A stretch of 64,000 nt of DNA, taken from positions 9,636,501-9,700,500 of the forward strand of contig OZ038530.1 in the NCBI GenBank assembly GCA_964036665.1, written 5' to 3'. Made by a program: the position numbers and the translations under genes. The stretch comes from Gordius sp. MW1. Taxonomy: Eukaryota; Nematomorpha; Gordioida; Gordea; Gordiidae. The notes under the pieces are model-generated. The model had not been told where the DNA came from, searched no databases, and saw only the letters and a program-made list of their open reading frames with translations. Below, piece by piece: positions 1 to 64,000 of this stretch. Each line of letters opens with the position of its first letter. The stretch's first letter is position 1.

Positions 1-700
1 GTTGCCTCGTGATCCGGTTCCTTTGGTAAACAGGCAATGATTTTTTTTAAAGAAATCGGAAAACGCTCACCGAAATCTAAAATTTCTGCGTCCTTTTTAA
101 TCAGGCAACAACTAGGGATTCTTGTACGATACAACTTTAAATCCTTTGCCGACTCATGGCCTATTTTAGAAGATAGTAAATCTTTGTATTTAACCAATAT
201 GTCTTTATTTTTATATTTCGCTTATTTATGTAAATTTGCTTTGTGAAAATAAACTTTTTAACCATAAAATGAAAAAAATATAAAATTACATGAGAATATT
301 CAACTTCTAATAAATAGCTTACGTTGATTTGATTGATTTATATCAGTTAGTACACCTAAGTTTTAGATTAGAACAAAAATATTTATTAAATTATATGGCC
401 TTTATAATAATTATACCATTAAAATTGATAAAATTAAACACAAAAATTTTGGTGCATTGTAAATAAGTAATTGAACTTACATGTAAAAGAATATATACGA
501 AGCTTTAACCTTAAATTATGCAAACAAAAATCTATAACAAATAGAATAAAAATGTTTTAAAGTCAAATTTAGCGCTTGAAAAGGAATAAATGCTATAGGA
601 TATACAAATTAGAGGTTAAAAAATTAAGCAATTAATGATCGATATTATTAATAAAAAATATATATTTATAAAATTGTCTGACTTTTAAGGACCTTATTCC
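1..700. other. AT-rich intergenic sequence
   Basis: No gene, repeat pair or RNA structure could be supported here. The longest open frame (37-246) has no recognisable motif and lies in low-complexity AT-rich sequence. Confidence 0.5.
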
Positions 701-714
701 ATGACCGTTTATAT

Positions 715-893
715 AATCTCTGGCCCGTTCAAGCCTGTTTATAAAACGTCAGGCCCGTTAAAAAAATCTCAGGCCCGCCCGAGCCCCTTCCATTAATTCT
801 TTAGCCCGTCCGGGCCCGGCCCGTTAAAATTTTTATGATGCAAAGCCCGTCCGTACCCGCCCGCGGGCCGGGCCTGCCCGTGCAGATCTCTAA
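715..893. mobile_element. GC-rich hAT-like element end
   Basis: A sudden GC-rich block of repeated GCCCG words ends at 893. Read on the minus strand it begins TAGAGATCTGCACGGGC, the form typical of non-autonomous hAT termini. The opposite terminus and a target duplication were not found, so it may be truncated. Confidence 0.4.
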
Positions 894-1189
894 TCTAGTC
901 TATGGAGTCTCCTTCAAATTCTCCTGTGTACGCAATTAAGTTTCCGCGATGGCTTTATTTACCAAAATGTATATAGCGTAAATATGCGATTACAACCACA
1001 GTATTAGATGAATTAAAGGTAGCATTTTAAAGATTTGTGAGCTAGGTATCAAGTACTGGGCACGATAGGTAGGATCATAAATGTATGAGCACGTTCCCTA
1101 GTTTATATCGGTATTTATCACGTGGTTTAGGGATTTGGTAGTTCTTCCTCGGCCTCCTTGGGATTTCGCTTTCCCAGAATCCTAGATCG

Positions 1190-2280
1190 ATGTCCTTATC
1201 GGCTGGTGGTCGATCGGGCATGAGCTGTAAAAACAATTGTAGGCGGTCGGGTAACGGGTACTATGTTCGGGATGCTAGGCCGGCTGGGTTGTCATGCTTT
1301 CTGATCCATGATATGTTAAGGTGTAAATTATGCAACAGTTTGAGGCCGTATTTGCCAAACAATGTTCCGATAAGTTCTTCCACGATGGGGAGTTCGACCC
1401 TTCTTTCTTTAACATGTAGGCTGTCGCCAAGCCTGTGATGATTTTTATGAAGCAATAGCCTTCCTTGTACCCTGTAGGTACAAGTCCTACCAATTTCTCG
1501 GTTAAGGTGTGGTCATAACCGGGCCGCATCCATTCAACTTCGGTTGTTGCTGCTGGGAAGGTGACAGAGGTCAACGTTCCATTGTCGCAACAATCTACGT
1601 CGATGCATCGGACTCTTCAGTCAAAACGTGCTCTCCTCGGTATCGTTCGCAACGACAGCAGCTAAACTAGGTTAAACATGGCCCGGTTATTGGCACATTT
1701 CACTCGATGAAACCCTAGCTGCACTTTAGGGTGATATTATAGGGTACGAACAAGGCCACACAGGCATATAGATTTAACAGGTTCGGCCACAGCCTGTTAC
1801 GTCTTTAAAAAGGGGGGATCCAACTCACTGATTGTATCGGAACTTATTGGCACGTTTGTTGGACAGTACAGCCTCAAACATGTACACAATCCCCACTTCA
1901 ATATTAAGTGGACAAGCATCGATACAAATCCAGCCGAAGTTTCGTACCCTGATACCCACTCCCAAACCGAATCGCCGGGTTTATGGACTTCGTTTCGAAG
2001 CAACCACCATCCGAAGAAAACACCTACCTAGGATTCTGGAGAGCGAAATCGCGGAGGAAGCCGAGAAAAAAACAAATTAATCCCAAATCACGTGATAGAA
2101 AGTTATAAAAGCGTGGTGAATATCCTCGGGGTTTATTCGCTTGTTATCGTCTGCAACCAACTTATTATAGCACTCGCCTACCTCGTCCCTGTTCTCACAC
2201 CGCTCCATCTCTTACCTCCTAAATTTCGCTCTCTTATTTTACCTGTGGTTCACCTAAACTATATGTCGAGATTGTAATAT
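1190..2280. mobile_element. Retroelement debris, internally inverted
   Basis: On the minus strand about 1,450-1,275 translates to a segment with ELIGTLFGKYGLKLLHN followed by ISWIRKHDNPAGLASR, resembling the end of a retroelement RNase H domain. On the plus strand 1,840-1,960 gives a diverged version (ELIGTFVGQYSLKHVHNPHF). The two lie head to head around 1,650, so this is an internal inverted duplication. Frameshifts interrupt both. The element class (BEL/Pao-like, DIRS-like or other) cannot be decided from these fragments. Confidence 0.5.
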
Positions 2281-2703
2281 TTTCATGTTTAATGCTAGCT
2301 TTTGGTACATAAAAACCCCCGATAACTGCCTAGCCGGATGCGGCACATATTTGATGACCAACTATGGCCTTAGAGGACCTGATTCCTATCGATGACTAAC
2401 TAAAGACTCTCTATCTAGCGAGAAAATTTAATTAGGCTACGGCTCCAAACAAGACGACATTTGGCCAGAAGAAATGAAGTTCCAAGATGTGGAGGTGACG
2501 CATCAAACAAGGCGCCAGTTTTTTCGGGCAGCTGGCAGGGTAAGAGGTCAGGCGAAAAGCCAAAAGCTTAAGAAGGGCGCCGTCCCCTGCTCAACGTTAG
2601 AAAACGCTTGAACACCGTCAAGGTGGTGTCCGGCCGGACTACCCCTCCCACACAGCGGCGCGAACGATAGCTCTCCCGACTGGCTAAAACGAATATCCGA
2701 TTC

Positions 2704-2960
2704 CAGGCGCGTAGCCAGGATTTTCACGAGGGGGGGATCTGGCAAAATATTTTCCCTTTACAACGCATTTCGTCATAAATTAAATCAAATTAAATTAGTT
2801 GTATATATTATGTTTCTAGATTTTTATAAGGTCTTAAAGTCTTTGATGTAACTAAACTATAATATTTTTTAACCCATTTAATTTAGTTATTAATCAAAAA
2901 ACGGGGGGGGGGGGGGGAATTTGGGAATTCCCCGTATTTCCCCCCTTATTTACGCCATCG
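2704..2960. mobile_element. Non-autonomous hAT element with 8 bp TSD
   Basis: The element starts CAGGCGCGTAGCCAGGATTT and ends TTATTTACGCCATCG, the same termini as the copies at 41,186 and 46,234. It is flanked by perfect 8 bp repeats TCCGATTC (2,696-2,703 and 2,961-2,968). The right arm near 18,260 carries the uninterrupted site, so the insertion postdates separation of the arms. Confidence 0.85.
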
Positions 2961-3030
2961 TCCGATTCGTAAAGGATATGCGGCGTATCTTTTTGCCATC
3001 CATAGAACTTCCGCTCGGGGGGGGAGGGGA

Positions 3031-5995
3031 CCATAGGCTAGATAGACTGCTCATGCCATATGTTGCATATGGTTAATGTGTGTCAAATTTTCCTCCATTT
3101 TGAAGAGCGCGTCTGGTGTATATTAAAGACTAGATAGACTCTCATGCCATACGTTGCATATGGTTAATTGGGTTTTTGGGCAATCGTCCGACACAAAGAT
3201 AACCCAATCAAAATTCTTTCTAAGATAACTTAATCACAATGGGAGGTAAAATTTTAGATTCCGGTACATAAGATAAAGTTGCAAAAGATAAACGAATTGG
3301 GTTCAAAATGCCACAGTCCAAAATGCCACACTGAATATCACGTCACGGAAAATTAAATCTTAAATTGGGAGGGAATTTGATGTGCATCTAAGCCTAACCC
3401 TAACCTAAAACGCTGACCTAAAACACTACCCTGAACCTTAACCCTGTCCCTTAAAGTTTTAGAGTGCAGCAATATTGTTAAATGCATACGCATGCGCATT
3501 ATTAAAATGCGCAGTTATCTGATTGGTCTATTAAATGCATGCGCATTAAAACGGACAAATTTGAAATGGTGAAGGTTTGGTGGCAATTGGTGAAGTTATT
3601 ATTTTGAAACTACATTTTGAATTGAAACGAAAATTTTTAAATGACTGAATTACAAACAAGACTTAAAAACTAAATTTTATATTTACAAAAATGAATAATA
3701 ATTATTCAAAGTTTTGTTGAATAACAATTAAAAATAAGTAATTTTTTTTAGTTTAAACATTATAATATTATATATATTAGAATCTAAGTTTAAATTTGAA
3801 TGTAAAATTTATAATTAATTGATGAACTAAAATAAATTTATAACTGAATGTTAGATAATTGTATGTTAATCACTTCCGCATTAGATATATACCATTTTAT
3901 ACAATATTTTTGCATAATTCATTGTATATAATGATATTCTATAACATTTCCAAACAGAAGGAAATAGTCTTAATATATAACAACAAACATTATCTCTTTA
4001 AATTCTAAGATAACCGAATCAAAATGAGAGGTAAAATTTCAAAATAAATTTGAAGTTTTTTGAATAATTATTAATACTAAGTACTTTTTTTAAGTTTAGA
4101 CATTATAATTTTACTAATTGTATATATTAGAATGTAAACTTTATCTATTAATGAATTGAAATATAGTTATAATTGTATGTTATATTATTGAATGTTAATC
4201 ACTTCCACATTATCTTTTTTTAAGTTTAAAAATTATAACTTGCAATACTTCAAACAATCTGAATAACATTAAGTCTTAATGTATGTTATTAATTTTCAAT
4301 CTTAATATTTTTAAAATCATCATTACCTACTTGCATTACTTCAAAAAACAATTTAATTAAAGTTATTAACAAATTAGGTTCTCTTGAAGATGCACATTTA
4401 TTGCTAGAAGCCCTTCAAGGATTTCAAGACAAATATTAAAGTAAATCCCTTTAGATCTTGAATTTTTGAAAGCAAACACCAAAACCAAATTAAATTTGCT
4501 TCACATCCCTCAGAGGAAGAGAGTTTATTCAATAAATAAATATATAAATAAATAAGACTCACTTATAAGTGATAATAATAGTAGGCTTATATGGCTTTAT
4601 AATGATATTTATAATCCTTTAACTTTATGTTTTTATATTAATGCCTCATCCTACATGTGTTCTCAAAACCTGACTCCTTTTTATATATCTGATTTACAAT
4701 AAAATGTTAATATAATTTAGATTGGTTTGAATTTAACAAATATTTTTTTTGTATGTATGACAGTCATTAGATAGTCTATTTTAACATAGGTGTATTCAGA
4801 AAATTATTATCCTTAAAGAGTAAATCTCAATCATTATAACACTTATCTTATTTTAACATAGTGATTATAACACTTACAAAAATTATTTAATATTACAACT
4901 ATTATCCTAATTAATTCCTATTATGTATATTTATTACAACACCAATATATATTCATCTATTTATAATTTTTGTTAACATCTTTAGCAATTGCCTCTAATG
5001 TATAATCATTTAAACACAAAACTACTATATCCATCTCTTTAATAATATTGCTGTCTTTATATATTTATTCTTATTAGATATAATTATGAGAACACTTACA
5101 AAATTGTTTGAATTATTTGTTTAGTAATATTTATAAATGTTAACACTATAGCAATAAAATCTTATCTACCTATGATCATTAAAATACTTAAAAAATATTA
5201 CAAATACTGTTTATTAATTACAACATTTATATTAATCTCTTCATAAATATCTATTAATATCTTTAATTGCCTCTAATTTATAATCATTTGAACACAAAAC
5301 TACTATATATCCATCTCTTTAATAATATTGCCGTCTTTATATATTTATTCTTATTAGATATAACTAAGAACACTTACAAAATTGTTTGAATTATTTGTTT
5401 AGTAATATTTTTAAATGTCAATATCTATAAAAATAAAATATTATCTAAATATGATTATTAAATTACCTAAAAAATATTATAAACAACTGTTTTTTTATAA
5501 TTACAACTTTTATTATCTTTAATATGAAAATAAATTATAATCATATGTTAACAAATTATATGCATCATTCATGAAAGTGTCGGACGCCTGTACCAGAACC
5601 GGTTAATTGTGTGTCAAATTTTCCTCCATTTTGAAGAGAGCAACTGGTGTAACCGTCTAATTTTGCCCTATAACAGTCAATTTACCTACCTCACTAATTT
5701 ATAAATTAAAGCGAACGTCAATAAATTATTATATACAAAATATTGATGCGCTATATTATTAAACAAATTTTAATCGCAGTTTTTACATTTTTATGTACTG
5801 TGTAATTGATATTTATTTTAAAATGCTGTTTGTGATATCTGCTCAATTTAATATTTTTTATTACCTTTTTAAGTTTATTTAATTTGCGAAAATTACGAAT
5901 TTCTATATGATCACCACTTAACAATGTTCCTTTCAAAATGGTGGAAAAAATGGTACATATTTTGTGCGTTGATGAGCAGTCTATGTAGTCTATGG
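3031..5995. mobile_element. 2.97 kb AT-rich TIR element, non-coding
   Basis: The ends are inverted copies: CCATAGGCTAGATAGACTGC at the left and, on the minus strand, CCATAGACTACATAGACTGC at the right. GGGGA flanks both sides (3,026-3,030 and 5,996-6,000). The right arm near 18,235 lacks the whole block. The interior is AT-rich without convincing ORFs and holds a roughly 280 bp tandem duplication (about 4,985-5,140 and 5,265-5,420). A single-ended match to the same terminus occurs at 20,092. Confidence 0.7.
4985..5425. repeat. Tandem duplication, about 280 bp period
   Basis: The text beginning TTGCCTCTAATGTATAATC at about 4,988 recurs at about 5,268 and stays similar for roughly 150 bases, both copies inside the TIR element. 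Confidence 0.7.
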
Positions 5996-6921
5996 GGGGA
6001 ACCTCATCCCAGAGCCTCGCTCCCCGCATACGATATCCCGCCTAATGCAGGGAATCAAATCAATACAGCTGAAGGGTCCCTCGGCCGGGAGGGGGCTCCT
6101 GCACGATGGGAGCCTTCATGCATATAAAACACTCTTCACTTGGGATGAGCCGTCACTCACACTAAAGTCGACGTACTTTTTAAAAAATTAGCGGCGCGGG
6201 CAATACCATGGCTCTGGTTGGCGTAACTTATAATTTGAAGGGAGTTTTTTCCAAATCGCGTCCTTGGAAAAGGACCACCGGTGGAACTGGTTCGCAAAAT
6301 CTAAATAATTTAACTGTTAATGCTTTTTCTAAGTCACAAATACTGATGATAATATTTAGGCTTGTCATCAAATCCCACATATAGATATTGCATGTTTATA
6401 ATTTTAATTATTTATTTCATTGACATTTTTTGACGCTAATCAACGCCCCCCCCCCTTTCCATTTTTGGGCAATCTTACCTACGCCACCAATATATATAAT
6501 CTTTATAAAATTTTGTTTAATACTATTATTTATCATAAATTTTGAACCCTCCCCCTTGAAGCAATCCCTGCCTATGCCACTGGCCTAATCTCAGGTTTTT
6601 CCCATCACTAGGCACTACTATTAAACCTTTAAAAAGGTTTAGAATAGTATTAAAAATATTATCATATGGAACTTTGGGAGTAATCCCTTTTAATAGATTT
6701 CCTCTAATTTAATTTTAGTTTTAAAATTTGCATTCGCCATGAGAGTAGCCTAAATCTGTTGTTTGGTGGAAACTTTTTCTAGTATTATATAGGTAAATCG
6801 AAAAATCATCTGTGTTCAAGCTATTAGTGTTTAAAAGTACCACAAAATCCTTAATTTTTTGTTTTATCTAACATTACAACGTTTGTTAATTTAATGGCGT
6901 TAAAAGTTGGAGTTTATTTAA

Positions 6922-7541
6922 CCCTCGAGAGCATTCCTGAAAATCCCGAACGCGAGAGCATTCGTGGGGTATATTTGACCCCATTTTTTAACTTCTTATA
7001 ACTTTTAAAGTATTCTTTTCAAACCTTTCAAATTTTAAACATGTGTTTATAAAGGTCTTAAGATTGATGGTATAAATTTTGATATGAATTTAATCAACAT
7101 TACAAAACTTATTAACGATTTTCCAGATCCCCATTTTTATTTTGGTTATTTTAGAGCTTCCCCTTATTTTACCTTTTGACATCATATACCTTAAAATAAA
7201 TCAAAATAAACGTGATTTTTTATTAAAAGAATGTTTAAAATGTATTAAAAACACAAATTGTAAAAGATATCATCAAATGGAAAAAAATACATACATTTTT
7301 TCCAATAGAAAAAACTTACGTGAGAGCATTCGTGGGGTACACAGGATCCCCGTGGCCAAAAAGATGCTATATTTTAAAAGTACTGGGCCAAAAGTTATAA
7401 AATTTTCCTCAAACTTAGTTCTTGGTAAAATAATAGGCTACTGAAAAGGCCAGATCGATTCGCTTTTAAATGCGTTTTATATTTATGTTTATAACTATCG
7501 TGGGGTCCGTGTCCGTGGTTCCCCACGAATGCTCTCGAGGG
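6922..7541. mobile_element. piggyBac-type MITE, 620 bp, TTAA TSD
   Basis: Termini are CCCTCGAGAGCATTC and its exact complement GAATGCTCTCGAGGG, flanked by TTAA at 6,918-6,921 and 7,542-7,545. The motif GAGAGCATTCGTGGGG recurs inside near 6,954 and 7,322 and in inverted form near the right end, giving subterminal repeats. The right arm (about 17,240) has the unfilled site. There is no transposase; its termini differ from the piggyBac at 53,427, so it was mobilised by another family member. Confidence 0.9.
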
Positions 7542-8211
7542 TTAACTTAATTTATATTGAATAAATGTGAATGGAATATTACATAAATATAAAAATTGTT
7601 TAAAGCCAAAAATTTCTATGCGTTTAAAAATGTTAGCGCTAATCAAAAAGGTTTATATTTACGAACAAAAGCGTTTTGCCAAAATTTTTGTATAGCCTTT
7701 ATTATTTTAATCCAAAATTGAGGTTATTCGAAGATTAAAGAAAATCAGTTTTTAAAGAAGGATCGGATTAAAACAAATATACCCTTATAATTTAAATATT
7801 AAATTATTGAAATTATTAACAATTTTGTTGCAAATTTGTTTTAAGAATTGTATCACCCCCCCCCCCCCTCTTGACCATATTTACTAAAAAACATGACTAA
7901 CTACCCCTTTTTTTTAAAAACTAATGTCAACTTATATTGAGGAATAACTTTGTAACCTTCTCTGGTATTGGGGTGGAGTTATAAAAGCTTAAGCGCCAAA
8001 ACGTGTTTTAAGTGTTGGCTTATTAAAATTAACATGAGACCACCTCCGTTTAAAACGTTTATTCATCCACTTCCATTTTATTTTTTCTCGGTGAAATTGA
8101 ATGTTCTCTTTTAATTTTATATCACTGCATCCACAAGCATAGCTTAAAAAAGTTGAAAATCGGCACTCATTTCCAGTGTAGATCTATCTGAAAAACCTAA
8201 ACATTCTAAAT

Positions 8212-8656
8212 ATGAACTCTTCAAACATGGTGCTGAATGAAGATCAACAAAAACTCATAGATAACTTAGTTAGGGAATCCCTTTCACAAATGGGTATGGG
8301 ATCCCAGGCAACAATATCTCCAGGAGCAAAAAGACAAAGGACTGAATCAGACCTGCACTTCAACTTCTCAAACAAAGGGCCAGGGGCCTTAAAGAGGCCT
8401 TGGAAAAAAGGCCTAACATAGCCAAGCACCAACAATACGAAGCGAAATTTTTGCTTGAATTAGTAGACGCATGGGATAGTCAGGATAAGGCAATTGAAGT
8501 CTTATCTGAACGGATCAAGATTTTGGCCATTGCAACTTATTACGGATGGTCTTACGTTACGGGGAAAAATAAACGATACAGCAAAGATTGGGGATTTGGT
8601 GAAATTACGGAACCCATCTTTCTTTCTCGCCGTACAGCTACAAAATATCAATGATT
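8212..8656 (+). pseudogene. Frameshifted copy of the 147-residue retroelement-like ORF
   Basis: The frame opens with MNSSNMVLNEDQQKLIDNLV, nearly identical to the intact minus-strand copy at 16,153-16,596. One base is missing near 8,351 (CAGACCTG against CAGAACCTG in the other copy), so the frame breaks and the remainder continues in the next frame to a stop at about 8,652. The downstream part keeps the Tyr-Gly-Trp motif followed by a basic stretch. It is therefore a dead copy. Function is that of the intact copy, which is unknown. Confidence 0.75.
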
Positions 8657-8768
8657 TAATTTTTGTTAAATGCTATGTAAACAATTTGAATAGAATATGA
8701 CGAAAATAAATCAATAAATAATAAAAAGTTGTTTTTCTTGTAAAATGGTCGATAAGAGAAAGTTTCAT

Positions 8769-9000
8769 GGGAGTACGCCCCCCCCCCTAATTAAAAAAAA
8801 AATTTCAATACAAAAACCCTTAGAAATTAAAAAAATATATGTTTTGCCCCCCCCCCCCTAATTAGCCAGGGGGACAGGAGGTCCGGCTGCCCCCACTGCC
8901 TAATTAGGGGAGTTGCTTTTTTTTGGTCGCCGGAAAATTTTTGGATAGTCAAGACCTTTTTTTTTGCTCTCAGGAAAAAATTTCTGCCCCTCCCTAATTC
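8769..9000. mobile_element. GC-tract MITE with direct flanking repeats
   Basis: The 10 bp sequence AAAGTTTCAT occurs on both sides (8,759-8,768 and 9,001-9,010), and the matching place in the right arm (about 16,040) has one copy and no insert. The interior has long C runs typical of the GGGCGTAGCC repeat family in this window. Confidence 0.65.
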
Positions 9001-9491
9001 AAAGTTTCATAGAAAATGTTTATTTGCGTTTTAAAATAGTAGGCACGTGTAATCAAGTTTGTAATCTATTCTACTAAAAAAAATTTTAAACCAAGTGAAC
9101 AATTTTGAATTATTAACTAAAAAACGTTCATACGTAATTATAACTTTACTAACTTCTCTATTTTAATAAAGGGTAAAATTGTATTTAGTAAAATGGGCTA
9201 GCCAGGATTTGAATTAGAGGGTGGATGCAAAAGTGGTCAATCAATTTAATTGGGGTAAATAAAAGTTTTTTAATCTAATTTTATTATAGAATTTAATGAC
9301 AGAATTTGGACGTAGCCATAATTTAAATTGAAAGGGCAAAGTATGGAATGTTATAAATTTTTTCGACTTTGATTTTTCTATAGAAACATTTATTTAGGGT
9401 CAGGGAACAGAAAATTTTACAAATATAACATAAGGTTTCCAAATAGTTTTGTGGCTAAACATTTTTTAGCAGCGTTTGGGTTTAGATTTTG

Positions 9492-9660
9492 TCAACAAGC
9501 CAAATCGCGTGGCCTACAATTTCCCGTAGTCTCGATAGTGGTTGTTGGTTCGGTTGTTGTCGTTGATTCTATCGTCAATTCGGTAGTTATCGCTGTGAAA
9601 ATTATTGTCGTCATGACCTCTTCGGTCATTTCCGTTATCGTTGAATATTCTGCTTAAGTT
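9492..9660 (-). CDS. Thr/Glu-rich terminal exon, copy 1
   Basis: Unrecognised. On the minus strand a splice-acceptor-like TTAACAG precedes an open frame rich in Thr, Ile and Glu, ending TTGNCRPRDLAC then stop. A second copy at 22,100-22,280 keeps the frame, the Thr/Glu-rich character, the C-terminal motif and the acceptor. A low-complexity Thr-rich segment before a short Cys-containing tail would suit a secreted or surface mucin-like protein, but that is inference. No upstream exon was identified. The 3' flank (9,351-9,440) is also shared with the second copy, so a gene 3' end was duplicated. Confidence 0.45.
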
Positions 9661-9699
9661 CTGTTAACTCCCTAAAATCCCATTAAAGTTATTAATTGC

Positions 9700-10180
9700 T
9701 ATGCAATTTATATTAAGTTAGTTCTAATTTTATGTATATTTGGAATTTATTTGCAACTCTAAAAAGATCAATCTAAATTATATTGATCATAATTGTCTTT
9801 TATAAAACAAAACGAATCCCATCCATAATGTCAATCATCCACAACGCCAATGACTGTAGCAAACTAGACACAAAAACTAAAAACTATAATTTAAATGGCA
9901 AAATTGTAATATATTAAAAAATTACTAAATATAAAGCTATTAATAAAAAAATAAATAACATATGCATATGCATAGGCTTTTAATTTATATTCACTTGCAC
10001 ATAAACTAATGAATAATATAGAGTAGGGTACGTATTATAAATGATAAGCCATATGCTATTATTTTTAAGTAATAGCTCATTATACAGTTAATTTTATTAT
10101 AATGATTATCATATATCTATGTGTACTTATAATAATATTTAATAACAGTAGAATAAGGACTATGTTTTAAATTAATTTTG
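9700..10180. other. AT-rich non-coding sequence
   Basis: No coding or structured feature could be supported. Confidence 0.5.
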
Positions 10181-11640
10181 CATTTTGTATATAAATACAT
10201 TTGCATTACGATTATGGCTTGTTATAGACTAAAATATATTCACATGACAAAATGCATAAGTTAATGATACTTATACATAGTTGGATATTAGCAAATTAAG
10301 TATTTGAAAGTTTGCCATCTGATTAGTGCACATTCTTGAATTTCTTTATATTAACTAAAATATGGATGACATATATAAAATATGGTAAACTTTCTTATAA
10401 TTATTAATTATATATTTTTTGGTGACAAATGATTTAATATTAAATTTTCTTGAGTTACAGAACTCAATATCTGAGGATAATATTAATAGGACATAGACTT
10501 TTATGAAGGATATTTTAAATTAGTGAATACATAATCATTTGCATAATGCTATTAACTAAACACATAATAAGCATAAACAAAACATATAAGTATCTAATAT
10601 TGATAAATAAATTGGTATTAAATTGACATTTAAAATATATAAACATGAAATGAAAAATTGGGATATACATTGCATTGCTATGAAATTTATATATTGAATA
10701 TATGGAATTTAAAATATGTTAAACTTTCCTAAAATTATAATTATTTATTGTTTGATGTTGACAGGTAAATTAGTTTTAAATTTACTAATTTATATAACTT
10801 TAAATCTTTGAGGATAATTTTAAACGGTGGCCCGTCAACTCGCCGAAAACAATCTCGCCGAAAATAATGTCCCCCAGCTAAAAAATGTCCCCAAATTTGT
10901 GATTGGTTGATGGGTTAGGGTTAATAAGCTTGGGGGCCTTTTTTTAGCTGGGGGACATTATTTTTCGGCGAGATTGTTTTCGGCGAGTTGATAGGGCACC
11001 TATTTAAACAACATAGACTTTAATAATGATATTTTAAATTAGATTTTGAATAATCATTAAAATTGCTAACAATAAAATAAATATAATAAAAAAACATATA
11101 AGTTGGGTTTTCCTTATTGTGCAATATTGATAAATGAATTGGTAGCCTTACAATTTAAAAGATATAAACATAAAATTAGAATTTAAGATAGAATTGCATT
11201 GCTATGAAAATTAATTATATTAAAGATATGGATTTTAAATATGATGAACTTTCCTAAAATTGTATTTATTTATTGTTTGATGTTGACAAGAAAATTAGTA
11301 TTAAATTTATTGTTAGACTCTAAATCTCTGAGGATAGTACTTAAATAACATACACTATAATAAAGTTTAAAGATATTGTAAATTAGATTTTCAATAATCA
11401 TATATGTCAAATTGTTATCAATAAAATAAATACAATATAACAAAACATATAAGTTGTTGTTTTCCTTATACTAATATTTAAAAATGCATTGGTATTAAAT
11501 TGACATATGCCTTATAACTCTACATGTATTTGTACAATTATCCTGTTACAGATGCATTAAAAAATATAAACAGCAAATCACTAATAAAGATATACATTGA
11601 ATTAACTATGAGAAAAAAATCAACACTTTGATTTTACATA
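10180..11640. repeat. AT-rich satellite, about 340 bp period
   Basis: Landmarks recur in order: TGAGGATAATATTAAT near 10,473, TGAGGATAATTTTAAAC near 10,809 and TGAGGATAGTACTTAAAT near 11,328. Subtracting the 175 bp MITE in the second unit leaves spacing close to 340 bp. Other shared words are AAACTTTCCTAAAATT and AACATATAAGT. Three to four diverged units are present. Confidence 0.7.
10826..11000. mobile_element. Palindromic MITE, 175 bp
   Basis: It begins GGTGGCCCGTCAACTCGCCG and ends in the near-complement finishing TTGATAGGGCACC. Both halves carry AACAATCTCGCCGAAA and a GTCCCCCAGCT block, so the element can fold into one long hairpin. Flanks ATTTTAAAC and TATTTAAAC suggest an 8-9 bp target duplication. 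A second copy lies at 28,784-28,969. Confidence 0.8.
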
Positions 11641-11934
11641 ATAATTATGTTCTAAATTTAAACAATGATCACAAGGCAATCTTATTATAAAAATCAAACT
11701 ACTTTTTTATATAAGAATAATTGTAAATTTCAACAATCACTTCCATCATGCCTTTAAGTGAGTGATGTTAAATCAATTTGCCAGATTTTGACTACATTCC
11801 AATTAAATTTTGTTTTAAGTGATAGAAGATTAATACACTTAAATGTAAAAAAATGCAGATTAAGCTTGTCAAAATCCAAAAAAAAACAAATATTTGAAAG
11901 AAAAGTGATTATTGTAGTAATACCCTCATACATG

Positions 11935-12248
11935 GACCAATGTTACACGATCCAAATTCTTGTACTGTATAAGCGATCTGACATTCCATTTTCTTATTCG
12001 ATCCAAAAAATAACGAAGCGCCGATTTGTGTTTTTCGCATTGGGAAAAACACAAATCGTAAGAAATAAACAAAATTTCTTACTCACGTTTTCATATTGTG
12101 ATTTCGGTCTCGCAAGGGCAGGTTTTGTTGGGTTAGGGTTAAGTCATTTTAGGTTCAAGATACATAATTACTTTCTTTGGATCGAATAAGAAAATGGAAT
12201 GTCAGATTGCTTATACAGTACAAGAATTTGGATCGTGTAACATTGGCC
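11935..12248. mobile_element. Long-TIR MITE with 9 bp TSD
   Basis: The arms are inverted copies of about 65 bp, beginning CCAATGTTACACGATCC at the left and ending with its complement at the right. A perfect 9 bp repeat TCATACATG flanks it (11,926-11,934 and 12,249-12,257). A 9 bp duplication with long arms suits Mutator-like elements. The centre holds a smaller hairpin built on CGATTTGTGTTTTTC and its complement (about 12,022-12,058). Confidence 0.85.
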
Positions 12249-12257
12249 TCATACATG

Positions 12258-12843
12258 TATGCTTAGCTAAATCTATTTTGGCTTGAGTGCTATATTTAAT
12301 TTGATCAGCATTAAATTACATCAAAACTAATAAATCCGCACTCCTGCATTTTAATGTAATGGTGTAAATATAAACAGGAGCAAGTTTATTTCTAATATCT
12401 GATACAAAAGCTTATGTATTAATAAGTGGAGTAATCAACTTTTAAAGATAATCCTTCCATAATCATTAGAGGATGTACAACAAATTGAAACATAAATTAA
12501 TCATATAAATGTAATTGTGATAGTAACCAATATTTTGCTGTAATAAATTGCTCTTATCTTTTAGAATACAATCATATAAAATTCACAACAGTAGTTAGAT
12601 AAGTCAAATAGTATGGACCATTAAGCTCAAACAATGATAATCATGGATGAATATATGAATGTATCCTTTTAGATGGGTAGTTATGCAATCTTTAATATAA
12701 CAAATTATTTGTTTCCACACAACTATATATAAAAAACAGCTTATGCTTCTGTTGTATGTTTAATTATTCTAAATTCCATAATAACTTTATAACAGATAGT
12801 TTAAGTATAAATTCCAATTTTAGAAATTTTGTATTTTAATTTG
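12258..12843. other. AT-rich non-coding sequence
   Basis: Nothing beyond AT-rich sequence was seen. Confidence 0.45.
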
Positions 12844-13335
12844 TGTGGCATAACGCCAATCCCCTCTTAATTTTGGTTTTATCCAGTTTTGGTTGCTTAG
12901 TTCTAGTTTTATGATATAGCTATTTTTCTTCCCCCCTTTCGTGTTTTAATTACTATTGTTGGCTTGTTCAATTACCCTTTAGTTTTATTACCCTCCTCTT
13001 GCTAGTTGTGTGACTATTCAAATTTATTGTCACGCAGTCCTAACGCGTTTGTTTGTTATAATCCCCCTCCCCGATCGTGATGGTATTGTTTACATGTTTT
13101 CATCTTCAATCAACCCCCGATCGTTATTGTATTGTTTACCTATTTACGTCAACGATCATCATTATTATTCCCACTATTAAAAGAAGGAATTGTTTGTAAA
13201 ATCATTAATAAAAGATTTGTTATGTGAAAATAAAATTGGGAAAAATATATTAGTGGTTACGAATCTATAAAATACATTCTCCCTCACTGAGGGAGGATCA
13301 TTCGTTAAATCTATACTTATTAAAGTATAGAAAAT

Positions 13336-13355
13336 TGGTGTCAGAAGTGGGATCT
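13336..13355 (+). other. Primer-binding site of the LTR element
   Basis: TGGTGTCAGAAGTGGGATCT begins with TGG, complementary to a tRNA CCA end, and lies at the presumed LTR/internal boundary. The primer tRNA was not identified. Confidence 0.6.
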
Positions 13356-13609
13356 GAACCCACCCATCAAAATTAGACCTTTTCCTCGCCATACTCTAAT
13401 AAAAAAATGCTTTTCCCTCGACAAAAAAAATCGCCCAAAAATGTTCAAATAAAAGGGGAGGGGGGGGTTGGTATAATATCGATTATTAACAATTTAATCA
13501 TCAATTTTACGTAACATAATAAGAAGTTTGGCTTCATTTAGATTATTTGTTTCCAGTGTTCATATTAGAATTTTCAGAATTTTTAATTTTTTTTTTCATA
13601 GAATATATT

Positions 13610-13809
13610 AGATATTTTAGTTCACCAAGGTTTGTTATGTCCAGAGACAACTTCTATTTTTCTTTCGTTCATAGAATTTCTTTTGTTAATATTCAATGAA
13701 TATATGAAAGTTCTTAAAACATTATGGACGAAACAAAAGAAATTCTATGAACGAAAGAAAAATAGAAGTTGTCTCTGGACATAACAAACCTTGGTGAACT
13801 AAAATATCT
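13610..13809. repeat. Perfect 78 bp inverted repeat with 44 bp loop
   Basis: 13,610-13,687 is the exact reverse complement of 13,732-13,809 as read by eye. The arm begins AGATATTTTAGTTCACCAAG. It lies inside the non-autonomous LTR element, so element RNA would carry a long perfect hairpin. Confidence 0.9.
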
Positions 13810-14036
13810 AATTAATTCTTTGGAATCGTTTCTCAATTCATTCGAACAATGGGCAACCAAATTTTGAACCGCAAACACAATATAGGGGAAATTCCTAGAA
13901 CCAGTAATTCTATATTAAAAAATTCCGAAAAATGAGTAAACCAACATATACTTCTTATCCATGAAGTGGTTCAAGGGTTCAAGAGATATACGTCAATATT
14001 TCACAGATGAAAGTCAATGAAGGAATTCTAAGCGAG

Positions 14037-14873
14037 CGATTTTTGTAAAGTGGATTATATTATGGCGAAGGAAACGGCAATTTTTATAAAGTGAATTATA
14101 TTGATATCTGGAAGGAAGGAAATGACATTTTTTTGTAAAGTGGCTTATATGAATAATTTGAAGGAAGGAAATGACGGAGATTTTTGGTTACCAATTGAAC
14201 CACTAAACCGAGTATTGAGGCTCTGAACTCTTTGAGTCATCCTCGGGTATATAAGGCTCTGAACTCTTTGAGTCATCCTTGGAGTTTTTAAGGAGTTCTG
14301 AAAATTCTAATGGCAATATTCAGGTGCGATATTCTATGAAAAAAAATTTAAAAATTCTGAAAATTCTAATGACAATATTCAGGGAAGGTATGAAAAATTC
14401 TTAAACCATTCGATCATCTTGAAACAGATATTCAATGAAAATGCGTCAGGTCTGGTAAGATGTACACACACTGAAAACAAATTATTTAAATAGAAGCCTA
14501 AATTATTATTGTGCTACTTAAATTATTGTTATTAAACAATGTTAAACCAAAACCCCCCCCCCCGTTTAGTTGAATATTATTTGGCAATGTAAGCATGATT
14601 TTATGAAAGGGAAAAAAGCGAATTTAAAGTGGATTATATTATGGCGAAGGAAACGACAATTTTTATAAAGTGAATTATATTGATATCTGGAAGGAAGGAA
14701 ATGACATTTTTTTGTAAAGTGGCTTATATGAATAATTTGAAGGAAGGAAATGACGGAGATTTTTGGTTACCAATTGAACTACTAAACCGAGTATTGAGGC
14801 TCTGAACTCTTTGAGTCATCCTCGGGTATATAAGGCTCTGATCTCTTTGAGTCATCCTTGGAGTTTTTAAGGA
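14037..14873. repeat. Direct duplication of about 255 bp inside the LTR element
   Basis: About 14,037-14,293 and 14,618-14,873 share long nearly identical text, including AAGTGGATTATATTATGGCG and two copies each of CTCTTTGAGTCATCC. No coding potential was seen. Confidence 0.8.
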
Positions 14874-14911
14874 ACGGTATAATTTGTATCTTTGGTTTTC
14901 GGAAAGTAGTG

Positions 14912-15005
14912 TCAATGTCAGTATCGAGGTCAATGTCAATATCGAGGTCAATATCTAGGTCAAGGTCAATATCATGGTCAATGTTTATGTCAAGGTCAAT
15001 GTCAA
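14912..15005. repeat. Hexamer-based minisatellite (AGGTCA-like)
   Basis: Degenerate repeats of GTCAAT and GTCAAG words form a short array just before the polypurine tract. Repetitive peptides read through it in several frames and are not genes. Confidence 0.7.
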
Positions 15006-15479
15006 AAAGCATGAATACGGAGATTACAAAATTGCCAGATACGTAAAGATCAAGTTTGTTATTTGGTAAAGGGTAAGGTGTGGCATAACGCCAATCCCCT
15101 CTTAATTTTGGTTTTATCCAGTTTTGGTTGCTTAGTTCTAGTTTTATGATATAGCTATTTTTCTTCCCCCCTTTCGTGTTTTAATTACTATTGTTGGCTT
15201 GTTCAATTACCCTTTAATTTTATTACCGTCCCCTTGCTAGTTGTATGACTATTCAAATTTATTGTCACGCAGTCCTAACGCGTTTGTTTGTTATAATCCC
15301 CCTCCCCGATCGTGATGGTATTGTTTACATATTTTCATCTTCAATCAACCCCCGATCGTTATTGTATTGTTTACCTATTTACGTCAACGATCATCATTAT
15401 TATTCCCACTATTAAAAGAAGGAATTGTTTGTAAAATCATTAATAAAAGATTTGTTTTGTGAAAATAAAATTGGGAAAA

Positions 15480-15583
15480 TAATCATTTTTTAAAATTTTA
15501 GTCATAGTTTTAATAGATTTTAACAAATTTGGTTTTAGAGGAGGGCGGCCGCCCATCCCTGCCCCCCCCGGCTACGCCCATGA
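15480..15583. mobile_element. Truncated GGGCGTAGCC-family MITE
   Basis: The end CCGGCTACGCCCATG and the preceding body match the right half of the elements at 22,672-22,822 and 23,231-23,400. Its left half is missing where it meets the LTR. Confidence 0.65.
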
Positions 15584-16152
15584 GGAATTATAAAGGGATA
15601 ATAAGAATTACATTTAATTCTGCTAATGTCAAATCCTTGGAACGCTTCTTCGGGCTTATGAGTTGGTCAAACAGAACCAGACTCAGGCCATCATCTTGTT
15701 CCTGTATAATTCAAAATTATCCGTCAAACGAGAAAGAAATAAAATAAATTTATAAATAAGAGAGGTAGCTAATGTTGTAAAAACGGCTTTTGTTTGGTCG
15801 ACAATGGGGTTTGACGAAAAAACCTTTGGTCTGTTTATGCGACTAAGAAAAATAGACTAAAAGAGGGTGGGTGCAAAAGTGGTTAACATGGGCATAGCCA
15901 GGTGTTATAACTAAGTATCAAATCATTGGTTGATAAAACTTATTGACTTGTTTAAAATTGTATAGTAAATAATTTACAAACTTGATTGCACGTGCCGTGC
16001 CTATAATTTTAAAATTCAAATTAGACTATTTTCTATTAAACTTTCTCTTATCGACCATTTTACAAGAAATAAAACTTTTTATTATTTATTGATTTATTTT
16101 CGTTCGCCAAATTCTATTCAAATTGTTTACATAGCGATTAACAAAATTTAAA

Positions 16153-16596
16153 TCATTGATATTTTGTAGTTGTACGGCGAGAAGGAAAGATGGGTTCCAT
16201 AATTTCACCAAATCCCCAGTCTTTGCTCCATTGTTTATTTTTTCCCGTAATGTAAGACCATCCGTAATAAGTTGCAATGGCCAAAATCTTGATCCGTTCA
16301 GATAAGACTTCAATCGCTTTTTCCTGATTGTCCCATGCGTCTACTAATTCAAGCAAAAATTTCGCTTCGTATTGTTGGTGCTTGGCTATGTTAGGCCTTT
16401 TTTCCAAAGCTTCTTTAAGGCCCTTGGCCCTTTGTTTGAGAAGTTGGAGTGCAGGTTCTGATTCCGTCTTTTGCCTTTTTGCTCCAGGAGATATTGTTGC
16501 CTGGGATCCCATACCCATTTGTGAAAGAGATTCCCTCACCAAGTTATCTATGAGTTTTTGTTGATCTTCATTGAACACCATATTTGAAGAGTTCAT
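16153..16596 (-). CDS. 147-residue retroelement-like protein, unknown function
   Basis: An intact frame starts MNSSNMVFNEDQQKLIDNLV. Residues about 20-45 are Ser/Thr/Lys/Arg-rich (ISPGAKRQKTESE), followed by a predicted helical stretch (about 50-105) rich in Lys, Glu, Leu and Gln with LELVDAWDNQEKAIEVLSER, then a YGW motif and a basic tail. The helical segment and YGW resemble the Gag-like ORF1 of DIRS-type retroelements in invertebrates as I recall them; this is a family resemblance, not a search result. It lies in a multicopy element with RNase H-like debris, which supports a mobile origin. A frameshifted sister is at 8,212-8,656. Confidence 0.55.
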   Translation of the reverse strand: MNSSNMVFNEDQQKLIDNLVRESLSQMGMGSQATISPGAKRQKTESEPALQLLKQRAKGLKEALEKRPNIAKHQQYEAKFLLELVDAWDNQEKAIEVLSERIKILAIATYYGWSYITGKNKQWSKDWGFGEIMEPIFPSRRTTTKYQ

Positions 16597-18579
16597 ATTT
16601 AGAAATGTTTAGGTTTTTCAAATAAATGTACACGGGTAAACCAGAAATAAATTTTCGACTTTTTTAAGCTATAGTTATGGGTGCTGTTAAATAAAATTAT
16701 AGGAGAATACGTAATTTTAGCGAGAAATAATAAAAGGGAATGGGATGAATAAACGTTTTAAAAAGTTTGGGTGTTGTGTTGATTTTAATATGTCAACACC
16801 TAAAACACGTTTTGGCGCTTAGGCTCTTATAACTATACCCCTATACCAGAGAAGCTTACAAAAATATTCCTCAATATGAGTTGACATTAATTTTTTAGGA
16901 AAGGGGTAGTTAGCTATTTTTTTTTGGATTTATGGTCAAGAGGGGGCTGGGGGAAAGAGTGTTGCAATTTTTTAAACAAATTTTCAACAGAATTTTTAAG
17001 GTTAAGTTTTGCTCCGATCCTTCTTTAAACTGATTTCCTTTAAATTTCTCAAAACCTCAATATCGTACTAAAAAACTAAATTATATTAAAATTTTTAAAA
17101 CGCTTTTGCTCGTGATCGTGAATATAAACTTTTTTGACGAGCGCTTACATTTTTGGCTCCCTATAAATGTTTGGCTTTAAAAATGTTCATATTTATGTAA
17201 TTTCCATTCACATTATATGATATAAATTTAGTCAAATAAGCGCCAACTTTTAACGCCATTAAAATAATTCTCTAATTAGTGTTCTACCAAGACCAACAGC
17301 ATATTTAACGTTGTATAGCGAGAGAAAACAAAAGGTTTGTGGTACTTTTAAACGCTAGTAGCTTGAAAATAAATAGTGTTTTTTCGATTTAACTATTTAA
17401 CAATTAATATTAGAGAAGGTGTACACCAACCAATAGATTTAGGCTACTCTCATGGCGAATGCAAATTTTGAAACTAAAATGATAAATTAGAAGAAAAACT
17501 ATTAAAAGGGATTACTCCTTAAATTCCAAATATTAATTTTATATTTAATACAATTTTAAACCATTTTTAAAGGTGCAATAGTTGTGCCTAGTAGTGGGAA
17601 AACCCTGACCCTGAGGTTGAGTCAGTGGCGTAGGCAGGGATTGCCTCAAGGGTGAGGGTTCAAAATTTACGATATATAATAGTATTAAACAAAATTTTTT
17701 GATTTGTGTTAAAAAATGTTAGTGAAACAAACATAAATTATTTACATGCAATATCTGCATGGGGTTTTAATGAAAAGCATTAATAATATCTTGAGTGATT
17801 GTGTACTTAGAAAAAACATTAACAGTTAAATTATTTAGATTTTGTAAACCAATTTTACCTGTGGCCTTTTCAAAGGACGCAATTTGCAAATCACTTCCTT
17901 CAAATTTTAAGTATACGCCAACCAGAGCCTGAATTGGAGATATGCATATATCTTTAAAGGCAATTGACCCTTCAATGCGAACAATTTTAAAAACCCGGTC
18001 GAGGCACGGACCCGTTAAGATTAAATTATTGCCCGCGCCCGGGCAGTTAATTTTTTAAAAGCACATCGGCTTTCGTATGAGTGACGTGACGGCTATCCCA
18101 AATGAAGATTGTTTATATGCAAGAATGAAAGCTCCCATTGTGCGGCCGAGGGACCCTTCAGCTATATTGATTTGATTCCCTGCGTCAAGGGGGATATGGT
18201 TTGCGGGGAACTAGGCTGCGGGATGAGGGTTCCTTTCGAGCGTAAGTTTTGTGGAGGCGAATTACGAATTGGATAATTCGTTTTAGCCAGTCGGCAGAGC
18301 TTTCGTTCGCGCCGCTGTATGCGAGCGTTAGGCCTTCAGGCCCGACATCCCACCTTGAGTTGAGACAGTGTTTCTTAAGCGCTTTTTAACGCTGGGCAGG
18401 GGGCACGCCCTTCTGCTGTAGTAAAAACCGGTGCCTTGCTTGGTGCGTCGCCTCCACGTCTTGAAACTTCATTTCTTTTAGCCAAATGGCGTGATGTTTG
18501 GTAGCCGTGGCCTAATTAAATTTTATCGCTAGACACAAGGTCTTTAATTGGTCATCGACAGGAATCAGGTCCTCTAGGG

Positions 18580-19870
18580 CCATGGTTGGTCCACAAATCT
18601 TTGTGCATCCAAAGGCGGCCAACCCGCCCTCGCATTCCCCGGCTACGCAGTTCAGTTTCCCAGGGGGTTTTTATTCGCCAAGAAAGCGCATTAAACATGA
18701 AAATAATCCAGCGCGATACTATTTAGGTGAATCACAGGTAAATTATGAGAGATATATTAAAGAGGTAAGAGGTGGAGTGATGTTAGAACACACCGACGAG
18801 GTAGATGAGTGGGATAATAAATTGGTTGCAGTGGAAAACAAGCGAATGAGCCCCCAGGATATTGACCGCGATTATATAACTTCTACGTTGTTTGGGGATT
18901 TGATGTGTTTCTCCTCCTTCGGGATTTTGCTCTTACAGAATCCTAAGTCCACGTCTACTTCGGATGGTCGTTGCTCCGAAACGAAGTTGATAAACTCGGC
19001 GGTTCGGCTCGGGACTGTGTACCAGGGGACGAAACTTTGGCGACATTTGTATCGATGCTTGTCCACATAATATTGAAGTGGTGATTGGGTAGATGTTTGA
19101 GGCCGTATTTTCCAAAAAACGGGCCAATAAGTTCCTTTACAATCGGTGAGTTGAATCCCCCATTTTTAAAGACGTACCAGGCTGTGGCCGAATCTGTTAA
19201 ATCTCTATGCCTGCGTGGCCTTGTTCGTACCCTTTGATATAACCATAAAGTGCAGCTAGGGTTTTGGTCACGGTGATGTGCCTATTATCGAGCTATGTCC
19301 AACCTAGTTTAGCGTTGCGAACGATACCGAGGAGAGCTCGTTTTGACTGAATAGTCCGATGTGGCTGTCCGATGCATCGACCTAGATTGTTGCAACAATG
19401 GAACGTTATCCTCTGTCACCTTCTCAGCAGCAATAACCGAAGTTGAATGGACGTGGCCCGGTTATGACCACACGTTAACCGAGAGATTGGCAGCACTCCT
19501 TTAGGGGTACCTACAAAGTACAAAGAAGGCCATTGCTTAATAAAAATTATCACGGGCTCGGCGACAGCTTGCCACATGTTAAAGAAATAAGGGTCGAACT
19601 CCCTATCATGGAAGAACTTATCGGAACATTGTTTGGCAAATACGGCCTCAAACTGCTGCATAATTTACGCCTTAACATATCATGGATCAGGAAGCATGAC
19701 AACCCAGCCGACCTAGCTTCCCGAACATAGTACCCGTTACCCGACCGCCTCCAATTGTTTTTCCAGCTCATGCCCGATCGACACCATCCGACGAGGACAT
19801 CGATCTAGGATTCTGGGAAAGCGAAATCTCAGAGGCCGAGGATGAACCACCAAATCCCTAAACCACGTGA
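18580..19870. mobile_element. Retroelement debris of the right arm
   Basis: On the plus strand 19,533-19,730 contains RVELPIMEELIGTLFGKYGL and ISWIRKHDNPADLASR, the counterpart of minus-strand 1,455-1,275. On the minus strand 18,933-19,190 holds the head-to-head partner. Stops and frameshifts break both readings. Confidence 0.5.
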
Positions 19871-20109
19871 TAAATACCGATATATACTAGGGAATGTGCT
19901 CATACATTTATGATCGTTTACCTATCGTGCCCAGTTCTTGATACCTAGCTCACAAATCTTTAAAATTTCGCTCCCTTTAATTAATCTAAAACTATGGTTG
20001 TAATCGCATATTTACGCTATATACATTTTGGTAAATAAAGCCATCGAGGAAACTTAATTGCGTACCCGGGGGAATTTGATGGAAACTCCATAGACTAGAT
20101 TAACTGCTC

Positions 20110-22050
20110 ATCAACTTTAAATATTAGGTTTCTCCACCATTTTAAAATGTGCACAAATAAGGGAAGGACATATAAATTATAATAATTTTGGTGTATTAAA
20201 GTGTTTTTAAAACGTAATAAAATAATATTGGACTAGTGAACATTAAAAATAGCATTTTATAATATATATCATTGGTTAATCAAATAGATTGAGGTGAATA
20301 AAAATGTTTAAAATCTAATTTTATTTTAGAATTTAATGAAAGGATTTGGATGGCGTAGCTAGCTTTTTTGCCTTGGGGGGGGGGGCTGAGCTGGTCAAAT
20401 AGGGGGGGGGGGACAAAAAAATTTCCCTACGCACACCCTTAAGAATAAAAAATATTGCCCCCCCACCTCCCAATCCAAAACCCAAATACGACCATGGGTC
20501 AAATGCAATTGAAATTTTTTCTCTCATAAACGTTGGACAAACTTAAAATTCCGCTACTACTTTGTGTATTTTTTCTATTAACATCACACTAATATGTCCC
20601 CTCATGTTTATAGGGCATAAAATAAATAAAATTTATTCATAAATAAAACAAAGTGATGTAGTTGAAACAATATACAAAATTTCACATGGTATAATAAGTT
20701 TTGTATAAATGAATTGTAAGGGTACAAAGTGGAGCGGGGATATTGACAAGAAATTTTTGACATTTTAAAAAATAATGCAAATAGTTAAAAAACTATACAA
20801 CAAAGTTTTTAAAAAAATATTTTATTGCCACAACACAACCCCAATAATCTTGGCCATATATAAAAAGTTGTAATTTTAAATATGCAATATTGGCAGCATT
20901 TTCAGGCAGCATTTATATCAGGAAAACAATGAGAACATTTAAAAGCCTTTTTTTAGGTTAGATCCTCATTAGAAGTTATTGCCCCTTGATATTATAGATA
21001 TATTTGCAAACCCTCCCCCCCCCCTTTACACCACCTACAAATTAAAATAAACTAATAAAGTTAACGGCTAAATGAACCTTAAAAATATTCTGTCAAAATT
21101 AAATGAATCAAAATTTTATTTAATAATTTTAAATGAAATTAGAGATGTGAGATGCACAGAACAACTTAGCGTTTAAAGACAAACATAATGAATTTTTTAA
21201 GGATTTTCACCCTTGAAAGTTTTGATGCGTTAACAATTGTATAAAATTCAGATTGGTTATCAAACCTATGATAAGGGGGAAAAATGGTGTACAAACTATT
21301 TTTTGGAAAACTATTGGCTTTATATGTGCATGTGGTACATAAAAATACGCAAGATATGTTAAACAATAAGCATGTGAGATGGACAATTAAATTGAATCCA
21401 GGATGGAATTTTCGTAAATTTAATAATATTTTAATATATTTGAAAGTGTTAAAAGGTTTAAAACAAGTTTAAAAGCCCAGATAATTTTTCATTAAATATT
21501 AAAATTAGTCTTTTAATAGTAGTTCATTACGCCTTTTACTCGATGTTGCAAACGAATTTATAATATCATCCGGGGGAATAACATTTATAAAGTCATGTTC
21601 AAAGCTCAATAAAGCTAAGGAAGATAACCTATGTGGAACGAAGATAAATTTTAATCCGTTTTAGCAATGAGAACGATCTTTCGCACGAACATGAAGTTAT
21701 TGGGATAGTTAAAATTATTTTAATCAAAATAATAAAAATTTTCACCCTTTATTGTCTTATACAGCATCTTTATTTTTATTTGTAATATTATAATTAAAAC
21801 TTTTATTCAAAAAGAATAATGATAATCTATATATTGTTTCTTAATTAAGATTAAAAAAAATGGCTTAAGGGGCCGAGGAGGACCCCGAGATTTTTTGCTT
21901 GGGGGGGGGCCATGGGACCCGGTTTTCGCTCTTGGGGGGGGGCCCAGGGACAAAGTATGAAATTTTATAAATTTTTTCGACTTTGTATTATAGAAATATT
22001 TATTCAGGGTGATGAAACAGAAATTTTACATGTATAACATAAGTTTTCCA
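20110..22050. other. AT-rich spacer with repeat fragments
   Basis: 20,270-20,345 matches 9,236-9,320 (shared ATCTAATTTTATT and following AGAATTTAATGA). G-rich and C-rich fragments near 20,360-20,470 and 21,895-21,955 belong to the GGGCGTAGCC repeat family. No coding sequence was supported. Confidence 0.5.
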
Positions 22051-22099
22051 ATAAGTTTTGTGGCACAACATTTTTAACAGCGTTTGGGTGTGTATCTTA

Positions 22100-22280
22100 T
22101 CAGCAAGCCAAATCACGTGGCCTACAATTGCCAGTAGTTTCAGTAGTGAGCTCGGTTGTGGTTGTGGGTTCGGTTGTAGTCGTTGGTTCTGTCGTCAATT
22201 CAGTAGTTATCGTTGTGAAAATTGTTGTCGTCATGACCTCCTCGGTAATCTCTGTTATCGTTGAATATTCTTCGTAAGTT
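22100..22280 (-). CDS. Thr/Glu-rich terminal exon, copy 2
   Basis: This is the better preserved of two copies. After an acceptor-like TTAATAG the minus-strand frame encodes an acidic start (TYEEYSTITE), then a Thr/Glu/Pro-rich run with repeated ELTTEPTTTTEP-type units, ending TTGNCRPRDLAC and a stop. Compared with 9,492-9,660 the frame is kept despite substitutions and a 12-base length difference, which argues for a real exon at least in the ancestor. The product is unknown; a secreted Thr-rich glycoprotein tail is a guess. No upstream exon was found. Confidence 0.5.
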
Positions 22281-22671
22281 CTATTAACGCCTTAAAATCC
22301 CATATAAAGATATATTTAAGTGAGTTTAAATTTGATGTAAATTTGAAAGAATTTATTTGCAATTCAAAAAGATTAATTAAATGATATTTATCATAATTAA
22401 TTTTTTTTAAAGATTTTTTAGTTATTAAATTGAATTTTAATTGGGTCCTTTTTACGTTTAATAATGGTTCAAATTTTAAAAAATTAAAAGTAAATTCATT
22501 TTTTTATTCGAGTATTTTTAAGGCTTCAGTAAAATTGTGTGGAAAGTATTTTGAGTCCTATAAGCTCTCTCGAAAAATATTACAAAATCTTTTTTATTTC
22601 CCTATGCTGGAACTAAAATATTTTAGAAGCCTTGCCCTAATTAAGATCCAATTCATTTAAAGTAGGATAAG

Positions 22672-22822
22672 CATGGGCCTAGCCCAATAATGATTTAAGG
22701 AGGGGCAAAATATTATTTTTTAAATTTTAGCCATAATTTTAAGAGGTTTCAACAAATTTTTGAATGTAGAGGGGGGCGGCTTGCGTCTCTCCCTGTTCCC
22801 CCCCCCCCGGGCTACGCCCATG
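22672..22822. mobile_element. GGGCGTAGCC-family MITE, 151 bp
   Basis: Termini CATGGGCCTAGCC and GGCTACGCCCATG are inverted copies. Flanks AGGATAAG and AAGATAAG match at seven of eight bases, in line with an 8 bp hAT-type duplication. Confidence 0.75.
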
Positions 22823-23230
22823 AAGATAAGCAAGAAGGGATAATCAAAATTACATTTAATTTTGCTAATGTCAACTCCTTGGAACGCTTCTTCGGGCTTA
22901 TGCGCTTGATCAAACAAATCCAAACTCAGGCCATCATCTTGTTCCTGTATAATTAAAAATTATCCTTCAAACGATTGAAATAAAATAAATTTATCACGCA
23001 GATAGATAGCGTATCAATTTGAATTTTTTAATGCTGATTTGTTCTCTAAGCTAAGGTTATAACTTATAACCACCTGCCTTTTATAGTGGAATTGCCATGA
23101 TGGGGCAGGAAGGGGCAGTTGCCCCCCTCATTTATTAAATACCAAAACTATAGTACTTAACCAAAATATCATTTTGCTCATCCATTAACATCTACCTCTC
23201 GGGCCTTATTTAAAATATGGCTAGCCCATG

Positions 23231-23400
23231 GACCACGGGCGTAGCCAGCTTTGGAATTGGAGGGGGGCATAATGATTTAGAGAGGGGCAAAATGATCATT
23301 TTTTTGAGATTTTAGCCATAATTTTAATAAATTTCAACAAATTTTTAGATTTAGAGGGGGGCAGTAGCCCCTTCCTGTTTCCCCCTTGGCTACGCCCATG
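23231..23400. mobile_element. GGGCGTAGCC-family MITE
   Basis: It begins CGGGCGTAGCCAGC and ends GGCTACGCCCATG, with the family body (GGGGGGC blocks around an AT-rich core containing TTTTAGCCATAATTTTAA). It lies just beyond the last exon of the putative gene at 23.5-24.1 kb. Confidence 0.75.
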
Positions 23401-23467
23401 CCCGTGGCTAATTAGCCACTATGTTAAAAAGGCAATAAATTAACCATTACGTCATATATGGTTCCGA

Positions 23468-24113
23468 CGTTTTCTAACGAATTGTAATCATCCAGATCGA
23501 CTGGGGGAAAAATTTCGTCGACTTCGGCAAAGGGTTGGTCGTAATCTTCTTCCAAAATTCCAAAATATTTATCGTATTTTTTGCCTCCCTTCACCTTCAT
23601 ATCATTCAATCTCCTACAAAATGATAAATTTGTCAAAAATTTTAATTAGAGACAATTAAATAAATGTCTCAAAAGAGAGTGAATATCAAAAAATATCATT
23701 AGGATTTAGATAAATTATCTTCATGTTTTTTTTAGAAATATATTTTAAGCTTTCTGATTTTTAAACACAAGAGCAATTCTCCTAAATACCTCTTTCAAAA
23801 ATCATATAAAATCTCTTTCAATAAAAACCCTAAGTTCATAAAGACTCGTTGCCCCAATTATTTCTCTCTTGTCCTCACTACCTTATCTAAAATGTAAATG
23901 CGCCAAATAATTTCTTATATTTCGTGTCACGCAAAAATGTTTAAAATACTTGAGCACATTTAATGGCTTCAACCGAACGACTTCATATGTGCTGTCTTGC
24001 TTGAGATCAGTTTTTGTAGCCGGCGAAAGTCGTGAGAAAGTCAAGTCTGTAAGCCATCTGGTTTGATTGAAAATGACCGGACCTTTATCATTACTAATAT
24101 GAGATAATTGCAT
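23468..24113 (-). CDS. Putative two-exon gene fragment, product unknown
   Basis: Exon A starts at an ATG at 24,113 (MQLSHISNDKGPVIFNQTRW) and runs to a possible donor CAA|GTATTT near 23,950 after RLKPLNVLK. Exon B follows an acceptor TTTTGTAG near 23,610 and encodes RLNDMKVKGGKKYDKYFGIL and an acidic, Pro-containing segment (EVDEIFPPVDLDDYNSLENV). The two exons join in phase. Exon B may end at a donor GAC|GTAATG near 23,468 or read to a stop at 23,424. The mixed composition looks protein-like and unlike the AT-rich shadows nearby, but I do not recognise the family. Confidence 0.4.
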
Positions 24114-25163
24114 TTTAAAAATTCCTTTTTACTGAGAATATTTTATGAACTTCAAAGACCAGCGACTTTAATAGACAACGCATCTTTTTAAAATAAATTG
24201 CATTTGTTTTTAATTTATGAGAAATATTCAAGCAATTTGCTCTCATAAACAAAAATGACAGAACGTTAAATTTAAAAGCCGATTTTGTGAAATCCCAAAG
24301 TTATTGATTATCCTCGTATAAAGTAAAATTATAAGCTATAAACGTATTGTTATGATAAGATAATTTAAATTAGGAATGATACTTGAAATTAGATTGGATG
24401 TTATTGGTTTTTGAGGGACTTTCTGACCATGTGATTGATTTTGTATGATTAATATTTGGTTCATTAAATGAGATATCTTTTCTATAAGGAAAAAAAATAT
24501 AAAGTACTTATAAAATTTTACCCTAATATTTATGCATGAAATTTGCAAGGTTTCTCAAAAATAATTCTCAGGCGATGGCAAATGCCTCATTAAAAACTAT
24601 TATTGATAAAATCGATTTTTTCGTTTGGTGAAATTCGTTATTATTGAAAAAAGTATGATAAAAGATAATACTCTAAAGTTGTCTGCTTTTCATGTTATCA
24701 TATATATATAATCTGCCTCATAAATTATTTACAAGTTAATAAATGTAAATTTATTTATAGAAATACAACATATAATTTAATTTTTATTATTTTAGCGTAG
24801 ATATAAATATTTGATGTTAAGTTATTCAGCATTTAAATGTAGGATATAGATTAATAACATGAAGAAGAATACATCTAGGTTAAAGTGAATAAAATTTGCA
24901 TAGTTGTATCATGTAAATTATAAAAAAGTAAAAATTAAAAAGCAGCCAATTTAGGTTAAATGACTACGCTACGCTGCCATTAAAATTAACGAAATATACA
25001 TTTTGTCACATATAAAAGAATGATGAACACAATAAAAAAATTAATCTCAATATTAATTAGGAAATTCGCATATTTTCCTGAGAATGGCAAACTTATAGCA
25101 CCATATAGTAATTATCAAAAACCGTTTTATTTTATTATAAAGTAATGACTTTATACAAACTCA
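24114..25163. other. AT-rich non-coding sequence
   Basis: No coding exon, repeat pair or RNA could be supported. Confidence 0.5.
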
Positions 25164-25171
25164 ATATTATC

Positions 25172-25312
25172 CATGGGCGTAGCCAACATTGAAAATGAGG
25201 GGGGGCTAAATGTACATTTTTTTAAATTTTAGCCATAATTCTAATAATTTAAAAACGTTTTTGGTTTAAGAGGGGGGCAGCCGCCCCTTACTGCCCTCCG
25301 GCGACGCCCATG
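25172..25312. mobile_element. GGGCGTAGCC-family MITE with perfect 8 bp TSD
   Basis: Termini are CATGGGCGTAGCC and GGCGACGCCCATG. ATATTATC flanks it on both sides (25,164-25,171 and 25,313-25,320). The 8 bp duplication supports hAT-type mobilisation for the whole family. Confidence 0.85.
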
Positions 25313-26139
25313 ATATTATCTGATAAAAATAGCTGAGAAGCCTTGTTATATTATAATGACTACTACAATGTCTTAAAAAATCGATGATCCCATTTTAAAC
25401 AAAAAAACTATATAAAAATCTTAAGCATGGCAAATGATCAAAAACATATATAATTTATTTAAACCTGGTAAAGTTTTGGGTATATATATATTTATTTGGA
25501 TAAGAATGACTGCTTATTATGATGCTGAGATTGGGGCTGATAGTTGTATCGTTGAAATACTTTAAAATATCTAAAGTAGCGGTACCATTAGCGATGCTAG
25601 AATTGATTAATAAAATTATCAAAATATTTTACCTCACATCCCTTATATCGTAAAATGGGAGCGAAAGAGTGCAGTTTAATAATATAACTAAATATATTAT
25701 TAATTCATAATAACGATTTTGGTTATACAAATAAATCTGTGTTGAAAACAAGCGTTTTAACATAAACACATGTGTTAAAAACTTCTAGAACATCTGTAGC
25801 TTTATATTTTTTAAACACTCAAAGTAGTGATATTAACTTCAATCCATCAAAGCGAAAAAAATATTTAAATTAAGTAAATAAGTAGTGAAAATAACAAAAA
25901 TTTATTCGAGTATCGTTTAATGAGGTAGGGTAGGGCAATTACCCCCACAACTAAATCTAGAAATTCTTAATATATTTAATAAAAATAAGGCAATACGTAA
26001 CAAATCATCTTTTTACCCCTCTTTAGAACATTATTGCCCTCTTACGCACCCTGGCAACTACGAAACTATTATTTGAAGTACAAAATTGTAATAACCTTTC
26101 TAAATCATTGAATTTTTTTTATTTACTAATGACAAAGAA

Positions 26140-26450
26140 TATGCAAATTCTGATATGGATGTTAGGAGTAGGCAAAAATGAACATAAAGAAATGAAGATA
26201 AGGATGAACAGACTAAGATGGTATGGTCATGTCGGGAGAAGAGGCCATAGCTAGGTGGGAAAGTAATGAGAAGAAAAATTTTGCGGGAAAATTAAAAAGA
26301 GAAAAACCCAAGCTTACGTGAAATCACAAAATAAGGCACGGTAGGAAAATGCACAAGATAAATAAAGATCTATATAAATATAGAAACAAATGGAAATTAA
26401 TGTTGAAAGGACTGACCACTAGCCTAGGTGATAAGCAGTCATAGAAAGAA
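26140..26450 (+). mobile_element. LINE 3' fragment, about 310 bp
   Basis: The fragment is absent from unit 2 at about 51,470 and is bounded by AAAGAA on both sides. It contains MKIRMNRLRWYGHVGRRG, the conserved C-terminal motif of many LINE reverse transcriptases, followed by a stop. Confidence 0.75.
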
Positions 26451-28689
26451 GAGTAATGGGCTTATAAATCGGCAAATTATTCCTTTAAAGCTATTAGTAA
26501 TTTAAACAAAAAATAGCCACATATTTTCATTTTAAAAATAACTAGAGTCTATCGAATTCTTCATCCATACAATTATTTAATCCATAGTAATTACAGCGTT
26601 TAATGTAAATGTATTTTTATTTTATTCTTAAAAAATTTGGCGGCCCCCGGCAAACTTCTCGCGACCCCCTAGGGGGTCGCGACCCCCAGGTTAGGAATAT
26701 ATAATATTGATTAAGATGCATTCATAATTCATTTTTTGAAACTAATAAACGAGTTCCTCGGGCGTCGATATAAAAATGATTGGTCTATTGCTTCCAAAAA
26801 ATTTAGTGACGGGCACGTTCCGTAAATTATAAGGGTATAAGTCTGTTCTATTACCGACGGTTGAACCACACTTTCGCCTCGGGCAACATTTAAACTAAAA
26901 AACCAACATTAAAATAAATGTTAATTTTAATATTTAAAATTCCATATAATTTTTAATTAACATTAGATTAATAAATGTAATTTTCCCATACAAATTTGAA
27001 AGATAAATTTCTGATAAATTCATCCCTAGTTTTCATCCTACAACTCTCTGCCACAAAATTGATACATATATTTGGAATAAACTTGATACAACAATTTGTC
27101 AACATGTGAGTGTTATTGCTTTGGGAAAAAAATTTAAAGACTTGAGATTAAAAAATTACATTTTGTATAGTTCACATTAGGCAAAAATAAAGAGGCTCAA
27201 ATTTTTAGGGTTCCGATAAAAATGATATATTTATTAACTAACCAATTGGTGCATGGTGTGTCCGCTGTCGGGTGTAACGCGTTCGAGAAATTCCAGAACG
27301 TTGTATGTAAATCGGTCAATTACATAAACTCCGATGGATGAATCTATATGATGCTACACGTGAAATATAATTATAAACAAAAGGCAGATTATATATTTGC
27401 CAAACACTGTCTATCTTTTGAATTGATAATCATAGAAAATTAATAAACTCCTGGTACATTTATTGTTTAAAAATTATAAACTTTTGTAAAATATTTTAAT
27501 ATTAAGGGGGGGGGGGTGAGAGTAATGTACCGATAACGCTTCGCCCACTAAGCTACTAGCTAGTCCGAGCAGATATGGAGAAGCGAAATATAAACATGGA
27601 AGTTGCTTGGCACGTGTCGATCATGAGAAAGAGCTCGATGTATCTAAATAAAATATCTTTTAATTTACCCTTAATTTTCATATATGTATTATTAGCTATG
27701 AGTAATCACAACACTTTTAGGCTGTAGACCCTTTATTATTTAACATGTGATATAATAAATGAGCTATATGTGGGTTATAAAATAAGGATTTGCTGACCAT
27801 CACGATGATTTAGCATTATTTTATTAATTAAAGATTAAATATATAATTTATCGTCAACGCTTCGAACAATTAGTTCCAATTAAAGACTGTAATCAACAAA
27901 AAAATCTACCTTTTATTTTGCCACATTTCAGCAAATGCTTTTCCAAATTCCACATTAGTAATTTCTTCATTGAAACTTTAGAAATCCATCTCCTCCATGA
28001 CCTTTGATAATTAATGGACATTAAAGGTTAAAAATGTTTTTCAATTAATAATAAAAACTTGATTTTCAAAATCCAAGTTAATATTAAAACAAAGCTTAAT
28101 GAATTAACAAAATACAGAAGAAAGAAGAACTTAATTAAAAATAAGAAGCTGCCCACCCCCTAAATTTAATATTTTCAATTATTTTAAAAGATTTTGATTA
28201 AATTTTTATTTACCGCTTAATCAAGATCCTAGCTATGACAATGAAATAAAATGATACAACTTTTAGTGTATTCTTTCATCCTATACAACTAATAATTTTT
28301 AAAAAGTTAACCTGTCATGTAGATCAAAAGGTTACTGCCCTCATCAGTAAGGAGTTTTCTAGAATCTGGAGTACCAGGTAAATGTCGATTCATGAATATT
28401 CTTAATAAGTTTTCTACTGTAACCTTTAAGTTTTATAAATTAGATTTATTTAAAGTAATAATTTGATGAATTAATGTTACCTTTAAGTTTTATATATTAG
28501 ATTTATTTAAATTTATAATTTGACCGATTAAGTCAACTATCAGTTAATAGTGTTAATTACCAAAATAAATATTACATATAGCTAAAGGTAGCATTTTTAC
28601 ATCAGCTTAAATTAAAAATCAAAGTTTTTTAACTTAAATGACAAATTATTTTGATAAAATAATATATAATAACAAAAAAGAGGGATATA

Positions 28690-30874
28690 GGCTAAATCCC
28701 GAAAAAGCACAATCCCGAAGCTACGATATGCTACTGCTGCGATTTTCAAATTTTCATATGTTTTTTAATTTTAAAGTTTTATCGGTGCCCTATCAACTCG
28801 CCGAAAACAATCTCGCCGAAACTCACCAAGGGACATTTTCTGATTGGTTGTTTAATGTCCCCCAGCTTAAAATCGTCCCCCATTCAACCAATCACAAATT
28901 TGGGGACATTTTTTTAGCTTGGGGACATTAAATTCGGCGAGATTGTTTTCGGCGAGTTGACGGGCCACCAGTTTTATGATATCAGCGATCATATTATGTA
29001 CTTTCAATCAATTCAAGAGCTAGATTTGGGTGCAACCTTTACAATTTACTTAGTATGAATACATTTAATTTGTTAAATTTATACAATAAACCATTTAGTA
29101 CACTAATGTTTAAAATTAATTTCAATCAATTCAAGAGCTAGATTTGGGTGCAACCTTTACAATTTACTTATGTATGAATCACATTTAATTTGTTAAATTT
29201 ATACAATAAACCATTTAGTACACTGATGTTTAAAATTATTACAAGCAAACATAAATATAGTCTTAATTGCAAATATTAAATTTATGTTTAATTACAAGCA
29301 AATGAAAATATTATCTTGATTGCACTTATAATACTACAAAAAATGCAGTCTTAATAGAGTTTATTGATTTACAATCTTATATAATTACAAATCTAAAAAA
29401 ACAAAACAATCTATTTCATTTAATAAACCATTTAGTAAACTAATGTTTAAAATTATTACAAGCAAACATGAATATAGTCTTAATTGCAAATATTAATAAT
29501 TTCAATATCTACAAACATATTAATGCAGTCTTAATCATTGGTCTATGTTAATCTTAATATTTTATAAGAGATTTTATTTAATAATTTTCAAGGTGTTTTC
29601 TATCTCAAATTTTTAAAAGGGTTGCAAATATGTTTAATTACAAGCAAATGAAAATATAGTCTTAATTGCACTTTCAATATCTACAACATATTAATGCAGT
29701 CTTATTAGAGTTTATTGATTTACAAAATTACAAATGCCATCCCGAAATCAACTTGACAAAACATAGGATTAAATGTAAGCCCTATAGAACTGCACACTTT
29801 TCTAAGGCTTGTAAGAAATTCTACCTATGTCTTTGAAAATTTATTGGGGAGAATACTATAAATTGTTAGTATCATGTGGTTCTTAATCTTATACACAACA
29901 TGAATAATGTACATTTAAAATGTGTGAATGCAATGTTTTCTTCATTGTTCATTTCATTGACTTAAAAGATGGTAGAGCATGTGATTATTGCCATATATCT
30001 TCCACTTCTTCACGTCTTTGGTAAACATCATTGTATACCTAATAGGATTAATAATTCTCTAATTTTAAATACGTTAGGATTACCATAGATATGGATTCCA
30101 AAGGATTATTATTTATGGAATCCTTTAATTTATGCTTTGTCACTAAATATTGATACTCATCAGTTGCAGGTTGTGATTATTTCTTAATTTAGCTATATTT
30201 TTACAATATATCAATCTGCAAGGGCATTTTGAATTTCTGCATCTATAGTAGGTTGTGATCTGAATAGTTCTGTCAACGACATATAGATCATTGAGCATCA
30301 AGATTGTTTTTCTTTTTTTGAAAATTTTAATCTAAATTATTTGGGGGTTATACTAATTAGAACTAAAGGTTGATCATCTCCCTGTGTAGGGGTCTTCTCA
30401 TTGGCTTCTAGTAAGCAATTCTCAGTAATAACTCCACTTAGTTTTTCATTTGATGCTAAAATCTTATAAGTAAAGCTATATTATGTTACCTTGAATACGA
30501 TTTTAAGAATGCTCAGTTGTGACTATAAAATTAATATTCTTCAGTATAGCCTTTCCTGGGCAATGACATATAGCACATTGCCTGCACTTGTATTACACCC
30601 GTCCAAGTTTTCCATCTCCAATTTTGGTATAATCCAAGTCCTTATGGGTCAGAATCTAATTTTTTCTATTCGTCTTTTTATATTCTAAAGATAATTTATA
30701 AATATTTAGATATTAAGCTTACTTATATTTTCTCTTTTCTGTATTATCTTGATTTGTTCTCTCAACCAAAAATTCACTAAAGCTTGATTATATGATTGCA
30801 TTTTTTTTACAATATGTTAATTGGCGCCAAGTGTAGCATTAAATTTCGGGACTATGCGCTTTCGGGATTTAGCC
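28690..30874. mobile_element. 2.2 kb TIR element with TA target site
   Basis: GGCTAAATCCCGAAAAAGCA at the left is matched on the minus strand at the right by GGCTAAATCCCGAAAGCGCA. TA flanks both ends (28,688-28,689 and 30,875-30,876), in line with the Tc1/mariner superfamily. The interior is AT-rich, without a transposase, and includes a 117 bp tandem duplication (about 29,006-29,240) and repeated AATATAGTCTTAATTGCA words. A palindromic MITE is nested at 28,784-28,969. Confidence 0.75.
28784..28969. mobile_element. Palindromic MITE, second copy
   Basis: GGTGCCCTATCAACTCGCCG starts the element and ...GACGGGCCACC ends it, the same family as 10,826-11,000. Flanks AGTTTTATC and AGTTTTATG match at eight of nine bases. 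A frame reading through it (28,638-28,931) is chance. Confidence 0.85.
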
Positions 30875-30879
30875 TAGGA

Positions 30880-32243
30880 ACCCAAAAAAGAAATGTTTTA
30901 ATCCAATTTACAAAGTGAACCAAAAGCCCCCTGTACATACTCTTCTTTGACATCTCCAAGGCATTTGACTCACATTTATATATATGGGAAACCCTTTGTC
31001 TACTTGGATTTTCAAAAAAAATTATAAGACTTATTTTCATGCTATATGAAAACCAAAAACTCTTTGTCAGACATTACCAGCTGCTCTCAAACCCCATCAC
31101 TCCAAACTTAGGTGTTAGGCAGGGATGCCATGCCCCTTATCCCCTCTGATCTTCATCTCGGTTTTGAACCTAATACTGAAGAGATCCATATTCCCAAGCG
31201 ATGGCTTGCTGTTGAGCAACAACACGAGGATCTCGTCTCTTTTGTTTGCCGATTATATCTGCTTAATCTCCGACTCATTGACCAACCTACAAAACATGCA
31301 TGATAGATATGCTCAAGAAGCAGCCCGAGGAGGCCTGATCGTCAATGCTGAAAAATCCACGCTACTTGCCCTTAACCCACAACCCAATGCGAGTATCATG
31401 AGCCATAATTCTATTATTAATCCCTCGGACCAAGTCAAATACCTTGGTGTGTCTCTGTGCACGGACAAGTACACCACGCTAGATGTCTCAGAAAAAATAA
31501 CAAAGGCTACCAACAGGTTCAAACAATGCAACAGAATTTGGAACTGCAAGATGTTCTCAAGAAACCCCATACTTCGCCTATACAAAATCTTAATCCTCCC
31601 ATCACTCTTTTAAGGCTGCGAGACCTGGAACCTCAAGACAAGCTCATTTAAAAGCATACAAACAAAGGTGAACAAAATGTTGAGATTGTCTGTCAAATCT
31701 TCTACCCAAGAATAATTAGGAATAAGAACTTATGGTTTCTATGTAAACTTCCCCCGGTCAAATACATGATTTTGGTTAAAAAGTGGAACTTCTTAGCACA
31801 CCAGTTTCGGAGAGGCTCCCCCAACCTCTGCATGTCTACTTTACTATGGAGACCCCCCCCTCCAATTAGGATACCGGAAATGCCGTGGAACGTGGACTTA
31901 CACGTCGAGAGAACTAAACGGCATAGTACTTCAACCCGGCCAACTAGACGCGATCTTCTTAGACAGGAACGCTTGGAAAAAGTTTGTCATCAATCACCTA
32001 GCCTACATATTTCCTGCCAACACGCCAAAAAAATTTGATTACCATCCATAAACCTCCAAGCCCTCTTCCCGCAGTCTGGCAATATTCAAGCAGGTACCAG
32101 CGTGAAATCGAACGAGGCAAACTATCGCTTATTTCCAGTAATTTGCCGTAGATAGTATGTAAATTTTTGTTTTACTTATGATATTTATATAAACCGAGTG
32201 TGCTGCCTACTGACTTGCGGCACCTCTGCCTCTACTATTGTGA
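30880..32243 (+). pseudogene. LINE reverse transcriptase remnant
   Basis: In-order RT motifs appear across several frames: FDISKAFD (block A) near 30,950, GVRQGC then LSPLIFISVLN near 31,110-31,160, LLFADYICLISDS near 31,240 (the catalytic FADD has become FADY), GLIVNAEKS and VKYLGVSL further on, then a GCETW box near 31,615 and NFLAHQFRR near 31,800. Frame changes near the block B region and after 31,613, plus the altered active site, show it is dead. Its 3' end runs straight into the TCTA array at 32,244. Confidence 0.85.
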
Positions 32244-36779
<4,536 letters not shown>

Positions 36780-36831
36780 TAATCTAATCTAATCTAATCT
36801 AATCTAATCTAAACTAATCTAATCTAATCTA
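36780..36831. repeat. (AATCT)n pentanucleotide flank
   Basis: About ten copies of AATCT, one with AAACT, follow the tetranucleotide array without a gap, a one-base expansion of the same motif. Confidence 0.95.
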
Positions 36832-37599
36832 TAAAAACAAAATGTTTATTTACATATTTTATTATAACAGAAGTAAGTTATTAAAAGATTTTATTTAATT
36901 ATTAAAATCTGTTATGCAAATATTTTGTTCTTAGATCATATATTTAATATGCTATTTATCATAATATTATGCTTACATCATTTTCTCTATAATCAATTTC
37001 AACATAATCTCCGTATACATTAATTTGTTGATTTCTATGATTAGAAACAGTTCCCATAAATTTGAACAAATTTAATTTATGTTTATTAATAATCAATATT
37101 TAAAAACCTGGTCTAGGATTTCTTGGAGTACATGCCATATCATCTGATATCATCAGAATAATATGTGAATCAAAAATTCCTAGTCTTTTAATGCTCCTAT
37201 ATATGGACAGTACATTTGCCACATGCCTATAATTGAACCATGACCTTGAAGTCTCTACTAACAAAGCCCAATTATTTGTATGATCCATATTTTGCTGCTT
37301 GAAATTTATAGTGCTTTCATATTTATTGTAAATGTCATTTTCAGTTGAATACTTAAAAGATAATTGAAATTACACTTTAAACTATAATAAATTATTTAAG
37401 TTTATTTAATAGGTAAAAAAATAAGCCTTTCTTTATATAAGATATTTTACAAGCAACAAAATAAATTCCTTATTTAAGCTTCTAAAAGTAAATATTTCAA
37501 AATAGAAAGCATATTGTAATGAAATCTAAAAATTATTATGGACTATTAAGAAATATTTTTATACTAATATAAAAATTACAAGATTGAAAATTTGAAATA

Positions 37600-37990
37600 A
37601 AACTCGGGCCTTCGGCTCTCGTGGGAAGGGAGAGGGGGGAAGGGGAGGAGGGGAAGGGAAGGGGGAACGAAACTCATCTATACTCCGTATAAAAGTAGCA
37701 TATTTGCTATGCAATTTATGGGCGAGAAAGGTGGGAATAGAGTTGTTAAATTGCTAACTTTAGCAATGCTAACTATGTGCTATGCTCGAGCACGAGCACT
37801 AGCTGGGTAATATGCTAGTTTAACACAATGAGTGCTAGCTGTTCGGTGCAATAGTTTTAACAGTAGAACGTAAAAATGCTCGAGAGGTTAGTCGAAGCAG
37901 CCAAATCTGTTAAAAAATTTAGCGGGAGCTCGAGCAGTAAATTCGAGCAGATAGTAGATTGAATAGCTATTTGTTAAAATTACAATTTTA
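37600..37990. mobile_element. Unclassified insertion in unit 1
   Basis: From 37,602 unit 1 diverges from unit 2 (about 56,830). The insert starts with ACTCGGGCCTTCGG, a purine-rich tract and GCATATTTGCTATGCAATTT, words also found near 45,788-45,970 and reversed near 42,780-42,900. The remainder carries repeated GCTCGAGCA words. Boundaries and class are unclear. Confidence 0.5.
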
Positions 37991-39499
37991 ATCATATTAT
38001 ATATCATATTAGGCCTAAAAAGTAAGGCTAATAGTTTCTTGTTCGTATAATAGACTAATCATTCAAAGACCATGTAAGGTCATTAAATTTTTTGTACATT
38101 AGCAAGCAATAAATATCAAATTTAATATATACTTTGTGGCATTTTGTATGATTATAGTATTGAAAAATATAAAAGGATGTAAGGCTTAACGAAAAAAAAG
38201 GATAATTGCTGGAATTGCTTGAAAAAAAATCAAAGCTAAGCTTTAAAATTGATATCAGTTACCAAATTACATTATTAGTTTTTATTCCCCATAAAACTGT
38301 CAGATGTATAAAATACGCCATAAAATAAATCATCAACATATTCTTTCAAGTGCTTAAACAGCTATCACGAGGCTAAAGGAACATTTGATAAATATCATGT
38401 GAGTGTTCGATACAAAAAATCATTTTAATTTACAACGTTAAACTTAAAAAATGTATACAACTTTTTAAATGATGAACGCGAATGCTTTAACATTATATCA
38501 AAAGAGATTATAAATACAAATTAAGGACGGTAAAAAAATCGCGAAACATTAATAGTATAACAAAATGATCTCGATGCAATATTTTTTAAGTCTCCTTTCT
38601 TTTTAATTATTGTATTGGGTATGAGGAGTCTGAAATTGTGGTTGACGTTGATAGTAGGCTTGAGTATACTGACCATACCCCACCGGAGTCAGGTAGTTGG
38701 TTGAAGGCGTGTGATATTGAAGCCTTTCTGCGCCTCCTGCTGATTGCTGATAAATTTGATTTGGAGGGACAGGGGGCCCTTGAGGCTTGTAGTAGTGCTG
38801 TTGCGGTCCTTGCGGATTAACATTATAAGCGTTGTTGGATCCCGGTTGTCCGTAAGGCGATCCACAATTTAATGCTATTAAAAAATTACCAACAAATGTT
38901 CAATTTTTGTGCAAAAATTAGTTAAAAATAAACAGTCTCGGCCAATAATCGGTTAGCTCATTAAACTTGAAAATAAAAATATTAACTCATTTTGATAAAA
39001 ATATGGAGTTCTACTAAATCTTATATATAAAAATGAAACTATGTGTGTACATATGTATGTATGTGTGTATGCCGCCACCAATTTTGGAAAACTACCAGAC
39101 CGATTTGCCTCAAAATTTCACAGTTTATTCCCCACACTCCGGAGCGTGTTTTAAGATATGTTCGAGCGAAATCGGTCCAGTAGTTTTCGAGATATTGGGT
39201 TTTATGCGTTTTGACGTTGCATAGAACGTCAATCAAACGCCCTACCCTCATCACGTACTGCTGCGTATCTTATCTATATATCGTGTAGGTAGTCTGGTGA
39301 TAAATGCAGTAGGCATGTGTTGCGGAAAATGAAAACTTTTTACGCACTATCAAAGCCATTTTTTGCTTCAATTATTATTAATTGCTATGCAATTTATGGG
39401 CTCACTTTCCAATTTGTTTTGTCACGCTGTTCGGTCACGCACCGAGTGTTCACCGCATGTCTTACTTTGTTTACTTTTAATTTTTGTTAATTTAACTAG

Positions 39500-40880
39500 T
39501 TTTTGGGTTCGAATCCCGGTTTTTTTTGACTATTATGATTGTTCCTGTTACTACCACTGCTATTATGACTTTTTGGCCGTCCGTTGGGTGCTGAGTGCTG
39601 ACCAATGAAAAAAATGACCAATGGCCAAAATGTGAATCCAAGTTTATTTTTTCGTTTTTTTTCGACTATTGTGATTGTTCCTGTTACTACCACTGCTATT
39701 ATGACTTTTTGGCCGTCCGTTGGGTGCTGACCAATGAAAAAAATGACCATTGGCCAAAATGTGAATCTAAGTTTATTTTTTCGTTTTTTTTCGACTATTA
39801 TGATTGTTATTGTTACTACCATTGATAATAAGACGTTTTGGCCGTCCGTTGGGTGCTGACCAATAAAAAAAATGAGCACCGAATGTCTTGTTTTGTTTAC
39901 TTTTAATTTTTGTTAATTTAACCAGTTTTTGGGTTCGAATCCAGGGTCTTTTTTTGACTATTATGATTGTTCCTGTTACTACCATTGATAATAAGACGTT
40001 TTGGCCGTCCGTTGGGTGCTGACCAATGAAAAAAATGACCATTGGCCAAAATGTGAATCCAAGTATATTTTTTCCGTTTTTTTGGACTATTATGATTGTT
40101 CTTGTTACTACCATTGATAATAAGACTTTTTGGCCGTCCGTTGGCTGCTGACCAATGGAAAAAATGACCATTGGCCAAAATGTGTATCCGAGTTTATTTT
40201 TTCGTTTTTTTCGACTATTATGATTGTTCTTACTACCATTGATAATAAGACGTTTTGGCCGTCGGCTCCTGACCAATGAAAAAAATGACCATTGGTCAAA
40301 ATGTGAATCGAAAATTATTTTTTCCTTTTTTTCTGACTATTATGATTGTTCCTGTTAATACCATTGCTGTTATGACTTTTTAGCCGTCCGTTGACTGCTG
40401 TCCGATAGAAAAAATGACCATTGGCCAAAATGTGAATCCAAGTTTATTTTTTCCGTTTTTTTCGCCTATTATGATTGTTCCTGTTACTACCATTGCTATT
40501 ATGACTTTTTAGCCGTCCACTGACTGCTGTCCGATGGAAAAAATGACCATTGGCCAAAATGTAAATCCAAGTTTATTTTTCCCGTTTTTTTTGCCTATTA
40601 TGATTGTTCCTGTTACTACCATTGCTATTATGACTTTTTGGCCGTCCGTTGGCTGCTGTCCGATTTTTCTTTTTTCATTTTTGTTTTGACTCTTATGTAT
40701 TTATATCGACTTTTAAAGTGTACTGGCTGCTGACCAATGGAAAAAAATGACCATTGGCCAAAATGTGAATCGAAAATTTTTTTTTCGTTTTTATTGGCTA
40801 ACATGATTTATAGACCATCTGTTGGAACTGCCCATTGGAAAAAAATGACCATTGACTAAATTGTGAATCGAAATTTTAAT
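39500..40880. repeat. Helitron-internal minisatellite, about 125-130 bp units
   Basis: Roughly ten diverged units share GACTATTATGATTGTTCCTG, TTTTGGCCGTCCGTTGG and AAAATGACCATTGGCC. The unit includes an imperfect hairpin (ACCAATG...CATTGG). Single reverse-oriented units occur outside the Helitron near 46,500-46,590 and 47,160-47,260. Overlapping frames here are repeat translations. Confidence 0.9.
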
Positions 40881-41185
40881 TTTCGTTTTTAATTTGTTAA
40901 CATTGATAATTACCCTGTGCCCCACCCCCTACAGAACCCTATGCCTTTACTGATATGGGTCCCTGTGTCCCTACACTTATTAAAGGTTTAATCAATGATA
41001 TTTAACGATTATCTCACTTTTATATACTTATATTAATAATAGCATGTATATTAAAATCTTCTATTGCTGTTAAAATTTTGTTCTGATTTTTTTAATTAAA
41101 AATTGTTCAAATTCAACAAAAAATTTCTCCCAACAATTCTGCAAAATCTTAACATTGTGATGTTTTATAATATAATGTTTGTTAC

Positions 41186-41415
41186 CAGGCGCGTAGCCAG
41201 GATTTTCTCAAGGGGGGGGGGGAAATTTCAAAAATTTTAAAAACTTCATCGGGAGTAGGAGCTAACTCCCGATGAATTGTCAATAAAGCCAATCCATTTA
41301 ATCTATTCTTAGACATGGTATTTCTAATGTAAGTTTTTAGCCTCCTCAGCGTTGAGAAGCTATAAAAAATCTTTTTAATCTTTGCCAAGGGGGGGGGCCC
41401 TTATTTACGCCACTG
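41186..41415 (-). mobile_element. hAT derivative with transposase C-terminal remnant
   Basis: Termini CAGGCGCGTAGCCAGG and TTATTTACGCCACTG are flanked by perfect TTTGTTAC repeats (41,178-41,185 and 41,416-41,423). The minus strand encodes FSTLRRLKTYIRNTMSKNRL and then GLALLTIHRE, characteristic of the hAT C-terminal dimerisation region found in ZMYM1-like transposases. It is an internally deleted element keeping only the end of its gene, nested in the Helitron. Confidence 0.9.
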
Positions 41416-41429
41416 TTTGTTACACGCCT

Positions 41430-42740
41430 AATGTTAAATATTTTTGAATTTTAGCACATATACCCGTTTTTAAACTTAGTGATTTACCCAATTTATTAAT
41501 TTACTGCATTTCACGATTCGGACCCATAATCACTAAAGGCCATAAAAACTAATGTAATACGCAACTAGATGCAAACACTAAATCTAACCCTAACCCTTGC
41601 CTATATTACATTTTGCAAACATCCGGATTTAAGGATTTAATAATCATATTTTTAATATATTGGACCACAAATATTAGTTATTTTGGGAACTATTTGAAAC
41701 GGTGTATAAATACACGTTAACCGGCTTTTTTAAATATCTATCAATTCAACGTTAAATAATCTAAACTATAAATTAAGTGGCAATGTAAAATCATGGGTAG
41801 ATATTAAAATTAACATATCTTATTAATAATAAATGCGGGATAGCGATTAAGAGAATTGATGCCAACCCTTGCTTACCATATATTTCAAATTTTATTATAG
41901 TAGTGGAGTAGTGGTGGAGTATATTTTATATTGATTTTTTTTTCAATGGCGCTATGCCAAGGTTAAACCCCTACCGGGAGTGGAGGAGATGAAGAAAGGG
42001 AGAGAGATCATCTAAACGACATTTAAAAATCAATTTTTTGGTAAAAAAAAATACATTTAGACAAGCTATTTTGTTTTAAACAGATATTATATCAATGAAA
42101 AGTTATCATAATTAAAACATTAAATAAAATATAAAGTCAAAGACGTTTAATTTTTTGATTTCACCCCCCCCCCCTTGCCTAGTTACCCCCTCCTTGCCTT
42201 TTATATTTTAGCAAATAAATTAATATAAAATTAGTAATAAATTAATACTAAAGAAAGCCTAACCTAGACGAGGATAATTGTTGTTATAACTGGAAACATT
42301 CTTTACGACAATATGGATTTTTGAATTAATAATAGAATTTTTAAAGCATATTTGATTATTTAATGTTCACATTTTATTTTACAAAACAATCCCTTGTTAC
42401 ATAGCCAGCTTCTGCCAAATTAAAAAAATACTATCTTTTTCTTCTTCAAATTTTTATCACATGCAAAACATACGTTATAATACGGCGAGTAAAATTGAGG
42501 GTTTAAATTTAAATGAATTTTCATTTATTTTTTTTGGACAAAAAAGTAGATTTTTATGTTGTGTAACTAGCATGGGAGTAGTAGCCAAGGGGGAAACCCT
42601 AGCAATTATCCTACCCCCTATAGGCATTTTCGCCCGTTCCCACCTTTCTTCCTTATAAAAGCATATATATTTTTTTATTGGGTTAATATATTTCATTTAG
42701 TTAGATTGTGATTTCATAGAAAATCTAATAGTTGGCTGTC
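41430..42740. other. Helitron body without genes
   Basis: AT-rich sequence. A 70 bp block with GCCAAGGGGGAAACCCTAGC at about 42,583 is repeated at 42,746. No ORF is credible. Confidence 0.5.
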
Positions 42741-43131
42741 TTTGCCAAGGGGGAAACCCTAGCAATTATCCTACCCCCTATAGGCATTCTCGCCCCTTCC
42801 CACCTTTCTCGCCCATAAATTGCATAGCAAATATGCTACATTTATACGGAGAATAGATGAGTCGTCCTCCCTTCCCTTCTCCCCCTTTACCGGGGGTCTG
42901 GGGGCGGAGCCCCCAGGAGATGGGGGTTTGGGGGCAGAGCCCCCAGCAGGGAGTTTGGAGGCGAAGCCCCCAGTTACGCCCGAAGGGCGTATTATTATTA
43001 TAGGACGGTCGTGTCCCCCCCTCCTGCGTGGCTAAATAAATTAAAAAATCTAATTTTGTAATTTTTTGCACGTTAAACAAGGAGAAAAATGAAAATACTT
43101 TTAACAAAGTGCCAATAAATGTTGATATATC

Positions 43132-43794
43132 CATGGGCGTAGCTAGGTTTTGAATTAGGGGGGGGGGGGCAGATTAAAAATCCATGGGCGTAGCTAGGTT
43201 TTGAATTAGGGGGGGGGGCAGATTAAAAAAAAGGTCTTGACTACCCAACAATTTTCCTGGGAGCAAAAAAAAAGGTCTCGACTATCCAAAAATTTTCATG
43301 CAACCGTAATTTAAATTTTATTTTACCAAAACAGTTTTTTTTAAACAAATAGTAGTTTATTCTAATAATCACATGGGTAAAATACATTGGTGAATAAAAT
43401 ATTAAAAAGAAAACGCGTTAAAATCTAATTGGATGGCATTGATCCGTGTATGGAAATCGTGTTAGATTTGACGATTTCCATAGTGATCTTTTATTTTTGT
43501 GTAAATTCGCTAATAATCTGTATTAATTGGAGTTAAGTTCAAATAGGGGGGGGGGGCAGCCGCGCCCCCTGCCACCGCCTGCCTGGCTAATTAGGGGGTG
43601 GGGCAAAACATAATTTTTTTTTAATTTTTAAGGGTTTTTGTATTGAAATCCTCGGCTGCCCCCCCCCCCAAATTGCGAAACCAAATTTTTTTCAATGCAA
43701 AAACATTGAAAAATTTATGTTTTGCCCCCCTCTAATTGAACTTTTAAACGTTTTGCCCCCCCCCCCCCCCTAATCCAAAACCTGGCTACGCCCA
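43132..43794. mobile_element. GGGCGTAGCC-family element, 0.66 kb
   Basis: It begins CATGGGCGTAGCTAGG and ends CTGGCTACGCCCATG. The first 50 bases are repeated at 43,183, as if one copy inserted into another's end. Long G and C runs characterise both ends. Confidence 0.7.
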
Positions 43795-44115
43795 TGATTA
43801 TAGGTAAATTTGACTTAAAAAAATTTGCTTCAAAATTTAAATTCGAACATTATTGAGGTAAAATTTTGTGTTTTAACCACCCTTAAAGATATCAATTATT
43901 TGTTATTTTTCGTTAAATAACCTATATGCGTATCCGTATCCGCCTTTTGTTTATATTTTATCATAAAGGCCAGGCGCGATATTTTTTTTTGATTATAGGT
44001 AAATTTGACTTAAAAAAAATTTGCTTCATGAAAATTTACATTCGAACATTATTGAGGTAAAATTTTGTGTTTTTAACCACCCTTAAAAATATCAATTATT
44101 TGTTATTTTTCGTTT
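43795..44115. repeat. Direct duplication of about 120 bp near the Helitron 3' end
   Basis: TTATAGGTAAATTTGACTTA followed by about 100 matching bases occurs at about 43,800 and again at about 43,995. Confidence 0.85.
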
Positions 44116-45787
44116 AGTTGAGTTTTTAAATTTTTTTTTGGTAGTTTTTAATTTTCTTATTTAAATTTTTTAATTTTTTTTTTAAATATTTTTAATATGG
44201 CAAAACAACGTTTGCCGGGTCAGCTAGTAGCCTTATAAAACACAAATGTGTGAATAGCAAAAAGTGTAATTGCCATTGTATTCTTAACTGCAAGTCGATG
44301 TTGGTCGACGCTTTACAATTGCATAAATGACAGAAAGCCTTAAGAAAAACTTATCTTTATAAGAAAATTTTTAGCGACAGATTATCACCTATTTATTATT
44401 TTTCTGTGGACCAAGAATAAAAATGATTTTAATAAAATTGTTAAATAATAATTAATTTCTTCATCAGGGTTTAAGGAATATAAAAAATTTTAACTCTTCA
44501 TTGGTCTTACATTTTTATTTAGGCACGTTAGGTTATAGTAATTATGACCTTGAGGTTTAACTAGTTGTAATTTAAAATTACAAGTCATTAATACCAAAAA
44601 TTTTAAGATTTTATTTTCTTACTCTTTCAAGCTCTTAAAGTCTCAAAATTTAAATATAAGTTTAAATTTATTCAAATCTCACAACCTAGTGCCTTCAAAT
44701 TTATGATAATACAATTAATAAGCCTTGGATGGCCCGTAAAACTAATGAAATATCAAACTTGCCCTGGCGGCACACCATAAAAACCACCTGAGCCTAAAAA
44801 TAGCCGAGTTAAGAGATATCTGCATAGCTTAGGGTGAGCGGTATAAACACTGAATAGAGTATTGATACGAAATACCTTGAGACTGTCCTTGGGCCGAATT
44901 GTAATATTGGGGGGCAGGAGGAGGTTGATGCATCATGATAGGGATAGTTACGGTGAGTGGCGGAAAACCTCCAGGGACAGAGAGAGGCGTAACAAACATT
45001 GGGGTATTATTAGGGGCGGCTGAACTAGTATTATAAATACTACCACCCGCACCGTACTCGTTATAAAAACCCTGCAAAGCTGATGATTGTGGTGTCATGG
45101 CCTGGTTATAAGGGTGGACAGGCTGAAACGGATGGCTCGTGCCTGCCGACGCCATATTAAAAGTTGCACTTGTAGGGGGCTGGGCAATAGTGGGAGCTGA
45201 ACAAATTAATATAGGCGAACATATAGAGGTAGATTATGGATAAAATCATGGTCAAAATATTTTCTATAATATTAAACAATACGTAGCTAAGTTGAGACAA
45301 AATCTTATACAGAAGTTACTAGTTTGAAATTGTTAAATAGTAAAGATCCAAAAGTAACCATTACAAAAAGAGTAAAGCTATAATTTTAACATATATTTAT
45401 TTGTTCTTGCGGTCAAATAATTACTTCACATTAAATTGTCGTTTTTATGTTAAAATAACTTTTTACTAACAACCAAAACAGTGGATGAATAAACTTAAAG
45501 CAAAATTAGAACTATGTAATCAAGAATTTTCAATCCGTTTATATAAATTTCATTGTGTAAAATCGGTGGATTTGGATTGATAGCGTAGGTAGAGGGAAAT
45601 GGAACGCGATATTTCTGGCTATAAAAGCCCATCATCAGGGGGAAAAATACTTTAAATAAGCCGAGTTCTGACGAACCTTCACCGATAAAAACATATATTA
45701 ATTTGTTTAAAAAAATTTTCAACTTTTAAATAGATTGTTTTAATCTCTAAAATTACCGAAAGATGTTTGTCTAAAACGATTATTAAA

Positions 45788-46225
45788 AACTCGGGCCTTC
45801 GGCCCTCGTGGGAAGGGGGAGGGGGGAATGGGGGAACGGAAGAGAAGGGGGGGGGGGGGGGGGGGGAAGGGAAGGGGGAACTTTTTTATACTCCGTATAA
45901 AAGTAGCATATTTGCTATGCAATTTATGGGCGAGAAAGGTGGGAAGGGGCGAGAATGCCTAGGGGGGCAATCGTCAATCAGAATACATATTTATTAAATA
46001 AAAAAAAAGAATCTCCAAGTTTTAAATATTATTAATTAATGTCACACCGCCTAAAATTTAAAAATACCTATTTATTAAATATTAAAAAAAAAGAATGCAA
46101 AAGTTGTTACAAAAAACAAGTAAATATACAAATTATTTATTTATTTTATTGCAATTATATAATATACTATCATAAAGTAGAGGCATAGGCCCTTGTAGGG
46201 GAGGGCATAGGGTCATTATTAATGG
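45788..46225. mobile_element. Insertion fragment between the two exon 8 copies
   Basis: The upstream exon 8 copy's flank stops matching at 45,787, where ACTCGGGCCTTCGG and a long purine tract begin. The words GCATATTTGCTATGCAATTT are shared with 37,700 and the Helitron. It marks the right edge of the local exon 8 duplication. Confidence 0.5.
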
Positions 46226-46233
46226 TAACCTAA

Positions 46234-46451
46234 CAGGCGCGTAGCCAGGATTTTCTCAAGGGGGGGGGGAAATTTCAAAAATTTTAAACACTTTATCGAG
46301 AGTAGGAGCTAACTCCCGATGAATTGTCAATAAAGCCAATCCATTTAATCTATTCTTAGACATGGTATTTCTAATGTCAGTTTTTAGCCTCCTCAGCGTT
46401 GAGAAGCCATAAAATTTTTTTTTTAATCTTTGTCAATTATTTACGCCACTG
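46234..46451 (-). mobile_element. hAT derivative, second nearby copy
   Basis: The sequence is close to the 41,186 element, with a different perfect 8 bp duplication TAACCTAA (46,226-46,233 and 46,452-46,459). It is therefore an independent insertion rather than part of a larger duplication. Confidence 0.9.
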
Positions 46452-46697
46452 TAACCTAATATACCAATCTAAAAACCAAAAAAAATTTCGATTTATACTT
46501 TAACCAATGGTCATTTTTTTCATTGGGCAGGAGCCAGCGGACGGTCAAAAAGTCATATTATCAATGGTATTAACAAGAACAAAAATTAAATTAAAAAAAA
46601 ATATCCTCTCCGGGGATTGAACCTGCACCAAGTCAGAAAGTTGAAAGCCGGTGAACGTTGGAGGATTGGCGGGTATAGAATAATTATCAATGTTAAC

Positions 46698-47113
46698 TAG
46701 AGATGCACCGATACCAAGTATCGGCATGGTATCGGCGCCGATACCTTGCCAAAAGAATCGGCCCGATACTTTGCTAGTATCGGCAATTACCAAGCCGATA
46801 CCTTTTTCAATATGAAACTCAAAAAATAATATTAGTATCTCCTACCATTAAAAAATAGAGGACTTTTTAAATTTTTTAAAAATTGTTTCATTTGATTGGC
46901 TATAAATATTTCTTTACAATTGTTTTATCGTCAAAATTCTGATCTACCAAAATTTGGATGTGACTTAATTTATAATATTTAATTTGCATATATTTTTTAG
47001 TATAAAATTTTTTTTTATTATAAGTATCGGCATGGTATCGGTATCGGCAAAAAAATCTTAAGTATCGGCTGGTATCGGTATCGGCATAAAATAGTGGTAT
47101 CGGTGCATCTCTA
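46698..47113. mobile_element. hAT MITE with GATACC repeats, 416 bp
   Basis: Inverted termini TAGAGATGCACCGATACCA and TGGTATCGGTGCATCTCTA are flanked by perfect ATGTTAAC (46,690-46,697 and 47,114-47,121). Subterminal GGTATCGG words are repeated many times at both ends, as expected for transposase-binding arrays. Confidence 0.92.
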
Positions 47114-49441
47114 ATGTTAACCTAATATACCAATTCAAGAGCGAAAAAAAAATTAAAATTTTGAATCACAATTTGGCAAATGGTCATTTTTTCATTAATC
47201 GGTTCGGTAGCCAGCGGACGGTCAAAAAGTCATATTATCAATGGTATTAACAAGAACAAATATTAATTTAATTTAAAAAAAAATTTTTGTCCTCTCCTGG
47301 GATTGAACTCGAACCTGCAAGTCAGAAAGCCGGTGAAAATAACATGGTGGACAACGGACGGACAACAAAAAACGTGCCCATAATTGTATTCAAATCTCAC
47401 AACCTAGTGCCTTCAAATTTATGATAATATAAAATAAGACTTAAATAGCCCGTAAAACTAATGAAATATCAAATTTGCCCTGGCGGCACACCATGAAAAC
47501 CCCTTGAGCCTAAAAATAAGCCGAGTTAAGAGATATCTGCATAGCTTAAGGAGAGCGGTATAAACACTCAATAGAGTATTGATACGAAATACCTTGAGAC
47601 TGTCCTTGGGCCGAGTTGTAATATTGGGGGGCAGGAGTAGGTTGATGCATCATCAAAGGGATAGTTAGGGTGAGTGGCGGAAAACCTCGAGGGACAGAGA
47701 GAGTAACAAACATGGGGTTATTATTAGGGGCGGCTGAACTAGTATTATAAATACTACCACCCGCACCGTACCCGTTATAAAAACCCTGCAAAGCTAATGA
47801 TTGTGGTGTCATGGCTTGGTTATAAAGGTGGGCAGGCTGAAACGGATGGCTCGTGCCTGCCGACGCCATATTAAAAGTTGCACTTGTAGGGGGCTGGGCA
47901 ATAGTTGGAGCTGAACAAATTAATATAGGCGAACATAAAGAGGTAGATTATGGATAAAATCATGGAATATGATTTCTATAATATTAAACAATACGTATCT
48001 AAGTTGAGACAAAATTTTATACAGAAGTTACTAGTTTGAAATTGTTAAATAATAAAGATCCAAAAGTAACCATTACAAAAAGAGTAAAGCTATAATTTTA
48101 ACATATATTTATTTGTTCTTGCGTTCAAATAATTACTTCACATTAAATTGTCGTTTTTATGTTAAAATAACTTTTTACTAACAACCAAGACTGGATGAAT
48201 AAACTTAAAGCAAAATTAGGACTCTTTAAATAAACCGAATTTTGGAAACCTTCACCAATAAAAACATATATTAATTTGTTTAAATAGATTTTTAACTTTT
48301 AAATAGATTGTTTTAATCTCTAAAATTACCGAAAGATGTTTGTCCAAATCGATTATTAAAATATTTCGATCGACGCGTGCATTAAACAACACAAAAATAT
48401 TCTTCATTACTTTCTTTTTCCTTACCTTTCGCTTTTTCTTTACTTTTTTTCTTTTTCTTCTGTTTATATTGTTGAGGCGGTTGAGCTAAGGGCTGCGTCG
48501 TGTCTCTAACGCTACTGCTTCTACTGCTAGAGGACACATCCAAATTTACAAGCTCACTTAACACGCTAGCAAACGTCATATTTTCCGCAGATGAAAAAGG
48601 TGGAACATTGCCAGAGCGGACGGGTACAGAAATGCTCGGAATTTCGTTATTTGCTGTCGCTGGGGTGGAGGGGGCAGCTAGTATTATTTCGCTGTTCGCA
48701 CTGAAATCCGCGTTTTCAAACACCTAATTAGCGTGGGCAAAAAGGGTTAAACAATTTTGATCAGATATACTCTAATTAAGACACATTGTGTCTTCTAAAT
48801 GGCCTGAAAAGGTTAAAATATTCATACGAGGGATAAAAATTACAACTTTGATGTCACTTTTTTGGCTTAGCTTATTGTTATGCAATAATGGTATAATAAT
48901 GAAAGTAAAATTAAAGTTAAGTTAAACTCAATGCTGGACCTTAATATTTCCACCACTAGCTAGTAGAAATTGTAAAAAAATCATAGATTTAGCCTAGAGA
49001 TATATAAAGGGGGAAGGTGCTTTATTATAAGAAAGATTTAATAAAATTAATTTTACCAAAAAGCATTGACCCTGGGATTCCATTAGCCTAGGCATTTAAT
49101 TTTATAGTACATTTCCTTGGTCTTTCATACATATAAATAAACGATTTTGGTTATACAAATAATTTGTGTTGAAAATAAGCGTTTTAACATAAACACATGT
49201 GCTAAAAACTTCTAGAACATCTGTAGCTATATATTTTGTTAAACACCCATAGTAATGATAATAACTTTAATCCATCTCGAAAAAAAATTATATAATAAAG
49301 TAACTAAGTAGTGAAAATAACAAAAATTTATTTAAGTATCGTAGTGACGTAGGAAAGGGCAATTGCCCCATAAATAAAACTAGAATTTCTTAAATATTAT
49401 TTAATAAAGAAGGCTAAAATAAAAAAAATCATCCTTTTACC

Positions 49442-51345
49442 TGGGACATTCCATGTCAAATCGCCACGTTTTCGGCCGACCCCCTCAGAATTTTATAAAA
49501 TTTGGTGGAAATGTTAAAACTAGTAAAATTATTAATTTCCGAAAATTTTAGCTCATTTGGGCCACTACTTTTCGAGTTGTGTGCTCTCAAAGGTCGAAAA
49601 TCGGCCATTCAAAAAATCGGGTTGTGACGCTATATTCAATAAAATTCATAAATTATTGGCCCCCAAATCATAGAATCTTGTTGTAGTAATAGGTAAGACC
49701 TATCTCCATAGGGAAAAAATCCAAAAAAATTTTTTTGTCGATTGGTCATCTCATAATGGCCGAAATGGCCAATATGGCATAACTACTGTTGAACCCTCTC
49801 AAACCGTTTCAAATTTGAGACAAATGTTTTATACTACCTATTAATCAAATTAAATAAAAGAGAAAGTTGGGCGGCCATCTTGAAGTGGTCATAAATTGCT
49901 AGAAACGGTATTTTATTTATTTGGCGCCAAAATGACCCTCCAAAATTGGTTTTTTTACTCATTTAGCCATCTTATAATATTATTATATCTATTATACAAA
50001 TATTTTTGCTATAAATTAACACCCCAACCCCCCCCCCCCCATATTTCCTATAAATTACAATCAAAATAGGGAGTGGTTTTTCTTCGAATTTTGAAATAGA
50101 AACAGCTTTGAAAAATCACCTTAAATAATAATTTATTTCAAATTATATATTCATTGTTTGTTATTCGATATGTAAAAGTATTAAAAAAAAGTATGACGGA
50201 GGGCATGTCTTCAAGCGCATATAAAAAATTAATTTAACATATCTGAAGTATATTTTAGGTAAGGCAATATGTTTTAGTGTCGCATCAAGCATTTCGTTTT
50301 AAATAAGGTATAAGTTCTCCGGTTGAGGTTAAAGGTGATACAATTTTTAATATATCCAATTTCTTTAGATATTTTGTGAAATTTATCTAAGCGAAAGGGT
50401 TCGCATGGGTTAAGCAAACAAACTATTATTTTTTCATCGTCATAATTTTTATTATAAATTAGATTCAAAATTTCGAACGTCTAGGGGATAATTAGTTGAT
50501 AGTAAAATTAAACGATAAAGTAATTTTATTAAAAGAATTCGACATCATTTAAAATTCGCGCTAGAGGTCATACAAATTAATTCATACGCGCCAAAAAAGA
50601 AATCAATCTGTGTTGATAAGGCAATTTTAAAGCCTATATTCAATAATCCTGACGATTTTATTATCTATTTCACGAGCCTGTTTCCAAATTACAATAAAAT
50701 AATTTGTGGGAAAAAATTACTCGCTATTTTGATTTAAGATTAAAGGGGGGGGGGGTTGGGGTGTTAATTTATAGCAAAAATATTTGTATAATAGATATAA
50801 TAATATTATAAGATGGCTAAATGAGTAAAAAAACCAATTTTGGAGGGTCATTTTGGCGCCAAATAAATAAAATACCGTTTCTAGCAATTTATGACCACTT
50901 CAAGATGGCCGCCCAACTTTCTCTTTTATTTAATTTGATTAATAGGTAGTATAAAACATTTGTCTCAAATTTGAAACGGTTTGAGAGGGTTCAACAGTAG
51001 TTATGCCATATTGGCCATTTCGGCCATTATGAGATGACCAATCGACAAAAAAAAGTTTTTTGATTTTTTTTCCTATGGAAATAGGACTTACCTATTACTA
51101 CAACAAGATTCTATGATTTGGGGGCCAATAACTTATGAATTTTATTGAATATAGCGTCAAAACCCGATTTTTTAAATGACCGATTTTCGACCTTTGAGCG
51201 CCCATAACTCGAAAAGTAGTGGCCCAAATGAGCTAAAATTTTCGAAAATTAATAATTTTACTAGTTTTAACATTTCCACCAAATTTTATAAAATTCTGAG
51301 GGGGTCGGCCGAAAAACGCCTTTTTATGATCGATGGAATTTCCCA
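49442..51345. mobile_element. 1.9 kb foldback element with about 600 bp arms
   Basis: 49,442-50,045 and 50,745-51,345 are long inverted copies, e.g. TGGTGGAAATGTTAAAACTA against its complement. Outer ends read TGGGACATTCCATG and, on the other strand, TGGGAAATTCCATC. Unit 1 near 26,035 has the empty site (TTTTTACCCCTCTTTAG), suggesting a very short duplication, perhaps CC. The unique centre has only a short unrecognised frame (50,274-50,468). Confidence 0.88.
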
Positions 51346-51658
51346 CCTATCTTTAAAACATTATCCCTCTTCTAATTTGAACCCTGGCTACTCCGATGAA
51401 CTAAGTGTAATTTAAAGTACATGAAAAAAATTCTGCCTTTCTGAATCATTAAATTTTTTTATTAATAATAAAGAATAATGGGCTTAAAAATCGGCAAATT
51501 ATGACTTTAAGCGAATTTAAGTTTGAACAAAAACGATAGCCATATATTTTAACTTTAAAAATAACTAGACTGTTTAGAACTCTTTATTCTTACATTTATT
51601 AATGCGTAATAATTACATTCAATGCATATATAAATACATAATATTGATTAAGATGCAT

Positions 51659-54600
51659 TCATAATTCATTTTTTGAAACTAAATAAACGAGTTCCTCGGG
51701 CGTCGGTATAAAAATGATTGGTCTATTGCTTCCAAAGAATTTAGTGACGGGCACGTTCCGTAAATTGTAAGGGTACAGGTCGGTTCTATTACCGACGGTG
51801 GAGCCACACTTTCGCCTCGGGCAACATTTAAACTAAAAATAAACTTTAAAATAAATGATAATTTTAATATTAAAATTTCTTATATTTTTAATCAACATTT
51901 TCAGATTAATAAATATAATTTTCTCATACAAATTTGAAAGACAACTTTTTAATAAATTCATCCCTAATAATCATCGTAAAACTCTTTGCCACAATGATGT
52001 CTTATTGCTTTGGGGAAAAAATTTAAAGACTTGAGATTACAAAATTACATTTTGTAAAGTTCACCATTAGACAAAAATAAAGAGGCTCAAATTTTTAGGT
52101 TTCCTATAAAATTTATATATTTATTAACTAACCAATTGGTGCATGGTGTGTCCGCTGTCTGGTGTAACGCGTTCGAGAAATTCCAGAACGTAGTAAGTAA
52201 ATCGGTCAATTACATAAACTCCGATGGACGAATCTATATGATGCTAAACGTGCAATATAATTATAAACAAAAGGTAAAATATCCATTTATCAAACACTGT
52301 CTATCTTTTGAATTGATAATAATCATAGAAAATTTATAAACTTCTGAAACATGTGTGTACTAGAAAATTTTTAACATTTTTTTGTAAAATATGTTGATAT
52401 TAAGGGAGAGGGGGGTAAAGTACCGATAAAGAATCTTCGCCCACCAAGCTACTAGCTAGTCCAAGCAGATTTGGAGAAGCGAAATGTTTAAACATGGAAG
52501 TTGCTTGGCACGTGTCGATCATGAAAAAGAGCTCGTTGTATCTAAATAAAACATCTTTTAATTTACCCTTAATTTTAATATATGTATTAGCTATGAGTAA
52601 TCACAACATTTTTAGGCTGTAATAACCCTTTTTAACATTTGATTTTAATAAAATGAGCTCTCTGTTGATTATAAAATTAGGATTCGATGAACATCACGAT
52701 AATTTAGCATTATTTTATTAAGTAATGATTAAATATAAAAATTATCGTCTGCGCTTTGTTTATGCATAAACGCTTCAAACAATTCATTCCAATTGGGACT
52801 GTAATCAACAAAAAAAAAACTACCTTTTATTTTGCCACATTTCAGCAAAAGCTTTTCCCAATTCCACATTAGTAATTTCTTCAGAATCTTGAAACTTTAG
52901 AAATCCATCTCCTCCATGGCCTTTGATATTCAATAAACATTTAAAAAGGTTAAAAACATTTTTTTAATTAAAACCAATATACATTTAGCTTTGTATTAAT
53001 TTTGTTTTGAAAACTTAATTTCCAAAATCGAAGTTAATATCAAAAAAGGCTTAAAGAATTAACAAACACAGAAGAAAGTAATCAAAGGTAAGAAGCTACC
53101 ATTCTAAATTGAATATTTTAATTTTATTATTATAAGATTTGGATAAAAATTTTATTCATTGCTAAACCAAGATCCTAGGTATGACAATGAAATAAAATGA
53201 TACAATTTTTGTTGTATTCTTTCATTGCCTATACAACTAGTAAATTTTAAAAATTTAACCTGTCATGTAGATCAAAAGGTTACTGCCCTCATCAGTAAGG
53301 AGTTTTTTAGAATCTGGAGTACCAGGTAAATGTCGGTTCATGAATATTCTTAATAAGTTTTCTACCGTCACCTTATAAATTAGATTTAAATTTATAATTT
53401 GATCAAATAAGTCAACTTCAGTTTAACCCATTAAGACCGGACCATAGAAATCCTCGACAGATTTTCATAAAATTTGGAATTCCTAGGTGATTTTGCACCA
53501 ATAAAAAAAATTTAAACAAAAAAATGAAAAAAAACTTGTTTACTGCCATTTTTAAGGTGTCGTATATATCATACGGTAGGACATGCTGTCTTTATGGCTG
53601 TATAAAACGAACTTTTAACCCTATAACTACTCTACTTTCTGTAAAAGCATAGCTGGAGATAAATTGTTTTAAAGTTTATTTCAACATTTATAAAAAATAA
53701 TCACAGAAAATATGAAATAATATTGTAAAAGTTATAAAGTATGATATTGAATAAAACAATTTATGTGAAGTCCCACGTTGCATTTTGTGCATATAAATTT
53801 CACAGACTTGTGACAAACCCCACACCTCCTTTGTGTTGGGTTCTTAGCAGGCCAATGTTCAAGCTTATCGAACCGAACCTCGGTATAAACATTGCTGATC
53901 CGCTTTGGATATACCGTCCTCAGTCGGGGAATCATTGGAGTTGATAGTAATGGGATTGTAATCTTTCGCACAAAATTTAACAAAGAAATCCCTTTATGAA
54001 CTTCACGAAATAAAATCCAAAAATTTACTACGGCAGCATTTAGGCAAAACCGCACTATGGGCCAATACCATTTTTTAGATCGTATGCCCACCCGATAAGA
54101 GCCCCGAAATTGGTCGAAGAGGTCAACACCCCCCATTCCCTTATTGTACTCGCTAATAATGGTGGGTTGAGGTACTGTAATTCGACTCTTGGCCGACCTG
54201 CTTTATCTATTGCATTTTGTTATTGTGCTAGCCAGGACGTCTGTCCGGTTAGTTGCCAGTGTGACCTGGCTGTTATCGTTCAATCTGAACAATTGAATTT
54301 TAGAATTTTTTTCCTGTAGGACTCGCCAAGATCCTCTTGGCTCCTTTTTTAAATCTTCAAGGGGTGCATTTTTGATTCTATCACTTCGTATCGTACCTGT
54401 AAGTCTAATTGATTGCTTAGCCAAATCTTGCAATAAAGGTAGAGAATTGAAGAAGTTATCAATGTATACATGACTTTGTGGAGGGACATACCCTGTGACC
54501 AGCTTTTTGACAATCGCAGAACCGAGGGGTACTCCGACTTCTCGTTCTTCGCGCCCTTCGTATAACTTAAAGCGACAGCAATATCCATTGGGTTTGTTCA

Positions 54601-56565
54601 AGCACCAAAATTTAAACCCAAATCTTATGGGCTTACCACGGATAAATTGTTTCAAATGATATCTACCATAGTAGGGCTCCATGGCCTCATCTAAAGAATA
54701 TATCATCGGATTAGGCGCAATATATTTTTCAAAATTGTTGTTGATATGGTTAACTTTTTTTATGCTTCCAAGTTCCCTGTTAATATTGTTATCAGAAAAG
54801 TGTAAATACTTAAAAATAGTATTAAACCTATCTCTTGCCATACAATTAACAATGGCACTATTATTAACATCTGCCTGAGTCTGCCAATATAGTCGCTTTT
54901 GTGGCAACTTACAATACCCTGATAATAACAACACACCTAGCAGTTTGTAAATTTCATCACATGAAACATTAAAAGTTTCATCACTATATTTATATTTAGC
55001 ATATTTTTCACTTTCTTTACATATAATCTCTATTAAACTTGGATCCCAAAATAGTTGGAACACTTGTAAAGGTGTCAGGGCATCTTTTTGTATAAAAGTC
55101 AATATGTTTGGAACATTTTCTTTAATATTTTGAATTTTAAATTTTGTATGTTCATTAGTTTCTGGCATAAGATTTATTGGACTCCAAGATAAGAGTTTTT
55201 GTTTTTTTGAAGGATTGTCATTTTTATAATTTGGGATAGGAATTTCTAATAACATTTCTGTAGTTGATTGAATTACTTCATTATCTATATCTCTTATTAA
55301 AACTTCAGCTTTTCTTGTTAGGACCCCAGGTCCTAACTTATGAGGATCTTTAATCAAAACTTCATTTTCATCCTCTGAAATTTCATCTTTATCAGAATCA
55401 AGATAGTCTGGAGGTGGAACCAAGGCCAGATCAATTTGTTGAACATTGCTCAATAAGGTATTATTAGATTCCAATAGAGTAAGCACTTCTTCTGTATTCA
55501 AAGGCCTACGGTATGATATATACGACACTCAATTTTAAAGACATATTTTAATATTAAAGTCTTATAAATTTTATATAAAAAACATATCATTTTAAAGAGA
55601 AATTTTTATAGTTTATTAATATATCAAATTAAATTAATTAAATACTGTTTATATAAAAGTTTATTAACAAATACTTACGGAAGGTTCTGTTTTTTCGAAT
55701 TTCTAGAATTACACTTGCTTTTACGAGTTAAAGAAGGCATTGAATAAGGAAACACAATAAAAATGATCCACCAGGAAGGTAGATCACATTTTAAGCTTCA
55801 ATAAAAACTATGTTTGATAATATCTAAGGGCCATTAAGTATTAAAATTTTTAGACTAAAAATGGTCTATTTTGCGTATGATAAATACGACGGTAGGTCTA
55901 AATGGGTTAATAGTGTTATATACCATGGATATAATAAAATGTAGCAATTTTACATCAGTTTAAATTATAAAATCAGTTTTGTAACTTAAATAACAAATTG
56001 CTTTTAATAAAATAATACTTTATAACAAATAAGAAATGTTTCATTCAAATTTATAGTGAGCCAGTATAGTGTATAATAACAACATAAATCTTTGTTAATT
56101 TACTTAATTATTAAAATCTGTTATGCATATATTTTCCCCTTGATTAAGTACTTAATATGCTATTTGTCATTATAAAAGTATTCAGCTTACATCATTTCCT
56201 CTATAATCAATTTCAACATCATCGCCATATACATTAATTTGTTGATTTCGATGATTAAAAACAGTTCCTATAAATCCAAACAAATTTAATACATGTTTAT
56301 TAATAATCAATATTTATAAACCTGGTCTAGGATTTCTTGGATTACATGCCATATCATCTGATATCATCAGAATAATATGTGAATCAGGAATTCCTAGTCT
56401 TTTAAGGCTCCTATATATAGACAGTACATTTGCCACATGCCTATAATTGAACCATGACCTTGAAGTCTCTACTAACAAAGCCCAATTATTTGTATGATCC
56501 TTATTTTGCTGCTTGAAATTTATAGTGCTTTCATATTTATCGTAAATGTCATTTTCAGTTGAAAA
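51659..56565 (-). CDS. PIGK: PIGK/GPI8, GPI transamidase catalytic subunit (copy B)
   Basis: Seven in-phase exons: 56,322-56,565; 56,191-56,267; 53,260-53,371; 52,824-52,920; 52,424-52,541; 52,133-52,243; 51,659-51,832. Together they give about 310 residues of a C13 cysteine protease. The first recognised exon holds [20 protein letters not shown] and [13 protein letters not shown]. Catalytic His lies in [15 protein letters not shown] (exon junction YMTG|HGG) and catalytic Cys in [27 protein letters not shown] and [10 protein letters not shown] complete the family pattern. In the ER lumen this subunit cleaves the C-terminal signal of precursors and joins the GPI anchor. The signal-peptide exon was not found, so the start is open. 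The last exon ends VSKNEL with no membrane segment, unlike the vertebrate protein. A piggyBac sits in the second intron. Confidence 0.95.
53427..55906 (-). mobile_element. piggyBac transposon, 2,480 bp
   Basis: Ends CCCATTAAGACC and, on the other strand, CCCATTTAGACC are flanked by TTAA (53,423-53,426 and 55,907-55,910). The transposase gene fills most of it. PIGK-A has the empty TTAA at 28,544-28,547 in the same intron position. Confidence 0.97.
53732..55528 (-). pseudogene. piggyBac transposase with one in-frame stop
   Basis: The frame is open over 599 codons apart from a TAA at 54,205-54,203 (codon 442), normal length for the family. The DDD catalytic residues are all present: Asp in [10 protein letters not shown] (about 280), in VYIDNFF (about 357) and in GMGGVDLFD (about 469). 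The C-terminal zinc-binding region is intact (RRCGVCHKS ... [12 protein letters not shown]). The third Asp and the zinc region lie after the stop, so the protein should be inactive unless read through. The first codon is GTG at 55,528, so an upstream exon is likely. A candidate begins ATG at about 55,740 ([18 protein letters not shown]) with a GTAAGT donor, but by my reading it joins one base out of frame. Confidence 0.93.
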
Positions 56566-56931
56566 CTTAAAAGATAATAGAAATTACAATATATTTAAAC
56601 TATAATAAGTTATTTAAGTTTATTTAATAGGTAAAAAAATAAGGCTTTCTTTATATAAGATATTTTACAAGCAACAAAATATATTCCTTATTTAAGCTTC
56701 TAAAAGTAAATATTTCAAAATAGAAAGCATATTGTAATGAAATCTAAAAATTATTATGGGATATAAAGAAAAATAGATTTACATTTTTATAATAATATAT
56801 AAATTACAAGATTGAAAATTTGAAATAAAATCCAAAAAACACATGTCGCATAATTTAACATCAAACAGTAAAACCGCCGTTTATCTAAAACAAAAACGAA
56901 CAAAATGAGCTTAATGTACATTATATAGCAT

Positions 56932-57231
56932 TAGGGCTGCACCGATATCAAATTTTTAACCGATACCGATACTACCGATATTTAAATAATTATACCGATA
57001 CCGATATTTTACATCTTATAAAAATTAGACAAATTTATTTTCATAAATAGTTTTTCGATAGTCTCAGGTAGAAGAGATCTTCTATGTGGACTATCAATAT
57101 CACCAGTTATACTAAAAATAGATTCAGAAAAAGTTTAAAGTATCGGTATCGGTACGATTAATATTGGTATCGGTACCGATATCGTTAAAAATCGTGATAT
57201 CGGTACCGATACCGATATCGGTGCAGCCCTA
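56932..57231 (-). mobile_element. hAT element with ZBED-like transposase remnant, 300 bp
   Basis: Termini TAGGGCTGCACCGATATC and GATATCGGTGCAGCCCTA are flanked by perfect TATAGCAT (56,924-56,931 and 57,232-57,239). On the minus strand about 57,140-57,030 reads FSESIFSITGDIDSPHRRSL and ends in PETIEKLF, the signature of the hAT C-terminal dimerisation domain. Confidence 0.92.
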
Positions 57232-57243
57232 TATAGCATACAT

Positions 57244-57901
57244 CATGGTCATGCGCAGGATTTTATTTGAGGGTGGGATTTTAATTTTTTAATATCTAGT
57301 AAATTTTATATGGGATAAAAATAAAATTAATGACATTTTTAATAAAAGATATATTTACATATGTAACATCGCCCTGAGTTCAAGCCAAATTTAGACATTC
57401 TTTTGATACTTAACGGATATATGATAAAAGATTTAAGAGTAATAAACTCATTTGATAAAAACCTGTCATCCTTTTTTTAAAGTTAATTAAAACGAACACA
57501 AGATATAAAATAGCATCGTTTCAGTTTGTGGTTGTCCTGCATGTTCTAGAAATCATCAAAACATAATATCCTAATAATTTGCCACTTTAAAAACTAACAT
57601 AAATTTATTATTAAGTTATTTTTCAATTGTTTTACCTTCGGAACTCAATCTTTTAAAGCTTGGGATAGGTTTTAGTTGATATTTTAATTAGGTTCTTGAT
57701 TGGTGTTAATAACACTTGCCTAAGCAAGGAGCCCTGCAAATTGCTTTTAATGGGCTCATTTATTGGAAAAGCAAGTATTATTGTGCATTAAGCGACTATT
57801 TTACTTGAACTTTTTTTAGTGCATTACATTAATTATATAAAATTTTTAGGGTCCCACGCGTTGGGGTTAACCACGAAATCCTCTCCTTGCGTACGCCCAT
57901 G
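57244..57901. mobile_element. GGGCGTAGCC-like element, 0.66 kb
   Basis: It begins CATGGTCATGCGCAGGATTT and ends TCCTTGCGTACGCCCATG. Flanks GCATACAT (57,236-57,243) and GCATACTT (57,902-57,909) match at seven of eight bases. It sits 12 bases from the preceding hAT element. Confidence 0.75.
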
Positions 57902-58723
57902 GCATACTTATTAATCTTAATATATCACGATTAAATCTAAACTGTAATATAGGAAATTTACGCAAAATACTAGTTTAAATAATTATTGGAATTGACAAAC
58001 GAGCGAAAATTTAAAAGTATTAGTCACAAGGTTATTTTCCACTATTTTAAACCATATTATCTGCTACACTATATTCAGGTGTTTTTGAGATAATTTATAC
58101 TAATCGTAGGTTCGGCCTAAAAAGAAAAAGCATACACTATTCTGCTTTTTAGTAAGGCTAATAGTTTCCAGTACGTATAATAGACTAATTATTCCAAGAC
58201 CATGTAAGGTCATTAAATTTTTTGTACATTTGCAAGCAATGAATATCAAATTTAATATATACTTTGTGGCATTTTGTATATTGAAAAATAGAAAAGGATG
58301 TAAGGTTTAACTAAATATAAAGGATAATTGCTAGAATAGCTTGAAGAAAAAAATCAAAGCTAAGCTTTATTAATATCAGTTAACATATTACAGTATTAGT
58401 TTTTATTCCCCATAAAGCTGTCAGATGTATAAATACGCCATACAATAAATCATCAACGAATTTTTTCAAGTGCTTCAACAATTATCACAAGGCTAAAACA
58501 AGTTTTGATAAATATCATGTGAGTGTTGGATACAAAAAATCGTTTAAATTTACAACGTTAAACTTAAAAAATGTATACAACGTTTTAAATGATGAACGCG
58601 GCTGCATTAGCATTAGACCAAAAGAAACTATAAATACTAATTAAGGACGGTAAAAAAATCGCGAAACATCAATAGTTTAACAAAATGATCTCGATGCAAT
58701 ATTTTTTAAGTCTCCTTTCTTTT

Positions 58724-61700
58724 TTAATTATTGTATTGGGTATGAGGCGTCTGAAACTGTGGCTGATGTTGATAGTAGGGTTGAGTATACTGACCATCCC
58801 CCACCGGAGTCTGGTAGTTGGTCGAAGGCGTGTGATATTGTAGCGGTTCTGCCCCTCCTGCTGATTGCTGATAAATTTGATTTGAAGGGGGAGGGAGCCC
58901 TTGAGGCTTGTTGTTGTACTGCGCTCCTTGGGGATTAACGTTATAAGCGTTGTTGAATCCCGGTTGTCCGTAAGGCGACCCATAATTTAATGCTATTAAA
59001 AAATTATCAATTAATAGATGCTCCGCAGGCGAACATTAGAAAATGTTCAATTTTTTGTGAAAAAAAAATTGGTCAAAAATAATCAGCCTCTCAATAATCG
59101 GTTAGCTAAAGGGAAACTATAAAAATATGAAGTTCTACTATATAGCCTTATAAAACGGGAATCCATCAAGAGGAAAAAGTGTAATTGCCATTGTATTGTT
59201 AACTGCAAGTCGATGTTGGTCGGCGCTTTACAATTGCATAAAGGACAGAAAATTTATATAGAAAAATTCTTAGCGACAGATTTTCACCTATTTATTGACC
59301 AGCTTTTTACGTGAACAAAGAATAAAATGGTTTTAATAAACATTTTAAAAGGTCATTTATTTCTTCATCGTTATTTAAAGAATATATAAAATTTTAACAA
59401 TTCATTGGTCTTACATTTTTATTTAGGCACGTTAGGTTATAGTAATTATGACCTTGAGGTTTAACTAGCTATAGTTTAAAATTACAAGTCGTTAATACTA
59501 GAAATTTTAAGATTATATTTTCTTACTCTTGATTCGAGCCCTCAAAGGTTCAAAATATAAATATAAGTTTAAATTGTATTCAAATCTCACAACCTAGTGC
59601 CTTCAAATTTATGATAATATAAATTAAGCCTTGAATAGCCCCTAAAACTAATAAAATATCAAACTCGCCCTTGCGGCACGTCAAAAAAATCCCTAAGCCT
59701 AACATATAAGAGAGTTAAGAAAAATAGATGAGATATCAGCTTAGCTTAGGGTAAGCGGTATCGACATTTAATTGAGTATTGTTACGAAATACCTTGAGAC
59801 TGTCCTTGGGCCGAGTTGTAATATTGGGGGGCAGGAGGTTGATGCATCATGATAGGGCTAGTCACGGTGAGTGGCGGAAAACCTCCAGGGACCGACAGAG
59901 GCGTAACAAACATGGGGGTATTACTGGGGGCGGCTGAACTAGTATTATTAAAGCTACTACTACCACTACCACCTGCACTGTACCCGTTATAAAAACCCTG
60001 TGGTGTCATGGCTTGATTATAAGAGTGGGCTGGCTGAAAGGGATGGCTCGTGCCTGCCGACGCCATATTAAAAGTTGCACTTGTAGGGAGCTGGGCAATA
60101 GTGGGAGCTGAACAAATTAATATATTGGCTAACACATAGAGGTAAATTATGGATAAAATCATGGTCAAAATATAATTTCTTTAATTTTATCAAACAATAG
60201 ACAGCTAAGTCGAGACAAAATTCTACATAGACGTTACTGTTTCAAGGTTGTTAAATAATAAAAACCCTAAAGTAACCATTAAAATAACATTCATATATAT
60301 ATATATATATATATATATTTGTACTTACTATAAAATTATTATTACTTCACATTAAATTGTATAACTAACTTCGTTTCTGTTCAAAAAGAAAGCTCTTCAA
60401 AATAAAAGCTGATCAGAATGAAAGCTAATAAATCATTTTTGAATATCCCATGTTAAAGTTCGGGGTAGTGTTTTAGGTCAGCGTTTTAGGTTAGGGTTAG
60501 GATTAGATGCACATCAAATTCCCTCCCCATTTGAGATTTAAAAATAAGATGTAATAATTAGATTTATTTATAAGATATCTAAAAATTGTATAGATATTCA
60601 AAAATGGTATAAAAAATGGGATATTCAAAAATAATTGATTAGCCCTTTTTCTCTCAGCTTTTTTTGAACACATTTTAAGGTCTAAATAATTTATTAGCTT
60701 TCATTCTGATCAGCTTTTATTTTGAAGAGCTTTCTTTTTGAATAAGAATCACTTATTTTTACTAACAACCAAGACTGTAAAAACTTTAAAACATAATTAA
60801 AACTCTCTAGATTAGACATACGAACCTTTTAGCAATAAAAATTTCTATAGAATTGTTTAAAACGATCGTTAACTTTTAAATATATTTTTTAATATATAAC
60901 ATTATTGCAAGAGGTTTATTTAAAAAGGGTATTAATGTAATTCAACGCGTTAAACAACACACGAATATTCCTCATTACTTTCTACCGGTTTAATTTGTTG
61001 AGGCGGTTGAGCTAAGGGCTGCGTCGTTTCTCTAACGCTACTGCTACTAGAGGACACATCTAAATTTCCAAACTGATTCAGCACGTTAGCAAACGTCATA
61101 TTTCCCGCGGATGAAGATGGTGGAACATTGCCAGAGCTGGCGGGCCCAGAGATGCTAGGAATTTCGTTATTTACTGTCGCTGGGGTGGAGGGGGCAGCTA
61201 GTATTATTTCGCTGTTCGCGTTAAAATCCGCGTTTTCAAACACCTAATTAGTGTTGGCAAAAAGGGTAAAACAATTTTGATCAGATTAACCCTAATTAAG
61301 GCAGATCGTGTCTTCTAAATGGGCTGGAAAGTTTAAAATATTCGTACCAGGGATTAAAACTAAAACTTTGATGGCACTTTTTGGCTTAGCTTATTATGTG
61401 TTGGTAAACTTAAAGTTAAATGAACTCAATGAGTTAATTTCCAGCATTAGTTGGTAGAAATTGTATAAAAGCAGGGACTTAGTCTAATATAAAAGGGGGA
61501 TGCTTTATTTTAAGATTCAACATAAAATTATTTGTAGGAAACCAAAAAGCATTGACCCCAGAATTACCCTTGTCTAGGCATACAATTTTATAGTACATTT
61601 ACTTGGTTTTTCATATATATATATATATCAATTGTAGTGAAATAATAAAGGCTGTTATTTAGCAAAAATTATACTAACATAATAAATCAATTCAGTTTCA

Positions 61701-62921
61701 TTTTTTATTAACAATGTCATTACCAATTTCATGTAATCATTGAAAATAGTAACAAGTAACATTTCTAAAATTTATAATAGATTTTTTAAAACCCATTTTT
61801 AGAAATGATTTACCTCGTTGTTACGTATTTCTGCACGTTTCCTTTGAGATGGATCCACAGGGTGTGTTTTGATTTCTTGGTAGGGTATCCTATGGAGATA
61901 TCCATAACCAATTCCACATCCTAAACTATAAGGTTTCAGCATAATGTTAATTATTATAATTCAGATTACAAAATTTATTAATGTAAGTAAAGTTCATATA
62001 TATTAAGTGAAAGAATAAATCCTATTTGCTACCTGCCTTGACCTCCCCAGCTTTTATCTGGGGTTATGATGACTTCACGACAGGAATTGGATTTGACATT
62101 ATATATAAATAATTTTAGGGGTCTCCCTTCATGAGCTTCAATCACATTGAAAAAATCATCTGCCTTAAAAGAAAATGTTAATGACAAAAGTAAATACAAT
62201 TACTTCATAGAGCATGGTATCAGCTCCTATAATATAGTCTGAATTTGAAATTAAGCCAGCTTTCTGAGCAGGAGAATTAGGCTCAACTTCCTGATTTTCA
62301 AGTAATAAAAAATGAATACATAACAAAAGGTAGTTTATATTGGCAAATGAAATGTATAGAAAAATCAACAAAAATATTGTAAATAAATGAAATTCAAATC
62401 TTTAAAGGCATATTTTGTTAAAATAATATTGAGTTGAAATATATATTAATTGGGAAATAATTTAAATATATAGAAAGGATATATTTAAAGAATAATTTAC
62501 CAAAACATGCCAAACATTTTCATTTGCACCTTCAAATGAACAAAATCTGATACTAACACCCAAAAGGCCTTGACCACCCCACGTGGTGCTAGGGATTATT
62601 TCAACATTTCTTACCTTCATCATTTTGCTATTATAAACGATTAATTCTACAGATTTTTCAATGTTCATTTTTAATATCTCTTTAAACGTGTCGTCATCTT
62701 TGTTCTAATTTAATATAAAAGTAAAATAAAATATGTACATACCAAACGCGTGTTATCTACGGCTACGATGAAGTCAAAAAATGGATCTAATCCTGCATAA
62801 TATCCAGGAGAATTTTCTTGAACCTTAAAAAATATAAATTACATTAATTGCATGTTACTTTTAACACATGATAACCCTCTATCCCACCGCCAGGTATTTC
62901 AACACTCTGTGAGCCTCCCAT
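58724..62921 (-). CDS. GRASP55/65-like Golgi stacking protein
   Basis: Nine exons join in phase to a 508-residue protein: 62,859-62,921; 62,743-62,823; 62,501-62,704; 62,204-62,290; 62,033-62,163; 61,814-61,925; 60,979-61,243; 59,793-60,107; 58,724-58,992. Start [13 protein letters not shown] has Gly2 for myristoylation. PDZ1 (about 15-105) has [20 protein letters not shown] and [21 protein letters not shown]2 (about 110-205) has [20 protein letters not shown] and [14 protein letters not shown]. The last three exons form a Ser/Pro/Gln/Tyr-rich tail. GRASP proteins tether Golgi membranes by PDZ-mediated oligomerisation at the cytosolic face and act in unconventional secretion; vertebrate tails are phosphoregulatory. 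The length is slightly above vertebrate members (about 440-450). The exon 7 donor (GAAA|GTAATG) is weak but matches the phase; the tail exons are duplicated in unit 1. Confidence 0.97.
60380..60742. mobile_element. 363 bp MITE in GRASP intron 7
   Basis: The ends are about 54 bp inverted copies beginning TTCAAAAAGAAAGCTCTTCA. Unit 1 lacks it at about 48,150. Its core (GGTTAGGGTTAGGATTAGAT and following bases) matches, reversed, 3,352-3,450 in the left arm. Confidence 0.85.
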
Positions 62922-62929
62922 ATGATTTG

Positions 62930-63250
62930 CAATAACTCGTGTCAGAAATCGATTTATATCCACTAGAAACGGCACTAACCATTTACATTTATGGATCATC
63001 CCATTAATCTGTAGCTTAATTAATTTAAAAGCTTTTCCAAACGCCTTATTACCCTTTCAAGAAGCTCATATGTGTCAACATTAAAATTATGGTTGGGAGG
63101 CATTTTTTACGAAGAAGGGGAGGAGAGGTGTAATGCTTATTCTTGAAATTTGCATTCATGTAAATCCAGTGATATAGGATTGCTAAAGGGAGGGGGTTTT
63201 CAAAATTTTTGATGAATATTACTATAACAATATTTTATGGATATTATTTA
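62930..63250. promoter_or_regulatory. Upstream region of GRASP
   Basis: This holds the presumed 5' UTR and promoter by position only. No core promoter motif could be singled out. Confidence 0.3.
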
Positions 63251-63700
63251 CATCATTGGCATAAGTAGGAGTGCCCAAAGGTGTAAGGGGGGGGGGGGTC
63301 AATCTTGTGTCAAAATTTTTTGATCAAAGAATAATTATTAAAATGATATGCATTTAATATCTACAATGGTTTTTGATAAAAAGTATTAATAATATTTTTA
63401 GAGATTTGAATGTACTTAGAAAAAAAGAACAATCAAATTATTTAAAAACTTTGTCCCTATTCCGCTTGTGGTCTTTCTTCCAAGAATGCAATTTGCAAAG
63501 AGCTTCATTCAACTTTTACATACACGCTAACCAGCGCTATTGTTTGAACTAGATATATCCACGGGCCTTTAAATTTGTCCTACCAGTACGAAAAATTTAG
63601 ATACCCGGTCCTAGCCCATTAAGATTAAATTATTACCCGAGCCTGGACCTCTAAATTTTTGCGAAGTACGGGTTCAGCATTAACCTTTCCCAAAAATACT
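63250..63700 (+). mobile_element. Third copy of the inverted-repeat element family (fragment)
   Basis: It matches about 17,690-18,060 of the right arm in direct orientation: shared words include GCAATTTGCAAA and CCATTAAGATTAAATTATT-like text. The rest of the element is absent. Confidence 0.65.
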
Positions 63701-64000
63701 CATTATATTTTGCTGCTTAAAAACGCAAATATTAGTTAATAGGGTAAAAATGTTTGGTAATAATCATGTTAATAAATCATCTATCTCAAACGGGTTTCTA
63801 TTTTTTCTAATCAGCAGCTTGCCGTTTAACTTTCACAGTAGTACTTGTAGCTGCATAAAACCATATGTTCAAATTCAAATATAATTGAAAATTCTTTGGA
63901 AGGTTGATTTATTTAACAAATTACCCAGTTTTGTTAATTTTAAACCTTAAATAAGAAAATAAAAAGTTTCGATATTTACTTATTTAAAAATTACAAGTTC
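63701..64000. other. AT-rich sequence at the window edge
   Basis: No feature was supported. Confidence 0.4.

Follow-up and report, generated by a model that had tools for sequence, protein, structure and literature searches.

Does the spare end of a GRASP gene, left on the far side of an intact PIGK gene by a tandem duplication, have a use? The question arises in the window, the whole 64-kb stretch of Gordius sp. MW1 DNA analysed here, where a block holding the end of GRASP and the whole of the neighbouring PIGK gene is present in tandem copies. An earlier note took the contrast in unit 1, a decayed PIGK-A beside open GRASP exons, as a hint that the orphan exons are used, perhaps as an alternative 3′ end spliced from GRASP exon 6.

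Organization of the Locus

The full gene is identified as a GRASP55/65 (GORASP) homologue by PF04495 in exons 3 and 4 and by the match of exon 1 to solved GRASP55 structures. The N-terminal PDZ core is present in the full gene only, and unit 1 is without it. A genome search found one GRASP PDZ core, at this locus, and no second core among the best candidates, which alone were scored. Two PIGK copies were found, both at this locus. PIGK-B aligns without a break over 272 residues to the human GPI-anchor transamidase (7w72_K, human PIGK; E 4.6e-126; query residues 22–293 of 310, C13 peptidase domain). The features are collected in Table 1.

Table 1. Features of the duplicated GRASP–PIGK locus (window coordinates).
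Feature	Position	Strand	Description
Tandem duplication unit 1	25709..49139 (about)	.	holds PIGK-A and the orphan GRASP tail
PIGK-A pseudogene	26722..37602	-	start lost, exon 3 acceptor lost, exons 5, 6 and 8 frameshifted
Orphan GRASP exon 9 with stop codon, unit 1	38603..38874	-	272 nt
Orphan GRASP exon 8 copy b, unit 1	44876..45196	-	321 nt, phase 1-1
Orphan GRASP exon 8 copy a, unit 1	47593..47910	-	318 nt, phase 1-1
Orphan GRASP exon 7, unit 1	48411..48723	-	313 nt, phase 0 start
Unit junction	49136..49158	.	GRASP intron 6 sequence abuts 3′ flank of PIGK, AT-rich
Tandem duplication unit 2	49136..61625 (about)	.	holds PIGK-B, GRASP exons 7-9 and part of intron 6
PIGK-B	51659..56861	-	eight exons, 987 nt open frame
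GRASP exon 9 with stop codon, unit 2	58724..58992	-	269 nt
GRASP exon 8, unit 2	59793..60107	-	315 nt
GRASP exon 7, unit 2	60979..61243	-	265 nt
GRASP exons 1-6	61814..62921	-	only GRASP PDZ core found in the genome (best candidates scored)
GRASP exons 1-3	62921-62859, 62823-62743, 62704-62501	-	
GRASP exons 4-6	62290-62204, 62163-62033, 61925-61814	-	

The GRASP homology of unit 1 stops in intron 6 at about 49139, so that the promoter and exons 1–6 are absent from the truncated copy, which in this respect resembles an unprocessed pseudogene. The breakpoint at the unit junction can be placed to within about 20 nt. A single duplication event suffices for the layout of the two units and the junction is clean, which counts for the view that the orphan exons are an alternative 3′ end of GRASP. 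An identical final junction would arise if the original duplication had included a complete second GRASP as well as PIGK, both second copies had long worked, and the front half of that GRASP had then been lost in a deletion running from its intron 6 to the 3′ flank of PIGK-B; PIGK-A would have lost its start, and the tail would still be clean as too little time has passed. We regard this history as a serious possibility, though not a probable one. It requires a second event, and a late one, and no trace of a second GRASP core was found among the best candidates scored, although the deletion would explain that too.

The region 25000–64000 gave no matches to Rfam families.

The Orphan Tail

The earlier description of the orphan exons is borne out in full. 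The AG is kept in all four and the GT wherever one is needed, the phases agree, the frames are open with no internal stops, and every difference in exon length between the units is a multiple of three. The longest of these, in exon 7, is an excess of 48 nt in unit 1, made up of 6 nt and a Lys/Glu-rich stretch of 42 nt. Not one frameshift, stop, or lost splice site was found in the four exons, and by its lesions the tail would not be classed as a pseudogene. Downstream of exon 9, unit 2 has AATAAA signals at 58407 and 58371; unit 1 has kept one, at 38286, and lost the other.

GRASP exons 1–6 joined to either tail give one open frame, of 1527 or 1902 nt. From its sequence, the predicted splice from exon 6 (61,814) to orphan exon 7 (48,723) is in phase. 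Thus, both tails can be joined in frame to a common upstream exon, as is expected of alternative last exons. The orphan exons could also be spliced without GRASP exons 1–6, in a separate transcript with a promoter between 48,724 and 51,659. Such a transcript would need a new first exon, since a stop codon lies directly before orphan exon 7, in its frame. Against it, the 2.9 kb upstream of orphan exon 7 is largely PIGK flank and an inverted repeat (49469–50038 and 50745–51315, 97% identical). We consider this, together with trans-splicing or an assembly error that dropped the front of a second GRASP, a long shot.

Lesions and the Neutral Expectation

PIGK-A has decayed further than the earlier note claimed, with three frameshifts, a lost acceptor, and a lost start codon. 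Its homology begins only at 37602, so that exon 1 lacks its 5′ half, including the ATG; the exon 3 acceptor reads GG in place of AG; and deletions of 5, 2, and 1 nt break exons 5, 6, and 8, respectively, with an additional in-frame deletion of 3 nt in exon 6. The premature stop reported before is present but is a product of the frameshifts and not a separate lesion: with indel columns dropped, only the terminal stop is left among the 305 codons compared (natural stop included). By these lesions, PIGK-A is an unprocessed pseudogene. Over PIGK intron 1 and exon 2, the units diverge by 2–6 per 100, possibly a converted tract.

If the tail had decayed neutrally since the duplication, about 7–12 disabling changes would be expected in it, where none is observed. 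With branch lengths of 0.06–0.10, such a neutral tail would escape every lesion with a probability of 9e-4 to 4e-6. These values come from a simulation with seven splice sites, in which the tail had three exons (8a was omitted) and a length of 846 or 903 nt. The pooled intron rate rests on 12 of the 13 listed blocks (the second intron 8 block, nearly a copy, was omitted); unalignable insertions and the part of intron 7 beyond 48150 did not enter it. The estimated fraction of time for which the tail was neutral has a mean of 0.11 and a 95% upper bound of 0.33; at halved lesion rates, the fraction could reach 0.64. For PIGK-A, the estimate is 0.35 (interval 0.13–0.65).

It follows that a partial duplicate dead from birth and open by luck is unlikely. 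The posterior probability that the tail was neutral for more than 0.9 of the time is 1e-4 (5.5e-3 if lesion rates are halved), and PIGK-A, with three frameshifts in the estimated third of the time that it was neutral, bears out the frameshift rate derived from introns.

Divergence of the Two Tails

The synonymous divergence of the tails, 0.17, equals the pooled intron divergence, 0.161. The age of the exons is therefore that of the duplication, and recent gene conversion is ruled out as the cause of the open frames. Given this, and no lesions where 7–12 are expected, the tail appears to have been long protected: judged from the sequence, selection probably acted on it for at least about two thirds of its existence, or for at least about one third if the lesion rates are set to half.

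The values of dN/dS for the tail pair depend on the method: 0.48–0.51 by a codon model, about 0.34 by NG86, and about 0.76 by the YN00 of Biopython. The codon model rejects a value of 1.0 (2dlnL 8.7 and 7.4). The earlier note had looked to dN/dS between the exon copies as a check on use, and here it gives no support for present use, as 0.48 lies above the 0.21 of the PIGK pair, one member of which is dead. A value of 0.48 is compatible with one relaxed copy and cannot be divided between the copies without an outgroup. We thus rejected dN/dS as a test of present tail use, with values from 0.34 to 0.76 by method and a pair value that cannot be split.

Several of these measures would suit a tail that was never used. 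A dN/dS of 0.48 lies close to what the average of a neutral and a strictly conserved copy would give; the tail differences show only a mild skew among codon positions (20, 25, and 35 in 278 codons); and the 3′UTR divergence, 0.084, is about half of the intron value, as expected if unit 2 alone were constrained. However, this would demand almost no amino acid change in the disordered tail of unit 2. Exons 8a and 8b differ at 12 of 300 sites, which is the intron rate (18 of 449), with a dN/dS of 0.71, which is indistinguishable from 1. The splice flanks show no overall reduction in differences (23 of 138, with 16 of them before exon 9; 8a excluded).

A Possible Alternative 3′ End or a Recent Remnant

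The inference from open exons beside a decayed PIGK-A to use of the exons stands in part. The long protection of the tail is upheld by its lack of lesions, but the contrast with PIGK-A is weak: no lesions against four in exons 2–8 gives P = 0.09, with expectations rounded to 9.5 for the tail and 11.5 for PIGK and the exon 1 loss of PIGK-A omitted. Adding that loss (five lesions to none) gives, by simple arithmetic, a P of about 0.05. The probability that the neutral fraction of the tail is below that of PIGK-A is 0.92. The contrast is weak because PIGK-A was itself long protected and died late, the estimates from its sequence placing it, too, under protection for most of the time.

By a small margin, we favour a mechanism in which the spare tail, after a partial tandem duplication, has been used by GRASP as an alternative 3′ end; our confidence in this is tentative and less than even. 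A tandem duplication would have copied GRASP exons 7–9 together with the adjoining PIGK. Each part would have been guarded by selection in both of its copies through most of the ensuing time, until PIGK-A died (start codon lost, three frameshifts, one acceptor) with the spare tail still clean. Exon 6 would be spliced to unit 1 exon 7, skipping unit 2 exons 7–9 and PIGK-B, and the product would carry the common PDZ core with a second, longer disordered tail. We infer that the protection of the tail came from its translation as a GRASP tail. The fuller proposal, which we hold as possible though doubtful, is that GRASP may have two C-terminal tails, exon 6 joining either the near tail or, over PIGK-B, a second tail 13 kb on with exon 8 twice, and that selection kept the second while the passenger PIGK died.

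In favour of the alternative 3′ end, the exons are in phase, open, spliceable, free of lesions, and of the age of the duplication, an AATAAA is kept, oyster AOX and Drosophila pip offer precedents, and no other GRASP core that could own the tail was found in the genome among the best candidates scored. Against it, the far tail must outcompete a nearer one with its own poly(A) signals, across 13 kb holding PIGK-B. The dN/dS of 0.48, the intron rate of change between 8a and 8b, the unreduced splice-flank differences, the lost AATAAA, and the longer neutral period allowed by halved lesion rates also count against it.

A full copy that recently lost its front half fits the data almost equally well. 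The tail and PIGK-A both appear to have been mostly protected and PIGK-A died late, as would be expected of a block that functioned as a whole before it failed. Exon 8 has changed at the intron rate since it was duplicated, and the upper bound on the neutral fraction of the tail allows a recent loss. Such a truncation would explain the same facts as the splice from 61,814 to 48,723 proposed in the earlier note, and sequence alone cannot show present use of the orphan exons.

If the orphan tail is used, a partial tandem duplication would have been retained as an alternative 3′ end despite another essential gene between the two ends, and the dead gene alongside would be an internal clock. If the tail is instead a recently orphaned remnant, the locus illustrates how little can be concluded from an open sequence next to a decayed one: PIGK-A has only four counted lesions in exons 2–8, and both parts were mostly protected. 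Lesion counts set against intron-derived rates were informative, whereas the pairwise dN/dS of a disordered tail was not.

Related Systems and Copies Elsewhere

The AOX gene of the oyster Crassostrea virginica has a tandemly duplicated last exon with 3′ alternative splicing, and both variants are seen as mRNA (PMC5589949). The copies of a 3′ terminal coding exon are open and give two C-terminal ends on one 5′ part, as is proposed for GRASP; the GRASP case differs in that its second end is predicted from genomic sequence, several exons are duplicated, and PIGK-B lies between the ends. The pip gene of Drosophila has tandemly duplicated terminal exons at its 3′ end, in mutually exclusive clusters whose expression is backed by RNA-seq (PMC9013439). 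Unlike the GRASP locus, such clusters are many, and the excerpt of that source mentions no intervening gene.

Short gene copies may stem from partial duplication or later deletion (PMC1484586). Like the unprocessed pseudogenes and truncated duplicates in that paper, the copies at this locus are in tandem and bear introns, with PIGK-A decayed and the GRASP tail truncated; unlike them, the GRASP tail, with a synonymous divergence of 17%, is lesion-free in all four exons. Partial duplications of ATP7A in Menkes disease are head-to-tail copies of exon groups inside one gene, where splicing can skip whole duplicated groups (PMC3240829). They are internal, frame-breaking, and disease-causing, whereas the GRASP duplication is terminal, in phase, and old. 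In the open-licence literature, we found nothing combining GORASP, PIGK, and tandem duplication, nor alternative last exon, intervening gene, and readthrough, which does not prove absence.

No copies elsewhere were found with the exon 7, 8, and 9 queries; retrocopies would have revealed a spliced transcript. With simple repeats skipped, the exon 9 and exon 8 queries matched the genome within the window only, at two and three places, respectively. Within the window, the exon 7 query matched at two places; its 3′ part also gave two short matches (47–57 nt) on C8.

The gene content of the genome marks it as an animal's, and a mitochondrial contig of 14,798 bases has genes on both strands. CCCTAA telomere repeats are present at two of the three contig starts examined.

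The Tandem Duplication

Comparison of the window with itself resolves two collinear units in the same orientation, and a looser alignment fixes the breakpoint between them to within about 20 nt. Unit 1 contains PIGK-A, the decayed copy, and GRASP exons 7-9 but none of exons 1-6; it carries exon 8 in two copies (8a and 8b), each with flanking intron. At the unit 1 end, GRASP intron 6 sequence is joined, in AT-rich DNA, to a copy of the PIGK 3′ flank. The PDZ core of the GRASP gene has matches to PF04495 and to solved structures of GRASP55, and PIGK-B, the intact copy, aligns to human GPI-anchor transamidase over 272 residues with no break. Among the best candidates scored in searches of the whole animal genome (212 Mb, 12 contigs), the GRASP core is matched only by the GRASP gene of the window, and the C13 peptidase domain only by PIGK-A and PIGK-B. 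The predicted PIGK-B frame reaches only to about residue 311 of the human chain, which has 395 residues, and no counterpart of the human C-terminal part was found in the PIGK-B exons.

Coordinates of the duplicated units and their genes
Feature	Position	Strand	Remark
Unit 1	25709-49139		self-comparison of window
Unit 2	49136-61625		self-comparison of window
GRASP55/65 gene start	62921	minus	
GRASP exons 1-6	3′ limit 61814	minus	
GRASP exon 7, unit 2	61243-60979	minus	
GRASP exon 8, unit 2	60107-59793	minus	
GRASP exon 9, unit 2	58992-58724	minus	
PIGK-B	56861-51659	minus	adjoins GRASP 3′ side; open frame 987 nt
Orphan exon 7, unit 1	48723-48411	minus	
Orphan exon 8a, unit 1	47910-47593	minus	
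Orphan exon 8b, unit 1	45196-44876	minus	
Orphan exon 9, unit 1	38874-38603	minus	

Integrity of the Orphan Tail

The earlier note described open, correctly phased orphan exons with AG/GT sites and multiple-of-three indels, beside a PIGK-A with at least two frameshifts and a lost acceptor, and both descriptions hold. Splice dinucleotides, phase and frame are intact in all four orphan exons, every length difference from unit 2 is a multiple of three, and exon 6 joined to the tail, both exon 8 copies included, gives a 1902-nt open frame. PIGK-A lacks the start of exon 1, has GG in place of AG at the exon 3 acceptor, and carries frameshifting deletions of 5 nt (exon 5), 2 nt (exon 6) and 1 nt (exon 8).

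In orphan exon 7 a further consensus-like donor, AAAG/GTAAGG (48411-48426), precedes the unit-2-homologous donor by 15 nt and leaves the phase unchanged. With the exon 7 donor unused (60950-60979; 48382-48411), either unit reads a few codons further to a similar short end; AATAAA lies at 60920, just past that end in unit 2, and none lies behind the unit 1 equivalent.

Protection of the Tail

Pooled introns of the two units diverge by 0.161 (12 blocks, 2662 aligned sites), with 43 indels, 12 of them multiples of three. If half of this divergence is assigned to the branch of unit 1, neutrality predicts 3-4 stops, 5-6 frameshifts and the loss of roughly one splice site for the tail (8a left out). 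The sum of such lesions is ~7 to 12 for branch lengths of 0.06-0.10, and the probability of none is 9 × 10⁻⁴ to 4 × 10⁻⁶. Nor is a frameshift rate taken from introns too high for exons: PIGK-A gained three in 930 nt, although it evolved neutrally during only about one third of the time. Tail dS is 0.17; therefore, the orphan exons were not freshly copied. The clean unit 1 tail demands long protection, and that it stayed open by luck is unlikely.

PIGK-A was likewise under protection for the greater part of its history: its exons (2-11 differences per 100 between units) are far less diverged than its introns (mostly 13-23), and dN/dS against PIGK-B is 0.21. The neutral fraction of time, estimated from lesions and dN/dS combined, is 0.35 (0.13-0.65) for PIGK-A and 0.11 for the tail, with a 95% upper bound of 0.33 that becomes 0.64 with lesion rates halved and 0.22 with rates raised by half. 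The tail's fraction is the smaller with probability 0.92, or 0.85 with rates halved and 0.94 with rates raised, and four lesions in PIGK-A versus none in the tail give P 0.09. The contrast, which had been taken as a hint of use, is thus weak evidence in itself, although the long protection stands (probability of no lesion at most 9 × 10⁻⁴).

Possible Present Constraint

Between the tail copies dN/dS, suggested earlier as a check on use, is 0.48 when 8b is taken and 0.51 when 8a is; one neutral plus one strictly conserved copy would also give ~0.5, so the ratio lends present use no support. Polarised by unit 2, 8a and 8b show 7 and 5 changes in 300 exon sites, and 9 and 9 in 449 adjacent intron sites; they evolve at the same rate as their introns, with dN/dS of 0.71, not different from 1. 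Redundancy of the two exon 8 copies could explain this relaxed rate even for a used tail. A single 3-nt indel separates exons 8a and 8b, versus seven in the flanking introns, none a multiple of three, a pattern counted in favour of protection. Splice flanks are overall no better conserved, 23 of 138 sites differing between units (7 of 98 once the exon 9 flank is set aside). Downstream of the tail, AATAAA occurs once in unit 1 and twice in unit 2.

Possible Origins of the Tail

To be protected at all, a GRASP tail has to be translated behind something. Judging from sequence, we tentatively place first that the unit 1 tail may be an alternative 3′ end of GRASP, for which exon 6 would be spliced over PIGK-B; this takes a single event, though the skip is long. 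Almost as likely, and ranked a close second, is that a complete GRASP gene formerly stood in unit 1 and lost its front half through a late deletion; this calls for ordinary splicing only, but for two events. The junction structure fits both equally. All other readings, luck apart, are together improbable, ranking below luck itself; this ordering is a judgement, not a computation.

Earlier papers describe tandemly duplicated, alternatively used last exons in oyster AOX (PMC5589949) and terminal exons in Drosophila pip (PMC9013439), skipping of whole duplicated exon groups in ATP7A duplications (PMC3240829), and truncated duplicates, by partial duplication or later deletion, as an established category (PMC1484586). 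In the GRASP case a gene lies between the two ends; in the open-licence literature searched, no paper combining all the features sought was found. Duplicated alternative last exons being already known, the tail would be at most a further case, with the intervening gene as its unusual point.

Repeats and Other Features

PIGK intron 1 with exon 2 (37103-37602 versus 56322-56830) shows only 2-6 differences per 100 sites, against mostly 13-23 in the other introns, possibly a gene conversion tract or constrained element. PIGK-B intron 3 holds a transposase of the piggyBac-like family PF13843 (DDE_Tnp_1_7) at 53732-55528, its frame broken by one stop; the corresponding place in unit 1 has none. PIGK-A intron 3 contains a 4.6-kb CTAT array (32244-36811; about 1140 copies, 99% matched), and the 6-kb intron that separates orphan exon 8b from exon 9 a tandem array of 129-bp period (39519-40664). 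Between PIGK-B and orphan exon 7, an inverted repeat (49469-50038 / 50745-51315; arms 97% identical, 0.7-kb centre) looks like a foldback element. Outside the duplication, 891-9106 and 15935-20102 form a long inverted repeat that flanks the 9-16 kb region and is composed of several blocks with 79-87% identity.
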